Shown one piece after another: positions 1 through 64,000 of a stretch of 64,000 nt of DNA. The DNA is from Streptomyces sp. Je 1-369 (lineage in GTDB: Bacteria; Actinomycetota; Actinomycetes; Streptomycetales; Streptomycetaceae). Every line of letters starts with the position of its first letter. Within the stretch, counting starts at the first letter, position 1. The position numbers and the translations under genes are program-made. The stretch lies in assembly GCF_026810505.1 (NCBI RefSeq), contig NZ_CP101750.1, positions 6,133,501 through 6,197,500 of the forward strand. The letters are read 5' to 3'. The notes under the pieces were generated by a model, which was given only the letters and a program-made list of their open reading frames with translations, did not search any database and had not been told where the DNA came from.

Positions 1-60
1 GCCGGGTGCGGAATGAGTGCGCAGGGTGGCGACGTCCCGAGTGGAAGCGAACAGCGGCAG

Positions 61-627
61 ATGAACTTGGCCCGGTCCGGGACGTCACGTCGTGCCCTGC
101 TGGTGGCCGCGGCGCTGCTGCCGCTCGCCGGATGCGGCACGGACGACCACCCCGCGCCGCGGAAGTCCACCCCGAGCCCGCCCCCGGCCCCCGCACCGGA
201 TCCCACCCGCCTCGCCTCCCGTTTCGCCGCGCTGGAGCGCGAGCACGGCGGTCGCCTCGGCGTGTACGCGTTCGCGACCGGCACCGGCGCCACGCCGACC
301 CACCGTGCGGACGACCGCTTCGCGTTCTGCTCCACGTTCAAGACGCTCACCGCGGCGGCCGTCCTGCACCACCACCCGCTCGGCCGCCTCGACAAGCGCG
401 TCACCCGCGGTAGTCGGCGGCGACGGCCCGAGGGGTGGCGGGTCGCGGACAAGACCGGCACGGGCGACTGGGGCAGGGCGAACGACATCGCGGTGGTCCG
501 GCCGCGGGACCCGGACGCGGACCCCCTCGTACTTGCCGTCATGACGGACCGCCCAGGCCGCGACACCCCACCCGTGAACGCCTTCATCGCGGACGCCACG
601 AAACTGATCGTCGCCGAGCTGGCATAA
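61..627 (+). pseudogene. Class A beta-lactamase with internal in-frame deletion
   Basis: The 188-residue reading frame starts with a lipoprotein-like signal (twin arginine at 10-11, hydrophobic stretch, lipobox L-A-G-C with Cys25). It continues as a class A beta-lactamase: the active-site STFK motif is at residues 91-94 and the KTG triad at 131-133, followed by a recognisable C-terminus (RANDIAVVRP). In the family these two motifs lie about 160 residues apart; here they are 40 apart. The segment with the SDN loop and the omega-loop general base Glu166 is therefore missing, and the junction lies near base 405-425. The frame is open, so a protein may be made, but it should not hydrolyse beta-lactams. 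A weaker in-frame GTG/ATG start at base 13 is possible. Family assignment is firm; inactivity is inferred from the missing residues. Confidence 0.75.
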
Positions 628-669
628 CGGAAGAAGGGCCCGGCGCACCTGGTGTGCCGGGCTCTTCCG
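628..669. terminator. Bidirectional hairpin terminator
   Basis: A long imperfect inverted repeat begins right after the beta-lactamase stop. Outer arms CGGAAG/CTTCCG and inner arms GCCCGGC/GCCGGGC close on a short CTG loop. It lies between two convergent genes, which fits a shared terminator. Confidence 0.7.
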
Positions 670-696
670 TCGCGTCGGGTCGCGCCGACTCGGCGA

Positions 697-909
697 CTAC
701 TTGTTCAGGCTCGCCCAGAACTCGTCGAAGGACAGACGCTTGTCCGCGTTGGTGTCCTTCGCGCCGATCACGGCCTCGGCCACCGCCTCGGTCTGGTAGA
801 AGTCGCCCATCCTGGCCATGGCGCTCTTCCACTCCGCCGCCGTGATGAAGCCGTCGCCGTCCGCGTCGAACTGCTCGAACGTCTTGCGCGCTTCCTCGAT
901 GTCCGCCAC
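697..909 (-). CDS. Small EF-hand calcium-binding protein
   Basis: This 70-residue acidic protein has two EF-hand loops. The first, DADGDGFITAAE at residues 15-26, is canonical with Asp/Asn at 1, 3 and 5, Gly6 and Glu12. The second, at residues 52-63 (DTNADKRLSFDE), is degenerate at Gly6 (Lys instead) but keeps Asp1, Asn3, Asp5 and Glu12. Such single-domain calmodulin-like proteins are common in Streptomyces and probably buffer or sense calcium in the cytoplasm; no partner is encoded nearby. The GTG at 907-909 was chosen because AAGGGG lies about 8 bases upstream. GTGs at 916 and 931 in the same frame are alternatives and would add 3 or 8 residues. Confidence 0.85.
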   Translation of the reverse strand: MADIEEARKTFEQFDADGDGFITAAEWKSAMARMGDFYQTEAVAEAVIGAKDTNADKRLSFDEFWASLNK

Positions 910-1138
910 CGGATCCACCCCTTCTTGGTGCACTACTGACGGGGGTCAGGGTAACGGCCGCCCAGGGGCCCGATGACATGGAGTACACCCCATGGCCAGC
1001 GCTTTCGGTCCGTGATACTACCGTTATATTTCTTCATATCTTGTGCACGAACTGAGATCCCGGCCCGCGTCGCGCACGGGGCGGGTGCGGTACAACGTCA
1101 CCGAGGGGGTCGCGCGCCTCCGTGAGGGGGCGTGGGCC

Positions 1139-4100
1139 GTGGTGGAGATGGTCGGAGGCTCGGCGGGGCCTGCGGGGCGGGTGCCGTTCGTGGGCAGGGG
1201 CGTGGAGCTGGGCCGCCTCGAAGCGCTCCTCGGTGACGCGGGGGCGGGCGGCGTCGTCGACGTGGTCGGGGATCCGGGGATCGGCAAGAGCAGGCTGCTG
1301 ACGGAGTTCGCGGCGCTGGCCCGGGCACGGGGCATGACCGTGCTGCGGGGGAGGGGGACGGAGCGGGCCAGGGGGCGTCCGTTGCGGCCGTTCACGGATG
1401 CCTTCACCGAACTCGACCCGCGCGCACGCCGCGCGTTCCCCTCGCTGGGCGGGCTGCCCGCGGTCGTGCGGGGGGAGGACGGTGAGGCGTCTTCGGGTGC
1501 GGCGGCCCCGGGTGCGGCATCGGGTGTGGTTTCGGGCGCGGATCTGTTCGATCTGTGCCGGGTCACCGCCGCCGCGCTCGGCGGTGTCGGCGGGCACGGT
1601 CTCGTCGTCGTCCTCGACGATCTGCACTGGGCGGACGAGGCGACCGTCGAGCTCGTCGACCATCTCGTACGCCATCCCGTGCGCGCCCCCTTCCTGCTGG
1701 CCGTCGCCCGGCGCGAACGGCAGTCCCCCTCCGCGCTGTCCGCCGCCCTCACGCGTGGGCTCGACTCCGGAGTCGTACTGCGGTCCGCCCTCGGCCCGTT
1801 GGCAGGAGACGAACTGATCGACGGGCTCGCCGCCGGAGTGCCGCGGGAGCGGGCCGCGGAGATGTACGAGGCGAGCGAGGGGAGTCCGCTGTACTTCCTC
1901 GCTCTCCTCCACGGCGACCACTCGGCCGCGTTCCTCGACGAACTCGCCGCACTGTCCCCGTTGGAGCGCGCCGCCATGGACGCCGTCGCGGTGCTCGGCG
2001 AGCACGCGAACACGGACCGGATCGCCGCCGTGACGGGGGCCGACCGGTACGAACTCATTCGCGCGATGCGGGAGTTGGTGGACCGTGACCTGCTCAGGCC
2101 GGACCGTCGCGCCCGCTGCCTCGCCCCTCGCCACCCGCTCCTGCGTGCCTGGATACGCGAGGCCGTCGACCCCTGGCGCCGCCTCGAGCTGCACCGCGCG
2201 GCCGCCGTCGAACTCACCAGGACCGGAGCGCCGCTCGCCGACCGCGCCCACCACGTGGAGGAGTCCCTCTCCCGCTGGGACCCCAAGGCGGCCGCGACCC
2301 TGACGGAAGCCGCGGAGCAGGCCGTCGCCACGGCCCCCGCCGTCAGCGCGCGGCTCCTCGACGTCGTCCTGCGCGTCCTGCCCGACACCGCGGAACACCA
2401 CGCCACACGCTCCGAGTTGATGCTCAAGAGGGCCACGGCGCTCGGCATGACCGGTGCCGTCAAGGAGAGCAGGGACCTCCTCCACCGGCTCATCGCCACG
2501 CACCGTCCCGCCCCCGAGGGGCCGGAGGCGGGCGACGCGCTGCGGACGTCCGCCGTCGTGCAGTGCGCCTTCATGGAGCGCACCCTCGGGCGGTACGCGG
2601 CGGCCGGCGCCCTGCTCCGCCGCGAGCTCGACCGGCGCCCCGGGCCGCCGCCCGCCCAGCGCACCGGCCTGGTCGTCGAGTGGGGCAACCGCGCCCTGTT
2701 CGCCACGCGCTACCCCGAAGTGCGTGACGAGGTGGCCGGAGCCCTGGCCGACGCCCGGCTCCGCGGCGACGAACTCGGCGCCGCGGAGGCCCTCACGCTG
2801 GCGGCGCTCGGGGAGGTGTACGAGGGGGAGACCGCGACGGCACGCGAGTACGCCGCCGAGGCCGCCGCGCTCACCGACGTCACGACCGACGCCGACCTCG
2901 CCGGGCAGTGCGAGTCGCTGGTGCGCCTGGCCTGGAGCGAGGTCTTCCTCGACGACTGCGCCGCCGCGCGGCGCCACTCCGAACGCGGCGTCGACATCGC
3001 CCGGCGCACCGGCCGCCCCTTCGCACTGGCCCAACTGCTCCTCACCGGCGCGTACGCCCGCCTCACCACGGGACGCCTGTCCGAAGCGCTGGAGTGGGCC
3101 GACGAGTCCGTCGCGGTCGCCGAAGCGCTGGGCGGCGCCGAACTCCTCGGGATCAGCCGGGCCATCCGTGCCCTCATCCTCATGCAGGTGCGTCCGGCCG
3201 GTGACCCGGAGGTGCTGGCCGCGGCCGAGGAGGCGGCCGCGACGGTGGGAGCGGTGGACGGCTGGTGGGCGACCGTGTCCCGGTGCCTGCTCGCGTACGC
3301 CGCGCTGGGCGCGGGTGACCCGTACCGGGTGCGGGACGTCCTGCTGGCCGCGGGCGGTGACAGTGACCTGTCGCGGGTACAGCCGTCGATGCGGCCCAAC
3401 TTCTTCGAGCTGCTCGTCACCGCGTCGCTGGCCACCGGGGACGTGGCGGACGCGGAACGCTGGGCGTCCCGCGCGCTCACGCTGGCGGACCGCCTCGGAC
3501 TGCCCGTCCAGCGGGGCGCGGCACTGCGCGCCGTCGGCCTGGTCGCGGCCCGGCGGGGTGAACTCGGTGTCGCCGCACGGGCGTTCACGGAGTCGGCGCA
3601 CGAGTGCGCGCGGGCCGGTGCGGTCCTGCGGGAAGCCCAGAGCCTTCTGCTCGGCGCCCCCTTCGCGGCCGCCACGGGCGACACCGCCCGAGCCGCCACC
3701 ATGTCCCGGCGCGGCCTCCGCCTCGCCGAGGAGGGCGGCGCCCGCCTGCTCCTTGACATGGCGGCGCGGGGGCGGGCGGAAGGGGAGCGGGCGGCGAGGG
3801 AGAGGGCGGGCCGGGGGTCCGCGGGTGCGGACGCGGCCACCGCCTCACCTCCGTCGGTCCCCGGCCCCGGCCCCGACCCGACGGCGCCGGTACTGCCGGG
3901 CCCGCCCGCCGCCGACGTCCCGCCGCTGCCGTCCGGCCCGTTCGCGGCCCTGACGCCGCGCGAGCGTGAGATCGCCGCGCTGGTCGCCGAGGGGCTCACG
4001 AACCAGGCCGTCGCCGATCGGCTGTGTCTCAGTACGCGCACGGTCGAGAGTCATGTCGGCCGGGTGTACCGCAAGACGGGCGTCACCTCGCGTGCGGCCC

Positions 4101-4156
4101 TGGCGTCGCTGGTGACGCGGTGCGCGGCGGGACCGCCTCAGGCTGCGGACGAGTAG
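1139..4156 (+). CDS. LAL-type LuxR family regulator with AAA ATPase domain
   Basis: This large cytoplasmic regulator of about 1005 residues has a Walker A near residues 44-51 (GDPGIGKS) and a Walker B near 160 (VVVLDDLHWAD). A long alpha-helical TPR-like middle follows, then a Ala/Pro-rich linker and a LuxR/GerE helix-turn-helix in the last 65 residues (TPREREIAALVAEGLTNQAV). This is the MalT/LAL architecture, in which ATP and an inducer control DNA binding. The start is uncertain: GTG 1139 has GAGGGGG 8 bases upstream, ATG 1148 is also in frame, and a GTG at 1043 would lack a clear ribosome site. The 3' end overlaps the convergent TPR gene by 74 bases. The target genes cannot be read from the sequence. 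Confidence 0.88.
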   Translation: MVEMVGGSAGPAGRVPFVGRGVELGRLEALLGDAGAGGVVDVVGDPGIGKSRLLTEFAALARARGMTVLRGRGTERARGRPLRPFTDAFTELDPRARRAFPSLGGLPAVVRGEDGEASSGAAAPGAASGVVSGADLFDLCRVTAAALGGVGGHGLVVVLDDLHWADEATVELVDHLVRHPVRAPFLLAVARRERQSPSALSAALTRGLDSGVVLRSALGPLAGDELIDGLAAGVPRERAAEMYEASEGSPLYFLALLHGDHSAAFLDELAALSPLERAAMDAVAVLGEHANTDRIAAVTGADRYELIRAMRELVDRDLLRPDRRARCLAPRHPLLRAWIREAVDPWRRLELHRAAAVELTRTGAPLADRAHHVEESLSRWDPKAAATLTEAAEQAVATAPAVSARLLDVVLRVLPDTAEHHATRSELMLKRATALGMTGAVKESRDLLHRLIATHRPAPEGPEAGDALRTSAVVQCAFMERTLGRYAAAGALLRRELDRRPGPPPAQRTGLVVEWGNRALFATRYPEVRDEVAGALADARLRGDELGAAEALTLAALGEVYEGETATAREYAAEAAALTDVTTDADLAGQCESLVRLAWSEVFLDDCAAARRHSERGVDIARRTGRPFALAQLLLTGAYARLTTGRLSEALEWADESVAVAEALGGAELLGISRAIRALILMQVRPAGDPEVLAAAEEAAATVGAVDGWWATVSRCLLAYAALGAGDPYRVRDVLLAAGGDSDLSRVQPSMRPNFFELLVTASLATGDVADAERWASRALTLADRLGLPVQRGAALRAVGLVAARRGELGVAARAFTESAHECARAGAVLREAQSLLLGAPFAAATGDTARAATMSRRGLRLAEEGGARLLLDMAARGRAEGERAARERAGRGSAGADAATASPPSVPGPGPDPTAPVLPGPPAADVPPLPSGPFAALTPREREIAALVAEGLTNQAVADRLCLSTRTVESHVGRVYRKTGVTSRAALASLVTRCAAGPPQAADE

Positions 4157-6305
4157 GGCCCGCCCCGGCCAGTAGGTCGCACTCCGCTGCCAGGGGCGCC
4201 AACGTGCCGTCCGGGTCCGGCCGTTCGCGTACCGCTGCCGCCAGGCCGCGGGCTCGGGTCGCGGCCGACTCGTGGCGGCCCAGTACGAACACCAGGCGTG
4301 CGGCCAGGAGTTCCGTGGGGTGCAGGTCCGCGAGGGCCGGGCCGCCGCACGCGCGCAGGGTCTCTATCGCCTGTTCCGCGTGTCCCAGGGCCCTTTCAAA
4401 GGCGCGTACGTTGGCCGCGTACTGCTCGTGGGTTCCCCGCTCGACCAGTGGCGGGCCGTCGGCGTGTTCCATTGCCAGGCGGGCCAACTGGACGTGTGTG
4501 CGGCCCAGTTCCACGTAGAGCTCCGTGCGTTCCGGGTCCTGTTCCGTCTCCTCGGCGTGGTGCCGGTTCGTGTCGAGGGCCTCCGTCATGACCGTGTCGG
4601 CCGCGGCGAGTCCGTGTGCGGTGAGGGTCTCCCAGGCGCGGGCCCGCAGTGCGCGGACCAGGGCGCCGTGTTCGCCGAGCGCGCGCCACAGGTCTTCGGC
4701 CCGCTCGTAGGTCCGTGCGGCCTCCGCCGGTTGTCCGGCCAGGCTCAGCGCCTGCGCCGCCCGCTGGGTGAGGGATGCTTCCTCGTGCCGGGCGTCGGGC
4801 GAGTCGCGGGCGGTTTCCGCCGCGTGCTTGAACTCCGCTGCTGCCAGGGCCGGTTGATGCGTGTGGAGGTAGCTTCGGGCCAGCCAGGTGTGGGCCCGGG
4901 TGCGATCGTCCGCGCTGTGGATGTAGTCCTTGAGGTCGGGCAGTACGGACTCCAGGACCGCGGCGGCCTCCTCGTGGCGGCCCGCCTCGCAGTGCAGCCC
5001 GCCGAGCCGCAGTCGGGCCAGCGCGCTGACGTGCGGGCTTCCCCCGGGGAGCCCCGCGAAGTACGCGGCGTCGGTGAGGAGGCGTTCCGCCCGGGGACCG
5101 GACCCGTCGTCGGAGGGCGTCAGGGACTGCGCGAGTGCCAGGCACAGGCGGGCCCGGTCCAGCGGGGACGACGAGGAGTCGGGGGCGAGGTCGGGGCCGG
5201 GGTCGGGGACGGGTACGTGGGGGCGGGGTGTGGGGGAGGGTGGCCGTGTGCCGCCCAAGGGGAGTTCCGCCATCAGCGGGGCCGCGGCCATGCGGGCCCG
5301 TGCGCGGTCCGAGACAGCCGTCGTACCGTTGCGACGGTCGAAGCGGGCCGCCAGGTCGAGGGCCGACTCCCGGGCGTGGTCGAGGAGTGCCGCCGCGGTC
5401 CACGTGCCGCCCGGCGGTCCCGGCACCGGACGCTCCCCGTGGCCCGTCTCCACCGCGCGGCGCATCAGCAGCGCCGCGCCGACCAGCCACTCCAGGTGGT
5501 CGAGCGGGTCGCCCGTCTCGGTCCAGCGCCGGTCCTGCTCGGCGAGGATCCGCAGGCCGTGCGGTTCGTTGCCCGTGAGTGCGCAGAACTCGACGTGCAG
5601 CCCGATGGCGGGGCCGCACGCCTCGTCGGAGCGGACCAGCCGGTAGCCGCGCAGGTGGTGGGCGCGGGCCTGGTCCGTGCGGCCGGTGCGGACCAGAGGG
5701 AGCAGCGAACGGGCGAAGGTCTCGTGCGGCTCGCGGTGGCAGCCGTGGGTGCCGCTCAGGACGGGCTCCCACCCGTCGAGGGCCGCCCGGTCGTCGCCCA
5801 GGTCCAGCTGACGCAGCCCCTCCGTCGCGTACTCGCAGGCCAGGCAGTCGGCCATGGCGTCCCGCGCGGCCGCCGTCCACGCGGCGTACGCGCGGGCGGC
5901 GCGAGCCGCGTCGCCCACGTGCCGGGCGAGCCTGAACTCGGCTCCGTGCACGGCGCGTTGGGAGTATCCCGCTGTGCGGTAGCCGCGTCGCATTCGGGCC
6001 AGCCACCCCTCGACCTCGGGGAGCGGGACGTCGGGCTGCTGCCGGGCGTCGGCCACCACCCACTTGAACATCCAGTGCAGACGGTGGACGTCGTCCTCGC
6101 CGAAGTCCGCCGGGTCCTCGTCGTACATGCGCAGCAGGCGCAGGAACGGTACGGACGTCCGCGTGCTCTCGCCGCCGAAGCTGTACGAGTGGACGAGGTG
6201 GGTCAGCGCCGCCACGAGCGTCGGGCGGTCACCGGTGGCGGCGGCCTCGTCGGTGAGTGCTTCCGCGTGGGCATGAAGGTTCCTGGTCGCGCCCTGCGGG
6301 CCCAT
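4083..6305 (-). CDS. Tetratricopeptide-like helical repeat protein
   Basis: A 740-residue protein made almost entirely of Ala/Leu/Arg-rich helical pairs of the TPR type, with a Pro-rich break near residues 355-380. There is no signal peptide, membrane segment, nucleotide-binding motif or DNA-binding domain. Similar orphan TPR proteins are frequent in Streptomyces and usually serve as scaffolds, sometimes as the detached arm of a regulator. The gene is convergent with the LAL regulator, and their coding regions overlap by 74 bases at the 3' ends. A functional link with that regulator is only a suggestion. No specific function is recognised. Confidence 0.75.
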   Translation of the reverse strand: MGPQGATRNLHAHAEALTDEAAATGDRPTLVAALTHLVHSYSFGGESTRTSVPFLRLLRMYDEDPADFGEDDVHRLHWMFKWVVADARQQPDVPLPEVEGWLARMRRGYRTAGYSQRAVHGAEFRLARHVGDAARAARAYAAWTAAARDAMADCLACEYATEGLRQLDLGDDRAALDGWEPVLSGTHGCHREPHETFARSLLPLVRTGRTDQARAHHLRGYRLVRSDEACGPAIGLHVEFCALTGNEPHGLRILAEQDRRWTETGDPLDHLEWLVGAALLMRRAVETGHGERPVPGPPGGTWTAAALLDHARESALDLAARFDRRNGTTAVSDRARARMAAAPLMAELPLGGTRPPSPTPRPHVPVPDPGPDLAPDSSSSPLDRARLCLALAQSLTPSDDGSGPRAERLLTDAAYFAGLPGGSPHVSALARLRLGGLHCEAGRHEEAAAVLESVLPDLKDYIHSADDRTRAHTWLARSYLHTHQPALAAAEFKHAAETARDSPDARHEEASLTQRAAQALSLAGQPAEAARTYERAEDLWRALGEHGALVRALRARAWETLTAHGLAAADTVMTEALDTNRHHAEETEQDPERTELYVELGRTHVQLARLAMEHADGPPLVERGTHEQYAANVRAFERALGHAEQAIETLRACGGPALADLHPTELLAARLVFVLGRHESAATRARGLAAAVRERPDPDGTLAPLAAECDLLAGAGPTRPQPEAVPPRTASPATPGPHAR

Positions 6306-6435
6306 GTGCGTTCCTAGTTCGGACGATCCGGGTCGGATGCGGGTACATCCTCGGCCAGCCTTTCAGGACAGGGTCGGCCCCGGCATCCGTAGAACTACGC
6401 AACCGGCTACGCAAACCGGCCGTACTGGCCGACGG

Positions 6436-7092
6436 TCACCCGTACAGCGAGCGCCCCGCCGGGCTGTCGTCCGTGAAGCGTTGGCCCTCGGCGATCTCGT
6501 CGCCGACCACCCACCAGACGGTTTCGTCGTCCTGGAAGGGGAGCGGGTCGATGCGGCTCGTCTCCGCACGGATGCGCTCGACCTCGCGATCCAACCGCTC
6601 AAAACCGGCCTCCTCGCTGCCGCCGTCGCCGCCGCTGTCGTCGCCCTCGTCGTCGAAGGTGAACTCGTCGAGCAGGCGCTGGAACCGGAGAGTGACGTGC
6701 ACGAGGGAGGAGACGTCCGCGTGGAGTTCCCGCGCGGTCTCCTCGTCGGGGTCGAAGGCGTACACCTTGCCGGACACGGGGTCGAGGGCGAGGTGCGCGT
6801 TGAGCAGCCAACCGATGACGGGCCAGGCGCCCGCCTCGTCCGCCGTGCTCTCCATGCCCTCCATGCCCTCGAAGATCTCGACGTCGACGACCTCCCCTAC
6901 GAGCGGCAGCAGCCCGGACTCCTCGTCGGGCTCCCGCAGATACAGCGTCCCCGTGGGAACGCCGACGGCCCGCAGGAGGCGGGCGCCCCGCGTGTCCGCG
7001 GCGGAGGCGGGAAACGCGGACGCGGGCAGCGTCGCGAGCCGGTCCTCGCCGAAGATGCCGGTGACCGCGTCGCGGGTGACGTCGAAAAGCAC
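6436..7092 (-). CDS. SUKH-4-like immunity family protein
   Basis: A 218-residue soluble protein. Its N-terminal region (GEDRLATLPASAFP, RAVGVPTGTLYL) and central part (GKVYAFDPDEE...HADVSSLVHVTLRF) resemble the SUKH-4 group of the SMI1/KNR4-like superfamily. Members are typically immunity proteins of polymorphic toxins, but many stand alone in Streptomyces genomes. An acidic Asp/Gly-rich linker separates a C-terminal piece with WWVVGDEIAEGQRF. No toxin or secretion gene is adjacent: it lies between an orphan TPR gene and a sugar-utilisation operon. Family assignment is by motif feel and is moderately secure; the role is unknown. Confidence 0.65.
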   Translation of the reverse strand: MLFDVTRDAVTGIFGEDRLATLPASAFPASAADTRGARLLRAVGVPTGTLYLREPDEESGLLPLVGEVVDVEIFEGMEGMESTADEAGAWPVIGWLLNAHLALDPVSGKVYAFDPDEETARELHADVSSLVHVTLRFQRLLDEFTFDDEGDDSGGDGGSEEAGFERLDREVERIRAETSRIDPLPFQDDETVWWVVGDEIAEGQRFTDDSPAGRSLYG

Positions 7093-7114
7093 TGCCGAAC
7101 TCCGTGTGGCTCAG

Positions 7115-7148
7115 GGCGGGAGGGAAGCGGTCTCGCTGCCCTCCCGCC
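7115..7148 (-). terminator. Hairpin downstream of the GH13 operon
   Basis: Perfect 10-bp inverted repeat GGCGGGAGGG/CCCTCCCGCC with a 14-base loop, about 40 bases past the alpha-glucosidase stop and just before the SUKH gene start. It probably ends the sugar operon transcript. Confidence 0.65.
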
Positions 7149-7189
7149 ATGCTCCCCGAACCCCCGCCCGGCCGACAAACGACGGTCGC

Positions 7190-8752
7190 TCAGGCCCGCA
7201 GCCAGACCGCGGTGTCCTGCGGCAACCGCCCCCGTGGGGACAAGGGGCCGCTGGCAAGGAGGAGTTCGCTGCCCGCGGGCAGCGCCGCGTCGTCGGGGCC
7301 GAAGTTGACCAGGCAGATCAGTGCGGCGCCGTCCCGCTCCAAGGTGCGCGCGAAGGACAGCACGCCAGGCTCGTCGGTGCGCAGTCGGCGCAGTGGTCCC
7401 GCGTCGGCGAAGGAGCGCCGCAGCCGCAGCGCCGTCCGGTACAGGGAGAGCATCGAGCCCGGATCGTGGGCCTGGAGGTCGGCCGCGTACGCGGACCAGT
7501 CCCTCGGCACCGGCAGCCAGCTCCGCTCCGGGGTGCCGTCCCAGGGCAGCGGCACCCGGCAGCCGTCCCTGCCCGGGTCGACGCCGCCCGACCGGGCGTG
7601 CATCGGGTCCTGGATGCGGTCCCTCGGGATGTCCGCCTCCGGGAGTCCGAGCTCCTCGCCCTGGTAGAGGTAGAGCGAGCCGGGGAGTGCCAGGGTGAGG
7701 AGGGCCGCGGCCCTCGCCCTGCGCGTGCCCAAGGCCAGGTCGGTGGGGACGCCGAACCGTTTGCGTTCGAAGGCGAAACCGGTGTCGTCGGCCCGCCCGT
7801 ACCGGGTGACCGTGCGCGTCACGTCGTGGTTGGCGAGGACCCAGGTGGCGGGCGCGCCGACCGGGGCGTGCGTGGTCAGGGTGAGGTCGATCGACTCCCA
7901 CAGCTGCGCCTGGTCCCACGGCCGGGACAGGAAGTCGAAGTTGAACGCGGTGTGCAGCTCGTCGGGGCGCAGGTAGCGGGCGAAGCGCTCGGCGTCCGGC
8001 AGCCAGATCTCGCCGATCAGCGCGGCGCCGTACTCGTCGGCGATCCGCCGCCAGGAACGGTAGATGTCGTGCAGTTCGGGCTGGTCGTGGAAGGGGTGGG
8101 GGCGGTCCTGGGCCATGGAGGGCAGGCCGTCCGCCTTGGCGAGGAGCGCCGCCGAATCGATGCGTACGCCCGCCGCGCCGCGCTCGAACCAGAAGCGCAG
8201 CACGTCCTCGTGTTCCTGCCGGACCTTCGGGTGGGCCCAGTTGAGGTCGGGCTGCTCGGGCGCGAACAGGTGGAGGTACCACTCGCCGTCGTCCGTGCGG
8301 GACCACGGCACCCCGCCGAACTCGCCCACCCAGTCGTTGGGCGGTTCCGGCGAGTGCGGCCGGAAGTGGAACAGCTCCCGTTCCGGTGATCCCGGCCCCG
8401 CCGCCAGCGCGGCCTTGAACCATTCGTGCTGGTCGGACACGTGGTTCGGCACGACGTCGACGATGCAGCGCAGGCCCAGTTCCCCGGCCTCGGCGATCAG
8501 CTTCTCGGCCTCGCCGAGGCTGCCGAACGCCGGGTCGATGGTGCGGTAGTCCGCGACGTCGTAGCCTCCGTCGGCGAGCGGCGACAGGTACCACGGGGTG
8601 AACCACAGGGCGTCCACGCCCAGGTCGGCCAGATAGGGCAGACGGGCCCGGACACCGGCCAGGTCGCCCGTGCCGTCGCCGTTCCCGTCCGCGAAGGAAC
8701 GGACGTACACCTGATAGATGGCAGCGCTGTGCCACCACTCCGTGCTGGGCAA
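7190..8752 (-). CDS. GH13 alpha-glucosidase (cytoplasmic)
   Basis: A 520-residue glycoside hydrolase family 13 enzyme with no signal peptide. The conserved regions are in order: DVVPNH (99-104), nucleophile Asp199 in GVRIDS, acid/base Glu248 in GEIW, and Asp310 in ANHDV. The N-terminus (WWHSAAIYQVYVRSF) and the overall length match oligo-1,6-glucosidase/alpha-glucosidase subfamilies that cleave short alpha-glucosides from the non-reducing end to glucose. It is the last gene of an operon with a sugar ABC importer, so it likely hydrolyses imported oligosaccharides; given the GH87 neighbour these could be alpha-1,3-linked. The start codon is TTG, with AAAGGA six bases upstream; a short repeat-filled spacer separates it from the permease gene. 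Confidence 0.92.
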   Translation of the reverse strand: MPSTEWWHSAAIYQVYVRSFADGNGDGTGDLAGVRARLPYLADLGVDALWFTPWYLSPLADGGYDVADYRTIDPAFGSLGEAEKLIAEAGELGLRCIVDVVPNHVSDQHEWFKAALAAGPGSPERELFHFRPHSPEPPNDWVGEFGGVPWSRTDDGEWYLHLFAPEQPDLNWAHPKVRQEHEDVLRFWFERGAAGVRIDSAALLAKADGLPSMAQDRPHPFHDQPELHDIYRSWRRIADEYGAALIGEIWLPDAERFARYLRPDELHTAFNFDFLSRPWDQAQLWESIDLTLTTHAPVGAPATWVLANHDVTRTVTRYGRADDTGFAFERKRFGVPTDLALGTRRARAAALLTLALPGSLYLYQGEELGLPEADIPRDRIQDPMHARSGGVDPGRDGCRVPLPWDGTPERSWLPVPRDWSAYAADLQAHDPGSMLSLYRTALRLRRSFADAGPLRRLRTDEPGVLSFARTLERDGAALICLVNFGPDDAALPAGSELLLASGPLSPRGRLPQDTAVWLRA

Positions 8753-8769
8753 GGGGAGTCCTTTCGTAC

Positions 8770-8822
8770 GTGCTCCGAAGACGTGCTGCGAAGACGTGCC
8801 GCGGAGAGCTGCTCCGGAGAGC
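8770..8822. repeat. Four imperfect 13-14 bp tandem repeats
   Basis: Units at 8770-8782 (GTGCTCCGAAGAC), 8783-8795 (GTGCTGCGAAGAC), 8796-8809 and 8810-8822 fill the whole spacer between the permease stop and the ribosome site of the alpha-glucosidase gene. Confidence 0.8.
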
Positions 8823-9704
8823 TCAGCCCTTGAGGCCGCCGGCGCCGAGCCCGGCGATGATGTGGCGCTGGAAGACGAGGAAGAGCGCGACCAGCGGCAG
8901 CGAGGCCATGACGAGCCCGGCCACCAGGCTGTTGAGCGGGGTGTCCTGGGCGACGCGCTGGAGGAACACGCTCAGCGGTTGCCGGGCCGGGTCGGGCAGC
9001 ACGAGCAGCGGCCAGAGGAAGTCCTTCCACGCCGTGACGATGGAGAGGATGGAGACCACGGCGATGATCGGCCGGGCCAGCGGCAGCACCACGCGCCACA
9101 TGGTCGTCACCGGCCCGGCGCCGTCGACCTTCGCCGCGTCGAGGAGCTCGTCGGGGATCCGGTCGAAGAAGTTCTTCAGGATGTAGATGTTGAACGCGTT
9201 GGCGGCCGCGGGCAGCCACACCGCGCTGGGGCTGTTGATCAGGTTGCGGTTGAAGATCGGGACGTCCACGACGGTGAGGTAGACCGGCACGAGGAGCGCG
9301 GTGGCGGGCATCATCAGCGTCACGAGCATCAGGCCGAGCACCACGTTCCCGAACCGCGGGCGCAGCTTCGACAGCGCGTAGGCGGCGGGGATCTGCACCG
9401 CCAGCTGCACCAGCCACGCCCCGCCTGCCAGGACGACCGTGTTGAGGAAGTACCGGGAGAGGTCCATCTCCCGCCACGCCTTCGTGTAGTTCTCGGGGTG
9501 CCAGCTCTCGGGGACGTACGTGGGCGGGTTCTGCGCCAGCTCCGTGGACGACTTCATGGCGCCGGTCGCCGCCCAGTACAGGGGCACGATGAACGCCACC
9601 GTGAACAGGACGAGCGAGAGGGTGAGGACCGACCAGTAGATCAGTCGTCCCTTACGTGTCTTCAGGACGGCGGGGCGCACGAGGGTGCGCGTCGAGGCGG
9701 ACAT
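8823..9704 (-). CDS. Carbohydrate ABC transporter permease (MalG-like)
   Basis: A 293-residue inner-membrane permease of the binding-protein-dependent sugar family. It has an N-terminal membrane segment near residues 24-46 and about six segments in total. The EAA loop is near residue 190 (ELLDAAKVDGAGPVTTMWRVVLP), where the ATPase docks. The ATG at 9702-9704 has AAGGAG six bases upstream; a GTG directly before it is too close to that site. The preceding permease gene stops three bases upstream, so the two are translated together. No ATPase gene is in this operon. A shared MsiK-type ATPase, which serves several sugar importers in Streptomyces, is the likely partner (inference). Confidence 0.92.
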   Translation of the reverse strand: MSASTRTLVRPAVLKTRKGRLIYWSVLTLSLVLFTVAFIVPLYWAATGAMKSSTELAQNPPTYVPESWHPENYTKAWREMDLSRYFLNTVVLAGGAWLVQLAVQIPAAYALSKLRPRFGNVVLGLMLVTLMMPATALLVPVYLTVVDVPIFNRNLINSPSAVWLPAAANAFNIYILKNFFDRIPDELLDAAKVDGAGPVTTMWRVVLPLARPIIAVVSILSIVTAWKDFLWPLLVLPDPARQPLSVFLQRVAQDTPLNSLVAGLVMASLPLVALFLVFQRHIIAGLGAGGLKG

Positions 9705-9707
9705 CAC

Positions 9708-10661
9708 TCACTCCTTGGCGGCGCGGGTGACCCGCAGATAGAGGGCGGAGAAGGCGCCCAGGGCGATCAGGAGCAGCAGGCTCAGTGCGCTGGCGGTGCC
9801 GAAGTCGTTGTAGACGAAGGCGTACCGGTAGACGAGGAACATCACGGTCACCGTCGAGTCCTCGGGGCCGCCGCCCGTCATCACGTACGGCTCGGTGAAC
9901 ACCTGCATCGTCGCGACGATCTGGAGCAGCAGCAGGACGAGCAGCACGAACCGGGTCTGCGGGATCGTGACGTGCCGCAGGCGCTGCCACACACCCGCGC
10001 CGTCCAGCTCCGCCGCCTCGTACAGCTCGCCGGGGATGGTCTGGAGCGCGGCGAGGTAGATGAGGGTGGTGGTGCCCATGTTGGCCCAGGTGGAGACGAT
10101 GACCAGGGAGATCAGCGAGGTGGACGACGAGTCGAGCCATGCCGACGTCGGCAGGTGCAGCGTGCGGAGGATCTCGTTGAAGAGGCCGGGGCCCGGGTCG
10201 TAGAACCACTTCCACATCAGCGCCACGACCACCGGCGGCAGCATGACCGGCAGATAGACGAGGACCCGGAAGTACGCCCGAGCGTGCCGGAACTCGTTGA
10301 GGAGCACCGCGGTCAGGAACGGCACGGCGAAGCCGAGGACCAGCGCGTACAGGGTGAACAGGCCGGTGTTCCGCCAGGCGGTGAGGAACAGCGGGTCGTT
10401 GAAGAGCTTCTCGAAGTTGCTGGTGCCGTTCCAGGTGTTGCCGGTGGCGAAGTTGACGTCCTGGAAGCCGAGGAGGACGTTGCGGACGATCGGCCACCAC
10501 GAGAACAGCGCGAAGATCACCACGGCCGCGCTCAGGAACCCGTACGCCGTCATGTGCTCGCGCAGCGCGCGGCGGCGGCCCGCCGGTGATCTGCGGGGTG
10601 CGGGGGAGGGGGGCGGCGCGACGGCCGTGTGCCGGGTCGGGGTCTTCAGCGTCACGCTCAT
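9708..10661 (-). CDS. Carbohydrate ABC transporter permease (MalF-like)
   Basis: A 317-residue permease with a Pro-rich cytoplasmic N-terminus (about 35 residues) and six predicted membrane segments starting AYGFLSAAVVIFALFSWWPIV. The EAA loop is near residue 215 (ELYEAAELDGAGVWQRLRHVTIP). It is the first membrane component of the sugar importer. Its ATG overlaps the stop of the binding-protein gene (TGATG), so translation is coupled. The reading frame stays open far upstream in the binding-protein gene, but that is a shadow; the real start is ATG 10659-10661. Confidence 0.92.
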   Translation of the reverse strand: MSVTLKTPTRHTAVAPPPSPAPRRSPAGRRRALREHMTAYGFLSAAVVIFALFSWWPIVRNVLLGFQDVNFATGNTWNGTSNFEKLFNDPLFLTAWRNTGLFTLYALVLGFAVPFLTAVLLNEFRHARAYFRVLVYLPVMLPPVVVALMWKWFYDPGPGLFNEILRTLHLPTSAWLDSSSTSLISLVIVSTWANMGTTTLIYLAALQTIPGELYEAAELDGAGVWQRLRHVTIPQTRFVLLVLLLLQIVATMQVFTEPYVMTGGGPEDSTVTVMFLVYRYAFVYNDFGTASALSLLLLIALGAFSALYLRVTRAAKE

Positions 10662-12028
10662 CAGGAGGCGTCGTAGATCGCGTTGACCTTGTTCTCGGCG
10701 TCGTCGAGCAGGGCGTCGATGTCGGCGTCCTCCTTGGTGAGGACGGACTGCATCGCCGAGTCGAGTACCGCGTAGACCTCCTGGGCCTTCGGCGGTTCGA
10801 TCACGCCGGGCACCTTGGGCGCGGAGTCCATGAACGCCTGGTAGTTGCCGGTCGGCATGTTCGCCTTGTCCTGCTTGGCCTTCTCGATCCGGTCGCGGAC
10901 CGCGCCCTCGAAGACGTCGGGGACGGTCGGCATCGGGATGCCGACGGGGAGCTTCGCGTCGGCGTAGTCGGCGACGTTCTTCTCGATGACGTCGGGGTTG
11001 AGGTAGCGCCACTGGATCCACTTGACGCCGGCCTTGATCTTCGCCGGGGACGCCTTGGGGTTGAACATGTAGCCCTCGCCGCCGAGTAGCGTGGACTTCG
11101 CGTCCGGTACGGGGGCGAGCGCGTAGTCCGCGTACTTCCCGCCGAACTGCTTGGCGATGACGGTGATGTTGTCGGCGGCCGCGACGTACATGCCGAGCTT
11201 TCCGGAGCCCATCATCCGCTGGACGTCCTCGACCTGGAGCAGCTGCTTGCTGCCCATGGAGTCGTCCTTCCAGCGCATGTCGTAGAGGTCCTGGAAGGTG
11301 GCCTTGCCCTCCGGCGTGTTGAACGCGGCCTTCCACTTGCCGTCGCTCTCGGCCGCGATCCGGCCGCCGCGCGAGTACAGCTCGGCCGTGTAGTGCCAGC
11401 CGCCCTGGTTGTTCTTGGAGAAGTCGGCGTAGCCCACGGTGTTGTCGCCGAGCGCGGCGATCTTCCTGGCGGCCCTGCGGACGTCCGCCCAGGTCTTCGG
11501 TGCCTGGTCGGGGTCGAGGCCGGCCTTCTCGAACAGGGCGCGGTTGTAGATGAGTCCCATCGAGTAGTTCGACGTCGGCAGGCCGTACTGGCGGCCCTCG
11601 TCGTTCTGGAAGATCTTCATCAGCGGGTCCTGGAGGTCGCCGCGGCGCGGCATGTCCTTCACGGCGTCCGTGATGTCCGCGGCCTGCTTCTTCTCGATCA
11701 GGGACCGGGTGTCGGTGAAGTAGACGTAGAAGACGTCCTCCAGCTTGCCGCCCGCGAGCTTCGCGTTGAAGGTCTTCGGGTCCATGAAGCCCTCGTGGGG
11801 CACGATGTCGATGTCCGGGTTGGCCTTCTCGAACTGCTGCACGTGCTTGTCGTAGAGCTTGCGCTCGAAGGCCTGGGTCTTGGGCGGCTGCCCGTTGACG
11901 TCGAGCTTCACCTTGCCGCCGGAATCCGATTCGGCGCCGTCGCTGCTGGTGCCGCACGCGGTGAGCGCGGCCAGTGCGAGAACGGTCACGGTGGCGAGCG
12001 AGAGTGTTCGGCTGCTCGTGGATGACAT
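10661..12028 (-). CDS. Sugar ABC transporter substrate-binding lipoprotein
   Basis: A 455-residue extracellular solute-binding protein (family 1). The signal peptide MSSTSSRTLSLATVTVLALA ends in the lipobox LTAC, so the mature protein is anchored to the membrane by Cys. The remainder has the family 1 features (FEKANPDIDIVPHEGF near 70, GWHYTAELYSRGG near 190, C-terminal AENKVNAIYDAS). The ATG at 12026-12028 was chosen over an in-frame upstream start at 12142 because GGAGGGGG lies seven bases before it and the signal peptide begins there. It is the first gene of the operon binding protein-permease-permease-alpha-glucosidase. The position opposite a GH87 enzyme suggests nigero-oligosaccharides as ligand. 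Confidence 0.92.
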   Translation of the reverse strand: MSSTSSRTLSLATVTVLALAALTACGTSSDGAESDSGGKVKLDVNGQPPKTQAFERKLYDKHVQQFEKANPDIDIVPHEGFMDPKTFNAKLAGGKLEDVFYVYFTDTRSLIEKKQAADITDAVKDMPRRGDLQDPLMKIFQNDEGRQYGLPTSNYSMGLIYNRALFEKAGLDPDQAPKTWADVRRAARKIAALGDNTVGYADFSKNNQGGWHYTAELYSRGGRIAAESDGKWKAAFNTPEGKATFQDLYDMRWKDDSMGSKQLLQVEDVQRMMGSGKLGMYVAAADNITVIAKQFGGKYADYALAPVPDAKSTLLGGEGYMFNPKASPAKIKAGVKWIQWRYLNPDVIEKNVADYADAKLPVGIPMPTVPDVFEGAVRDRIEKAKQDKANMPTGNYQAFMDSAPKVPGVIEPPKAQEVYAVLDSAMQSVLTKEDADIDALLDDAENKVNAIYDAS

Positions 12029-12091
12029 CGGGAGACCCCCTCCGGGTCGTGCTGTACGTCCGTGCTGCGGGTGCCGGGCGGTGCGGCGCAT

Positions 12092-12121
12092 ACATAACCA
12101 TCGACGCAACCGGGCGCGCAA
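12092..12121 (-). promoter_or_regulatory. Putative promoter of the sugar operon
   Basis: On the minus strand, TTGCGC (12116-12121) and TTATGT (12092-12097) are spaced by 18 bases, giving a sigma-70-like promoter about 64 bases before the binding-protein start. Confidence 0.45.
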
Positions 12122-12154
12122 GAACTTGAACGAAGATTGCAAAAATCGGATTGC
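12118..12154. promoter_or_regulatory. Putative LacI-type operator cluster
   Basis: GCAAG (12118-12122, the complement of CTTGC) overlaps the -35 element. Two GATTGC copies at 12135 and 12149 follow, 14 bases apart. TTGC-containing repeats of this sort resemble the MalR-type sites described in Streptomyces and the CTTGC repeats before the LacI gene at 16629. The match is suggestive only. Confidence 0.4.
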
Positions 12155-12287
12155 CGCGTGGAGGGTGGCCCGCTGTGAGGTGTCACGACTTCCGTGTTGG
12201 CTGTAGTCAACTCGACAGTTCTCTGCAATTCTCCCACTGCTTCACGCCAAAAGCTGCGTGCTCGACAGTGAGGGAGCCCCACACGTC

Positions 12288-15200
12288 ATGGAACGCATCA
12301 GAGACGCACAGGCCCGAAGACCACACAGGTGGTGGCGGCCCTTCGCCACCGCTCTCACCGCGGCGCTGCTCCTCCTCGGCCTGCCCGCCCTGCCCGCCGC
12401 CGCGGCGGGCGGCCCCGACCTGGCCGCGGGCAAGCCCGCCAAGGCGAGCGGCGCCAAGGCGGAGTACGGCGCAGCCCACATCACCGACGGCGACGCGGGC
12501 ACGTACTGGGAGAGTGCGTCGTCCGACCTGCCGCAGTGGGTGCAGGTCGACCTCGGCCGCGGCACCCGCGTCGACGAGGTCGTCCTCAAGCTGCCCCCGG
12601 CCTGGGAGGCCCGCAAGCAGACCCTGTCCGTGCAGGGCAGCACCGACGGCAGCGGCTTCAGCACCCTCGCCGCGTCCGGGGCCCGCTCCTTCGAGCCCGG
12701 CTCCGCCAACACGGTGACGATCCGCTTCCCGTCCGCGCAGACCCGTTTCGTACGGGTGCACATCACCGCCAACACCGGCTGGCCCGCCGCCCAGCTCGCC
12801 GAACTGCGGGTGCACGCGGCCGCCGACGCCTCGGTGAACCTGGCGCTCGGCAAGACCCTCAAGGCGAGCGGCCACACCCAGGACTACACCGCCGCCCACG
12901 CCAACGACGGCAACCGCGCCACCTACTGGGAGAGCGAGAACAGCAAGCTCCCGCAGTGGATCCAGGCCGACCTCGGCAGCTCCGCACGGATCGACGAGGT
13001 GGTCCTGCGCGTGCCCGAGGAATGGGGCGACCGCAGCCAGACCCTCAAGGTCCAGGGCAGCACCGACGGCTCGGACTTCACCGACCTGACCGCGTCGAAG
13101 GAGTACGCCTTCACCAAGGCGTCGGAACACTCCGCGACCCTCGCCCTCGACACCGTCACCACCCGCTACGTCCGCGTCCTGATCACCGCCAACACCGCGC
13201 AGCCCGCGGGCCAGCTGTCCGAGCTGGAGATCTACGGCCCGGCGGGCGGCGACACCCAGGCCCCCACCGCCCCGAAGAACCTCGCCCTCACCGAACCGGA
13301 GCCCGGCCGCGTCAAGCTCGCCTGGGACGCCTCCGACGACGACAAGGGCGTGACCGCGTACGACGTCTACGCCAACGGGGAGCTGCTCACCAGCGTCGCC
13401 GGTGACGTGCGCACGTACACCGACACGCGCCCCGCGAGCGCCACCGTCACGTACTACGTGCGGGCCCGCGACGCGGTCGGCAACGCGTCACCGAACAGCA
13501 ACACCGTGACCCGCAAGGGCGAATCGGGCGACACCCAGGCACCGACCGCCCCCACGAACCTCACCCTCAGCCAGCCCTCCGGCGGTGAGATCAAGCTGGC
13601 GTGGGGCGCGTCGGACGACAACGTGAAGGTCACGGCGTACGACGTGTACGCGGACGGCAAGCTCCTGAAGTCCGTGGCCGACGACGTGACGACGTACACC
13701 GACACCCGTTCCGCGAGCGTCACCGTCTCCTACACGGTCCGGGCCCGCGACGCGGCAGGGAACGTCTCGGCGCACAGCAACACCGTGACCCGGCCCGGCG
13801 GCGGCAACAAGAACCTCGCCGAGTCCAAGCCGATCAGCGCCTCCTCGGTGATCCACACCTTCGTCGCCGAGAACGCCAACGACGGACAGACGTCCACCTA
13901 CTGGGAGGGTGCCGCAGGCAGCTACCCCAACACCCTGACCGTCGAGCTCGGCGCCAACGCCGACGTCGACGCGGTCGTGCTCAAGCTCAACCCGGACGCC
14001 GGGTGGGGCGCCCGCACCCAGAAGGTGCAGGTACTCGGCCGGGAGCAGAAGGCCGCCGACTTCACCTCGCTGGTGGGGGAGAAGGAGTACTCCTTCAGCC
14101 CGTCCGGCAACCAGAACACCGTCACCATCCCGGTGTCGGCCAAGGTCGCCGACGTGCGCCTGCGGTTCACCGCGAACAGCGGCGCCACGGCCGGGCAGGT
14201 CGCCGAGTTCCAGGTCATGGGCGCCCCGGCGGCCAACCCCGACCTGGAGATCACCAAACTGTCGTACGCCCCCGAGGCGCCGACCGAGACCGACGAGCTG
14301 ACCCTGACCGCGACCGTGCGCAACCGCGGCACCGAGGCGTCGACGGCCACCGACGCCGTCTTCCGGCTCGGCGGCGACAAGGCGGGCACGGCGGCCGTGG
14401 GCGCGCTCGGCGCGGGCGAGTCGACGACGGTGAGCGCCAGGACCGGCGCACGCGACGCGGGCTCGTACCCCTTCAGCGCGGAGGTGGACACCAAGAACGA
14501 GGTGATCGAACAGGACGAGGGCAACAACACCTACACAGGGCCGAGCCCGCTCGTGGTCAAGCCGGTCGACTCCTCCGACCTGGTGGCGTCCCCGGTGAGC
14601 TGGACGCCGTCCGCACCCTCCAAGGGCAAAGAGGTCACCTTCAGTGTCGCCGTCAAGAACCAGGGCACCAAGGCGTCCGCGTCCGGCGCTCACGGCATCA
14701 AGCTCATCCTCCAGGATGACAAGGGCGCCACACTGAAGACCCTGACCGGCGAGCACAACGGTGTGATCGGCGCGGGCGACACCACGGCGCCGGTCAAGCT
14801 CGGCACCTGGACCGCGGGGGACGGCCGCTTCACGATCCGCACGGTCATCGCCGACGACGCCAACGAACTGCCGGTCAAGCGCGAGAACAACACCACTACG
14901 CACTCCCTGTTCGTCGGCCGCGGCGCCGACATGCCCTACGACACCTACGAGGCGGAGGACGGCGTCCTCGCGGGCGGCGCGAAGACCGTCGGCCCCAACC
15001 GCACCGTCGGCGACCTGGCGGGTGAGGCGTCCGGTCGCAAGGCCGTCACGCTGAACTCGACCGGCGAGTCCGTGGAGTTCACCGCCAAGCAGGACACCAA
15101 CACCCTGGTCACCCGCTTCTCCATCCCGGACGCCCCCGGCGGCGGAGGCACCCAGGCGACCCTGAACGTCTACGTGGACGGCACCTTCCGCAAGGCCATC

Positions 15201-16565
15201 GACCTCACCTCCAAGTACGCCTGGCTGTACGGGGACGAGGCCTCGCCGGGCAACTCGCCGGGAGCCGGTCCTGCCCGGCACATCTACGACGAGGCGCACG
15301 TCGTGCTCGACGGGACGGTGAAGGCGGGCAGCAAGATCAAGCTGCAGAAGGACAGCGCCAACACCTCCCGCTACGCCATCGACTTCATCGACCTGGAACA
15401 GGTCGCGGCGAAGGCCAACCCCGACCCGGCCGCCTACACCGTGCCCGCCGGATTCACCCACCAGGACGTGCAGAACGCCCTGGACAAGGTCCGCATGGAC
15501 ACCAGCGGCAAGCTGACGGGCGTCTACCTGCCGCCCGGCGACTACGAGACGAGCAACAAGTTCCAGGTCTACGGAAAGGCCGTCCAGGTCGTCGGCGCCG
15601 GGCCCTGGTTCACCCGCTTCCACGCGCCGAGGAGCCAGGACAACACGGACGTCGGATTCCGTGCCGAGGCGAGCGCCAAGGGCTCGTCCTTCGCGGGCTT
15701 CGCCTACTTCGGCAACTACACGTCCCGCATCGACGGGCCCGGCAAGGTCTTCGACTTCCAGAACGTCTCCGACATCACCATCGACGACATCTGGAACGAG
15801 CACATGGTGTGCCTCTACTGGGGCGCCAACACGGACCGCATGACCATCAAGAACTCGCGGATCCGCAACATGTTCGCCGACGGCGTCAACATGACCAACG
15901 GCAGCACGGACAACCTGGTCGCCAACAACGAGGCGCGGGCCACGGGCGACGACAGCTTCGCCCTCTTCTCCGCCATCGACGCGGGCGGCGCGGACATGAA
16001 GAACAACGTATACGAGAACCTGACCTCGCTCCTGACCTGGCGCGCGGCGGGCTTCGCGGTCTACGGCGGCTACAACAACACCTTCCGCAACAGCCGCATC
16101 GCCGACACCCTCGTCTACTCCGGCATCACCATCTCCTCGCTGGACTTCGGCTACCCGATGAACGGCTTCGGCAAGGATCCGACCACGTTCGAGAACATCA
16201 CGGTCGAGCGGGCCGGCGGCACCTTCTGGAAGGGCCAGGACTTCCCGGCCATCTGGGCGTTCTCCGCGTCGAAGGTCTTCCAGGGGATCCGCGTGAACAA
16301 CGTCGACATCGTCGACCCGACGTTCCACGGGGTGATGTTCCAGACGAAGTACACGGGCAGCCAACCCGAGTTCCCGGTCAAGGACACGGTCTTCACCGAC
16401 GTGTCGATCACGGGCGCGCCGATCGGCATCTACGTCAACGAGATGCCGGAGGCGGGCCAGGGACCCGCCGTCGGTGAAGCGACGTTCATACGGCCCAAGT
16501 TGAGCGGCAACGGGCAGGACATCAAGAACGACACGTCCACGTTCGAGCTCACCATGCAGCCCTGA
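12288..16565 (+). CDS. Secreted multidomain GH87-type alpha-1,3-glucanase
   Basis: A 1425-residue exported protein with a signal peptide ending near residue 40. Domains in order (approximate): two F5/8C discoidin-like sugar-binding domains (42-175, 182-318), two fibronectin type III domains (321-412, 414-505), a third F5/8C-like domain (507-648), two CARDB-like domains (650-760, 762-875), a CBM6/35-like domain (884-1040) and a right-handed beta-helix catalytic domain (1048-1425). The helix carries FADGVNMTNGST and ATGDDSFALFS, typical of GH87 mutanase/mycodextranase; Asp1198, Asp1221 and Asp1222 are the likely catalytic acids. The family cuts alpha-1,3-glucan of fungal walls. ATG 12288 is preceded by GAGGGAG. 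The gene is divergent from the importer operon. GH family is inferred from fold motifs; another beta-helix polysaccharidase is the alternative. Confidence 0.85.
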   Translation: MERIRDAQARRPHRWWRPFATALTAALLLLGLPALPAAAAGGPDLAAGKPAKASGAKAEYGAAHITDGDAGTYWESASSDLPQWVQVDLGRGTRVDEVVLKLPPAWEARKQTLSVQGSTDGSGFSTLAASGARSFEPGSANTVTIRFPSAQTRFVRVHITANTGWPAAQLAELRVHAAADASVNLALGKTLKASGHTQDYTAAHANDGNRATYWESENSKLPQWIQADLGSSARIDEVVLRVPEEWGDRSQTLKVQGSTDGSDFTDLTASKEYAFTKASEHSATLALDTVTTRYVRVLITANTAQPAGQLSELEIYGPAGGDTQAPTAPKNLALTEPEPGRVKLAWDASDDDKGVTAYDVYANGELLTSVAGDVRTYTDTRPASATVTYYVRARDAVGNASPNSNTVTRKGESGDTQAPTAPTNLTLSQPSGGEIKLAWGASDDNVKVTAYDVYADGKLLKSVADDVTTYTDTRSASVTVSYTVRARDAAGNVSAHSNTVTRPGGGNKNLAESKPISASSVIHTFVAENANDGQTSTYWEGAAGSYPNTLTVELGANADVDAVVLKLNPDAGWGARTQKVQVLGREQKAADFTSLVGEKEYSFSPSGNQNTVTIPVSAKVADVRLRFTANSGATAGQVAEFQVMGAPAANPDLEITKLSYAPEAPTETDELTLTATVRNRGTEASTATDAVFRLGGDKAGTAAVGALGAGESTTVSARTGARDAGSYPFSAEVDTKNEVIEQDEGNNTYTGPSPLVVKPVDSSDLVASPVSWTPSAPSKGKEVTFSVAVKNQGTKASASGAHGIKLILQDDKGATLKTLTGEHNGVIGAGDTTAPVKLGTWTAGDGRFTIRTVIADDANELPVKRENNTTTHSLFVGRGADMPYDTYEAEDGVLAGGAKTVGPNRTVGDLAGEASGRKAVTLNSTGESVEFTAKQDTNTLVTRFSIPDAPGGGGTQATLNVYVDGTFRKAIDLTSKYAWLYGDEASPGNSPGAGPARHIYDEAHVVLDGTVKAGSKIKLQKDSANTSRYAIDFIDLEQVAAKANPDPAAYTVPAGFTHQDVQNALDKVRMDTSGKLTGVYLPPGDYETSNKFQVYGKAVQVVGAGPWFTRFHAPRSQDNTDVGFRAEASAKGSSFAGFAYFGNYTSRIDGPGKVFDFQNVSDITIDDIWNEHMVCLYWGANTDRMTIKNSRIRNMFADGVNMTNGSTDNLVANNEARATGDDSFALFSAIDAGGADMKNNVYENLTSLLTWRAAGFAVYGGYNNTFRNSRIADTLVYSGITISSLDFGYPMNGFGKDPTTFENITVERAGGTFWKGQDFPAIWAFSASKVFQGIRVNNVDIVDPTFHGVMFQTKYTGSQPEFPVKDTVFTDVSITGAPIGIYVNEMPEAGQGPAVGEATFIRPKLSGNGQDIKNDTSTFELTMQP

Positions 16566-16590
16566 CCCGCGGAGGAGACATATACGTACA

Positions 16591-16617
16591 CGGCCGTCCG
16601 GATTCCGGGCGGCCGTT
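16591..16617 (+). terminator. Terminator after the GH87 gene
   Basis: A 12-bp stem (left arm ACGGCCGTCCGG, right arm CCGGGCGGCCGT, one G-T pair) with an ATT loop, starting 26 bases past the stop and followed by TTAC. Confidence 0.8.
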
Positions 16618-16628
16618 TACGTAACTGG

Positions 16629-16655
16629 CTTGCAGGCCTTGCGCTATTCTTGCGG
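16629..16655 (+). promoter_or_regulatory. Triple CTTGC direct repeat before the LacI gene
   Basis: CTTGCAG (16629-16635), CTTGCGC (16638-16644) and CTTGCGG (16649-16655) end three bases before the ATG. There is no Shine-Dalgarno sequence, so the repeats occupy the promoter/leader itself and are probable autoregulatory operator sites. Confidence 0.5.
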
Positions 16656-16657
16656 CC

Positions 16658-17671
16658 ATGACGCGACGACTTGCTCAAGTTGCGAAGAAGGTGGGGGTCA
16701 GCGAGGCCACGGTCAGCCGTGTCCTCAACGACAAGCCCGGTGTCTCCGCCGCCACCCGACAGTCCGTGCTGACGGCCCTGGACGTCCTCGGCTACGAGCG
16801 GCCGACGCAACTGCGCGGCGAGCGCGCCCGGCTCGTCGGCCTCGTCCTGCCCGAGCTCCAGAACCCGATCTTCCCCGCGTTCGCCGAGGTCATCGGCGGC
16901 GCCCTCGCACAGCAGGGCCTCACACCGGTGCTGTGCACGCAGACCAGGGGCGGCGTCTCCGAGGCCGACTACGTGGACCTCCTGCTCCAGCAGCACGTCT
17001 CCGGGGTCGTCTTCGCGGGCGGCCTCTTCGCGGAGGCCGACGCGCCGCACGACCACTACCGGCGCCTCGCCGAGCGGGACATCCCGGTCGTCCTGATCAA
17101 CGCGTCGATCGAAGGCATCGACTTCCCCTGCGTCGCGTGCGACGACGCCGTCGCCGTCGAACAGGCGTGGCGCCACCTCGCCTCGCTCGGTCACGAACGG
17201 ATCGGCCTCGTCCTCGGTCCGGCCGACCACGTGCCCTCGCGCCGCAAGCTCGCGGCCGCCCGCGACGTCGCCGCGGCCGCGGGCATGGAGCTGCCCGACG
17301 CGTTCGTCGAGCGGTCGATCTTCTCCCTGGAGGGCGGCCAGGCGGCCGCCGCGCGCCTCATGGAGCGCGGCGTCACCGGCATCGTCTGCGGCAGCGACCC
17401 GCTCGCCCTCGGCGCCATCAGGGCGGCCCGCCGCAAGGGCCTCTCCGTCCCCGGCGACGTCTCCGTCGTCGGCTACGACGACTCGGCGTTCATGACCTGC
17501 ACCGAGCCGCCCCTTTCGACCGTGCGCCAGCCCATCGAGGCGATGGGCCGCGCGGCGGTCGACCTGCTGTCCGCCCAGATCCGCGGCACCCAGCCGCACC
17601 CCGGCGAGCTGCTCTTCGAGCCGGAACTCGTCGTCCGCGGCTCGACGGCTCAGCTCCTCAGCACTCGATGA
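16658..17671 (+). CDS. LacI family transcriptional regulator
   Basis: A 337-residue repressor. The N-terminal helix-turn-helix ([24 protein letters not shown], residues 2-25) is followed by a hinge helix and a periplasmic-binding-protein-like effector domain ([20 protein letters not shown] ... [22 protein letters not shown]). Its place beside the GH87 gene and sugar importer makes it the probable local repressor, released by an imported sugar. The ATG has no ribosome site and sits just behind a triple CTTGC repeat, so the mRNA may be leaderless. The 3' end overlaps the convergent sdaA gene by 14 bases. MalR-like regulators of maltose uptake belong to the same subfamily, so a maltose-type ligand is the alternative. 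Confidence 0.92.
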
Positions 17672-19028
17672 TGTTCACCGCGAGACCGCCCCGCGCGGTC
17701 TCCTTGTACTTGACGCTCATGTCGGCGCCCGTCTCCTTCATCGTCTTGATGACCTTGTCGAGGGACACCTTGTGGGAGCCGTCGCCGCGCATCGCCATCT
17801 TCGCGGCGGTGACGGCCTTGACCGCCGCCATGCCGTTGCGCTCGATGCACGGGATCTGAACGAGGCCGCCGACCGGGTCGCAGGTCAGGCCCAGGTTGTG
17901 CTCCATGCCGATCTCGGCGGCGTTCTCGACCTTGGAGGGGGAGCCGCCCATGACCTCGGCGAGCGCGCCCGCCGCCATCGAGCAGGCGGAGCCGACCTCG
18001 CCCTGGCAGCCGACCTCGGCGCCGGAGATCGAGGCGTTCTCCTTGAAGAGCATGCCGATCGCGCCGGCCGCCAGCAGGAAGCGGACCACGCCGTCCTCGT
18101 CGGCGCCGGGCACGAAGTTCATGTAGTAGTGCAGGACGGCGGGGATGATGCCCGCCGCGCCGTTCGTGGGCGCGGTGACCACGCGGCCGCCCGCGGCGTT
18201 CTCCTCGTTCACCGCCATCGCGTAGAGCGTGATCCACTCCATGGCGCGGGCCTGCGGGTCGCCCTCGGCGCGCAGCTGCCTGGCCGAGTTCGCGGCGCGG
18301 CGGCGCACCTTGAGGCCGCCCGGCAGGATGCCCTCGCGGGACATGCCGCGCGACACGCAGGACTGCATGACGCCCCAGATGTCGAGCAGACCCGCGCGGA
18401 TCTCGTCCTCGGTGCGCCACGCCTTCTCGTTCTCCAGCATCAGCGCGGAGATGGACAGGCCCGTCTCCTCCGTGAGGCGGAGCAGCTCGTCGCCGGTGCG
18501 GAAGGGGTGCCGCAGGACGGTGTCGTCCGGCACGATCGGGTTCTCGCCCGCCACGGCGTCCTCGTCCACGACGAAACCGCCGCCTACGGAGTAGTACGTC
18601 TTCTCCAGGACGAGGCCGCCCTCGCGGTCGTACGCGAAGATCGTCATGCCGTTGGCGTGGTACGGCAGGGCCTTGCGGCGGTGCAGGATCAGGTCCTCGT
18701 CGAAATCGAAGTCGATCTCGTGCATGCCGAGCAGGTTGATGCGGCCGCCGCTCTTGATCTCCTCGACGCGGTCGTCGGCGCCCTCCACGTTCACCGTGCG
18801 GGGCGACTCGCCCTCCAGGCCGAGCAGGACGGCCTTCGGCGTGCCGTGGCCGTGGCCGGTCGCGCCGAGCGAGCCGTACAGCTCCGCCCGTATCGCCGTC
18901 GTGTGGGCCATCAGGCCCTCGTTCTTGAGGCGGCTCGCGAACATGCGGGCCGCGCGCATGGGACCGACCGTGTGGGAGCTGGACGGGCCGATGCCGATCG
19001 AGAACAGGTCGAAGACCGAGATGGCCAC
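17658..19028 (-). CDS. sdaA: L-serine dehydratase (iron-sulfur type)
   Basis: A 456-residue single-chain L-serine ammonia-lyase that converts L-serine to pyruvate and ammonia in the cytoplasm. The N-terminal beta domain begins [21 protein letters not shown]. The C-terminal alpha domain carries the conserved cysteines of the oxygen-sensitive [4Fe-4S] cluster ([46 protein letters not shown]). The start is GTG 19026-19028 with GGAG five bases upstream; the frame stays open further upstream but family members begin here. It is the last gene in line after gcvT-gcvH-glyA, with a 178-base gap holding a hairpin and AT-rich repeats, so it may have its own promoter. With glyA it links glycine and serine to pyruvate. 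Confidence 0.95.
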
Positions 19029-19107
19029 GAGAACTCCAATGGTGGTTGGTAGACGCCGTTGTCTGCCGGGGTGATGCAGAAGTACAAGGCGGTGCGGGAC
19101 GTGGTGC

Positions 19108-19145
19108 GGGGCACCTCGCTCACTCTCCAGTGTGCGGGGTGCCCC
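19108..19145 (-). terminator. Hairpin between glyA and sdaA
   Basis: Perfect 8-bp arms GGGGCACC and GGTGCCCC enclose a smaller CACT/AGTG stem. It lies 60 bases past the glyA stop and 80 bases before the sdaA start, so it could end the gcv-glyA transcript or act as a leader element of sdaA. Confidence 0.5.
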
Positions 19146-19158
19146 GATGTTTCGTACG

Positions 19159-19200
19159 TATGAACAACGGCATACGAACAAAAGCGTACAAACAGAGGGT
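19159..19200. repeat. Three 14-bp AT-rich tandem repeats in the sdaA upstream region
   Basis: TATGAACAACGGCA, TACGAACAAAAGCG and TACAAACAGAGGGT follow each other without gaps, seven bases after the glyA stop. The low GC and 14-base period stand out against the surroundings. Possible operator or promoter element. Confidence 0.6.
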
Positions 19201-19206
19201 ACGGAA

Positions 19207-20469
19207 CTACTTCAGGCCGGGGTACAAGGGGTGCTTGTCGGCCAGAGCGGTCACACGGGCCTTGAGGGACGCCGCGTCGAAGTCCGGCTTCAGGGCCTCG
19301 GCGATGATGTCGGCGACCTCGCGGAAGTCGTCCGCCTCGAAGCCGCGCGTGGCGAGCGCCGGGGTGCCGATCCGCAGGCCCGAGGTGACCATCGGGGGGC
19401 GCGGGTCGTTCGGGACCGCGTTGCGGTTGACCGTGATGCCGACTTCGTGGAGGCGGTCCTCGGCCTGCTGGCCGTCGAGCTCGGAGTTGCGCAGGTCCAC
19501 CAGGACCAGGTGCACGTCCGTGCCGCCGGAGAGGACGTCGACGCCGACGGCCTTCGCGTCGTCCTGCACCAGGCGCTCGGCCAGGATGCGGGCGCCGTCC
19601 AGGGTGCGCTGCTGGCGCTCCTTGAAGTCGTCCGACGCGGCGACCTTGAAGGAGACGGCCTTGGCGGCGATGACGTGCTCCAGCGGGCCGCCCTGGAAGC
19701 CGGGGAAGACCGCGGAGTTCAGCTTCTTCGCGAACTCCTTGCTGCGGGCCAGGATGATGCCGCCGCGCGGGCCGCCGAGCGTCTTGTGCGTGGTGGAGGT
19801 GACCACGTCCGCGTACGGCACCGGGTTCGGGTGCAGACCCGCGGCGACCAGACCGGCGAAGTGCGCCATGTCGACCCAGAGCTTCGCGCCGACCTCGTCG
19901 GCGATCCGGCGGAACTCGGCGAAGTCCAGGTGGCGCGGGTAGGCCGACCAGCCCGCGATGATCACCTTCGGGTTGTTCTCCTTGGCGAGGCGCTCGACCT
20001 CGGCCATGTCGACCAGACCGGCCTCGTCCACGTGGTAGGCGACCACGTTGAACTGCTTGCCGGAGAAGTTCAGGCGCATGCCGTGCGTGAGGTGGCCGCC
20101 GTGCGCGAGGTCAAGGCCGAGGATCGTGTCGCCGGGCTGGGCGATCGCGAAGAGGGCGGCCTGGTTGGCGGAGGCGCCGGAGTGCGGCTGCACGTTCGCG
20201 TACTCGGCGCCGAACAGGTCCTTGACCCGGTCGATCGCGATCTGCTCGGCGACGTCGACGTGCTCGCAGCCGCCGTAGTAGCGGCGGCCGGGGTAGCCCT
20301 CGGCGTACTTGTTGGTCAGGACCGAGCCCTGGGCCTCCATGACCGCGACCGGAGCGAAGTTCTCCGAGGCGATCATTTCCAGGGTCGACTGCTGGCGGTG
20401 GACCTCGGCGTCGACGGCGGCGGCGACGTCCGGGTCCAGCTCGTGGAGGGGGGTGTTCAGAAGCGACAT
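19207..20469 (-). CDS. glyA: Serine hydroxymethyltransferase
   Basis: A 420-residue PLP enzyme that interconverts serine plus tetrahydrofolate and glycine plus 5,10-methylene-tetrahydrofolate. Recognised by MIASENF near residue 35, [44 protein letters not shown] and the PLP-lysine motif [14 protein letters not shown] near 225. The length is normal. ATG 20467-20469 is the family start; an upstream in-frame start at 20574 is a shadow reaching back toward gcvH. It follows gcvH by 23 bases in the same operon, where the glycine cleavage enzymes and GlyA together turn glycine into serine and one-carbon units. It should be induced by glycine through the riboswitch before gcvT. Confidence 0.96.
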
Positions 20470-20492
20470 CACACGATCCCTATCGGTATGGG

Positions 20493-20870
20493 TCAGCCGG
20501 CGGTGAATGCGGTGTACTCGTCGGCGGACATCAGGTCGTCCGGCTCGCCCGAGATACGAACCTTGAACAGCCAACCGCCCTCGAACGGGGCGGAGTTGAC
20601 CAGCGACGGGTCCTCCACGACGTCCTGGTTGGCGGCGACGATCTCGCCGGTCACCGGGGCGTAGAGGTCGCTGACCGACTTGGTCGACTCCAGCTCGCCG
20701 CAGGACTCGCCCGCGGTCACCGTGTCACCGACCTCGGGGAGCTGCGCGAAGACGACGTCACCGAGCGCGTTGGCCGCGTGCTCGGTGATGCCGACGGTCG
20801 CCACGCCGTCCTCGGTGGCCGAGAGCCACTCGTGCTCCTTGCTGTAACGAAGCTGCTGGGGGTTGCTCAT
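20493..20870 (-). CDS. gcvH: Glycine cleavage system H protein
   Basis: A 125-residue lipoyl carrier of the glycine cleavage complex; it shuttles the aminomethyl group from the P protein to the T protein. The lipoylation site is the Lys in [17 protein letters not shown] near residue 65, and the N-terminus ([10 protein letters not shown]) is typical. AGGAG lies ten bases before ATG 20868-20870. The gene lies 76 bases after gcvT and just before glyA. The P protein gene (gcvP) is not in this window; in Streptomyces it is commonly elsewhere. Confidence 0.96.
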
Positions 20871-20946
20871 GACCTGAATTCTCCTGTACGCGGGTGGGTG
20901 CTGCGGAACGGGAAGGATGTGCGGGGGGTCACTTCTGACGCGGCAG

Positions 20947-22080
20947 TCACTTCTGGCGCTTGTAGAACGGCAGCGCCACGACCTCGTACGGCTCGTGGGT
21001 GCCGCGGATGTCCACGCCGACACCCTCGGTGCCCGGCGCCGCGTGCTCCGCGTCGACGTACGCCATCGCGATCGGCTTGCCCAGCGTCGGGGACGGGGCG
21101 CCGGAGGTGACCTCGCCGATCACCTTGCCGTCCGCGACCACCGGGAAACCGGCGCGCGGGACGCGGCGGCCCTCGGCGATCAGGCCGACCAGCTTGCGCG
21201 GCGGGGCGGTTTCCGCGCGCTCGGCGGCGGCCGCGAGCGCGGCACGCCCGAGGAACGAGTCCGACCGGCTGGTCTTCTCGAACTTCACGACCCGGCCGAG
21301 GCCCGCGTCGAACGGCGTGAGCCCGGCGGTCAGCTCGTGCCCGTACAGCGGCATGCCCGCCTCCAGGCGCAGCGTGTCGCGGCAGGAGAGGCCGGCCGGG
21401 ACCATGCCGACCGGCGTGCCCGCCTCCATCAGCGCGCCCCACAGCTTCTCCGCGTCACCGGGGGAGACGAACAGCTCGAAACCGTCCTCCCCCGTGTAGC
21501 CCGTGCGGGCGATCAGGGCGGAGACACCCGCGACGGTGCCGGGCAGGCCCGCGTAGTACTTCAGGCCGTCCAGGTCCGCGTCGGTGAGGGACTTCAGGAT
21601 GCCGGGGGACTCGGGGCCCTGGACGGCGAGCAGCGCGTACGCCTCGCGGTCGTCGCGGACCTCGACGTCGAAGCCGTCGGCGCGGGTGGTGAGCGCGTCC
21701 AGGACGACCTGCGCGTTCGAGGCGTTGGCGACGACCATGTACTCCGGGGCGTCGGGCTCGCCGAGCCGGTAGACGATCAGGTCGTCCAGGATGCCGCCGT
21801 CCTCGGCGACGATCATGGTGTAGCGGGCGCGGCCGACGCCGATGGAGCCGATGTTGCCGACCAGCGCGTAGTTCAGGAAGTCCACGGCCTCGGGGCCGCC
21901 GACGGTGATCTCGCCCATGTGCGACAGGTCGAAGAGGCCTGCCTTGGTGCGCACGGCGTTGTGCTCGTCGCGCTCGCTGGCGTACCGCAGCGGCATGTCC
22001 CAGCCCGCGAAGTCGGTCATGGTCGCGCCGAGCGCGCGATGGACGGCGTCGAGGGCGGTCAGACGGGGGGCAGTGCTCAT
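20947..22080 (-). CDS. gcvT: Aminomethyltransferase (glycine cleavage T protein)
   Basis: A 377-residue tetrahydrofolate-dependent T protein. It releases ammonia and forms 5,10-methylene-tetrahydrofolate from the aminomethyl-lipoyl H protein. Family marks are [11 protein letters not shown] (22-32), [22 protein letters not shown] near 200, and the C-terminal barrel ending AYVDAEH...[13 protein letters not shown] 22078-22080 has GGGAG eight bases upstream. It is the first gene of gcvT-gcvH-glyA, and its leader holds a tandem glycine riboswitch. Confidence 0.96.
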
Positions 22081-22114
22081 GAAGGGAACTCCCAGGGCAT
22101 GACGGGCGAGGTCG

Positions 22115-22333
22115 ATCCTCCCCATCTGTCATCGGAACCTGAGAGGTTCGCCGGGAGTGTCTCGACCAGTGAGACGCCGGCTTGCACCTTGGGTGGGACC
22201 GCCGGGGCGGCCCGCTTTTCAGATGTGCCTCGCCCGCGCGGTACGGGGCCTGAGAGATTCAAGGGAGGGGCTTGCTCCTTCGGCGCCCCGGGTACCCAGC
22301 CCAAAAGCTTGGTTCCGGAGACTCTCCCGCGCG
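22115..22333 (-). ncRNA. Tandem glycine riboswitch
   Basis: Read on the minus strand, the leader of gcvT shows two aptamers of the gcvT RNA class. The first runs from GGGAGAGTCTCC through CGCCGAAGGAGCAAGCCCC to TTGAATCTCTCAGGCCCC. The second runs from GGTGCAAGCC through GGCGAACCTCTCAGGTTCC to ACAGATGGGGAG. The paired CTCTCAGG cores and GCCGAAGGAGCAA are the class signature. It ends about 35 bases before the gcvT ATG and would switch on gcvT-gcvH-glyA when glycine is high. Confidence 0.92.
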
Positions 22334-22409
22334 GATTCGAACGGCCTGTATGGAGTTGGCGCGCACATCATTGCACGCGACCCTGTCCAGGGGGAGCGGT
22401 GCCCGGCAA

Positions 22410-22445
22410 CGGGTCCCGTCACGGGTCCGTTCACCGGTCCCGTCA
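22410..22445. repeat. Three 12-bp tandem repeats
   Basis: CGGGTCCCGTCA, CGGGTCCGTTCA and CCGGTCCCGTCA are contiguous, between the riboswitch promoter side and the divergent ATP-binding protein gene. Confidence 0.75.
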
Positions 22446-22503
22446 CTCCGGAATGCTCTTGTGCCGCATTACCTTCTCTTTACACTTGGTGGGGATGCAG
22501 TAC

Positions 22504-23226
22504 GTGACCGCTATGGGGAGGCCGATCACGGTGCGCAGCAGGACGAGTCTCTACGCCACTTCCACGGGGGTGGGACTGCCCAAAGCGCTGTCCAAGGCGC
22601 TGCCCGAACAGACCTGCGCCCCGGCCGCGGAGAGCTGCGGTCCGCTCCCCGTCGCCGTCGTCCGCGACCTGCGGCAGCGGGCCGGCCACAGCCCGCGCCG
22701 CCTCACGTTCGGCGAGGGCGACCTGGTCGTCGTCTCCGGGCTGCCCGGCGGCGGAAAATCGACCCTGATGCGGCAGGCCGTCACCGGCCCCCGCATCGAC
22801 TCCCAGGACACCCGCGACCGCTGGGCCCGCCGCATGCCGCGGCTGCTGCCGTACGCGGCGTACCGCCCCCTGGTCCGCCTCGCGCACTACGCGACGTTGC
22901 GCCGCATCCTGCGCTCCGGGGCGAGCGCAGTCGTGCACGACTGCGGCACCCAGGCCTGGGTGCGCCGCTGGCTCGCCCGCGAGACCGCCCGCCGCGGCAC
23001 GGCCCTGCACCTCCTGATGCTCGACGTCCCCGTGGACACCGCGCTGCGGGGCCAGCACGAGCGGGGCCGCGGCGTCTCCCGGTACGCGTTCGCACGCCAC
23101 CGCAGGACGGTCGGCCGGCTCGTCGCCGCCACCGAGCGCGGTGACCTGCCGCGCGGCTGCCGCTCCGCGGTGCTCCTCGACCGCGCGGCCGCGCAGGCCC
23201 TGCGGGTGATCGCCTTCGACCGGTGA
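22504..23226 (+). CDS. P-loop ATP-binding protein (AAA/kinase-like)
   Basis: A 240-residue soluble protein with a Walker A near residue 79 (VVVSGLPGGGKSTLMRQAV), then RIDSQDTRDRWARRMP, a hydrophobic strand ending in a Walker-B-like VVHDCG, and LLMLDVPVDTALRGQHERGRGVSRYAFARH, which resembles the lid of small P-loop kinases. The exact substrate is not evident. GTG 22504 was chosen because GGTGGGG ends nine bases before it; ATG 22495 touches that site and ATG 22513 is a further choice. The gene is divergent from gcvT and precedes two SseB-like genes on the same strand. Confidence 0.75.
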   Translation: MTAMGRPITVRSRTSLYATSTGVGLPKALSKALPEQTCAPAAESCGPLPVAVVRDLRQRAGHSPRRLTFGEGDLVVVSGLPGGGKSTLMRQAVTGPRIDSQDTRDRWARRMPRLLPYAAYRPLVRLAHYATLRRILRSGASAVVHDCGTQAWVRRWLARETARRGTALHLLMLDVPVDTALRGQHERGRGVSRYAFARHRRTVGRLVAATERGDLPRGCRSAVLLDRAAAQALRVIAFDR

Positions 23227-23286
23227 GCGGGCCCGGCGTTAGGGTTCGAGCCGCAGGCAGAGCGGTCGCGAGCAGGGGTTGGACAG

Positions 23287-24069
23287 ATGGACTTTCCGGC
23301 GCAGGCACATGCCCATCCGTACGGCGGATGGCCGGGCAACGAACTGGAGGAGGTCCTCGCGGCCTCACTGGGCGCCCACGAGTCGGCGGGCGCCCGCATC
23401 ATCGAGGTGCTCGGCCGCAGCCACCTCTGGATACCGCTGCCCAACGGCGGCGGCCCCGACAGCGGCACCCTGGACCTGCCGACCCTGGAGATCGAAGGAC
23501 AGGCGTACGTCCCCGTCTTCACCTCCGAGCAGCAGTTCCGCCAGGCGCTCGGCGACGCGGCGGACCGGATGGGCGTCACCGTGGCGCCCGCCGTGGAGTT
23601 CGCCCGCGGCCTGCCCCCGCAGCTGGGCATCGCGCTGAACCCGGACGGCACCGTCGGCGTCCCGCTGCCGCCGCCGGCCGTCGCCGAGCTCTGCAGGACC
23701 GGCCGCACCGAGCTGGACGGCCCGAGCACCGGCGGGCGCGTCCGCCTCTTCGAGCCGGACTGGCAGCACGACCCGGTCGACTTCCTCGCCGCCGCAGGCC
23801 GGGAGTTCGAGGCCGCGGGCATCGTGCTGACCGCGCGCCGCTGTCTGGCCGCCGTGGAGACGGACGACCCGACGCTCTTCGTCGGCGTCGAGCTGTCCAC
23901 CTGGGACGGCAACGCGCGCGACCTCCCCATGGAGGCGCTCGGCCGGGCCCTCGGACAGGTGCCGGTCCCGTGGCCGGTGAACCTGGTGCTGCTCGACGTG
24001 GCACAGGACCCGGTCGGCGACTGGCTGAGGGCGAAGGTGCGACCGTTCTACCACCGCGTCGCCGCTTAA
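23287..24069 (+). CDS. SseB family protein
   Basis: A 260-residue soluble protein with the two halves of the SseB (enhanced serine sensitivity) family. The N-terminal half (LWIPLPNGG ... YVPVFTSEQQFRQALG) is the SseB N domain, and the C-terminal half with LARRCLAAVE-like strand and DPVGDWLRAKVRPFYHRVA is the SseB C domain. The biochemical role is not known; in E. coli overproduction of SseB alters serine sensitivity. The gene is followed 72 bases later by a second SseB-like gene with the same C-terminal ending, evidence of an old tandem duplication. Location beside the serine/glycine genes is notable. Confidence 0.85.
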   Translation: MDFPAQAHAHPYGGWPGNELEEVLAASLGAHESAGARIIEVLGRSHLWIPLPNGGGPDSGTLDLPTLEIEGQAYVPVFTSEQQFRQALGDAADRMGVTVAPAVEFARGLPPQLGIALNPDGTVGVPLPPPAVAELCRTGRTELDGPSTGGRVRLFEPDWQHDPVDFLAAAGREFEAAGIVLTARRCLAAVETDDPTLFVGVELSTWDGNARDLPMEALGRALGQVPVPWPVNLVLLDVAQDPVGDWLRAKVRPFYHRVAA

Positions 24070-24141
24070 GCTGGTTGCATTCTTCTGCCCTCCATCGTCT
24101 CCCGTGGGGGCACCACGTTCGTCGCGAAGGGGCGGTTACGG

Positions 24142-24918
24142 GTGAGTGCGTCGGGCACGGCCGCGGCCGGGCAGCAGGTCGAGCAGTTGCTGCGCCAGGT
24201 GACGCCGGGGCGTTACGACGCGTACGAGGCACTGCTGCGCGCACTCGCCGCCGACCAGGTGTGGATGCTGCTCTGGCACGGCCAGGCGGGCTCCCCCGAC
24301 GCCCAGTACGGGAACATGGAAGTGGAGGGGCTCGGCTACGCACCGTGTGTGACCTCCGCCCAGGAGCTGTCCGCGAGTGGCTGGAACCGCAGCTATGAAG
24401 TGGTGCGCGGCATCGACATCTCCCGCACCCTCTACCCCGACCACTACGGCCTCTGGCTCAACCCGCACGCACACGGCGGCGGCGTCGGCATCCCCTGGCT
24501 GGACCTGCGCCGCATCGCCTCGGGCCTGGACCTGCTGCCCGCCGGGCCCCTCCGGCTCACCGAGCCGAGCATCGAAATCCCCCAGTTCTACGCTCTGTTG
24601 ACGCAGAACGCCCACCGCACCCCCGTGGTCCGCTCGCTGCGCCGCGCCTGGGTGCAGCCCGCCCTCGGAGCGCCATATCTGGCCATCGGTCTCGACGTGT
24701 ACGACACGTCGCCGCCGGCGGTCGACGCGGTGCGCACGATGATGCGCCAGTCCATCCCCGCCGTCCCCGAGGGCCTGCCCGTCTCGACGGTCGCGATGTC
24801 CGACGATTACGACCCGGTCGCGATGTGGCTACGAGCCAATGCCAGGCCGTTCTACGACCGCGAGGCCCAGGCGGCCCCGGCGCCCGCCGGCGGATACGGC
24901 TACCCCGCCCAGTACTGA
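24142..24918 (+). CDS. SseB family protein (second copy)
   Basis: A 258-residue paralogue of the upstream SseB protein. Shared features include the mid-region SFTVEP-like strand (LRLTEPSIEIPQFYALL), the C-terminal block DDYDPVAMWLRANARPFYDRE, and overall length. The N-terminal half has diverged (LLRQVTPGRYDAYEALLRALAADQVWMLLWHGQ). The start is GTG 24142, with GAAGGGG about ten bases before it. It ends with a Gly/Tyr-rich tail (GGYGYPAQY). The 297 bases that follow, up to the peptide transporter, hold no gene that I can support. Confidence 0.85.
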   Translation: MSASGTAAAGQQVEQLLRQVTPGRYDAYEALLRALAADQVWMLLWHGQAGSPDAQYGNMEVEGLGYAPCVTSAQELSASGWNRSYEVVRGIDISRTLYPDHYGLWLNPHAHGGGVGIPWLDLRRIASGLDLLPAGPLRLTEPSIEIPQFYALLTQNAHRTPVVRSLRRAWVQPALGAPYLAIGLDVYDTSPPAVDAVRTMMRQSIPAVPEGLPVSTVAMSDDYDPVAMWLRANARPFYDREAQAAPAPAGGYGYPAQY

Positions 24919-25058
24919 GCAGCGCCGACGGACGCGATGTCCGTTGTAGTGCAGGTGGGGGCCTATGGGCTCCTGTGGCGCCTTGCGACCCAACTGCCCC
25001 GTGTTCGCCCCTCGTTCACTCGCGTCCGGATAACGGAACACCTCGATCAGCATCACGG

Positions 25059-25089
25059 TTGCGCATCCTTTCCCCGTCAAGTCTGGTAA
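25059..25089 (+). promoter_or_regulatory. Candidate promoter of the peptide importer operon
   Basis: TTGCGC (25059-25064) and TGGTAA (25084-25089) are 19 bases apart in the otherwise empty 24919-25215 spacer. The spacing is long and the -10 is poor, so the assignment is weak. Confidence 0.25.
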
Positions 25090-25215
25090 CAGATCGCGAC
25101 GTGGATGAAGACTCCCGCTCCAGGGGCCTCCGCCCCTGTGTACGACGGACTGATCACGTCGCTACAGCGGCAAGTGCGGGCCGGTCACCACCGGTTGAGA
25201 GGGGTCCCTGCCACG

Positions 25216-26220
25216 ATGACGGCACCATTGCATGACACACCTGCGGACGCGGACCCGACCCAGGACGTCGCCCCCGCAGTTGATGCAGGGGTGAAAAGGG
25301 TCGAGGGCCGGTCCCTCAAGCAGATCGCCTGGAACCGCCTGAAGCGGGACAAGGTCGCCCTGGCCGGCGGCATCACCGTGCTGCTCCTGGTGCTTGTCGC
25401 CATCTTCGCGCCCCTGATCGTGAACCTGCTGGGCCACGACCCCAACGAATTCCACCAGGAGGAGCTCGACGAGCTGACCGGCCTCCCCAAGGGTGCACTC
25501 GGCGGCGTCAGCGGCGACTTCCTCTTCGGAGTCGAGCCCAACAAGGGCCGCGACGTCTTCAGCCGCATCGTCTTCGGCGCGCGGATCTCGCTCCTGGTCG
25601 CGTTCCTCGCGGCCATCGTGGCCGTGGCGCTCGGCACCCTCTTCGGGATCATCGCCGGTTACTTCGGCGGCTGGGTCGACGCCCTGATCAGCCGCGTGAT
25701 GGACGTGCTGCTCTCGTTCCCGCAGCTGCTCTTCATCATCTCGCTGGTCTCCGTACTCCCCGACGACCTGCTCGGCCTCCAGGGCACCAGCGTGCGCGTC
25801 GCGATCCTCGTCATGGTCATCGGCTTCTTCGGCTGGCCGTATGTCGGCCGCATCGTCCGCGGCCAGACGCTCTCGCTCCGTGAGCGCGAGTACGTGGAAG
25901 CGGCCCGCAGTCTCGGCGGCGGCAAGCGCCACATCCTGTTCCGTGAACTGCTGCCCAACCTGGTCGCCCCCATCACCGTCTACGCGACGCTGATGATCCC
26001 GACCAACATCCTCACGGAGGCGGCCCTCAGCTTCCTCGGCGCCGGCGTCAAGCCGCCGACGGCCTCGTGGGGCGGCATGCTGCGTGACGCACTCAAGACG
26101 TACGAGCACGACCCGATGTTCATGGTCTTCCCGGGCGTCACGATCTTCATCACCGTCCTGGCCTTCAACCTCTTCGGCGACGGGCTGCGTGATGCGCTCG
26201 ACCCGAAGGGGACGCGCTAG
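25216..26220 (+). CDS. Peptide ABC transporter permease (DppC/OppC-like)
   Basis: A 334-residue inner-membrane permease. It has the OppC N-terminal segment (WNRLKRDKVALAGGITVLLLVLVAIFAPLI), six membrane segments and the EAA motif (REYVEAARSLGGGKRHILFRELLPNLVAP) near residue 225. ATG 25216 is preceded by GAGAGGGG; the frame is open upstream but family members start near here. It is unusual but normal for Streptomyces that this permease comes first, followed by the binding protein, then the DppB-type permease and two ATPases. The system imports oligopeptides, which in Streptomyces can be nutritional or developmental signals (BldK is the known example). Confidence 0.93.
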   Translation: MTAPLHDTPADADPTQDVAPAVDAGVKRVEGRSLKQIAWNRLKRDKVALAGGITVLLLVLVAIFAPLIVNLLGHDPNEFHQEELDELTGLPKGALGGVSGDFLFGVEPNKGRDVFSRIVFGARISLLVAFLAAIVAVALGTLFGIIAGYFGGWVDALISRVMDVLLSFPQLLFIISLVSVLPDDLLGLQGTSVRVAILVMVIGFFGWPYVGRIVRGQTLSLREREYVEAARSLGGGKRHILFRELLPNLVAPITVYATLMIPTNILTEAALSFLGAGVKPPTASWGGMLRDALKTYEHDPMFMVFPGVTIFITVLAFNLFGDGLRDALDPKGTR

Positions 26221-26321
26221 AAGGTCCCAACTGGCTTGCCCCTGCCGCATGTCAGGTGGCTCTCACCATGGTTCTCCGGCAGCACTTGGCCAGGGACCGC
26301 GATCTCGGAGGTTACGAGAAA

Positions 26322-28076
26322 ATGCCCACAGGTTCCACGAAACGACGGCTCACCAGCGGTGCGGCCCTCGTCGTCGCGGCGCTGGTGACCACCACGGCGT
26401 GCGGCGGCGGTGACGGTGGCGACAGCGACTCGAAGGGTGCCGGCTACAACGCGGCGCTGAACAAGATCGCCAACCCTTCCAAGAAGAAGGGAGGCACGCT
26501 GAAGATGGTCGGCAAGCAGGACCTGGACTCCGCCGACCCGCAGCGCGCCTACTACGGCATGACGTGGGACTTCATGCGCTTCTACACCCGGCAGCTGGTG
26601 ACCTACGACACCAAGCCGGGCAAGGCGGGCACGAAGCTGGTCCCGGACCTCGCCACCTCCACGGCGAAGATCTCCGACGACGGCAAGACGTACACGTACA
26701 AGCTGCGTGACGGTCTCACCTGGGAGGACGGCTCCAAGCTGACCGCCAAGGACGTCAAGTACGGCATCGAGCGCGCCTGGGCGACGGACACCATCACCGG
26801 TGGCCCCGGCTACATCCGCCAGACGCTCGACCCCAAGACGAAGTACAAGGGTCCCTACAAGGACAAGGGCGGCCTCGACGCGATCGAGACCCCCGACGAC
26901 CAGACGATCATCTTCAAGCTGCCCAAGCGCAACGGTGACTTCGAGCAGTTCCTGGCCATGCCCACCGGTTCGCCGGTCAAGGAGGCCAAGGACACGAAGG
27001 CCAAGTACACGCAGCGGCCGTTCTCCTCGGGCCCGTACAAGTTCGAGACGTACAAGTCGAACAAGAAGATCGTTCTGGTCCGCAACGACAAGTGGAAGAA
27101 GTCCTCGGACCCGATCCGCGCCGCGCTGCCCGACAAGATCGACGTGACGATCTCCGCCAACCAGGAGGAGAACGACAAGAAGCTGATGGAGGGGGACTTC
27201 GACCTCGACATCAACGGCACGGGCATGACCCAGTCCGGCCGCGTCAGCGCCGTCACGGACCACCGCGGCAACGTCGACAACATGCACACGTCCTTCGTGC
27301 GCTACGTCGCGCTCGTCCACAACGCCAAGCCGTTCGACAACGAGCACTGCCGCAAGGCCGTGTTCTACGCGACCGACTTCGCGAGCATCCAGCAGACCCG
27401 CGGCGGCAAGGTCGCGGCCGGCGACATCGCCAACAGCACCTTCCCGGTGGCGATCCCCGGCTACAGCAAGTACGACCCGTACGGCGTGCTGGAGCGCAAG
27501 GGCAAGCCCGACGTCGCCAAGGCCAAGGACGAGCTGAAGAAGTGCGACAAGCCGTCCGGCTTCACCACCAAGCTCACCGCCCGCAGCAACAACCCGGGTG
27601 AGGTCGACGCCGCCGAGGCGCTGCAGCAGTCGCTCGACAAGGTCGGCATCAAGGTCCAGGTCGACGCCCTCGACGGCGCCGACACCTCCAGCATCACCGG
27701 CTCGCCCTCCGTCGTGAAGAAGCGCGGCTACGGCATGACGATGAGCGGCTGGGGCCCGGACTTCCCGTCCGGCCAGGGCTACGCGCAGCCGCTGTTCGAC
27801 AGCCGCTTCCTGAACCCGACCGGTAACTACAACGAGTCGCAGATCAAGGACAAGAAGGTCGACGCGCTCTTCGACAAGGCGATCGCGGAGACCGACCCGG
27901 CCGCGGCGGGCGAGATCTACAAGGAACTCGACAAGAAGATCCTCGACCAGGCCGACTGGATGCCCTTCCTGTACGAGAAGAACATCACCTGGCGCGGGTC
28001 GCGGCTGACCAACGCCTACATGTCCGACGGTTACAACGGCCGTTACGACTACGCCTCGCTCGGCGTCGTCAAGTAA
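26322..28076 (+). CDS. Peptide ABC transporter substrate-binding lipoprotein
   Basis: A 584-residue family 5 solute-binding protein. The signal peptide is 27 residues long with a lipobox ending TTAC, followed by a Gly/Asp linker. The body has the family 5 marks KGGTLKMVGKQDLDSADPQ, YTYKLRDGLTWEDGSKLTAKDVKYGIER near 130 and MSGWGPDFPSGQGY near 475. GGAGG lies ten bases before ATG 26322. It supplies the extracellular peptide receptor of the importer. The long hairpin just after it may hold its mRNA stable relative to the membrane genes. Confidence 0.94.
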   Translation: MPTGSTKRRLTSGAALVVAALVTTTACGGGDGGDSDSKGAGYNAALNKIANPSKKKGGTLKMVGKQDLDSADPQRAYYGMTWDFMRFYTRQLVTYDTKPGKAGTKLVPDLATSTAKISDDGKTYTYKLRDGLTWEDGSKLTAKDVKYGIERAWATDTITGGPGYIRQTLDPKTKYKGPYKDKGGLDAIETPDDQTIIFKLPKRNGDFEQFLAMPTGSPVKEAKDTKAKYTQRPFSSGPYKFETYKSNKKIVLVRNDKWKKSSDPIRAALPDKIDVTISANQEENDKKLMEGDFDLDINGTGMTQSGRVSAVTDHRGNVDNMHTSFVRYVALVHNAKPFDNEHCRKAVFYATDFASIQQTRGGKVAAGDIANSTFPVAIPGYSKYDPYGVLERKGKPDVAKAKDELKKCDKPSGFTTKLTARSNNPGEVDAAEALQQSLDKVGIKVQVDALDGADTSSITGSPSVVKKRGYGMTMSGWGPDFPSGQGYAQPLFDSRFLNPTGNYNESQIKDKKVDALFDKAIAETDPAAAGEIYKELDKKILDQADWMPFLYEKNITWRGSRLTNAYMSDGYNGRYDYASLGVVK

Positions 28077-28170
28077 CACCCGCCGTCACACAATTCCCGC
28101 AAGGGAAGCAGTAGTTGTTCGTACCACCGCCGCCGAATCCCGCCAGTCCGAAGGGCAGGTGATGGCCCCG

Positions 28171-28213
28171 GGCGGTGGCCGGGACTCCTCACAAGGGGGT
28201 CCCGGCCACCGCC
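28171..28213 (+). terminator. 15-bp perfect hairpin between binding-protein and permease genes
   Basis: GGCGGTGGCCGGGAC (28171-28185) and its exact complement (28199-28213) flank a 13-base loop. No T-tract follows. Hairpins at this place in ABC operons usually stabilise or partially terminate the message after the binding-protein gene. Confidence 0.75.
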
Positions 28214-28225
28214 GGGCCGCGCACA

Positions 28226-29223
<998 letters not shown>

Positions 29224-29227
<4 letters not shown>

Positions 29228-30321
29228 CCGAACTGTCCAAGAGCGGAGCAGCGGTGGGCGAGCCCGTCACCGGCTCGCCCGCTCCCTCCGCCTTCCTCGA
29301 GGTGCGCGACCTCAAGGTGCACTTCCCGACCGACGACGGCGTGGTCAAGTCCGTCGACGGGCTCAGCTTCCAGCTGGAGAAGGGCAAGACCCTCGGCATC
29401 GTGGGCGAGTCGGGGTCCGGCAAGTCGGTCACCTCGCTCGGCATCCTCGGCCTGCACACCGCCGGCCAGTACGGCTCCCGCAAGGCGCAGCTCTCCGGCG
29501 AGATCTGGCTGGACGGCACCGAGCTGCTGAGCGCCCCGCCCGACGAGGTGCGCAAGCTGCGCGGCCGCGAGATGGCGATGATCTTCCAGGATCCGCTCTC
29601 CGCGCTGCACCCGTACTACACCATCGGCAAGCAGATCACCGAGGCGTACCGGGTCCACAACGCCGTCGACAAGAAGACCGCCCGCAAGCGGGCGATCGAC
29701 ATGCTCGACCGGGTCGGGATCCCCCAGCCGGACAAGCGCGTCGACTCCTACCCGCACGAGTTCTCGGGCGGCATGCGCCAGCGCGCGATGATCGCCATGG
29801 CGCTCGTCAACAACCCCGAGCTGCTCATCGCGGACGAGCCGACGACCGCCCTCGACGTGACCGTCCAGGCGCAGATCCTCGACCTCATCCGGGACCTGCA
29901 GAAGGAGTTCGGCTCCGCCGTCATCATGATCACGCACGACCTGGGCGTGGTCGCCGAGATGGCGGACGAGCTCCTGGTCATGTACGGCGGCCGGTGCGTC
30001 GAGCGCGGCAGCGCCGAGAAGGTCTTCTACGAACCGCAGCACCCCTACACCTGGGGTCTGCTCGGCTCGATGCCCCGCATCGACCGCGAGGAGACCGAGC
30101 GGCTCATCCCGGTCAAGGGCTCCCCGCCCAGCCTGATCAACCTGCCGAGCGGCTGCGCCTTCAACCCCCGCTGCCCCTACGCGGACATCCCCAAGGACCA
30201 GATCACCCGCACCGAACGCCCCGAACTGCGTCTGGTGGCCGACGGGCACTACTCCGCCTGCCACATGTCGCAGGAGGAGCGCACCCGGATCTGGACCGAA
30301 GAGATTGCGCCGAAGCTGTGA
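29224..30321 (+). CDS. Peptide ABC transporter ATPase (DppD/OppD-like)
   Basis: A 365-residue cytoplasmic ATPase subunit. Walker A GESGSGKS (near 62-69), Q-loop [10 protein letters not shown], signature FSGGMRQR, Walker [13 protein letters not shown] and the switch His in MITHD are all intact. The C-terminal oligopeptide extension contains C-x6-C and a further Cys ([11 protein letters not shown] ... HYSACHM), the cysteine pattern of OppD/DppD proteins, some of which bind an Fe-S cluster. The ATG overlaps the permease stop. Confidence 0.95.
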
Positions 30322-31523
30322 ACGATGACGTGAAGGGCCAGGAGATGACGATCCCGGCGCAGACGCAGAGCTCGCCCGAGCCGCTGCTCAAGGTCGACGG
30401 CCTGGTGAAGCACTTCCCCATCAAGAAGGGGCTGCTCCAGCGCCAGGTGGCGGCGGTCCAGGCGGTCGACGGGCTCACCTTCGACGTACGCCCCGGGGAA
30501 ACCCTCGGCGTCGTCGGCGAGTCCGGCTGCGGCAAGTCGACGATGGGGCGGCTGATCACGCGGTTGCTCGAGCCGACCGGCGGCCGCGTCGAGTTCCAGG
30601 GCACGGACATCACGCACCTGAGTACGGGCGGCATGCGGCCGTTCCGCCGCGACGTGCAGATGATCTTCCAGGACCCGTACTCGTCGCTGAACCCCAGGCA
30701 CACCATCGGCACGATCGTCGGCGCGCCCTTCAAGCTCCAGGGTGTCAAGCCCGAGGGCGGCGTGAAGAAGACCGTGCAGGAGATGCTGGAGCGCGTCGGG
30801 CTCAACCCCGAGCACTACAACCGCTACCCGCACGAGTTCTCCGGCGGCCAGCGGCAGCGCATCGGCATCGCGCGGGCGCTGGCGCTCCGTCCCAAGCTGG
30901 TCGTGGCGGACGAGCCGGTCTCGGCCCTCGACGTCTCCATCCAGGCCCAGGTGGTCAACCTCCTGGACGACCTCCAGGACGAGCTCGGCCTGACGTACGT
31001 GATCATCGCGCACGACCTGTCGGTCATCCGGCACGTCTCGGACCGCATCGCGGTGATGTACCTCGGCAAGATCGTGGAGCTGGCGGACCGCAAGGACCTC
31101 TACTCCACGCCGATGCACCCGTACACCAAGGCGCTGCTCTCCGCGGTGCCGGTGCCGGACCCCAGGCGGCGCGGCGTCAAGAGCGAGCGCATCCTGCTCC
31201 GCGGCGACGTTCCCTCGCCGATCGACCCGCCCACCGGCTGCCGCTTCCACACGCGGTGCTGGAAGGCGACGGAGATCTGCAAGACGAAGGAGCCGCCGCT
31301 GATCCCGCTGGCCACCGGGCACCAGGTGGCGTGCCACCATCCGGAGAACGCGGAGGACCAGGCGCCCGAGGACACGAAGCTGCTCTCGGTGGCCAAGGAG
31401 GCGATCGAGGTGGTTTCGGTGGTGTCCAAGGCCGAGGAGAGTGCGGAGGCGGCGGACGCGAAGCCGGAGGCCGGCGTCACGAAGGCTTCGAAGGAGAAGG
31501 GTCAGAAGTCGACTGACGCGTAA
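30318..31523 (+). CDS. Peptide ABC transporter ATPase (DppF/OppF-like)
   Basis: A 401-residue second ATPase of the importer. It has Walker [10 protein letters not shown]-loop [15 protein letters not shown], signature [15 protein letters not shown], Walker [13 protein letters not shown], switch [11 protein letters not shown] and the OppF C-terminal cysteines ([14 protein letters not shown]). The last 60 residues are a Lys/Glu/Ala-rich tail that is longer than usual and looks unstructured. GTG 30318 overlaps the previous stop (GTGA); ATG 30345 is the main alternative and follows AGGAG directly. It forms a heterodimer with the product of the preceding gene. Confidence 0.94.
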
Positions 31524-31530
31524 GGCAAGT

Positions 31531-31560
31531 TGACCCGGACCAACTACGCGTACCGGGTCA
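31531..31560 (+). terminator. Terminator of the peptide importer operon
   Basis: Perfect 8-bp arms TGACCCGG/CCGGGTCA with a 14-base loop, starting 8 bases past the last ATPase stop. Confidence 0.6.
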
Positions 31561-31649
31561 TGTACATGCCCTATCGGGAGAGTGCAGAGTCTCCGTGTCC
31601 GTGACCGTGAATCGGACACCCCATCGAATCGCGTTCGAAGGGAAGACTC

Positions 31650-33050
31650 ATGGCACTCTCCCGTTCGGCACGTCTGGGCGCGCTCGCGACCGCGGCGCTC
31701 TCCTTCTGCCTGATCGCCGCCGCACCCGCGCCCCACCCCGGCTCCGAGGGCGTCGGCGACCCGTACTTCCCCCAGCTCGGCAACGGCGGCTTCGACGTAC
31801 GCCACTACGGTCTCGACCTCGCCTACGACCCCGACACCGACCGCCTCGAAGGCCGCACCACGATCACCGCCCGCGCCACCCAGAACCTGTCGTCCTTCGA
31901 CCTCGACCTGCAGAAGCTGACGGTGAGCAGAGTCGAAGTGAACGGCAGACGCGCCCCGTTCACCCGCACCGGCGACGAAATGCGCATCACGCCGCGCGAC
32001 GCCCTGCGCAAGAACAAGAACTTCACGGTGACGGTCACCTACGGCGGCGTACCGGAACCGCTCAGCGGCCCCATCGTCTTCGGCTCCGACTACGGCTGGA
32101 TGAAGACCACCGACGGCGTCTTCGTCGCCTGCGAGCCGAACGCCGCGTCCACCTGGTTCCCCGCCAGCGACCACCCCTCCGACAAGGCGACCTTCGACAT
32201 CCGCATCAAGGCGCCCAAGGGCCTGACGGGGGTCTCCAACGGCCGCCTCGTCGGCACGTACGACAAGGGCGGCCGGACCGTCGCCCACTGGCGCGAGTCC
32301 GAGCCCATGGCGACCTATCTCGCCACGGCCACCATCGGCAAGTTCGACGTGAAGAAGGGCACGACCCCGGGCGGGACCCCGATCTACGTCGCCATCGACC
32401 CCGTCCTGGAGAACAGCAACAACGTCGACGTGTACGGCGTCACGGCCGAGGTCACCGACCACTGGTCGAAGGTCTTCGGCCCCTACCCCTTCGAGGAGAC
32501 CGGCGCGATCGTCGACGACATGCCGCAGGCGGGCTTCTCCCTGGAGACCCAGACCAAGCCGGTGTACTCCGCGATCCGCAGCGAGTCGACCATCGCGCAC
32601 GAGGTGGCCCACCGGTGGTTCGGCGACTCCGTGTCACCCGCGTCCTGGAACCACATCTGGCTCAACGAAGGGTTCGCGACGTACTCCCAGTGGCTGTGGA
32701 GCGAGCACAAGGGCACCCAGACCGCCCATGACGCCTTCCTCGCGGGCTACAACTCGCGCCCCGCCGACTCCGCCTTCTGGCAGATCGTCGTCGGCGACCC
32801 GCAGCGCGACACGATGTTCGCGTCCGCCGTCTACCAGCGCGGCGCGATGACCCTCCAGGTGCTCAGGGAGCGCATCGGCGACAAGGACTTCTTCAAGCTG
32901 CTGCGTACCTGGGTGAAGCAGCACCGGAACGGGAACGTGACGACCGCCGACTTCGTGCGGCTCGCCGAGAGGGTCTCCGGCGAGCAGCTCGACGACCTCT
33001 TCACCACGTGGCTCTTCACGAAGGGGAAGCCGGCGCTTCCGCACAGGTGA
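31650..33050 (+). CDS. Secreted M1 family metallopeptidase
   Basis: A 466-residue zinc aminopeptidase-like enzyme of the M1 family. The signal peptide (MALSRSARLGALATAALSFC, cleaved near 30) exports it. The zinc site is intact: H317-E318-x-x-H321 with third ligand Glu340 in WLNEGFATY, and Tyr near 400 may stabilise the transition state. At 466 residues it lacks the long C-terminal helical domain of PepN, as is common for secreted Streptomyces members. GAAGGGAAG precedes the ATG. It follows the peptide importer, so it may release peptides or amino acids for uptake (inference). The last codons and stop are duplicated in the spacer downstream. Confidence 0.92.
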   Translation: MALSRSARLGALATAALSFCLIAAAPAPHPGSEGVGDPYFPQLGNGGFDVRHYGLDLAYDPDTDRLEGRTTITARATQNLSSFDLDLQKLTVSRVEVNGRRAPFTRTGDEMRITPRDALRKNKNFTVTVTYGGVPEPLSGPIVFGSDYGWMKTTDGVFVACEPNAASTWFPASDHPSDKATFDIRIKAPKGLTGVSNGRLVGTYDKGGRTVAHWRESEPMATYLATATIGKFDVKKGTTPGGTPIYVAIDPVLENSNNVDVYGVTAEVTDHWSKVFGPYPFEETGAIVDDMPQAGFSLETQTKPVYSAIRSESTIAHEVAHRWFGDSVSPASWNHIWLNEGFATYSQWLWSEHKGTQTAHDAFLAGYNSRPADSAFWQIVVGDPQRDTMFASAVYQRGAMTLQVLRERIGDKDFFKLLRTWVKQHRNGNVTTADFVRLAERVSGEQLDDLFTTWLFTKGKPALPHR

Positions 33051-33076
33051 GAACGGCGCTTCCGCACAGGTAAGAA
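33031..33076 (+). repeat. 23-bp tandem duplication across the M1 peptidase stop
   Basis: Units 33031-33053 and 33054-33076 differ at one base. The first holds the real stop (TGA at 33048-33050); the second would read the same Leu-Pro-His-Arg end with TAA. Confidence 0.9.
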
Positions 33077-33082
33077 TGGCGC

Positions 33083-33757
33083 GTGCTCCTGGATCTGTTC
33101 ACTCCCTCCGTCCAGCATTCGCTCGACATCGTGGGGATCTTCGTCTTCGCGATCTCCGGCGCCCTGCTCGCGGTGCGCAAGAACTTCGACGTCTTCGGCA
33201 TCGCCGTCCTCGCCGAGATCACCGCGCTGGGCGGAGGGCTCTTCCGCGACCTGGTCATCGGGGCGGTGCCGCCCGCCGCCTTCACCGACCTCGGCTACTT
33301 CATCACCCCGCTGTTCGCGGCCGCACTGGTCTTCTTCCTGCACCCGGAGGTGGAGCGCACCCAGCTCGCGGTGAACGTCTTCGACGCGGCGGGCCTCGGC
33401 CTGTTCTGCGTGACGGGCACGACGAAGGCGTACGACTACGGGCTCGGCCTCACGGCGTCCGCGACCCTCGGCCTGATGACCGCCGTGGGCGGCGGCGTCC
33501 TCCGCGACATCGTCGCCAACGAGGTGCCCTCGCTGGTGCGCTGGGACCGCGACCTGTACGCGGTCCCCGCCATCGTCGGCGCCACGATGGTCGCCCTGTG
33601 CATCCACTTCGAACGGCTGACGGCCGTCACCAGCAGCATCGCGGTCGTGACGGCGTTCACGCTGCGGCTGCTCGCGCTGCGGTACCACTGGCGGGCACCG
33701 CGCGCGTGGAACCGGCGGTCGACGGCGGTGGAGGCCGAGGCGGAGGAGACGCCGTAG
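33083..33757 (+). CDS. TRIC-like cation channel / UPF0126 membrane protein
   Basis: A 224-residue integral membrane protein with seven predicted segments arranged as two similar three-helix halves plus one. Each half carries the family glycine motif (GGGLFRDLVIGAVPP near 55 and GGGVLRDIVANEVPS near 140). This is the bacterial YadS/TRIC family, which forms trimeric potassium-type cation channels. Start GTG 33083 lies just after the tandem repeat and has no clear ribosome site. The C-terminal 25 residues are charged and cytoplasmic. Confidence 0.9.
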   Translation: MLLDLFTPSVQHSLDIVGIFVFAISGALLAVRKNFDVFGIAVLAEITALGGGLFRDLVIGAVPPAAFTDLGYFITPLFAAALVFFLHPEVERTQLAVNVFDAAGLGLFCVTGTTKAYDYGLGLTASATLGLMTAVGGGVLRDIVANEVPSLVRWDRDLYAVPAIVGATMVALCIHFERLTAVTSSIAVVTAFTLRLLALRYHWRAPRAWNRRSTAVEAEAEETP

Positions 33758-33768
33758 CGCAGAAAAAG

Positions 33769-33782
33769 CTACCGCTCAGTAG
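33769..33782. promoter_or_regulatory. Palindrome upstream of the thioesterase-like gene
   Basis: Imperfect 14-bp palindrome CTACCGCTCAGTAG, 22 bases before the ATG; shape and position fit a TetR-family operator. The regulator is not identified. Confidence 0.4.
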
Positions 33783-33804
33783 TTACCTGTTGTACGTTGC
33801 TGGC

Positions 33805-34716
33805 ATGGCAACGGCAGCATCGGCGGCATCGACAGCCCCAACCCCGGCGGCGGCGCCCGCGGCAGCACCCGTAGCGGCGCCCGCGAGCATCGGCGACAGC
33901 GAGTTCGACCGCGACACCGCGGTCACCCGGCGCGAACCCGGCGTCTACGACACCGAACTCTCCGCGGGCTGGACGATCATCAGCGCCGTCAACGGCGGCT
34001 ACCTCCTCGCCGTCATCGGCCGCGCCCTCGCGGACGCCCTCCCGCACGCCGACCCCTTCACCGTCTCGGCGCACTACCTCACCGCGTCGAGCCCCGGCCC
34101 CGCCGTCATCCGCACGGACGTGGTCCGCGGCGGCCGTTCGCTCTCCACCGGGCAGGCTTCGCTCTTCCAGTACGACGAGGAGGGGCGCGAGGTCGAACGG
34201 ATTCGCGTGCTCGCCTCGTACGGCGACCTCGACGCGCTCCCCGACGACGTGCGCACCACGGCCGAGCCGCCGGCCATCCCGCCGCTCGACCAGTGCTTCG
34301 GCGCGCAGGACGCCCCCGACCACCGCCCGGTGCCCGGCAGTTCGGCCATCGCCGACCGCCTCTTCCTCAAGCTCGACCCCGCCACCCTCGGCTGGGCGCT
34401 CGGGCAGCCGTCCGGCAAGGGCGAGATGCGGGCCTGGTTCGGCCTCGCGGACGGCCGCGACGCGGACCCGCTGTCGCTGCTGCTCGCCGTGGACGCGCTG
34501 CCGCCGACCGCCTTCGAGATGGGCCTGACCGGCTGGGTCCCGACCGTGGAGCTGACGGTCCACGTCCGCCACCGCCCCGCCCCGGGCCCGCTGCGCGTCT
34601 CCATCACCACCCGCAACCTCGCGGGCGGCTTCCTTGAGGAGGACGCGGAGGTCTGGGACAGCGAGGACCGCCTGGTGGCCCAGTCGCGCCAGCTGGCACG
34701 GGCCCGGCTGAGCTGA
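33805..34716 (+). CDS. Thioesterase family protein (double hotdog)
   Basis: A 303-residue protein. After a 30-residue Ala/Pro/Thr-rich N-terminus it shows the acyl-CoA thioesterase II-like arrangement of two hotdog repeats: WTIISAVNGGYLLAVIGRAL ... HADPFTVSAHYLTASSPGPAVIRTDVVRGGRSLSTGQASL in the first half, and FEMGLTGWVPTVELTVHVRHRPAPGPLRVSITTRNLAGGFLEEDAEVWDSEDRLVAQSRQLA in the second. Actinobacterial members of this group act on acyl-CoA or acyl-lipids; the substrate here is unknown. It abuts the convergent alpha/beta hydrolase gene with no spacer. An operator-like palindrome precedes it. Confidence 0.85.
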   Translation: MATAASAASTAPTPAAAPAAAPVAAPASIGDSEFDRDTAVTRREPGVYDTELSAGWTIISAVNGGYLLAVIGRALADALPHADPFTVSAHYLTASSPGPAVIRTDVVRGGRSLSTGQASLFQYDEEGREVERIRVLASYGDLDALPDDVRTTAEPPAIPPLDQCFGAQDAPDHRPVPGSSAIADRLFLKLDPATLGWALGQPSGKGEMRAWFGLADGRDADPLSLLLAVDALPPTAFEMGLTGWVPTVELTVHVRHRPAPGPLRVSITTRNLAGGFLEEDAEVWDSEDRLVAQSRQLARARLS

Positions 34717-35565
34717 CTAGATCCGGAGGAAGCGGGTGAGCTCGCCCGCCAGCTCCGCCGGGGCGTCCTCCTGTACGAGGTGTCCCGCGCCCTCGATCAG
34801 CCGCAGCTCGGCGCCGGGGACGAGGCCCGCGAGCTCCTTGGCCTTGGCCACGGGAATCCAGGGGTCCTCCGTGCCCCAGCAGATCAGCACGGGCAGGTCC
34901 AGTTCGCCGTACCGGCCCTGGATCTCGTCGGTGAACCGCTGGTCGTTCTGGGCGATCTGCCGGTAGAAGGCGGCCTGCCCCTCCTCCGTGCACCAGGGTT
35001 CGACGAGTCGGTCGAGGACGGCCGGGTGCAGTCCGCGCGGGCTCGTCGATGCGACGTACTCGCGGATCATGGCCCGGTGCAGCGCGGGCGGCAGCTGCGC
35101 GAATACGTCGGCGTTCTCACCGAGCAGCCGGTAGCTCGGGGAGCCCCAGGGGGCGAGCGCCACCGGGTCGACGAGGGCGAGACGTTCGTAGCGGGCGCCG
35201 TGCAGCAGGTGCGCGCGCAGGGCCACGCAGCCGCCGAAGTCGTGGGCGACGACGGCGGGCCGCTCCAGGCCCCAGTGGGCGAGGAGCTCGGCGAGGACCC
35301 GGCCTTGCGCGGCGAGGGACACGTCCTGCCCGGACCGCATCTCCGAGGCGCCGTACCCCGGCAGGTCCCAGACGTACACGCGGTGTCCGCCGCTCGCCAG
35401 GGAGCGGGCGATGTCACGCCAGACGTACGACGAGAACGGCGTGCCGTGGACGAGGACGACGGGCGGGGCGTCGGCGGGGCCGAGGGCGGCCCAGCGCACG
35501 GTGCCGGTGGGTCCCGCGTAGGTCCGGTCGAGGTCCCAGGTGTCGCTTGCGCGTGCGGACGTCAT
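34717..35565 (-). CDS. Alpha/beta hydrolase (haloalkane dehalogenase/epoxide hydrolase-like)
   Basis: A 282-residue soluble hydrolase. It has the oxyanion motif HGTPFSSYVWRD near 40, a nucleophile elbow with Asp rather than Ser (VVAHDFGG near 108-115), an acid on GTEDPWIPV and the catalytic His in GAGHLVQEDAP. The Asp nucleophile groups it with haloalkane dehalogenases and epoxide hydrolases rather than esterases. It sits 60 bases downstream of a TetR gene on the same strand, with an inverted repeat just ahead of its ATG. The natural substrate cannot be told. Confidence 0.88.
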   Translation of the reverse strand: MTSARASDTWDLDRTYAGPTGTVRWAALGPADAPPVVLVHGTPFSSYVWRDIARSLASGGHRVYVWDLPGYGASEMRSGQDVSLAAQGRVLAELLAHWGLERPAVVAHDFGGCVALRAHLLHGARYERLALVDPVALAPWGSPSYRLLGENADVFAQLPPALHRAMIREYVASTSPRGLHPAVLDRLVEPWCTEEGQAAFYRQIAQNDQRFTDEIQGRYGELDLPVLICWGTEDPWIPVAKAKELAGLVPGAELRLIEGAGHLVQEDAPAELAGELTRFLRI

Positions 35566-35567
35566 GA

Positions 35568-35592
35568 CCGTAAGGCTAGTAGCTCCTTACGG
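35568..35592. promoter_or_regulatory. Inverted repeat just upstream of the hydrolase start
   Basis: Perfect 8-bp arms CCGTAAGG/CCTTACGG with a 9-base spacer, two bases before the hydrolase ATG and 32 bases past the TetR stop. Either an operator or a short hairpin in the intergenic mRNA. Confidence 0.5.
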
Positions 35593-35624
35593 CCGCGTCG
35601 ACCGGTTTGGGGCGGGGGAGTGCG

Positions 35625-36257
35625 TCAGTGCTCGTCCGTCCAGTGTTCGCGGCCCAGACCCACCAGGCGCAGTTGCCTGCGGGCGACGTCCGCCACCCGC
35701 GCCTCCTCCGGAGTTCCCGGACCCGCGTCCAGGAACGCCGACGCGGTCATGACCATGTGGTCGACGTACATGCCCGCCAGCATCAGCAGATCGTCCTCGG
35801 GCCACTGCGAGGTCGGGGGCTCATTGGCGAACTGGTCCGCCACTTCCTTGGCGAAGAGGGCGAGTTGCGCACCGATCGCGTCCCGCGCCGCCCGCACGCC
35901 CCCGTGCCGCTCGCGGGCGATGAAGCGGACGTGGGCGGGGTGGGCGTGGACGTATCCCGCTATCAGCTCGACCGTGCCCGTGATGCGCTGCTCGCTGTCG
36001 CCCTTCTCCGACGCCAGCATCGCGGTGAGCGTCGTGTGCAGGCTGCCGAGGGTCTCCTCGACCAGGGTCACGCCCAGGTCGGCGGTGTCGCGGAAGTGCC
36101 GGTAGAAGGCGGTGGGGGCGACGCCCGCGGCGCGGGTGACCTCGCGCAGGCCCAGGCTGCTGAGGCTCTGCTCCTCGAGCAGCTGGAGGGCCGCGTCGAG
36201 GAGTGTCTGCCGGGTCTTCTGCTTCTGGGCCTGCCGGACGCCGAGGGTGTGACTCAT
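35625..36257 (-). CDS. TetR family transcriptional regulator
   Basis: A 210-residue one-domain regulator. The N-terminal helix-turn-helix (LLDAALQLLEEQSLSSLGLREVTRAAGVAPTAFYRHF, residues 19-55) is followed by an all-helical effector domain. The ATAFYRHF-type recognition helix resembles FabR/FasR-like regulators of lipid metabolism. The start is ATG 36255-36257. Two near-identical palindromic sites between this gene and the divergent small membrane protein gene are its probable operators. The lipid-like neighbours (thioesterase, hydrolase) fit but do not prove such a role. Confidence 0.9.
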   Translation of the reverse strand: MSHTLGVRQAQKQKTRQTLLDAALQLLEEQSLSSLGLREVTRAAGVAPTAFYRHFRDTADLGVTLVEETLGSLHTTLTAMLASEKGDSEQRITGTVELIAGYVHAHPAHVRFIARERHGGVRAARDAIGAQLALFAKEVADQFANEPPTSQWPEDDLLMLAGMYVDHMVMTASAFLDAGPGTPEEARVADVARRQLRLVGLGREHWTDEH

Positions 36258-36263
36258 GCCATA

Positions 36264-36332
36264 CAGTTAACAACTGTTCTCCGAGTTTTGAAAGCCGGAG
36301 AGGGAGTACTCTCTAAGTCAGTGAACAACTGT
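36264..36332. promoter_or_regulatory. Paired TetR operator sites
   Basis: CAGTTAACAACTGT (36264-36277) and CAGTGAACAACTGT (36319-36332) differ at one base. The core is palindromic (CAGTT/AACTG arms). One site lies seven bases before the TetR start, the other 38 bases before the divergent small gene, so both genes could be co-repressed. Confidence 0.75.
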
Positions 36333-36370
36333 AACCACAAGCGTTCACCGAACCGAGAGAGGGATCTTCC

Positions 36371-36523
36371 GTGCTCTTCATCGTCGCCGCCCTGATGCTG
36401 CTGGGTGTCGCCATGGGTTCCGTGGCACACGCCCCGCTTCCGGTCAGCCTCGTCGCAGCCGTCGTGATCGGCGTGTGGCTCGCGGTCTTCGCCGTGCGTG
36501 AGCGTCGCGCGCGCCACCGCTGA
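36371..36523 (+). CDS. Small membrane protein (50 residues)
   Basis: A 50-residue hydrophobic protein with two short membrane segments (LFIVAALMLLGVAMGSVAHA and LPVSLVAAVVIGVWLAVFAV) and a basic tail RERRARHR. It is supported by a very good ribosome site (GAGAGAGGGA, six bases before GTG 36371) and by the operator pair upstream. It is the most likely direct target of the TetR regulator. No known family is recognised; a small-molecule-response or envelope role is a guess. Confidence 0.75.
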   Translation: MLFIVAALMLLGVAMGSVAHAPLPVSLVAAVVIGVWLAVFAVRERRARHR

Positions 36524-36531
36524 GCCCGCCT

Positions 36532-36590
36532 CTCCACACGACACCCCTCCACACGAACCTCTCCGTACGCCATCTCTCCGTACGACACCT
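36532..36590 (+). repeat. Four 14-15 bp tandem repeats
   Basis: Units CTCCACACGACACCC, CTCCACACGAACCT, CTCCGTACGCCATCT and CTCCGTACGACACCT follow one another between the two small membrane protein genes. Confidence 0.85.
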
Positions 36591-36611
36591 CCACCTGCCA
36601 GGAGTCGCACC

Positions 36612-36947
36612 ATGGGAAGCACCGCAACTCGCACCCGTCCGCACGCCGATACGGCACCCGCACCGGCACCCGCCCCCGACGCTCCGGTCGAGGAGCCCCG
36701 TCCCACCGGGCGGCGCGACACCGACGGCATGGCCGTCGCCTCGTTCATCCTCGGCCTGGTCGGACTGCTCGTTCTGAACCTCGTCCTCGGCCCCATCGCG
36801 ATCGTCCTCGCGACCATCGCGCTGTGGCGCGGCACCACCCGCAGGGGCCGCGCGCTGCTCGGACTCGGCCTCGGCGTGGCCGACCTCGTCGTGCTCGCCG
36901 CGCTCGTCTCTGTGGACAACACCGTGTCCTGGGGTCTCGCAGGCTGA
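36612..36947 (+). CDS. DUF4190 membrane protein
   Basis: A 111-residue protein. A 40-residue Ala/Pro/Thr-rich cytoplasmic leader is followed by the DUF4190 two-helix membrane module (GMAVASFILGLVGLLVLNLVLGPIAIVLATIALWR ... RGRALLGLGLGVADLVVLAALV). AGGAG lies seven bases before ATG 36612. It follows the 50-residue gene by 88 bases and may share its TetR-controlled transcript. DUF4190 proteins are common in actinobacteria and have no assigned biochemistry. Confidence 0.85.
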   Translation: MGSTATRTRPHADTAPAPAPAPDAPVEEPRPTGRRDTDGMAVASFILGLVGLLVLNLVLGPIAIVLATIALWRGTTRRGRALLGLGLGVADLVVLAALVSVDNTVSWGLAG

Positions 36948-36979
36948 TACCGCCGGGGCGGAGGGCCCCGCACGGCTCG

Positions 36980-36985
36980 TAGAAT
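36980..36985 (+). promoter_or_regulatory. -10 element of a near-leaderless cysteine desulfurase mRNA
   Basis: TAGAAT ends ten bases before the ATG at 36996, and no Shine-Dalgarno sequence is present. Transcription would begin within a few bases of the start codon. Confidence 0.5.
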
Positions 36986-36995
36986 CGTGCGCACC

Positions 36996-38165
36996 ATGGC
37001 CTACCTCGACCACGCAGCGACCACTCCGATGCTCCCGGAGGCGATCGCGGCGATGACCGCGCAGATCGCCGTCACCGGCAACGCCTCCTCGCTGCACGCG
37101 GCGGGGCGGCGGGCGCGACGCACCGTCGAGGAGGCCCGCGAGACACTCGCCGAGTCACTCGGCGCCCGACCCAGCGAAACCGTCTTCACCTCCGGCGGCA
37201 CCGAGGCGGACAACCTCGCCGTCAAGGGGCTCTACTGGGCGCGGCGCGACGCCGAACCGGCCCGCACCCGGCTCCTCGCCAGCCCCGTCGAGCACCACGC
37301 CGTCCTCGACGCCGTGCACTGGCTCGGCGAGCACGAGGGCGCCACCGTCGAGTACCTCCCGGTCGACACGCATGGCCGCGTGCACCCCGAAGCGTTGCGC
37401 GAAGCCATCGCGCGCAACCCCGACGATGTCGCCCTGGCCACCGTCATGTGGGCCAACAACGAGATCGGCACGATCCAGCCCATCCGTGAACTGGCCGACA
37501 TCGCCCAGGAGTTCGGCGTCCCGCTGCACGCCGACGCCGTCCAGGCCTACGGCCAGATCCCCGTCGACTTCGCCGCGTCCGGGCTCGCCGCCATGACCGT
37601 TTCCAGCCACAAGATCGGCGGGCCCTACGGCATCGGCGCGCTGCTCCTGGGCCGTGAGTACAGCCCCGTGCCCGTGCTGCACGGCGGCGGCCAGGAGCGG
37701 CACGTGCGCTCCGGGACGCTGGACGTGCCCGCCATCGCGGCGTTCGCCGTCGCGGGAGAGCATGCCGCCGCGCACCGCGAGCAGTTCGCCGCCGAGATCG
37801 GCGCGCTCCGCGACGACCTCGTGACCGCCGTCCGCGCGGCGGTCCCCGAGGCGATCCTCGGCGGCGACCCGTACCCGGAGGGCAGGCTGCCCGCCAACGC
37901 GCACTTCACGTTCCCGGGCTGCGAGGGCGACTCCTTGCTGCTGCTCCTGGACGCCCAGGGCATCGAGTGCTCCACCGGCTCCGCGTGCACGGCGGGCATC
38001 GCCCAGCCCAGCCACGTCCTGCTCGCCACCGGCACCGACCCCGACCTGGCCCGCGGCACGCTCCGCTTCTCGCTCGGCCATACGTCGACGAAGGCGGATG
38101 TCGACGCGGTGGCGGCGGCGATCGGCCCGGCGGTGGACCGGGCGCGGACGGCGGGCCTGAGCTAG
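36996..38165 (+). CDS. Cysteine desulfurase (NifS/IscS family)
   Basis: A 389-residue PLP enzyme that takes sulfur from cysteine as an enzyme persulfide. Seen: [14 protein letters not shown] at the N-terminus, VEHHAVLD near 90, [15 protein letters not shown] near 185, the PLP lysine in [16 protein letters not shown] near 208, and the active-site Cys in [23 protein letters not shown] near 330. The loop around that Cys is the IscS-like (group I) type. mnmA lies 790 bases downstream on the same strand, so this enzyme is the probable sulfur donor for tRNA 2-thiouridine formation. Confidence 0.94.
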
Positions 38166-38183
38166 GGAAGGAGCCGGCCGGGG

Positions 38184-38894
38184 CTAGGCCTTCTTTGTGG
38201 GACTCGCGGAGCCCGTGGGCTTGGCCGGCTTGTTCCGCTCCTCCCGCACCAGGCGCAGATACCGGTCCCAGTCCCAGTAGGGCCCCGGGTCCGTGTGGTC
38301 CGTGCCCGGCACCTCCACGTGGCCGACGATGTGCTCGCGGTCCACCGGTATGTCGTACCGGCGGCAGATCCCGGCGGTGAGCCGAGCCGACGCCGCGTAC
38401 ATCGGACCGGTGAACGAGGACTCCTTGTCGACGAAGCCCTCGTGCTCGATGCCGATGCTGCGTTCGTTCCAGCTCTTGTTGCCCGCGTGGAACGCCACGT
38501 CCAGCTCGCGGATCATCTGGGCTATGTGGCCGTCCTTGCGCACCACGTAATGCGCGGCGGCGCCGTGGCCCGGGTCCTTGAAGACGCGCAGCGCCGTCTG
38601 GTACCCGCCCTGGACGACGTGGATGACGACGCGGTCGATCTCGTAGTCGTCGGGGCGGTCCGCGCGGCGCCAGTTGTAGTCCGACGCGGCGATCCACTGC
38701 ACGCCGGGGGCGTCGACCTCGCCCTCCTTGCGCTTCTTCACCACGCCCGGCATCCGCCACCACAGCCTGCCGAGCTCGTCCCGCGCGAGCACGACGGTAC
38801 CCGCGGCGGCGGCCGCGCCGCCGACCAGCAAGGTGCGCCGGTCGATCCCCCGGTGCCCCTGCCCGCCCTGCCCGCCCTGCTGAGCTTCCCCCAT
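38184..38894 (-). CDS. Tat-exported N-acetylmuramoyl-L-alanine amidase
   Basis: A 236-residue cell-wall amidase of the amidase_2/PGRP family. A twin-arginine signal (DRRTLLVGGAAAAAGTVVLA, residues 18-37) exports it folded. In the catalytic domain, zinc ligands are His in DRVVIHVVQG near 91 and His in HTDPG near 201, with VGHVEVPGTDH just before it, and SIGIEHEG carries the catalytic-region Glu. It cleaves the bond between muramic acid and L-Ala in peptidoglycan. The gene is inserted on the opposite strand between the cysteine desulfurase and mnmA. Confidence 0.9.
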   Translation of the reverse strand: MGEAQQGGQGGQGHRGIDRRTLLVGGAAAAAGTVVLARDELGRLWWRMPGVVKKRKEGEVDAPGVQWIAASDYNWRRADRPDDYEIDRVVIHVVQGGYQTALRVFKDPGHGAAAHYVVRKDGHIAQMIRELDVAFHAGNKSWNERSIGIEHEGFVDKESSFTGPMYAASARLTAGICRRYDIPVDREHIVGHVEVPGTDHTDPGPYWDWDRYLRLVREERNKPAKPTGSASPTKKA

Positions 38895-38955
38895 GTGATC
38901 GTCAACGCTTACTCACGGGCATCCGGTTCCCGCCGCCCCGTACTCTGTTAGAGCT

Positions 38956-40101
38956 ATGACTTTGACCGAGACCCCGCAGACCCCGCAGCGTGCCCAGCGC
39001 CCCCTCCGTGTCCTGGCCGCCATGTCCGGCGGAGTGGACTCCGCCGTCGCCGCCGCCCGCGCCGCCGAAGCCGGGCACGACGTGACGGGAGTGCACCTCG
39101 CGCTCTCGGCGAACCCCCAGTCGTTCCGCACGGGCGCGCGGGGCTGTTGCACCATCGAGGACTCGCGCGACGCCCGCCGCGCCGCCGACGTCATCGGCAT
39201 CCCGTTCTACGTGTGGGACCTCGCGGACCGCTTCCGCGAGGACGTGGTGGAGGACTTCGTCGCGGAGTACGAGGCCGGGCGCACCCCGAACCCGTGCCTG
39301 CGCTGCAACGAGAAGATCAAGTTCGCCGCGCTCCTCGACAAGGCGCTCGCCCTGGGCTTCGACGCGGTCGTGACGGGCCACTACGCCCAGGTGATCGTCC
39401 GCGAGGACGGCACCCGCGAACTGCACCGCGCCTCCGACATGGCCAAGGACCAGAGCTACGTCCTCGGCGTCCTGGACGACCGCCAGCTCGCCCACGCGAT
39501 GTTCCCCCTGGGCGACACGGTCACCACCAAGGAGGAGATCCGCGCGGAGGCGGAGGAGCGAGGTCTGGCCGTGGCCAAGAAGCCCGACAGTCACGACATC
39601 TGCTTCATCGCCGACGGCGACACGCAGGGCTTCCTGGCCAACCGCCTGGGCAAGGCGGAGGGCGACATCGTGGACGAGTCCGGCTCGGTCCTCGGCACGC
39701 ACGAAGGCGCCTACGGCTACACGATCGGCCAGCGCAAGGGCCTCCGCATCGGCACCCCGGCGCCCGACGGCAAGCCGCGCTACGTCCTGGACATCTCGCC
39801 GGTGAACAACACGGTGACGGTCGGCCCGGCGGCGGCCCTGGACGTCACGTCCCTGACGGCCATCAGGCCCCGCTGGTGCGGCACGGCCCCGTTCGCCCCC
39901 GGCACGTACACGGCCCAGCTCCGCGCTCACGGCGGAGAGACGTCGGTCGCCGCCGAGCTGGTCGAGGGCGAGCTGCGGGTCACCTTCACCGAGCCCGTCC
40001 GCGGCGTGGCCCCCGGCCAGGCGATCGTGCTGTACGACGGCACGCGGGTGGTCGGCTCGGCGACGATCGCCACTACGGAGCGGGCTACGGCTGCGGTCTG
40101 A
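38956..40101 (+). CDS. mnmA: tRNA-specific 2-thiouridylase
   Basis: A 381-residue enzyme that thiolates U34 of tRNA Lys, Glu and Gln using ATP and a persulfide. The PP-loop is [13 protein letters not shown] (residues 15-27). The nucleophile Cys is in [12 protein letters not shown] near 114-117, and the second catalytic Cys in [13 protein letters not shown] near 215. The C-terminal beta-barrel ends [14 protein letters not shown]. The last 17 bases overlap the first DUF397 gene on the other strand, and about 40 bases of its 3' end are copied twice downstream in the 268-bp duplications. There is no Shine-Dalgarno sequence, so a leaderless message is likely. Confidence 0.96.
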
Positions 40102-40279
40102 GCGGACCCGCCTTCTCGCCCCGCACCAGCGCGCCGAGCACGGCCCGGCCCGTCGTCAGTACGTCGGCCGGGCTGTCGCTTTCGCGGAGGGCGACGCCGT
40201 CTTGCGTAGTGGCGATCTCGACGCAGTTGTTGCCGCCGTCCCCGGAGAAGGACGACTTGAGCCACTCCAGCTCGGACAA
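40085..40279 (-). CDS. DUF397 protein, copy 1
   Basis: A 64-residue protein with the DUF397 core W-x-K-S-S-F-S (6-12) ... NNCVEIA (18-24) ... [28 protein letters not shown]. The start codon is TTG (40277-40279) with AGAGGT upstream. DUF397 proteins pair with XRE/DUF5753 regulators and are thought to act as small partners or antagonists in development. The 3' end overlaps mnmA by 17 bases. Confidence 0.88.
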
Positions 40280-40352
40280 AGGGGGTACCTCTACAAATCT
40301 TCGGCGCTTTCGAGGATTCGATTCCTGGCGACGAGCGCGACGACGGAACGGG

Positions 40353-40547
40353 TTACGGCTGCGGTTTCAGCGGCCCCGACTTCACGCCCCGTACCAGCGC
40401 TGCCAGTGCGGCCCGGCCCGTCGTCAGTACGTCGGCCGGGCTGTCGCTTTCGCGGAGGGCGACGCCGTCATGCGTAGTGGCGATCTCGACGCACGCGTTG
40501 CCAGAAGCCTCCGAGAACGACGACTTGAGCCACTTAAGCTCGGGCAA
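40353..40547 (-). CDS. DUF397 protein, copy 2
   Basis: A 64-residue protein nearly identical to copies 1 and 3 over its central part ([22 protein letters not shown]); the Asn-Asn before Cys is changed to Asn-Ala. I place the start at TTG 40545-40547, by analogy with copy 1 and because AGAGGT sits at the same distance; a GTG at 40556 would add three residues. Confidence 0.85.
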   Translation of the reverse strand: MPELKWLKSSFSEASGNACVEIATTHDGVALRESDSPADVLTTGRAALAALVRGVKSGPLKPQP

Positions 40548-40620
40548 AACGGGCACCTCTGTAAATCTCTAGCGATTTCGAGGGTCCTATTCCTGGCGAC
40601 GAGTGCGACGGCGGAGCGGG

Positions 40621-40815
40621 TTACGGCTGTGGTCTGAGCGGAGCCGCCTTCACGCCCCGTACCAACGCGCTCAGCGCGGCCCGGTCCGTCGTCAGTACGT
40701 CGGCCGGGCTCTCGCTTTCGCGGAGGGCGATGCCGTCATGCGTAGTAGCGATCTCGACGCAGTTGTTGCCGCCGCCACCACAGAACGACGAACGCTGCCA
40801 TCTATCCCCAGTCAC
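40621..40815 (-). CDS. DUF397 protein, copy 3
   Basis: A 64-residue DUF397 protein, the copy closest to its XRE partner. The N-terminus differs from the other two (TGDRWQRSSFCGGGGNN), while the middle and end are the same. GTG 40813-40815 has AGGGG nine bases upstream. It lies 13 bases after the XRE stop, so the XRE gene and copy 3 are one transcription unit; this is probably the original copy. Confidence 0.88.
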   Translation of the reverse strand: MTGDRWQRSSFCGGGGNNCVEIATTHDGIALRESESPADVLTTDRAALSALVRGVKAAPLRPQP

Positions 40816-40828
40816 GTCGCTATTCCCC

Positions 40829-41683
40829 TCACGGTTCGTCCGCGATCGACCTGATGAACTTCTGCGACTCGTCAGCAGACAAGGCCGACTCCTCCATCAG
40901 GTCCAGTATGGAACGATAGTTCGCCAGAGGTGTCGGCGCATCCACGAAGTTCGCGCCAAGCGCGGTGTCCAGCTGAACCGTGTCCAGTTGTGGCACCGGA
41001 CCTTCCGCGTAAAGGATCGACTGACCGGCTCCGTGGAAGGCGCCGGCGCTGAACGGGATCACCAGCAGTGTCACGTTGTCCCGGTCCGCTGCATCCGCGA
41101 GGTAGGTGAGCTGCGCGCGTGCCACCTCGGGGCCGCCGAACTCCAGGCGCAGTGCGGCTTCGTGGATGATTCCTACGTAGGGTGTCGGGCTGGCCCCACC
41201 GAGAATCTTCTGCCGTTCGAGTCGGTGCTCGACTCTCAGCTCCACGTCCAGGCGTCGCAGCTTCGGCACGGTGAACTCGAAGATCGCTCGCGCGTGTTCC
41301 TCGGTCTGGAGCAGACCGGGCAGGTGAACTGTCTGCGCTGTGCGGATACGCGTGGCGAAGTGCTCCACCTCGGAGACCTCCAGGTGACCCTCCGGCAGTC
41401 TGCCCCGATATTCGTCCCACCAGTGATTGGTCCGCCGAGGGCCGGTCATGGCCGCGAGCGCGTCGACAAGGGCCGGGTCGGGACACTTGTAGTGACAGGC
41501 CAGTTGACGCACGCGCTCATCACTGAGGCCGGTTCGCCCGGCCTCGATGTTGGAGATCATCGTCCGGTCCGCGCCGAGCAGGGTGGCGGCTTCCTGGATC
41601 GATATCCCCGCCCGCTCGCGCATGCGGCGCATTTCTGCGGCCAGTCGACGGTGACGACCCGTAGGGGCATTACGTGGAGCCAT
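40829..41683 (-). CDS. XRE family regulator with DUF5753 domain
   Basis: A 284-residue DNA-binding protein. The Cro/CI-type helix-turn-helix is at residues 13-65 (LAAEMRRMRERAGISIQEAATLLGADRTMISNIEAG), followed by a DUF5753 domain (TAQTVHLPGLLQTEEHARAIFEF ... VGIIHEAALRLEFGGPEVARAQLTYLADAADRDNVTLLVIPFSAGAF). This pairing with DUF397 and a nearby ATPase is the WhiJ/AbaA-type arrangement of Streptomyces. ATG 41681-41683 is preceded by GGGAGGG. Two palindromes upstream, in the region shared with the ATPase gene, are its likely binding sites. Confidence 0.92.
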   Translation of the reverse strand: MAPRNAPTGRHRRLAAEMRRMRERAGISIQEAATLLGADRTMISNIEAGRTGLSDERVRQLACHYKCPDPALVDALAAMTGPRRTNHWWDEYRGRLPEGHLEVSEVEHFATRIRTAQTVHLPGLLQTEEHARAIFEFTVPKLRRLDVELRVEHRLERQKILGGASPTPYVGIIHEAALRLEFGGPEVARAQLTYLADAADRDNVTLLVIPFSAGAFHGAGQSILYAEGPVPQLDTVQLDTALGANFVDAPTPLANYRSILDLMEESALSADESQKFIRSIADEP

Positions 41684-41751
41684 AGGCCCTCCCTCGTGTG
41701 CGCGAGCAGTCTGGCAACGGGCGAGCCGAATCTCTAGTGAGCCCACAGAGG

Positions 41752-41787
41752 TTCACTCATTTGTGAATTGCGACTCATTAGTGAGTC
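41752..41787. promoter_or_regulatory. Two operator-like palindromes in the XRE/ATPase intergenic region
   Basis: TTCACTCATTTGTGAA (41752-41767; arms TTCAC/GTGAA) and GACTCATTAGTGAGTC (41772-41787; perfect arms GACTCA/TGAGTC) lie side by side. The half-site TAGTGAG also occurs at 41736. Confidence 0.6.
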
Positions 41788-41969
41788 ACGATGCCCTACC
41801 TTCGGATCCGCGCCACTCGCTCCGCCGTCTGCATCGGAAGCGCACCACGTCAACCTTGCCCACTCGGAGGGGCAAGGCGACGCGGCAGAGCCACCACGTA
41901 CCGACGGCTCAACGCTCCGTGGCCCACACCAAGTCACCCAATCACGACTGAGCACCCCAGGAGGTGCCC

Positions 41970-42497
41970 GTGAGTACACATCACGCCTCGACCCCTACCG
42001 CGACTCCCGCCGTCTTCCCCGAACAAGACCCCCACCCCAACTCGCACCCCGCCCCCCTCCCCTTCACCGCCCCCTGGACCTACGAACTCCACTTCCCCTG
42101 CGACCCCCGCAGCCCCGGAGTCGCCCGCATCACGCTCCGCGCGGTGCTCGCCGCGCACCACCTCGCCGAACTGGCCGACCGCGCCGAGCTGTTGACCACC
42201 GAGCTCACGACCATCTCCGTACGGCACACCAAGGGCCCCGCCTCCGTGCGCCTGCACTGGCTCTGCCCCGTGCTGCGGGTCAGCGTGTGGGACATGAGTC
42301 CGGACTTGCCGCCGCTCGCCCCACCCCCTTCGGTGAGCGTTCACGCGGACAGCGGCCGGGGGCTGGTGATCCTGGACGCGGTGGCCGACCGTTGGGGCGG
42401 GTGCGCCATAGGCGAGGGAGCGTACGGGCCGGGCGGCAAGACCATGTGGTTCGAGCTGGCACTGCCGCAGGCCCCGCCGCCCCTCCTCGCGGTCTGA
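41970..42497 (+). CDS. ATP-binding protein (anti-sigma/HATPase-like)
   Basis: A 175-residue soluble protein of the short histidine-kinase-type ATPase group common in Streptomyces. After a Pro-rich 30-residue leader the fold is FPCDPRSPGVARITLRAVLAAHHL, an N-box-like AELLTTELTTISVRHT, VSVWDMSP in the G1 position and DSGRGLVILDAVADRWG in the G2 position. Such proteins act as anti-sigma-type regulators. GTG 41970 follows AGGAG by six bases. It is divergent from the XRE gene and abuts the convergent oxidoreductase gene. The canonical N-box Asn is replaced (TTELTTISV), so ATP binding may be weakened. Confidence 0.82.
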   Translation: MSTHHASTPTATPAVFPEQDPHPNSHPAPLPFTAPWTYELHFPCDPRSPGVARITLRAVLAAHHLAELADRAELLTTELTTISVRHTKGPASVRLHWLCPVLRVSVWDMSPDLPPLAPPPSVSVHADSGRGLVILDAVADRWGGCAIGEGAYGPGGKTMWFELALPQAPPPLLAV

Positions 42498-43439
42498 TCA
42501 GGCGACCTTGAGCACGATCTTGCCCTGGGTGCGGCCCTGTTCCCCGTACGCGTGCGCCTTGGCGGCGTCCTCCAGGGGCAGCACCGTGTCCACCTCCACG
42601 CGGAGCTTCCCCTCGTCGACCAGGCGGGCGATCTCCAGGAGGCCGAGACGGTCGGGTTCGACGATCGTCCACCCGGCGTGCACGCCGAGCTCAGCGGCCC
42701 GCTGAGGGTTCGGCAGGCCGCCCGGGTCGGGCAGCGTGACCAGGTGGCCGCCGCGTCGCAGCACGGGCAGGGAGCGGTCTCCGTAGGCGCCGCCCACGCC
42801 GTCCAGGACGACGTCCACGTCCCGCACGGCCTCGGAGAAGTCCGTCACCGTGTAGTCGATCAGCTCGTCCGCGCCGAGCGAGCGCAGGAAGTCGTGCTTG
42901 TCCGCGCGGGCGGTGCCGATGACGTACGCACCCTGCGCCTTGGCGATCTGCACGGCGAGGTGGCCGACGCCGCCCGCGGCCGCGTGGATCAGTACGCGCT
43001 GTCCGGCGCGGAGCCCCGCAGTCTCGACCAGGCCCTGCCAGGCGGTGAGCGCGGCGAGGGGGAGTGCGGCGGCCTCGACGTGGGAGAGGGCCGCGGGCTT
43101 GGGCGCGAAACGGCGGGCGGGCGCCGCGACGAACTCCGCGTAGCCGCCGGTCTGCTCGGGGAAGCGGGGCATGCCGAACACCGCGTCGCCGGGCCGGTAC
43201 AGGGTTACTCCGGGGCCTACCTCCTCGACGACGCCCGACACGTCGTACCCGAGGATCGGGGTCTCTCCCCAGCTGCCGAAAGCGCCCTCCGCGCGGGTCT
43301 TCCAGTCGACGGGATTCACGCCCGCCGCGTGGACCCGGACCAGGATCTCGGTCAGTGCGGGTTCCGGGCGGTCCACCTCGACAGGGACGAGGTTCTCGGG
43401 GGCACCCCAGGCGCGGGGGCTGACGGCACGCATCTTCAT
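42498..43439 (-). CDS. NADP-dependent zinc-free alcohol dehydrogenase / quinone oxidoreductase
   Basis: A 313-residue medium-chain dehydrogenase of the quinone oxidoreductase branch. It has an N-terminal GroES-like domain (VHAAGVNPVDWKTRAEG), a Rossmann domain with VLIHAAAGGVGHLAVQIAKAQGAYVIGTA and HDFLRSLGADELIDY, and lacks the catalytic zinc ligands. It reduces quinones or enones with NADPH. The gene is divergent from a GlxA-type regulator 117 bases away, which may control it. ATG 43437-43439 was taken; an in-frame ATG at 43433 is nearly as good. Confidence 0.9.
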   Translation of the reverse strand: MKMRAVSPRAWGAPENLVPVEVDRPEPALTEILVRVHAAGVNPVDWKTRAEGAFGSWGETPILGYDVSGVVEEVGPGVTLYRPGDAVFGMPRFPEQTGGYAEFVAAPARRFAPKPAALSHVEAAALPLAALTAWQGLVETAGLRAGQRVLIHAAAGGVGHLAVQIAKAQGAYVIGTARADKHDFLRSLGADELIDYTVTDFSEAVRDVDVVLDGVGGAYGDRSLPVLRRGGHLVTLPDPGGLPNPQRAAELGVHAGWTIVEPDRLGLLEIARLVDEGKLRVEVDTVLPLEDAAKAHAYGEQGRTQGKIVLKVA

Positions 43440-43556
43440 GGTCCTGGTCTTTCTGTAGCGGCAAAAGAGCTGGTGAGCGCTTGATGGGACCAAGAGTGCG
43501 GCGGTGTGGGCCCGCGCAGTGCTGGCAGTATGGCCATCATGTGACAGGATTCGGCC

Positions 43557-44552
43557 ATGAACCTCAATGGCCTGGGCGACCGCGACGGCGCGCACCGGGT
43601 GGCCGTCATCGCCCTGGACGGCGCGTACGCCTTCGAGCTGGGCATCCCGTCCCGGGTCTTCGGCAACGCGCTGAACGACCGCGGAGAGCCGCTCTACGAC
43701 GTCGTCGTCTGCACCGTGGACGGGCGCCCGGTGCGTACGGACTCCGGGTTCACGGTGGCGGCCGAGCATGGGCCCGAGGCCCTCGACACGGCGGACACCG
43801 TGGTGATCACGCCGACCCGCAGCTTCGACCGGGGGATGACGGGCGAGGAGCTGCCGGAGCCGGTGGCCGCGGCCCTGCGCAGGATCAGGCCCGGCACCCG
43901 GATCGTGTCGTTCTGCAACGCCTCGTTCGTCCTCGCGGCCGCCGGCCTCCTCGACGGGCGCCCCGCGACGACGCACTGGCACGTCGCCCGCGACTTCCAG
44001 CGGTCCTTCCCCAGGATCAAGGTCGACGCGGACGTGCTCTTCGTCGACGACGGCGACGTGCTGACCGCGGCGGGCGTCGCGGCCGGCATCGACCTCTGCC
44101 TCCACGTCGTACGGCGCGACCACGGCGCCTCGGTCGCCAACCACGTCGCCCGCGTGTGCGTCGTACCGCCCTGGCGCGACGGTGGCCAGGCCCAGTACAT
44201 CGAACGGCCCGTCCCCGAGCCCACGCTCGCCACGACGGCCGCCACGCGCGCGTGGGCCCTCGAACGGCTCCAGGAACCGCTGCCCCTCGGCGAACTGGCC
44301 GCCCACGCGCGCATGAGCCTGCGCACCTTCACCCGCCGCTTCCAGGAGGAGGTCGGCATGCCTCCCGGACGGTGGCTGACCGCGCAGCGCATCGAGCTCG
44401 CCCGGCAGCTCCTGGAATCCAGCGACCTGCCGGTGGACGTGGTCGCCCACCGGTCGGGCTTCGGCACCGGCAACTCACTGCGCCAGCACATGCGGGCCGT
44501 GCTCGGCGTCTCGCCGGTCGCCTACCGGCGGACGTTCACAGCCGCGTCGTGA
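43557..44552 (+). CDS. GlxA family transcriptional regulator (DJ-1/PfpI plus AraC)
   Basis: A 331-residue regulator. The N-terminal DJ-1/PfpI-like domain has the nucleophile-elbow region IVSFCNASFVLAAAGLLDGR near 120 with Cys, and HWHVARDFQRSFP. The C-terminal AraC domain has two helix-turn-helix units (LAAHARMSLRTFTRRFQEEVGMPPGRWL and DVVAHRSGFGTGNSLRQHM). This is the amidase-like GlxA architecture. It is divergent from the quinone oxidoreductase and probably regulates it. Confidence 0.92.
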   Translation: MNLNGLGDRDGAHRVAVIALDGAYAFELGIPSRVFGNALNDRGEPLYDVVVCTVDGRPVRTDSGFTVAAEHGPEALDTADTVVITPTRSFDRGMTGEELPEPVAAALRRIRPGTRIVSFCNASFVLAAAGLLDGRPATTHWHVARDFQRSFPRIKVDADVLFVDDGDVLTAAGVAAGIDLCLHVVRRDHGASVANHVARVCVVPPWRDGGQAQYIERPVPEPTLATTAATRAWALERLQEPLPLGELAAHARMSLRTFTRRFQEEVGMPPGRWLTAQRIELARQLLESSDLPVDVVAHRSGFGTGNSLRQHMRAVLGVSPVAYRRTFTAAS

Positions 44553-44568
44553 CCAGACCAGACGTGGC

Positions 44569-44898
44569 CTACGCTTCCGTGACCTCTGCTTCGTAGAAGC
44601 AGAAGTGGTCCTTGATCCCGGCCACGGCGTCCTTCGGCTCCGGGTACGCCCACACCGTGTCCGCCGCCCCCGGCAGCGACCAATAGGAGGCCGTTCCCTT
44701 GAAGGGGCAGTACGTAGTGGTCTCCGACGGCGTCAGCAGGTCCGTGCGGACGTCCTCCGGGGGGAGGTAGTGACGGACGGGGTAGCCCGTCTCGCGCAGC
44801 AGCAGGGGGCGGCTGCTCTCCGCGACGACCTGCCCGTCGTGCACCACGCGCACGTGGTCCTTGCCCTGCTCGACGGTGATCCGGTGCCCGTTGGTCAT
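44569..44898 (-). CDS. DUF427 domain protein
   Basis: A 109-residue protein of the DUF427 family. It shows the typical VRVVHDGQVVAESSRPLLLRETG, YYLPPEDV-like (HYLPPEDV) and TYCPFKGTASYWS motif, ending in AWAYPEP-like WAYPEPKDAVAGIKDHFCFY. The fold is a small beta-barrel of unknown activity. GGAGGGCACGAC precedes ATG 44896-44898. It is convergent with the GlxA gene and divergent from the LOG gene. Confidence 0.92.
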   Translation of the reverse strand: MTNGHRITVEQGKDHVRVVHDGQVVAESSRPLLLRETGYPVRHYLPPEDVRTDLLTPSETTTYCPFKGTASYWSLPGAADTVWAYPEPKDAVAGIKDHFCFYEAEVTEA

Positions 44899-44960
44899 GT
44901 CGTGCCCTCCTCGACGAGTGCTCTGCGCGTGCCTTCAGGAACGGAACGTACCGTGGGCGC

Positions 44961-45506
44961 ATGAACATCTGCGTCTTCCTCTCCGCCGCCGACCTCGACG
45001 AGCGCTACACCCGCCCGGCTCGCGAATTCGCCGAACTGCTCGGCAAGGGCGGCCACACGCTGGTCTGGGGCGGCTCCGAGAGCGGTCTGATGAAGGTCGT
45101 GGCGGACGGCGTGGACGCCGCGGGAGGGCGGCTCGTGGGCGTCTCCGTGGACTTCCTCGCGGCCAAGGCCCGGCAGGTCGTCGAGCCGCACGAGATGGTG
45201 ACCGCGCGCGACCTCGCCGAGCGCAAGGCGCTGCTCCTGGAGAAGGCCGACGCGATCGTGATCATGGTGGGCGGTACCGGCACGCTCGACGAGGCCACCG
45301 AGATTCTGGAGCTGAAGAAGCACGGCAAGCACACCAAGCCGGTGGTCCTGCTCAACTCGGCGGGGTTCTACGACGGCCTCAAGGAGCAGTTCAAGCGCAT
45401 GGAGGACGAGGGATTCCTGCCCCTCCCGCTCACCGACCTCGTCTTTTTCGCCGAGGAGCCCGTCGGCGCGCTGGCCTACCTGGAGGAATCCGCAGGCACC
45501 CAGTGA
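44961..45506 (+). CDS. LOG family / TIGR00730-like Rossmann protein
   Basis: A 181-residue protein of the lysine decarboxylase-like (LOG) superfamily. Members include cytokinin riboside monophosphate phosphoribohydrolases. The phosphate-binding motif GGTGTLDEATEILELKK near 95-111 corresponds to PGGxGTxxE. The usual Pro is replaced by Val, and GGSESGLMKVVADGV matches the GGG-x-GLMG region only loosely, so the substrate may differ. TACCGT ends six bases before the ATG and no ribosome site is seen, so the mRNA may be leaderless. Confidence 0.82.
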   Translation: MNICVFLSAADLDERYTRPAREFAELLGKGGHTLVWGGSESGLMKVVADGVDAAGGRLVGVSVDFLAAKARQVVEPHEMVTARDLAERKALLLEKADAIVIMVGGTGTLDEATEILELKKHGKHTKPVVLLNSAGFYDGLKEQFKRMEDEGFLPLPLTDLVFFAEEPVGALAYLEESAGTQ

Positions 45507-45513
45507 TGCGAGC

Positions 45514-46212
45514 ATGGCGGGTATGGCAACACATGTGATCACCGGGGCCGGCTCCGGCATCGGCGCGGCCGTGGCCCGCCGCCTCCACACCCGCGGCGAC
45601 GACCTCGTCCTGCACGCGCGGGACGCGGGCCGCGCCAAAGAGCTCGCCGCCGAGTTCCCCGGCGCGAGCACCCTCGTCGGAGACCTCTCCGACCCCGACA
45701 AGCTGTCCTGGGCGTTCGGGCACCAGTCGCTGCCCGCGCGCGTGGACTCCCTGCTGCACATCGCGGGCGTCGTCGACCTCGGCCCGGTCGGCGAGCTCAC
45801 CCCCAAGGCGTGGCGTCACCAGCTCAACGTCAACCTCATCGCACCCGCCGAGCTGACCCGCCACTTCCTGCCCCAACTCCGGCTCGCCCAGGGCCACGTG
45901 GTCTTCGTCAACTCCGGCGCCGGCCTCAACGCCGGACCCGAATGGTCCGCGTACGCCGCCTCCAAGCACGGCCTGAAGGCGCTCGCCGACTCGCTGCGCC
46001 AGGAGGAGCACGGCAACGGCGTCCGCGTCACCTCCGTCTACCCCGGCCGCACGGCGAGCGCCATGCAGGTGAAGGTCCACCAGCAGGAGGGCAAGGAGTA
46101 CGACCCGTCCCGTTACATCGACCCCGAGTCGGTCGCCACGACGATCGTCATGGCCCTGGACCTGCCGCGCGACGCGGAGGTCAACGACCTGACGGTGCGG
46201 CCGGGACGATGA
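45514..46212 (+). CDS. Short-chain dehydrogenase/reductase
   Basis: A 232-residue classical-type SDR with the cofactor motif TGAGSGIG near residue 8-15, LLHIAGVVDLGPVGEL, the catalytic Tyr/Lys YAASKHGLKALA near 150, and Ser in VNSGAGLN. The enzyme should be NAD(P)-dependent; Arg after the second strand (HARDAGR) hints at NADPH. ATG 45514 and ATG 45523 are both possible starts. Its stop overlaps the next ATG (ATGA), so translation is coupled with the MetE-like protein. Confidence 0.9.
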   Translation: MAGMATHVITGAGSGIGAAVARRLHTRGDDLVLHARDAGRAKELAAEFPGASTLVGDLSDPDKLSWAFGHQSLPARVDSLLHIAGVVDLGPVGELTPKAWRHQLNVNLIAPAELTRHFLPQLRLAQGHVVFVNSGAGLNAGPEWSAYAASKHGLKALADSLRQEEHGNGVRVTSVYPGRTASAMQVKVHQQEGKEYDPSRYIDPESVATTIVMALDLPRDAEVNDLTVRPGR

Positions 46213-47222
46213 GCGACGCGTTCACCTGGGGCCCCGCCACCGGCGTCGGGTCCATGCCCGGCGGGGACGCCCGCGAGGCCGCGAAGACCGTCACCGGCAG
46301 CTTCGAGGGGCCCGAACAGGGCATGCCCTACCTCGCCGAGCTGCCCGCACGCGGCCCCGGCGCCGACATGATCGGCCGCACCGCGGGACTCCTCGTCGAC
46401 CTGTACGCGCGCGTGGAGCCCAGCGGCTGGCGCATCGGCGACCGCCCCGGGCGCGACACCCGGCGGGCCAGGGCCTGGCTCGGCGAGGACCTCGACGCCC
46501 TGGAGGAGTTCACCCAGGGGTACCAGGGCCCGCTGAAGGTCCAGGCCGTCGGCCCCTGGACCCTCGCCGCCGCCCTGGAGCTCAGGAACGGCCAGGCCGC
46601 GCTCTCCGACCCCGGCGCCTGCCGCGACCTCGCGGGATCCCTCGCCGAAGGTCTGCGCACGCACCTCGCGGACATCCGCCGCAGGGTGCCCGGCGCCCAC
46701 GTGATCCTCCAGCTCGACGAGCCCTCCCTGATCGCCGTGCTGCGCGGACAGATCAAGACCGCCAGCGAGTACCGCACCCACCGCGCCGTGGACCGGCAGC
46801 TCGTCGAGAGCACGCTGCGGGACGTCCTCGCCGTCCACGGCGACGGCGCGTCGGTCGTGCACTCCTGCGCGCCCGACGTACCGTTCGCGCTCCTGCGCCG
46901 CGCCGGGGCCGACGCGATCTCGTTCGACTTCGATCTGCTCACCGAGCGTGACGACGAGGCGATCGGTGAGGCGGTCGAGGGCGGCACGCGGCTCTTCGCC
47001 GGTGTCGTGCCGGGCGTGGACGGCCGATTGTCAGACCCTGCCGGTAGCGTCATGGGTGTCAGGACGTTGTGGCGCAGGCTGGGGCTGAATCCGGGATCAC
47101 TCGCGGAGTCGGTCGTGGTCACTCCGTCGTGCGGGCTCGCGGGCGCATCACCCGTGTATGCGCGTGCGGTGCTCGCCCACTGCGCCAGAGCGGCGAGATC
47201 GCTCGCAGACAACCCTGAGTAA
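46209..47222 (+). CDS. MetE-like (cobalamin-independent methionine synthase C-domain) protein
   Basis: A 337-residue TIM-barrel of the MetE/UROD superfamily. It resembles only the C-terminal catalytic half of MetE. The likely zinc ligands are present: His and Cys in VVHSCAPDVPF near 218, and Cys in VTPSCGLAGASP near 300. The N-terminus GVGSMPG is the usual opening of the short archaeal/actinobacterial members. These half-length proteins transfer methyl groups to an unknown thiol and are not proven methionine synthases. Its stop is 31 bases before ligA, so it may be co-transcribed. Confidence 0.85.
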   Translation: MSDAFTWGPATGVGSMPGGDAREAAKTVTGSFEGPEQGMPYLAELPARGPGADMIGRTAGLLVDLYARVEPSGWRIGDRPGRDTRRARAWLGEDLDALEEFTQGYQGPLKVQAVGPWTLAAALELRNGQAALSDPGACRDLAGSLAEGLRTHLADIRRRVPGAHVILQLDEPSLIAVLRGQIKTASEYRTHRAVDRQLVESTLRDVLAVHGDGASVVHSCAPDVPFALLRRAGADAISFDFDLLTERDDEAIGEAVEGGTRLFAGVVPGVDGRLSDPAGSVMGVRTLWRRLGLNPGSLAESVVVTPSCGLAGASPVYARAVLAHCARAARSLADNPE

Positions 47223-47232
47223 TTGGGTATGA

Positions 47233-49437
<2,205 letters not shown>

Positions 49438-49445
49438 CGGTTGAA

Positions 49446-49485
49446 GGCCACCCGTTCGGCGCATACCAGAGGCATACGGGTGGCC
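49446..49485 (+). terminator. Terminator after ligA
   Basis: Perfect 10-bp inverted repeat GGCCACCCGT/ACGGGTGGCC with a 20-base loop, nine bases past the ligA stop. Confidence 0.7.
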
Positions 49486-49540
49486 GGGTCGCATTCGGGC
49501 AACCGTAGTCGACCGCTGCCCGTGGAAGCCTTCTGCGGCC

Positions 49541-49751
49541 TACTGTTGAGGTGTGCGCCTGCCGTGCCCCGCTGCGAACGGGGTATCACCTGCTCATCAA
49601 GAGCGTGGAAGGGGGCATCCCCTGCTCGGCGCGAGTGCGGGAGAACCACATCTCCTTGCTCGAACGGAGTGCGGGGACGGATTCAGGGGCGCGGCCGCAT
49701 CAGGGCCGAGTCCGCATGGCGTGGGCACCGCCGGCTGTGAGAGGGACGGGA
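49541..49751 (+). promoter_or_regulatory. Promoter and long structured leader of the GGDEF-EAL gene
   Basis: TACTGT at 49541-49546 is a good -10 box, placing the transcript start near 49553 and leaving about 200 untranslated bases. The leader holds hairpins CCCCG/CGGGG (49567-49583) and AGGGG/CCCCT (49610-49623). No known riboswitch class is matched in full. The rest of the 49438-49751 spacer holds only the ligA terminator. Confidence 0.45.
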
Positions 49752-52091
49752 ATGGAACCGACCGAGAGCGCCGCCCCGGACTCACGGCTGCGCGCGCGCC
49801 GGTGGCGCGCGCCGGCCTGGCTGCGCGGCCGCCGGACCGCGACGCACACCGACTCGGGCAGCATGCCGCAGCCCGCCCCCGCCCCCGGCTCCGGACCCTG
49901 CGCGCTGAGCACCGCCGTCGAACCACGCGAACGGGCCTGGACCGCCGCACCGAGCCACGGCACCGACAGCACCGCGACCCTCACAGGACAGGGCGCCCCG
50001 GCCGTGCAGGACATGCAGGACACCCGTGACCCCTGGCCGCTGCTGCCCCTCCTGACCGTCGCCGCGGCCGCCGTGCTCCTCGGCACCGGCTTCTTCCAGG
50101 CCTTCACGGGCCGCCACGCCCTGTTCCCCACCGGCGCCGCGGGCTGGTCCCTCGCCGTCCTCACCGGCCTCATCGTCGGCCACCTCGTCGCACTCGGCCG
50201 CGACCGGTGGTGGGGCGGCACGGGCTCCGGCGGCGCCCTCACCGTCGCCGTCCTCCTCCTCTACGGCTGGGTCCCCGCCGGCATGGTCAGCCTCACCGTC
50301 GTCGTCCTCGTCGGCGTCGCGCGCAGGCACCGCTGGCGCCAGGGACTGCTGCACGGCGCGGTGGACATCCTCGGCATCGGCGCGGGCGCACTCACCCTGG
50401 CCGCGTTCGGCACCGCACCCAGCGCCGAATCGCCCTGGCTCCCCGAGACCTGGGACCTCTACACCGCACCCCAAGTGGCCCTGGTCGCCGTCGCGTACCT
50501 CGTCGTCACCCGCGTCCTGCTCTGGTACGTCCACGCGCCCCGCACCGAAGCCCTGCCCACCGTCACCCGCACCGCCCTCGTCCGGCAGGGCCTCCTCGGC
50601 ATCGCGCTGCTCGGCATCGCCCCGCTGATCTGCGTCGTCGCGATCTCCCTGCCGATCCTGCTGCCCCTCTTCGCGATCCCGCTCGTCGCCCTGGACTCCA
50701 CCCTGTGGATCGCCCGCGCCCGTGCCGAGGAGCAGCTCCGCGACCCCCTCACCGGCCTGCCCAACCGGCAGTGGCTCCTCGAACGGACCTGGACCGCCCT
50801 CGACGACGCGGAGCGGATCGGCGCGCGGTCCGCGTTAATGCTCATCGACATGGACCGCTTCCGGTCGGTCAACGACACCCTCGGGCACCTCGCCGGTGAC
50901 CGGCTGCTCCTCCAGATCGCGGACCGGCTGCGCCTCGCGCTGCCCCGCGGCGCGGAAGCGGCGCGCCTCGGCGGCGACGAGTTCGCCGTCCTGCTGCCGG
51001 TCGCCGACTCCACGACGTCGGCCACGCGCGTGGCCCGCCAGCTCGTCGCCGCGCTCGGTTCCCCGCTCGACCTCGACGGCCTCACCCTCGTCCTGGAGGC
51101 CAGCGCGGGCCTCGCCGTCTTCCCCGACCACGCACTCGACGCGGAAGGCCTGCTCAGGCGCGCGGACGTCGCGATGTACCAGGCCAAGCGGGACCGTACG
51201 GGTGTCGAGGTCTACGAATCCAAGCGCGACTCCAACACCCCCGACCGGCTCGGCCTCCTCGGCGACCTGCGCCGCGCCCTCGACGCGGGCGACGTCGAGC
51301 TGCACTACCAGCCGAAGGTCCAGTTCGACGGACAGGTCGCGGGCCTGGAGGCGCTGGTGCGCTGGGTGCACCCCGAACGGGGGAAGGTGCCGCCCGATGA
51401 GTTCATCGCCATCGCCGAGTCGTCCGGCCTCATGCCGCACCTCACCGAGTACGTCCTGGAGACCGCACTCGGCCAGGTCGCGAAGTGGCAGGCGCAGGGC
51501 CTGAAGGTGCCCGTCGCCGTCAACGTCTCCCCGCGCGACGTCCACACGCCGGGCTTCGCCGGAGCGGTCGCCGCGCGCCTCGCCCGTCACGGGGTCCCCG
51601 CGGGAGCCCTGCAGCTGGAGATAACCGAGCACGTCCTCCTCGAAGACCCGCAGCGCGCCGCGGACACCCTCGCGGGGCTCACCGGCCACGGCGTCAAGAT
51701 GTCCCTCGACGACTTCGGCACGGGGTACTCCTCCCTGGTCCACCTGCGCCGCCTCCCGGTCAGCGAGCTGAAGATCGACCGCTCTTTCGTGGCCCGCCTC
51801 GCCGTCGACAACGAGGACGCCGAGATCGTCCGCTGCACCGTCGACCTCGCCCATTCGCTCGGACTGCTCGTCGTCGCCGAGGGCGTCGAGGACGACGAGA
51901 CGTGGGAGCGGCTGCGGGACCTCGGATGCGACGCGGTCCAGGGCTGGCTCGTCGCGGCCGCCATGCCGGCCGACGAGACGACGGCATGGCTCCGCGCCCG
52001 CGGCTCCCGGGGCTGGCGCCGACCGGCGGACGTAGCAGCGGAAGCGGCGAACGCCGCCGCGGAACAGTCCCCGGGGCACGTGGTGCAGTAG
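49752..52091 (+). CDS. Membrane-bound GGDEF-EAL cyclic di-GMP enzyme (RmdB-like)
   Basis: A 779-residue protein with a disordered N-terminus (1-90), a block of seven or eight membrane helices (about 95-325), then a GGDEF domain with intact GGDEF at 407-411 and an EAL domain with Glu533-Ala-Leu, DDFGTGYSSL and AEGVEDDE. Both cyclase and phosphodiesterase signatures are complete. Its place between ligA and gatC matches, from memory, S. coelicolor RmdB (SCO5495), a c-di-GMP phosphodiesterase affecting development. Leu362 is encoded by TTA (50835-50837), a codon read only by the bldA tRNA in Streptomyces. ATG 49752 follows AGGGA; an earlier in-frame GTG at 49551 lacks support. Confidence 0.93.
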   Translation: MEPTESAAPDSRLRARRWRAPAWLRGRRTATHTDSGSMPQPAPAPGSGPCALSTAVEPRERAWTAAPSHGTDSTATLTGQGAPAVQDMQDTRDPWPLLPLLTVAAAAVLLGTGFFQAFTGRHALFPTGAAGWSLAVLTGLIVGHLVALGRDRWWGGTGSGGALTVAVLLLYGWVPAGMVSLTVVVLVGVARRHRWRQGLLHGAVDILGIGAGALTLAAFGTAPSAESPWLPETWDLYTAPQVALVAVAYLVVTRVLLWYVHAPRTEALPTVTRTALVRQGLLGIALLGIAPLICVVAISLPILLPLFAIPLVALDSTLWIARARAEEQLRDPLTGLPNRQWLLERTWTALDDAERIGARSALMLIDMDRFRSVNDTLGHLAGDRLLLQIADRLRLALPRGAEAARLGGDEFAVLLPVADSTTSATRVARQLVAALGSPLDLDGLTLVLEASAGLAVFPDHALDAEGLLRRADVAMYQAKRDRTGVEVYESKRDSNTPDRLGLLGDLRRALDAGDVELHYQPKVQFDGQVAGLEALVRWVHPERGKVPPDEFIAIAESSGLMPHLTEYVLETALGQVAKWQAQGLKVPVAVNVSPRDVHTPGFAGAVAARLARHGVPAGALQLEITEHVLLEDPQRAADTLAGLTGHGVKMSLDDFGTGYSSLVHLRRLPVSELKIDRSFVARLAVDNEDAEIVRCTVDLAHSLGLLVVAEGVEDDETWERLRDLGCDAVQGWLVAAAMPADETTAWLRARGSRGWRRPADVAAEAANAAAEQSPGHVVQ

Positions 52092-52129
52092 CCCGCGCGG
52101 GCGCCCCGGAGCCGCGGGGAGGAAACCGT

Positions 52130-52160
52130 TTCACGGGCACGGGTCGGTGACCCATAGGAT
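52130..52160 (+). promoter_or_regulatory. Promoter of the gat operon
   Basis: TTCACG (52130-52135) and TAGGAT (52155-52160), spaced 19, precede gatC by 40 bases. A GGGTC/GACCC mini-hairpin (52141-52153) lies between them. Confidence 0.45.
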
Positions 52161-52199
52161 TGGGCCACAACCCACACACTCACCCCTGAGGATCGCCGC

Positions 52200-52496
52200 A
52201 TGCCTGGCATTACGCGCGAGGAGGTCGCCCACCTCGCCCGCCTTGCACGTCTGGAGCTGAAGGCCGAGGAGCTCGACCACTTCGCCGGACAGCTCGACGA
52301 CATCATCGGCGCGGTAGCCCGCGTCTCGGAAGTCGCCGACCAAGACGTACCGCCGACCTCGCACCCGCTGCCGCTGACGAACGTCATGCGCGCGGACGAG
52401 GTCCGCCCGTCGCTCACCCCCGAGCAGGCGCTCTCGGGCGCCCCCGCCCAGGAGCAGCGGCGTTTCAAGGTGCCGCAGATCCTGGGGGAGGACTGA
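52200..52496 (+). CDS. gatC: Asp-tRNA(Asn)/Glu-tRNA(Gln) amidotransferase subunit C
   Basis: A 98-residue belt subunit that holds GatA and GatB together. It begins with the GatC helix [21 protein letters not shown] and ends in the conserved RVPQIL-like [16 protein letters not shown] precedes the ATG. It is the first gene of gatC-gatA-(small membrane protein)-gatB, the complex that converts misacylated Glu-tRNA(Gln) (and Asp-tRNA(Asn)) to the amide forms. Confidence 0.96.
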
Positions 52497-52501
52497 AAGC
52501 C

Positions 52502-53995
52502 ATGACGGACATCATCAAGCTCACCGCAGCAGAGATCGCGTCGAGGATCGCCTCCGGCGAGCTCACCGCGGTCGAGGTCACCGAGGCCCACCTGGCCCGC
52601 ATCGACGCCGTCGACGAGAAGGTGCACGCCTTCCTGCACGTCGACCGCGAGGGCGCCCTCGCGCAGGCCCGCGCCGTCGACGAGAAGCGCGCCCGGGGCG
52701 AGAAGCTCGGCCCGCTGGCCGGCGTCCCCGTCGCGCTCAAGGACATCTTCACCACCGAGGGCATCCCGACCACGGTCGGCTCGAAGATCCTCGAGGGCTG
52801 GATCCCGCCGTACGACGCGACGGTCACCAAGCGCCTGAAGGCCGCCGACGTCGTCATCCTCGGCAAGACCAACATGGACGAGTTCGCCATGGGGTCCTCC
52901 ACGGAGAACAGCGCGTACGGCCCCACCGGCAACCCCTGGGACCTCACCCGCATCCCCGGCGGCTCCGGCGGCGGCTCCTCCGCGGCCCTCGCCTCGTACG
53001 AGAGCCCCCTCGCCCTCGGCACGGACACCGGCGGCTCGATCCGCCAGCCCGCGGCCGTCACCGGCACGGTCGGCGTCAAGCCGACGTACGGCGGCGTGTC
53101 CCGCTACGGCATGGTCGCGTTCAGCTCCAGCCTCGACCAGGGCGGGCCCTGCGCCCGCACCGTCCTCGACGCCGCGCTGCTGCACGAGGTCATCGCGGGC
53201 CACGACGAGCTCGACTCGACGTCCATCGACGCCCCGGTCCCGCCGGTCGTCGAGGCCGCCCGCAACGGCTCCGTCCAGGGCATGCGTGTCGGCGTCGTCA
53301 AGCAGTTCCGCGGCGAGGGCTACCAGGCCGGTGTCGTGCAGCGCTTCGACGAGTCGGTGGAGCTGCTCAAGCAGCTCGGCGCCGAGATCGTCGAGCTGGA
53401 CTGCCCGACGTTCGACCTGGCGCTCTCCGCGTACTACCTGATCGCGCCCTCCGAGTGCTCCTCGAACCTCGCCCGCTTCGACGCCATGCGCTACGGCCTG
53501 CGCGTCGGCGACGACGGCACGCGGTCCGCAGAGGACGTCACCGCCCTGACCCGCGAGGCCGGCTTCGGCGACGAGGTCAAGCGTCGCGTCATCCTCGGTA
53601 CGTACGCGCTCAGCTCCGGCTACTACGACGCGTACTACGGCAGCGCCCAGAAGGTCCGCACGCTCATCACCCGCGAGTTCGAAGCGGCGTTCGAGCAGGT
53701 CGACGTGATCGTCTCCCCGACGACGCCGACCACCGCGTTCCCGATCGGCGAGCGCGCCGACGACCCGATGGCGATGTACCTCGCCGACCTGTGCACCATC
53801 CCGACCAACCTGGCGGGCAACGCCGCCATGTCGCTGCCCTGCGGCCTCGCGCCGGAGGACGGCCTGCCCGTCGGACTGCAGATCATCGCCCCCGCCATGA
53901 AGGACGACCGGCTGTACAAGGTCGGCGCTGCCGTCGAGGCCGCCTTCGTGGAAAAGTGGGGTCACCCGCTGCTTGAGGAGGCACCGTCGCTGTGA
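52502..53995 (+). CDS. gatA: Asp-tRNA(Asn)/Glu-tRNA(Gln) amidotransferase subunit A
   Basis: A 497-residue glutaminase subunit of the amidase-signature family. The catalytic Lys is in [12 protein letters not shown] near 81, and the Ser-cis-Ser region is [16 protein letters not shown] near 155-170 and [12 protein letters not shown]. It frees ammonia from glutamine and passes it to GatB. GGGGGAGGA lies nine bases upstream of ATG 52502. The last codons overlap the next gene (GTGA). Confidence 0.97.
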
Positions 53996-54231
53996 GTGCA
54001 CTGAACAAGGCCAAGGGCTTCAAGAAGTCCAAGACCGGCACGTACCTGTCGATCGGCACCACCGCGTTCGGCGCGGTCAGCGTGCTCAAGCAGGCCAGGA
54101 TGGCCCGCTCGGACCACGACACGCTCCGTCTCGTGGACGCCGTCGTCTCCGCTGCCGCCATCGTCACCGGCGTCGCGCTGCTCGTACGCGAGCTCAAGCG
54201 CCTCGGCGACGACGACGTCCTGCTGGGCTGA
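53992..54231 (+). CDS. Small membrane protein within the gat operon
   Basis: A 79-residue basic protein with one clear membrane segment ([22 protein letters not shown], residues 48-69) and a weaker hydrophobic stretch at 20-35. GTG 53992 overlaps the gatA stop (GTGA), so it is translated by coupling, and gatB starts 17 bases after it. No family name is recognised, but a gene of this kind lies here in other Streptomyces as I recall. Its link to tRNA amidation, if any, is unknown. Confidence 0.85.
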
Positions 54232-54247
54232 GAGGGAAAGTTTCACC

Positions 54248-55762
54248 GTGACTGTCACTTCTGACCTGGTGTCGTACGAGGAAGCCCTCGCGACGTACGA
54301 CCCCGTCATGGGCCTCGAGGTCCATGTCGAGCTCGGCACCAAGACCAAGATGTTCTGCGGCTGCTCGACCGCGCTCAAGCAGGACGCGAACAGCCAGACC
54401 TGCCCCACCTGTCTCGGCCTGCCCGGCGCCCTGCCGGTCGTCAACGAGATCGGTGTCGAGTCCGCGATCAAGATCGGCCTCGCGCTGAACTGCGAGATCG
54501 CCGACTGGTGCCGCTTCGCCCGGAAGAACTACTTCTATCCGGACATGCCGAAGAACTTCCAGACCTCCCAGTACGACGAGCCGATCGCCTTCAACGGCTA
54601 TCTGGACGTCCAGCTGGGGGACGGCGAAGTCTTCCGCGTCCAGATCGAGCGCGCCCACATGGAGGAGGACACCGGCAAGTCCACGCACGTCGGTGGCGCT
54701 ACGGGCCGTATCCACGGCGCCTCGCACTCCCTCCTTGACTACAACCGCGCCGGTATCCCGCTCATCGAGATCGTCACCAAGCCGATCGAGGGCGCGGGCG
54801 AGCGTGCCCCCGAGGTCGCCAAGGCGTACGTCGCCGAGCTGCGCGAGCTCATCAAGGCGCTCGACGTCTCCGAGGCCCGGATGGACAAGGGCCAGATGCG
54901 TTGCGACGTGAACCTCTCGCTGCGCCCCAAGGGGCAGCAGGAGTTCGGCACGCGCAGTGAGACGAAGAACGTCAACTCGCTGCGCTCCGTGGAGCGCGCG
55001 GCGCGCTTCGAGATCCAGCGCCACGCGGCGGTCCTGAACTCCGGCGGCACGATCGTGCAGGAGACCCGTCACTTCCACGAGGAGGACGGCTCCACCACCG
55101 CCGGGCGCATCAAGGACAACGCCGAGGACTACCGGTACTTCCCGGAGCCCGACCTCGTCCCCGTCGCCCCGGCCCGCGAGTGGGTCGAGAAGCTGCGGGC
55201 CGGTCTGCCCGAGATGCCGCGCGTGCGCCGCAACCGCCTCCGCGAGGAGTGGGGCATCAGCGAGCACGACATGCAGTCGATCCTCAACGCGGGTGCGGTC
55301 GAGCCGATCGTCGCCACCATCGAGGCGGGCGCCGACGCGGCGTCGGCCCGCAAGTGGTGGATGGGCGAGCTGGCCCGTAACGCCAACGAGTCGGGTGTCG
55401 CCCTTGAGGAGCTCCCGATCACTCCGGCGCACGTCGCCCGGGTGACCGCGCTCGTCTCCGCGGGTGACCTGAACGACAAGCTGGCCCGCCAGGTCATCGA
55501 GGGTGTCCTGAAGGGCGAGGGCACGCCGGACGAGGTCGTCGAGAAGCGCGGCCTGAAGGTCGTCTCGGACGAGGGCGCCCTGACGGCCGCCGTCGACGAG
55601 GCCATCGCCGGCAACCCCGGCGTCGCGGACAAGATCCGCGGCGGCAAGGTCGCGGCCGCCGGCGCGCTGGTCGGCGCGGTCATGAAGGCCACTCGTGGCC
55701 AGGCCGACGCGGCCCGCGTCAAGGAGCTGATCCTGGAGAAGCTGGGCGTCAGCGAGGGCTGA
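54248..55762 (+). CDS. gatB: Asp-tRNA(Asn)/Glu-tRNA(Gln) amidotransferase subunit B
   Basis: A 504-residue kinase-like subunit that phosphorylates the misacylated aminoacyl-tRNA and amidates it. It has the N-terminal cradle ([38 protein letters not shown]), the magnesium and zinc region ([23 protein letters not shown]), [13 protein letters not shown] and a C-terminal YqeY-like tail domain. Length and motifs are normal. GTG 54248 follows AGGGAAAG. Its 3' end overlaps the convergent SMI1/KNR4 gene by 14 bases. Confidence 0.97.
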
Positions 55763-57032
55763 GGTTCTCTCCGTCCGGCCGGGTGAGGGCGGTGCTCCCT
55801 TCGGGGGTGCCGCCCTCACCCGTACCCGGCGGAGCCCCGAACGGTTCGAAGAACATGTGCTCCAGCGGGTCCTGGTCCTTGCGCAGCCAGTAGAAGCCCT
55901 CGCCCGATGGGCGGCCGCCGCGCAGCCAGTTCAGGAGCGTCTCGGTGAAGTTCGTCTCCAGGGGCGGCCCTTGGTCCGCGTGCCGCGGGTTGACCGCGAC
56001 GCGCCACCGGTCGGGGTCGTCGCCCTCGGCGCACCAGCCGATCTGGTCGCCGTCGATCGTCGAGACGACGGGCAGGAAGCCCCCGGGCTCGGGCCAGGCG
56101 GGCAACGGGTAGTACTCGGGGAAGCTCTCGCGCAGGCTGCGGTACCCCTCCAGCATCTCCTCCGTGCCCGCCGCGAGGCCGAGCCGGTGGTCGAGGTCGA
56201 GCGGCACCGGCATGTCGAGCCACCAGCTCCAGTTCCCCGCGCCGTACGCCTCCGACAGCGCCACGAAGTCCGCGGGAAGGCGTGTCCCGAGCCGTTCGAA
56301 GAGCGCCTCCCAACTGCCCTTGCCCAGGTGGGGGGTGAGCGGCGGGGGTATCAGCGCGGTGACCGCCGCCAGGCCCTCGCCCTCGGTGAGCGCGGCGTGC
56401 TGGCGGGCGTCGACGTACGTCCCCCGGGGCGGCGGTGACCACGGCGCGGCTCCGGCCAGCGGCGCCCAGGTGCGCGCTACGGGCGGCAGCGGGCCGAGGC
56501 GCCCGCCGGGCTCGCCCGGGTTCGGCACGCCCTCGTGGACCGCGGTGTGCAGGAACTCCAGGAGCGGCATGTCGTACGCCACCCAGGGGGCGGCGACGCC
56601 GACCGCGACGGACGTGGTCAGGAGCACCACCGGCCACTCGTCGGGGTCCTTCGAAGCCGAGGTGTCCCAGAAGAGGTGGTCGCCCGCCGACGTGGTGGCG
56701 AAGGCGAGGAGGCCGCCCTCGTCGGGCAGGAAGCGGCGCTGCTCCCGGGTGAACATGCCGGGCCTGATGGCGGAGTGCCGGTGGGTCTCGACCACCCACG
56801 CCCCGTACTCGTACCGCCCGTCGGTGCTGACGCACGGCGTGTGCAGCCGTAGGGAAGCGGTGCCGGGGTGGCCTATTTCGGCCGGGCCGTACGCCGTCAC
56901 CAGCGATTTGTAGTCCCCGGGGAGCGGGACTTCGAGCCAGGCCTCCACCGTGGCCCAGTCGACGGCGGGCGCGGCGTCGGCGGGCGGTCCGACCAGCTCC
57001 GTGAAGGCGGCGATGCGGTTGGCGAGTTCCAT
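55749..57032 (-). CDS. Double SMI1/KNR4 (SUKH) family protein
   Basis: A 427-residue soluble protein built from two SMI1/KNR4-like domains joined by a Pro/Gly-rich linker. Domain one (1-150) has [18 protein letters not shown] and [19 protein letters not shown]. Domain two (220-370) has [25 protein letters not shown] and [19 protein letters not shown]. Each carries the family pattern of a helical lead, L-P-x-D-Y/F and D-P-D-x-W. This group contains many immunity proteins, but no toxin gene adjoins it. ATG 57030-57032 is the family-like start; an upstream in-frame start at 57059 or 57128 is possible. Confidence 0.85.
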
Positions 57033-57108
57033 GTGTCCGAGAATGACACCCGCCACTGACATCGCTGCCCGCCACCGTCGGCAGCCCCGTCCGCCATGGA
57101 CTGCCGTG

Positions 57109-57144
57109 GTGAACTTTTGGACGTTCACCGCGACTTCGTCCCGC
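57109..57144. promoter_or_regulatory. Inverted repeat and PHO-box-like repeats upstream of phospholipase C
   Basis: GTGAAC/GTTCAC with an 8-base spacer (57109-57128) overlaps two 11-base direct repeats, GTTCACCGCGA (57123-57133) and CTTCGTCCCGC (57134-57144), which resemble the PhoP PHO-box pattern GTTCACC. It lies about 105 bases before the phospholipase start, and the second unit matches poorly. Confidence 0.35.
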
Positions 57145-57247
57145 AGTCTTCACAAGGAAACCGGGCGTCACTAGCGTCCCCGCCGTACAGGTCAATGGAT
57201 CAGCAGAGAACCATTGGATGTCGGCCAGGACTACTGGGAGGTCCCAC

Positions 57248-59377
57248 GTGACTCCGGAGATTTCGCGCAGACGCCTGATGGCGATCGGCGGCGGCGCGCT
57301 CGGCGTCGCCGCCGTCGGCTCGTTCCTGCCGCCCTCGCTGCAGGAGGCGCTCGCGCACGAGCCGCCGGCCCACGGCGGCCTCGACAAGATCGAGCACGTG
57401 GTCATCCTGATGCAGGAGAACCGGTCGTTCGACCACTACTTCGGTTCCCTGCGCGGCGTGCGCGGCTTCGGCGACCGCAACGCGATACGCCTCCCCGGCG
57501 GCACCTCGGTCTTCGAGCAGCCGAGCGCCCTGCGCACCATCCTGCCGTTCCCCGTGCGGCAGGCCGCCGAGACGCAGAAGAAGGACCTCCAGTACATCGG
57601 CGCGCTCGACCACTCCTGGAGCGGCGGCGCCAAGGCCTGGCACGACGGCTGGATGGACGGCTGGGTCACCGCCAAGACGGCCGCCACCATGGCGTACTAC
57701 ACGCGCGAGGACATCCCGCTGCACTACGAACTCGCCGACACCTTCACCGTCTGCGACGCCTACCACTCGTCCATCCACACCTCCACCAGCCCCAACCGCA
57801 ACCACCTGTGGAGCGGCAAGACCGGATACGAGCCGAACGGCAAACGGGCCGTCGGCAACGACGCGTACGCCGAGGGCACGCACCCGGGGTACGGCTGGGG
57901 CACGTACGCCGAGCGCCTGGAGAAGGCGGGCGTGAGCTGGCAGACGTACACCGAGTGGGAGAACTTCACCGACAACCAGATCGAGTTCTTCACCACCTTC
58001 AAGGCCATCGCCCGCAAGGCCCTGGCCAAGACGGGCCTCACCTACATGGAGGCCTTCTACGCCAAGGTGCGCGACGCGAAGGACGAGGCAGAGCGCACCA
58101 AGCTGCTCGCCACCCTGGAGGAGGGTGTCGCCACGCTGAACAAGCGGGAACGGTCCCTCTTCGAGCGCGGTCTGCGGCGCGTGCCCACCGGCAAGCTCGC
58201 CGAGGAGTTCGCCGACGACGTCGCACGCGGCAAGCTGGCCAAGGTCAGCTATCTGGTGCCGTCCGCCCTGGACTCCGAGCACCCCAGCGTCTCCTCACCC
58301 ATCCACAGCGCCACCATCGTCTACAAGGTCCTGGACGCCCTCGCCTCGCACCCCGACGTCTGGCGCCGCACCGCCGTCTTCATCAACTACGACGAGAACG
58401 ACGGTTTCTTCGACCACGTACCGCCGCCCGTGCCCGGCGGCGACTCCGCCGAGGAGCGGGAGGAGCGCTGGGAGGGCAAGCCGACGGGGCTCGGCGCGCG
58501 CGTGCCGATGCTCGTCGTCTCGCCGTGGACCGTCGGCGGGTACGTCTGCTCCGAAGTCTTCGACCACACTTCCGTCGTGCGCTTCCTGGAGAAGTGGACC
58601 GGCGTGCGGGAGCCCAACATCAGCGCCTGGCGCCGCAAGGTCACCGGCGACCTCACCGGCGCCTTCGACTTCCGGCGCGGCCACCGGCGGCCCGACGTCG
58701 AGCAGCCGGGCGCCATCCCCCCGTTCAGTGGCCGCTGGAACCCGCAGCCGCCCCTGAAGCAGTCCATGCCGGTCCAGGAACCGGGCGTCCGCCGCGCCCG
58801 CCCGCTGCCCTACCAGCCCGACGCCGACGCCGGGCCGGCCGAGGACGGCACGCTCACGGTGCGGCTGCGCAACGGCGGCAGCTCCAGCGCCCACTTCGCG
58901 CTCTACCCGTACGCCGGTGAGTTCCCGATCCCGCAGCATCAGGACGTCGTCCGCAAGGGCTCGTGGACCGTGCCGGTGCCGGGGGACACGTACGCCTTCA
59001 CCGTCGTCGGCCCGAACGGCTTCCGGCGCGAGTTCGCGGGGGCGACGGATGGCGGAGGCAAGGAGGGGCACGGCAAGGACGGCGGGGCGCGGGTCGCCTC
59101 CGCCATCACCCGGCGCGAGATCCACCTCACGCTGGCCAACCGCGGCCGCCGCGACCTCGTCTTCACGGTCGAGCCGCTCGGATACGTGGACGCATCGGAC
59201 GTCCGCTCGCGGACGCGCACCGTCCGCGTCAAGGCCCGCAGCAGCCGTACGATCGCGTGGCACACCGCCGACGAGCACGGCTGGTACGACGTCGAGGTGA
59301 CCGCCGACGGCGACGCCGCCTTCCGGCGGCGGCTGATGGGGCACATCGAGAACGGACGCGCGAGCGTCTCGGGCTGA
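57248..59377 (+). CDS. Tat-exported phosphocholine-specific phospholipase C
   Basis: A 709-residue exported phosphoesterase. The Tat signal is SRRRLMAIGGGALGVAAVGS (6-25). The catalytic domain starts IEHVVILMQENRSFDHYFGSLRGVRGF, where Glu-Asn is the active-site metal/nucleophile region, and continues with YDENDGFFDHVPPP near 390. Two C-terminal DUF756-like immunoglobulin domains follow (GTLTVRLRNGGSSSAHF..., near 540-705). This matches the non-hemolytic PlcC/PlcN family, which cleaves phosphatidylcholine and sphingomyelin. GTG 57248 has GGGAGG six bases upstream; the upstream ATG 57218 has none. Confidence 0.95.
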   Translation: MTPEISRRRLMAIGGGALGVAAVGSFLPPSLQEALAHEPPAHGGLDKIEHVVILMQENRSFDHYFGSLRGVRGFGDRNAIRLPGGTSVFEQPSALRTILPFPVRQAAETQKKDLQYIGALDHSWSGGAKAWHDGWMDGWVTAKTAATMAYYTREDIPLHYELADTFTVCDAYHSSIHTSTSPNRNHLWSGKTGYEPNGKRAVGNDAYAEGTHPGYGWGTYAERLEKAGVSWQTYTEWENFTDNQIEFFTTFKAIARKALAKTGLTYMEAFYAKVRDAKDEAERTKLLATLEEGVATLNKRERSLFERGLRRVPTGKLAEEFADDVARGKLAKVSYLVPSALDSEHPSVSSPIHSATIVYKVLDALASHPDVWRRTAVFINYDENDGFFDHVPPPVPGGDSAEEREERWEGKPTGLGARVPMLVVSPWTVGGYVCSEVFDHTSVVRFLEKWTGVREPNISAWRRKVTGDLTGAFDFRRGHRRPDVEQPGAIPPFSGRWNPQPPLKQSMPVQEPGVRRARPLPYQPDADAGPAEDGTLTVRLRNGGSSSAHFALYPYAGEFPIPQHQDVVRKGSWTVPVPGDTYAFTVVGPNGFRREFAGATDGGGKEGHGKDGGARVASAITRREIHLTLANRGRRDLVFTVEPLGYVDASDVRSRTRTVRVKARSSRTIAWHTADEHGWYDVEVTADGDAAFRRRLMGHIENGRASVSG

Positions 59378-59388
59378 AGCACGCATAC

Positions 59389-59415
59389 GCGACACGCGCG
59401 ACACGCGCGGCGTGC
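59389..59415. repeat. Three 9-bp tandem repeats
   Basis: GCGACACGC twice and a variant GCGGCGTGC, starting 12 bases after the phospholipase stop. The rest of the 59378-59626 spacer has no gene and no further structure that I can support. Confidence 0.65.
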
Positions 59416-59626
59416 GCAGGGGGCGTGGGGGGCTCGTGATGAGCTCCCGCGCTCCCTGTGCTCTTGTGCCCTTGTGAGGAAGGCCACGAAGCGGACCAAC
59501 GATCATCAAGGGCTGCGAAAGTGGCTGCGGCGCACATGTCGCCACTCATGCGTTCTTTGCGGGCCGTTCAGTTCGTCGACTGCCGCTCCCGGTGAAGATC
59601 CAGGAACATAACCAGGGAGCCGGTCC

Positions 59627-61888
59627 GTGGCAGCACTTGCCCGCTGGTGCGTCAGGCACCGCCTCGTCGTCGTCCTGCTGTGGCTCCTCGCCCTGGGCGG
59701 CGCCGCGACCGCCGCGGCCGTCGCCGGATCCGCGTACTCGAACGACTACGAAGTGCCGGGCACCGAGTCCGGTCGCGCGACCCAGCTCCTGAACGAGAAC
59801 TTCCACGGCCTCGGCGGCGACAGCGACACCGTGGTCTGGCACACCGGACCCGGCGCCTCCGTCCGCGCCGCCGACGTCGAGCAGACGATGTCCGACGCCC
59901 TCGGCAAGATCGCCGAGCAGCCCGCCGTGGCGTCCGTCTCCGGACCGTACGACGACGGGAGCACGAGCCGGATCAGCCAGGACGGCCGTACGGCGTACGC
60001 CACCGTCACCTTCCGCGAGCAGGCCGACGACATCGACAAGGCCGACGCGCAGGCCGTCGTCGACACCGCGAAGGCCGCCGCATCCGACCGGCTCCAGGTC
60101 GAGCTTGGCGGCACCGCCGTCGGGCTCACCGAGTCCAAGAGCGCCCAGGTCGCCGAGGTCGTCGGAGTGGCCGTCGCCGCCGTCGTCCTCTTCCTCGCCT
60201 TCGGCTCCCTCGCCGCGTCCGCCCTGCCCATCGCCACCGCCCTGGTCTCCGTCGGCACCGCGTACGCGGGCATAGTGCTGCTCGGCCACCTGATGACCGT
60301 CGCCGACTTCGCACCGATGCTCGGCACCCTCATCGGCCTCGGCGTCGGCATCGATTACGCCCTCTTCATCGTCACCAGACACCGCAAGGGCCTCAAACGC
60401 GGCCTGCCCGTCGCCGTCGCCGCCGAACGCGCCGTCGCCACCACCGGACGCGCCGTCGTCTTCGCGGGCGCCACCGTCTGCATCGCCCTCCTCGGCATGC
60501 TCATCCTGCGGCTCGGCTTCCTCAACGGCGTCGCCGTCGCCGCCTCGCTGACCGTCGTCCTCACCGTCGCCGCGTCCGTCACCCTGCTGCCCGCCCTCCT
60601 CGGCTGGATCGGCCCGCGCGCCCTCAGCCGCCGCGAACGCCGCAGGATCGCCACCCACGGACCCGAACCCGAGCTGCCGACCGGGTTCGCCGCCCGCTGG
60701 GCCGCCTTCGTGGAGCGCCACCCCAAGGTGCTCGGCGCCGTCGCGGTCCTCGTCATGGCCGTACTCGCGCTGCCCACGCTCGGCCTGCACCTGGGCACGT
60801 CCGACCAGGGCAACAACCCGGCGAAGGCCACGACACGGCAGGCGTACGACCTGCTCGCCGACGGGTTCGGGCCCGGCGTGAACGGCCCCCTCACCCTGGT
60901 GGGCGACGTCTACGGAGCGGGCGGCCGAGTCGCCCTCGACGACCTCGTCACCACGCTGAAGTCGACCGAAGGCATCGCCTCCGTCAGCCCGGTGACGTAC
61001 GACGACGGCGGCCGCGCCGCCTTCCTCACCGTCGTCCCCGACTCGGCACCGCAGTCCGAGGCGACCAGCGCCCTCGTCGACCGGCTCCGCGAGGACGTCC
61101 TGCCGAGGGCCGAGGCGGACCGCTCCCTGGATCTGCGGGTCGGCGGCGTCACCGCGAGCTACGACGACTTCGCCGAGGTCATCGTCGGCAAACTGCCGCT
61201 CTTCGTGGGCGTGGTCATCGGGCTCGGCTGCGTCCTGCTCCTGCTCGCCTTCCGCTCCGTCGGCATCCCCCTCAAGGCCGCCGCGATGAACGTCGCCGCC
61301 GTCGCCTCCGCCTTCGGCGTCGTCGTCGCGATCTTCCAGTGGGGGTGGGGGAGTGAACTGCTCGGACTCGGCAGGGCCGGGCCCATCGAGCCCTTCCTCC
61401 CCGTGATCATGGTGTCCGTCCTCTTCGGGCTCTCCATGGACTACCAGGTGTTCCTGGTCAGCCGGATGTACGAGGAGTGGCTGGCGAGCGGCGACAACCG
61501 GCGGGCCGTCCGCGTGGGGCTCGCCGAGACGAGCCGCGTCATCAACTCCGCCGCCGTCATCATGATCTCGGTCTTCCTCGCCTTCGTCCTCAGCGGCGAC
61601 CGCGTCATCGCGATGTTCGGCATCGCGCTCGCGGCGGCCGTCGCTCTCGACGCCTTCGTGCTGCGCACGCTGCTCGTGCCGGCCCTGATGCACCTGCTCG
61701 GCGGCGCCAACTGGTGGCTGCCGCGCGGCCTCGACCGCCTCCTGCCGCGCATCAGCATCGAGCCGCCCGAATGTCGTTCGAACACGGGCGGCGCATCTGC
61801 GAAGATCCCCGGAGAGCGGGACGCAGTCGACGACGTGAGTGGGCCGAAGGAGCAGGATGTTCGCGATATCGCTGGGCGAGGGCGCTGA
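59627..61888 (+). CDS. MMPL family transporter (RND-type)
   Basis: A 753-residue membrane protein with the MMPL layout: one helix (MVAALARWCVRHRLVVVLLWLLALGG), a large extracellular loop, five helices including the proton-relay region LGVGIDYALFIVTRHRKGL near 240-260, then a second repeat ending in GLSMDYQVFLVSRMYEEWL near 600-620. The Asp-Tyr in GIDYALF and SMDYQVF is the conserved proton pathway. Such pumps export lipids or antibiotics in actinobacteria. AGGGAG precedes GTG 59627. The last 32 bases overlap the acetyltransferase gene. Confidence 0.95.
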   Translation: MAALARWCVRHRLVVVLLWLLALGGAATAAAVAGSAYSNDYEVPGTESGRATQLLNENFHGLGGDSDTVVWHTGPGASVRAADVEQTMSDALGKIAEQPAVASVSGPYDDGSTSRISQDGRTAYATVTFREQADDIDKADAQAVVDTAKAAASDRLQVELGGTAVGLTESKSAQVAEVVGVAVAAVVLFLAFGSLAASALPIATALVSVGTAYAGIVLLGHLMTVADFAPMLGTLIGLGVGIDYALFIVTRHRKGLKRGLPVAVAAERAVATTGRAVVFAGATVCIALLGMLILRLGFLNGVAVAASLTVVLTVAASVTLLPALLGWIGPRALSRRERRRIATHGPEPELPTGFAARWAAFVERHPKVLGAVAVLVMAVLALPTLGLHLGTSDQGNNPAKATTRQAYDLLADGFGPGVNGPLTLVGDVYGAGGRVALDDLVTTLKSTEGIASVSPVTYDDGGRAAFLTVVPDSAPQSEATSALVDRLREDVLPRAEADRSLDLRVGGVTASYDDFAEVIVGKLPLFVGVVIGLGCVLLLLAFRSVGIPLKAAAMNVAAVASAFGVVVAIFQWGWGSELLGLGRAGPIEPFLPVIMVSVLFGLSMDYQVFLVSRMYEEWLASGDNRRAVRVGLAETSRVINSAAVIMISVFLAFVLSGDRVIAMFGIALAAAVALDAFVLRTLLVPALMHLLGGANWWLPRGLDRLLPRISIEPPECRSNTGGASAKIPGERDAVDDVSGPKEQDVRDIAGRGR

Positions 61889-62423
61889 GCTGCGGCCGAT
61901 CGAGCCGTGGCAGGCGCAGGAGTTCCTCGAGCACGTCGAGCGGGCGCGGGAGTACGCGGGGCCGTACGTGCCCTTCGCCACGACGGTGCAGGACCTCGAA
62001 GGCGCGCGCAAGCACCTCCAGACGTTCGCCGACAAGCAGGCCGCCGACACCGGCCGCTTCTACGGCATCTGGCTGGACGGCACACTCGTCGGCGGCGTCC
62101 TCTTCCGGATCTTCGACACCAGCGTGGACGGCTGTGAGGTCGGCGTCTGGCTGGAGCCGTCGGCCGCCGGGCGCGGCCTGGTGAACAAGGCGTCCAAGGT
62201 CCTCATCGACTGGGCCGTCGACCAGCGCGGCATGCACCGCGTGGAGTGGCTCGTCTCCTCGCGCAACGACCGCAGCAAGGCGGCCGCCAAGCGGCTCGGC
62301 TTCACCAAGGACGGCGTGCTGCGGGAGAGCTTCCCCTGGCAGGGCATCCGGCACGACATGGAGGTCTGGTCCGTCCTCGCGCCGGAGTGGCGGGCGCTGC
62401 GCGGCGACGGGGACGCGCGTTAA
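61857..62423 (+). CDS. RimJ/RimL-type GNAT acetyltransferase
   Basis: A 188-residue GNAT. It has ELRPIEPWQAQEFLEHVERAREYAG near 13-37, CEVGVWLEPSAAGRGLVNKASKVLIDWAV (acetyl-CoA pyrophosphate loop near 100-110), HRVEWLVSSRNDRSKAAAKRLGFTKDGVLRESF and a DMEVWSVL ending, all typical of the ribosomal-protein acetyltransferase-like group. The substrate may be a protein N-terminus, or an antibiotic amine. ATG 61857 follows AAGGAG; a GTG at 61839 is a weaker alternative. It overlaps the MMPL gene by 32 bases, a coupled pair. Confidence 0.92.
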   Translation: MFAISLGEGAELRPIEPWQAQEFLEHVERAREYAGPYVPFATTVQDLEGARKHLQTFADKQAADTGRFYGIWLDGTLVGGVLFRIFDTSVDGCEVGVWLEPSAAGRGLVNKASKVLIDWAVDQRGMHRVEWLVSSRNDRSKAAAKRLGFTKDGVLRESFPWQGIRHDMEVWSVLAPEWRALRGDGDAR

Positions 62424-62458
62424 GAGAGCTCTCAGACTCCGTCCGTACGGTGCGGAGC

Positions 62459-63082
62459 ATGGGTACTAAGACAGATGACGCGGCCGGAGAGCCGGAGACG
62501 GTCGACGTCACGAAGTCCGACACGGCCGACACGGCCGACACGAAGACGGACGCGGCCACGGATGCGGACGCGGGCTCGGACGCGGCCACGGACGCGAAGT
62601 CGGACGGCGAGGCGCTGGACGCGTCCGACACCGACGCCGATTCCGACGCCGACGCCGACGCCGAACCCGTGGTGACCGCCAAGTCCACCGGCGTCGGCCA
62701 GGGCGCCGCGGCCGTCGTCTCCGCCGCGCTCGGCGTGATCGGCCTCTCCGGCGGCTGGCTCGGCACGATCGCCGGGGCACGCTCGAACATCATGGGACAG
62801 CTGGAGACCAAGCAGTCCGCCAGCGTCTCCGACCAGCTCCAGGCGATGTACGGCGACTCCTGGCAGGCCACCGCGCTGGTCGCGGGCCTCTTCGCGCTCT
62901 CCGCGCTCGTCGTCGGCTTCGTGGTCCTCGTCCGGCCCGCGTTCGGCGTCCCCGGCAAGGAGCAGGCGCCGTGGATCAAGTCCGTCGCGTGGGCGGGCTT
63001 CGTGCTCGGCGTGATCGGGCTCGTCCTCGCCATCGCCAAATACTCCGACCTGCTGCTCGGCCTGCCGTCGGCACCTTCGTAA
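62459..63082 (+). CDS. Membrane protein with long acidic Asp/Ala/Thr-rich N-terminus
   Basis: A 207-residue protein. Residues 1-70 are low complexity (repeated DTADT, DAATDA, DSDADAD) and strongly acidic. Three membrane helices follow (GAAAVVSAALGVIGLSGGWLG, ATALVAGLFALSALVVGFVVLV, SVAWAGFVLGVIGLVLAIAKY). No family is recognised; the cytoplasmic or surface acidic tail could bind cations. No strong ribosome site is seen before ATG 62459. Codon repeats (GAC-GCG) make the tail prone to length change. Confidence 0.8.
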   Translation: MGTKTDDAAGEPETVDVTKSDTADTADTKTDAATDADAGSDAATDAKSDGEALDASDTDADSDADADAEPVVTAKSTGVGQGAAAVVSAALGVIGLSGGWLGTIAGARSNIMGQLETKQSASVSDQLQAMYGDSWQATALVAGLFALSALVVGFVVLVRPAFGVPGKEQAPWIKSVAWAGFVLGVIGLVLAIAKYSDLLLGLPSAPS

Positions 63083-63110
63083 GCGGCCCGTCGCGGGACG
63101 CCTAAGGCAA

Positions 63111-63144
63111 GGGCGGGGCAGGGGCTAAGGCCCCTGCCCCGCCC
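63111..63144. terminator. Strong 15-bp hairpin terminator
   Basis: Perfect inverted repeat (GGGCGGGGCAGGGGC and its complement) with a TAAG loop, 28 bases past the acidic-tailed protein's stop. Confidence 0.85.
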
Positions 63145-63279
63145 TCCGTCATGTCTAAGGCCCCCCACGCTCCGGAGATGCGGCAGCCGCCCGATGCGGG
63201 CGACCCCCCTGGGAGAAGAAAGTGGAGACATCGCAGGGAACGACACCGGCGATACCACCCACAACCCGAGGGGCACGAG

Positions 63280-63459
63280 ATGTTCGAGTACGAGATGCAC
63301 GAGATGCGCGCCGCCGAGCTGGTCCGCCGGGCCGACCACCAGCGCCTGGTCGGCGAGGCCCGCAAGCGCCGCGCCGCCGCCCGCCGATCGGCCCGCGACG
63401 AAGCCGAGGGGCCGGTGAGCACGCCCCTCCGGAAGATCCGCTTCATGCGGGCCGCCTGA
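63280..63459 (+). CDS. Small basic protein (59 residues)
   Basis: A 59-residue Arg/Ala/Glu-rich soluble helix (EMRAAELVRRADHQRLVGEARKRRAAARRSARDE), with no membrane segment. GAGGGG lies six bases before ATG 63280. Similar small proteins precede LuxR-type genes in Streptomyces as I recall. No function is known. It may be an adaptor or nucleic-acid-binding helix; this is a guess. Confidence 0.7.
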   Translation: MFEYEMHEMRAAELVRRADHQRLVGEARKRRAAARRSARDEAEGPVSTPLRKIRFMRAA

Positions 63460-63472
63460 CATGACGCACGCC

Positions 63473-63529
63473 GCACCGCACTCCGCACCGTACTTCGCAC
63501 CGCACTCCGCACCGCTGTCCGCTCCGCGG
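63473..63529 (+). repeat. Four 12-bp tandem repeats plus a partial fifth
   Basis: GCACCGCACTCC, GCACCGTACTTC, GCACCGCACTCC and GCACCGCTGTCC follow each other, then GCTCCGCGG. They precede the large LuxR-type gene; if read in its frame they encode an APHS repeat, but no ribosome site supports that. Confidence 0.85.
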
Positions 63530-63562
63530 ATAACGGGTGCCGCGGTGTCCTCGCACTGTGCG

Positions 63563-64000
63563 ATGCTCGCGGCTGTGGAGACCAGGTCCGTCAGCCCGGT
63601 GTTCGTCGGCCGCACCGATGAACTGGGCGTACTGAAAGAAGCGCTCGCCCGCGCCACGGGAACCCCGCTCGAAGGAGCCGGGGGCCCCGGCCCGGGCGAG
63701 CCCCAGGCGTTGCTGCTCGGCGGCGAGGCGGGGGTCGGCAAGACCCGCCTCGTCGAGGAGTTCACCGCGGCCGCCGAAGCACGGGGCGCCGTCGTCGCGG
63801 TCGGCGGCTGCGTCGAGATCGGCGCCGACGGACTGCCGTTCGCCCCCTTCTCCACCGCCCTGCGCGCCCTGCGCCGCCTGCTCCCCGACGAGTTGGCCGC
63901 CGCGGCCGAGGGCCAGGAGGAGGAGCTCGCCGGACTCCTGCCCGAACTGGCGGCCCCCGCCCCGCACGGGCACGCCCACGGCGGCCGCTCCGACGAAGGC
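63563..64000 (+). CDS. LuxR-type AAA ATPase regulator (partial, runs off the window)
   Basis: The visible 146 residues show the start of a LAL-type regulator: VSPVFVGRTDELGVLKEALARATG, Walker A GEAGVGKTRLVEEFTAAAEARGA near 50-65, and GCVEIGADGLPFAPFSTALRALRR. The Walker B, helical arm and LuxR domain would lie past the right edge. ATG 63563 is one choice; ATG 63461 and GTG 63575 are in the same frame, and none has a good ribosome site. It is the second regulator of this class in the window. Confidence 0.8.
   Translation, partial: MLAAVETRSVSPVFVGRTDELGVLKEALARATGTPLEGAGGPGPGEPQALLLGGEAGVGKTRLVEEFTAAAEARGAVVAVGGCVEIGADGLPFAPFSTALRALRRLLPDELAAAAEGQEEELAGLLPELAAPAPHGHAHGGRSDEG

Follow-up and report, generated by a model that had tools for sequence, protein, structure and literature searches.

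Six genes at positions 7190 to 17671 of the window, the whole stretch of 64,000 nucleotides from the soil bacterium Streptomyces sp. Je 1-369 analysed here, probably encode a substrate-induced system for the utilisation of alpha-1,3-glucan. This polysaccharide is a constituent of fungal walls and dental plaque, and GH87 enzymes are of interest as tools. The sequences show gene identities, catalytic residues, co-occurrence, linkage and motif enrichment; from these we infer how the enzyme is held on its substrate, which sugar is imported, which linkage GH13 cuts, how the genes are repressed and induced, and that MsiK is used. Reading-frame and profile analysis found all six genes in the order and orientation first stated, confirming the composition and divergent arrangement of the locus; its description as complete held for these six genes, but not for an ATPase gene, none of which lies among them. 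The genes and associated elements are listed below; permease F and the stop of the binding-protein gene share one base.

7190–8752, minus strand: predicted GH13_30-type alpha-glucosidase, TTG start (PF00128, 306.5 bits)
8823–9707, minus strand: ABC permease 2, permease G, MalG/UgpE type (PF00528, 62.5 bits)
9708–10661, minus strand: ABC permease 1, permease F, MalF/UgpA type (PF00528, 68.9 bits; reading frame)
10661–12028, minus strand: sugar-binding lipoprotein, SBP_bac_1 (lipobox LTAC)
12117–12122, no strand assigned: MalR-type core site CGCAAG in the divergent intergenic region between the binding-protein and GH87 genes
12219–12233, no strand assigned: conserved box TTCTCTGCAATTCTC, about 55–70 bases upstream of the GH87 start
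12288–16565, plus strand: predicted secreted multidomain GH87 alpha-1,3-glucanase, 1425 aa (PDB match, CatAgl profiles)
14928–15404, plus strand: CatAgl_D1, galactose-binding-like part of the catalytic unit (PF22815, residues 880–1038)
15462–16505, plus strand: CatAgl_D2, right-handed beta-helix with catalytic D1198 (15879) and D1221–D1222 (15948–15953) (PF22816)
16629–16654, plus strand: putative operator with CTTGCA (16629), CTTGCG (16638) and CTTGCG (16649) in series, immediately 5' of the LacI start
16658–17671, plus strand: predicted LacI/MalR-type regulator (PF00356, PF13377)

The secreted protein is classified, from its sequence, as a GH87 alpha-1,3-glucanase. Its accessory make-up, according to domain profiles, comprises three F5/8-C (discoidin) stretches, an fn3 domain and two CARDB stretches; discoidin-type accessory domains are presumably also present in Agl-KA. 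The structure-database check suggested for the GH87 assignment returned Agl-FH1 (6K0M, E 8.8e-129) as the best PDB match, with Agl-KA (5ZRU) at E 3.2e-49, and the beta-helix proved to be CatAgl_D2 (PF22816, 370.1 bits), which, like CatAgl_D1 (PF22815, 261.7 bits), scored far above cut-off. The aspartates D1198, D1221 and D1222 align with the same motifs in 6K0M and show the 23+1 spacing of D1067, D1090 and D1091, the catalytic residues of Agl-KA (PMC6814745). Family assignment and catalytic residues are thus borne out by the 6K0M match, the two profiles and the conserved triad. Agl-FH1, Agl-KA and Agl-ST (7C7D) share the D1+D2 catalytic unit and the Asp triad with the window enzyme, and the available portions of the studies on them centre on the enzyme, with no mention of an importer or regulator.

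The components of a CUT1 importer, namely the SBP_bac_1 lipoprotein and two BPD_transp_1 permeases, are encoded on the opposite strand, and NCBIfam UgpE/MalG models match permease G below their cut-offs. The structures nearest to the binding protein bind assorted sugars, including several alpha- and beta-glucosides, and nigero-oligosaccharides would be our best guess for its ligand. Its identity as the MalE of a malEFG-aglA locus was ruled out, as it is only 22% identical to Streptomyces scabiei MalE (8ART) and a mal-like cluster (L128) occurs separately. An OB_MalK profile search recovered two ATPases genome-wide, one located outside the locus and belonging to the UgpC subfamily (466 bits against a cut-off of 432), the other scoring highest as PotA. 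The single UgpC/MsiK-type gene elsewhere in the genome supports the use of a shared MsiK-type ATPase, as originally proposed, and its product may power this importer.

Sequence comparison places the GH13 protein among putative GH13_30-type alpha-glucosidases. Its nearest solved structure is CmmB (8YIE/8YIF; 46–47% identity, with the next rows at 33%), and Asp199, Glu248 and Asp310, which we take to be the catalytic residues from the GH13 pattern, are unchanged across 18 aligned relatives. Inspection by eye found no obvious signal peptide in this protein. The GH13 tree sampled 64 rows belonging to these loci, of which 63 are separate from the two nearest own-genome paralogues; the exception, L119, clusters with these two on a long branch. 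Cleavage of alpha-1,3 linkages is the predicted activity.

The regulator is a likely MalR-type member of the LacI family, carrying a LacI HTH, with repeats of the CTTGC core at its putative target promoters. Matches at ≥78% identity were found in 116 of 199 Streptomyces genomes, and the recognition helix is identical in every row at this identity. CTTGCR density upstream of the LacI, binding-protein and GH87 genes reached 13.9, 4.4 and 4.1 per kb, respectively, against 0.79 in control intergenic DNA; the same measure in the named loci gave 13.9, 4.7 and 1.3 per kb, with a control of 0.63. The opposite strand of the box TTCTCTGCAATTCTC contains TTGCAG, near the MalR core site CTTGCAG (PMC5526262). 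With at most one mismatch, GAGTTGCAGAG occurs upstream of 34 of 63 Agl-FH1-like GH87 genes, 2 of 14 Agl-KA-like and 0 of 17 other GH87 genes (0.15, 0.1 and 0.05, respectively, for its shuffles).

Co-occurrence was counted per genome, with the binding protein called at E ≤ 1e-40 and GH87 by PF22816. Among 199 Streptomyces genomes, 113 carry both genes, 3 GH87 only, 4 the binding protein only and 79 neither (192/199 concordant); in a second family, that of genome G200 (n = 120), the corresponding numbers are 34, 1, 0 and 85 (119/120 concordant). Both genes are therefore present in 147 of the 155 genomes, among 319, that have either. The LacI gene (≥78%) behaves similarly towards GH87 across the 199 Streptomyces genomes, with 113 having both, 3 and 3 having one singly and 80 neither. 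Such near genome-by-genome joint presence and absence indicates that the tie between importer and GH87 is not due to chance.

Physical linkage was recurrent, in a sample that has some genomes twice (e.g. L074 and L147, L110 and L218). The gene maps were drawn with a rough purpose-written gene caller, which overlooks genes, so linkage counts were based on tblastn and profile searches. The binding protein was found in 32 of 60 strong-GH87 loci, 31 of which also have both permeases and GH13, whilst 35 loci fetched via the binding protein or LacI yielded the binding protein in 33, together with permeases F and G and GH13 in 29, and a nearby GH87 in 22. Permeases F and G and GH13 accompany the binding protein in 79 of 80 named binding-protein loci (75 also with LacI, 38 also with GH87); for the 42 without a nearby GH87, the enzyme was found elsewhere in all 34 genomes tested. 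Gene order differs among loci, yet the set frequently stays together. At L109, GH87 adjoins LacI, the binding protein and GH13, and its score of 1048 bits to 7C7D, a solved Streptomyces alpha-1,3-glucanase, marks it by sequence as an orthologue. The GH87 genes near such sets fall into several subgroups paired with differing binding-protein clades, in a pairing set that omits 53 binding-protein matches having no GH87 within 10.5 kb, as well as two D-type pairs. Near-perfect co-occurrence, repeated linkage and a common operator motif support the earlier view of importer and GH13 as functional partners of GH87. The GH87 identity and a role of the locus in alpha-1,3-glucan use are also supported.

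The MalR-type operator motif and the MalEFG/AglA-like gene make-up would also suit an ordinary maltodextrin or isomalto-oligosaccharide system merely adjoining GH87. This explanation is highly improbable given the separate mal-like cluster of the same genome, which has its own LacI (53%) and GH13 (52%), the 22% identity of the binding protein to 8ART, and the 147 of 155 genomes with both partners. Mycodextranase-type (nigeran) activity of the GH87 enzyme, with a matching importer, appears unlikely. Mycodextranases also belong to GH87 (PMC13421300), the GH13 enzyme has CmmB as its nearest relative, and different GH87 subgroups pair with different binding-protein clades; against this, the window enzyme is nearest to the solved alpha-1,3-glucanase Agl-FH1, in a comparison containing no mycodextranase sequence, and another member of the set is orthologous to 7C7D.

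We also doubt that the system imports nigero-oligosaccharides and leaves most alpha-1,3 hydrolysis to another intracellular enzyme, such as a GH31 encoded elsewhere. In favour of such a division, the genome yields three GH31 matches, of which one is partial; strict alpha-1,3 specificity is described for a bacterial GH31_u1 enzyme (PMC9061262); and, among the literature titles and abstract openings, none obviously pointed to a GH13 enzyme preferring alpha-1,3 linkages. However, 79 of 80 named loci with the importer, and 31 of 32 strong-GH87 loci with the binding protein, include GH13, and Pfam detected GH31 in 0 of 14 window proteins in and around the locus.

In the favoured reading, a substrate-induced alpha-1,3-glucan system, the secreted GH87 enzyme, whose discoidin-type domains probably keep it bound to the insoluble polymer, would degrade alpha-1,3-glucan from fungal walls, or mutan, to short nigero-oligosaccharides. 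These would be captured at the cell surface by the lipoprotein, imported through the two permeases with a shared MsiK-type ATPase, and converted to glucose by the cytoplasmic GH13_30 alpha-glucosidase. The LacI/MalR-type regulator would act through CTTGCR sites to repress both divergent units and the gene that encodes it, being released when oligosaccharide is present.

Streptomyces malR-malEFG-aglA loci combine a LacI regulator using CTTGC-type sites, a CUT1 importer without its own ATPase and a GH13 alpha-glucosidase. They resemble the present locus in these respects but lack GH87. The cyclic maltosyl-maltose (CMM) pathway of Arthrobacter globiformis, source of the closest solved GH13 (CmmB, 8YIE) and of one of the closest binding-protein folds (CMMBP, 7BVT), likewise combines an extracellular enzyme, an importer and intracellular GH13 enzymes; its alpha-1,4/1,6-linked substrate, however, is produced by a GH13, and its seven-gene cluster is described without GH87. 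Lachnoclostridium phytofermentans belongs to a different phylum. Its cluster comprises GH87, a GH65 nigerose phosphorylase, a GH31_u1 alpha-1,3-glucosidase, an ABC transporter and LacI (PMC9061262), thus likewise placing GH87 near an ABC importer and a LacI regulator in a proposed alpha-1,3-oligosaccharide route. Its intracellular step relies on phosphorolysis and GH31, whereas the window locus has GH13; a Pfam scan of 14 window proteins, the six locus products and eight from neighbouring genes, detected neither GH65 phosphorylase nor GH31_u1, and a cluster of this type was accordingly rejected. The predicted Prevotella melaninogenica GH87 PUL also joins GH87 with other hydrolases, a regulator and uptake genes, but employs TonB/SusD uptake and GH97/GH99, and the available portion of the source lists no ABC importer (PMC13421300). 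The original description of such import routes as little described was roughly right, although the clostridial GH87/transporter/LacI cluster had already been published.

A broader reading is possible, although we would lean against it: Actinobacteria would possess a dedicated regulon for alpha-1,3-glucan, with the importer as a nearly obligate companion of GH87 even where the two are encoded far apart, GH13_30 as a specialised alpha-1,3-glucosidase, and binding-protein clades split along with GH87 subgroups, each GH87 product pattern having its own importer. The gene partnership itself, a putative and widespread actinobacterial alpha-1,3-glucan regulon, was described nowhere in the literature searched. 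To our knowledge, natural bacterial uptake and use of GH87 products are hardly known. A specific binding protein and GH87 were found together in 147 of 319 genomes, and in the loci read this protein is adjoined by permeases, GH13 and LacI, which makes the uptake question testable.

All six genes originally predicted to form a complete alpha-1,3-glucan utilisation locus at positions 7190-17671 were present as described, according to reading frames and domain searches; the window is part of a single 8.82 Mb contig.

Features of the locus and its flanks (window coordinates; CTTGCR on either strand)
1043-7092, large AAA_16/LuxR protein, TPR protein and SUKH-4 immunity-type protein, opposite flank of the locus
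7190-8752, minus strand, GH13 enzyme, fourth in transcription order, TTG start
8823-9707, minus strand, permease G, third in transcription order
9708-10661, minus strand, permease F, second in transcription order
10661-12028, minus strand, binding lipoprotein, first in transcription order
12117, single CTTGCR between the divergent genes
12288-16565, plus strand, GH87 protein of 1425 residues
16629, 16638 and 16649, three CTTGCR copies in a row just ahead of the LacI start
16658-17671, plus strand, LacI regulator
17658-22125, minus strand, serine dehydratase, serine hydroxymethyltransferase and glycine-cleavage H and T genes, immediately beyond LacI

The GH87 protein is the sole match to PF22816 in its own genome. 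In PDB sequence comparisons its catalytic part matched Agl-FH1 over residues 869-1408 (6K0M; E = 8.8e-129) as well as Agl-KA (5ZRU; E = 3.2e-49), and Pfam recognised the two parts that make up a GH87 catalytic unit. Three aspartates are important for catalysis in Agl-KA (PMC6814745), and their counterparts D1198, D1221 and D1222 are spaced identically; these matches, Pfam parts and residues rule out a different beta-helix family, and the GH87 assignment of the original prediction is upheld. Reported products are mainly a tetrasaccharide with some disaccharide for Agl-KA (PMC6814745), and glucose, nigerose and nigerotriose for Agl-EK14 (PMC10696023).

Across genomes, the importer and regulator closely follow the enzyme. 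PF22816, the LacI protein and the binding protein each served as query against one set of 199 Streptomyces genomes; PF22816 gave no match in 14 control genomes. GH87 and binding protein (E ≤ 1e-40) occurred together in 113 genomes, GH87 alone in three (G048, G102, G167), binding protein alone in four (G034, G075, G149, G172) and neither in 79, with a 38-39% identical form of the binding protein placing G179 among the first group and G075 and G149 among the third. The four genomes with a binding protein alone may have lost GH87 or use a different endo-enzyme. For GH87 and LacI (at least 78% identity), 113 genomes had both, three each had one only and 80 neither. In a second family, that of Kibdelosporangium banguiense (G200; Pseudonocardiaceae, going by the label of another Kibdelosporangium), 34 of 120 genomes had both GH87 and binding protein, one GH87 only (G326), none the binding protein only and 85 neither. 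Since related genomes are not independent, the Fisher tests (2e-46 for Streptomyces, 4e-29 for the second family) say just that the association is not loose.

Physical linkage is frequent and takes several forms. Among 60 loci of up to 19.5 kb centred on strong-class GH87 genes, from 60 of the 68 other genomes with such a gene, the binding protein was found in 32, together with both permeases and GH13 in 31, and all six genes in 19; where it was missing (28 loci), it lay elsewhere in 27 of the 28 genomes. Using the binding protein or LacI to fetch loci gave 35: the binding protein was present in 33, accompanied by F, G and GH13 in 29; a GH87 lay no more than about 10 kb away in 22, and the complete six-gene set was found in 12. 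When named genomes were scanned with an alignment of 15 binding proteins (A1), the best 80 of a larger number of loci came from Streptomyces, Amycolatopsis, Lentzea, Saccharothrix, Kibdelosporangium and others: F, G and GH13 were present in 79, with LacI (at least 65%) in 75, GH87 within about 10 kb in 38 and all six genes in 34. For the 42 without GH87 nearby, the enzyme was encoded elsewhere in all 34 whole genomes searched. Two records look mislabelled: L192, titled Rhodococcus rhodnii NRRL B-16535 (12.4 Mb), was drawn within the family of Kibdelosporangium G200, and L208, titled Nocardia sp. NRRL S-836, has a GH13 falling inside the Lentzea group.

Plain synteny was rejected as the cause of the association, because gene order differs between loci, with LacI first, GH87 first, divergent arrangements or two GH87 genes in tandem. 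The arrangement of the window, GH87-LacI divergent from the importer, recurs in G081 (L075) and S. longisporoflavus (G123; L074/L147).

Binding proteins grouped by identity to that of the window (A, 74-100%; C/P, 49-62%; B, 40-48%; D, 37-39%) have different GH87 neighbours. In the loci read, Agl-FH1-like or Agl-KA-like enzymes made up 10/10 neighbour pairs for A and 42/46 for B, and low-scoring (7C7D-like or CBM35-type) enzymes 54/61 for C/P; the classes are scores of a home-made profile, the first locus set was picked by strong GH87, which biases the pairs towards it, and binding proteins lacking a GH87 neighbour were excluded. The GH87 beside a C-type binding protein in locus L109 matched 7C7D (Agl-ST) at 1048 bits; the same kind of set therefore adjoins the orthologue of an alpha-1,3-glucanase characterised from Streptomyces. 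In the second family, D-type proteins have weak GH87 matches at a distance of about 5 kb (e.g. G223:C21:154571 and 159741). Further binding-protein lineages adjoining GH87, at 52-56% (LacI just 50-56%) and 37-39%, were seen in L118, L119, L120, L122, G223:C21, G339:C2, G224:C10 and G319:C112, and are probably additional parallel systems; two GH87 proteins scanned from additional lineages (L120, L121) carry CBM35/CBM6 domains.

A shared motif marks the upstream regions of the sets. CTTGCR occurred at 13.9 per kb ahead of LacI, 4.4 ahead of the binding protein and 4.1 ahead of GH87, whereas 282 intergenic control stretches had 0.79 and shuffled sequences about 1.0; the named loci gave 13.9, 4.7 and 1.3, with 0.63 in controls. 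A second box, containing TTGCAG, precedes 34/63 FH1-like, 2/14 KA-like and 0/17 other GH87 genes. As the core site of S. lividans MalR is CTTGCAG, in inverted and direct repeats (PMC5526262), and such sites lie near the LacI gene of a mal-like cluster in the same genome (L128), cross-talk with MalR is possible. A wider regulon is disfavoured, as the backward control occurs more often across the genome than the paired pattern itself. Among 32 genome hits, the only other triple CTTGCR run was three CTTGCA in a row at G000:C1:5384615-5384638 (about 4116 in L257). A separate box, GCGCGAGATATTGCG, is strongly conserved some 95-130 bases before type-B binding-protein starts (e.g. L035, L037, L046) and had no good match in the window.

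The nearest solved relative of the GH13 enzyme is the GH13_30 alpha-glucosidase CmmB (8YIE/8YIF; 46-47% identity, the next matches 33%), which together with binding protein 7BVT belongs to an Arthrobacter pathway for cyclic maltosyl-maltose. Two paralogues in the same genome are each 56% identical to the GH13 enzyme of the locus. In a midpoint-rooted tree of 66 of the 133 GH13 sequences collected, 63 of the 64 sequences other than these paralogues formed one side of a fork supported at 98/94; the exception, L119_8, whose set has a more divergent LacI, joined the paralogues on a long branch, and the branch of L121_3 was also long. The alpha-1,3 step could instead be performed by GH31 enzymes, which are encoded elsewhere in the genome, and the ligand and the GH13 linkage are the least secure parts of the proposed pathway.

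Mutan-growing Streptomyces strains have been described (PMC11475409), in an article whose main text does not use the word "transport", and none of the papers listed from the open PMC literature, which omits most subscription papers, was seen to describe an importer linked to GH87 in actinobacteria. The nearest prior art is the cluster of L. phytofermentans (PMC9061262). The parts, catalytic residues, co-occurrence and motif are established here at the level of sequence. In the proposed pathway, GH87 would cut alpha-1,3-glucan outside the cell, the lipoprotein and permeases would take up nigero-oligosaccharides with a shared MsiK-type ATPase, GH13_30 would release glucose inside the cell, and LacI would repress the system until an oligosaccharide arrives.
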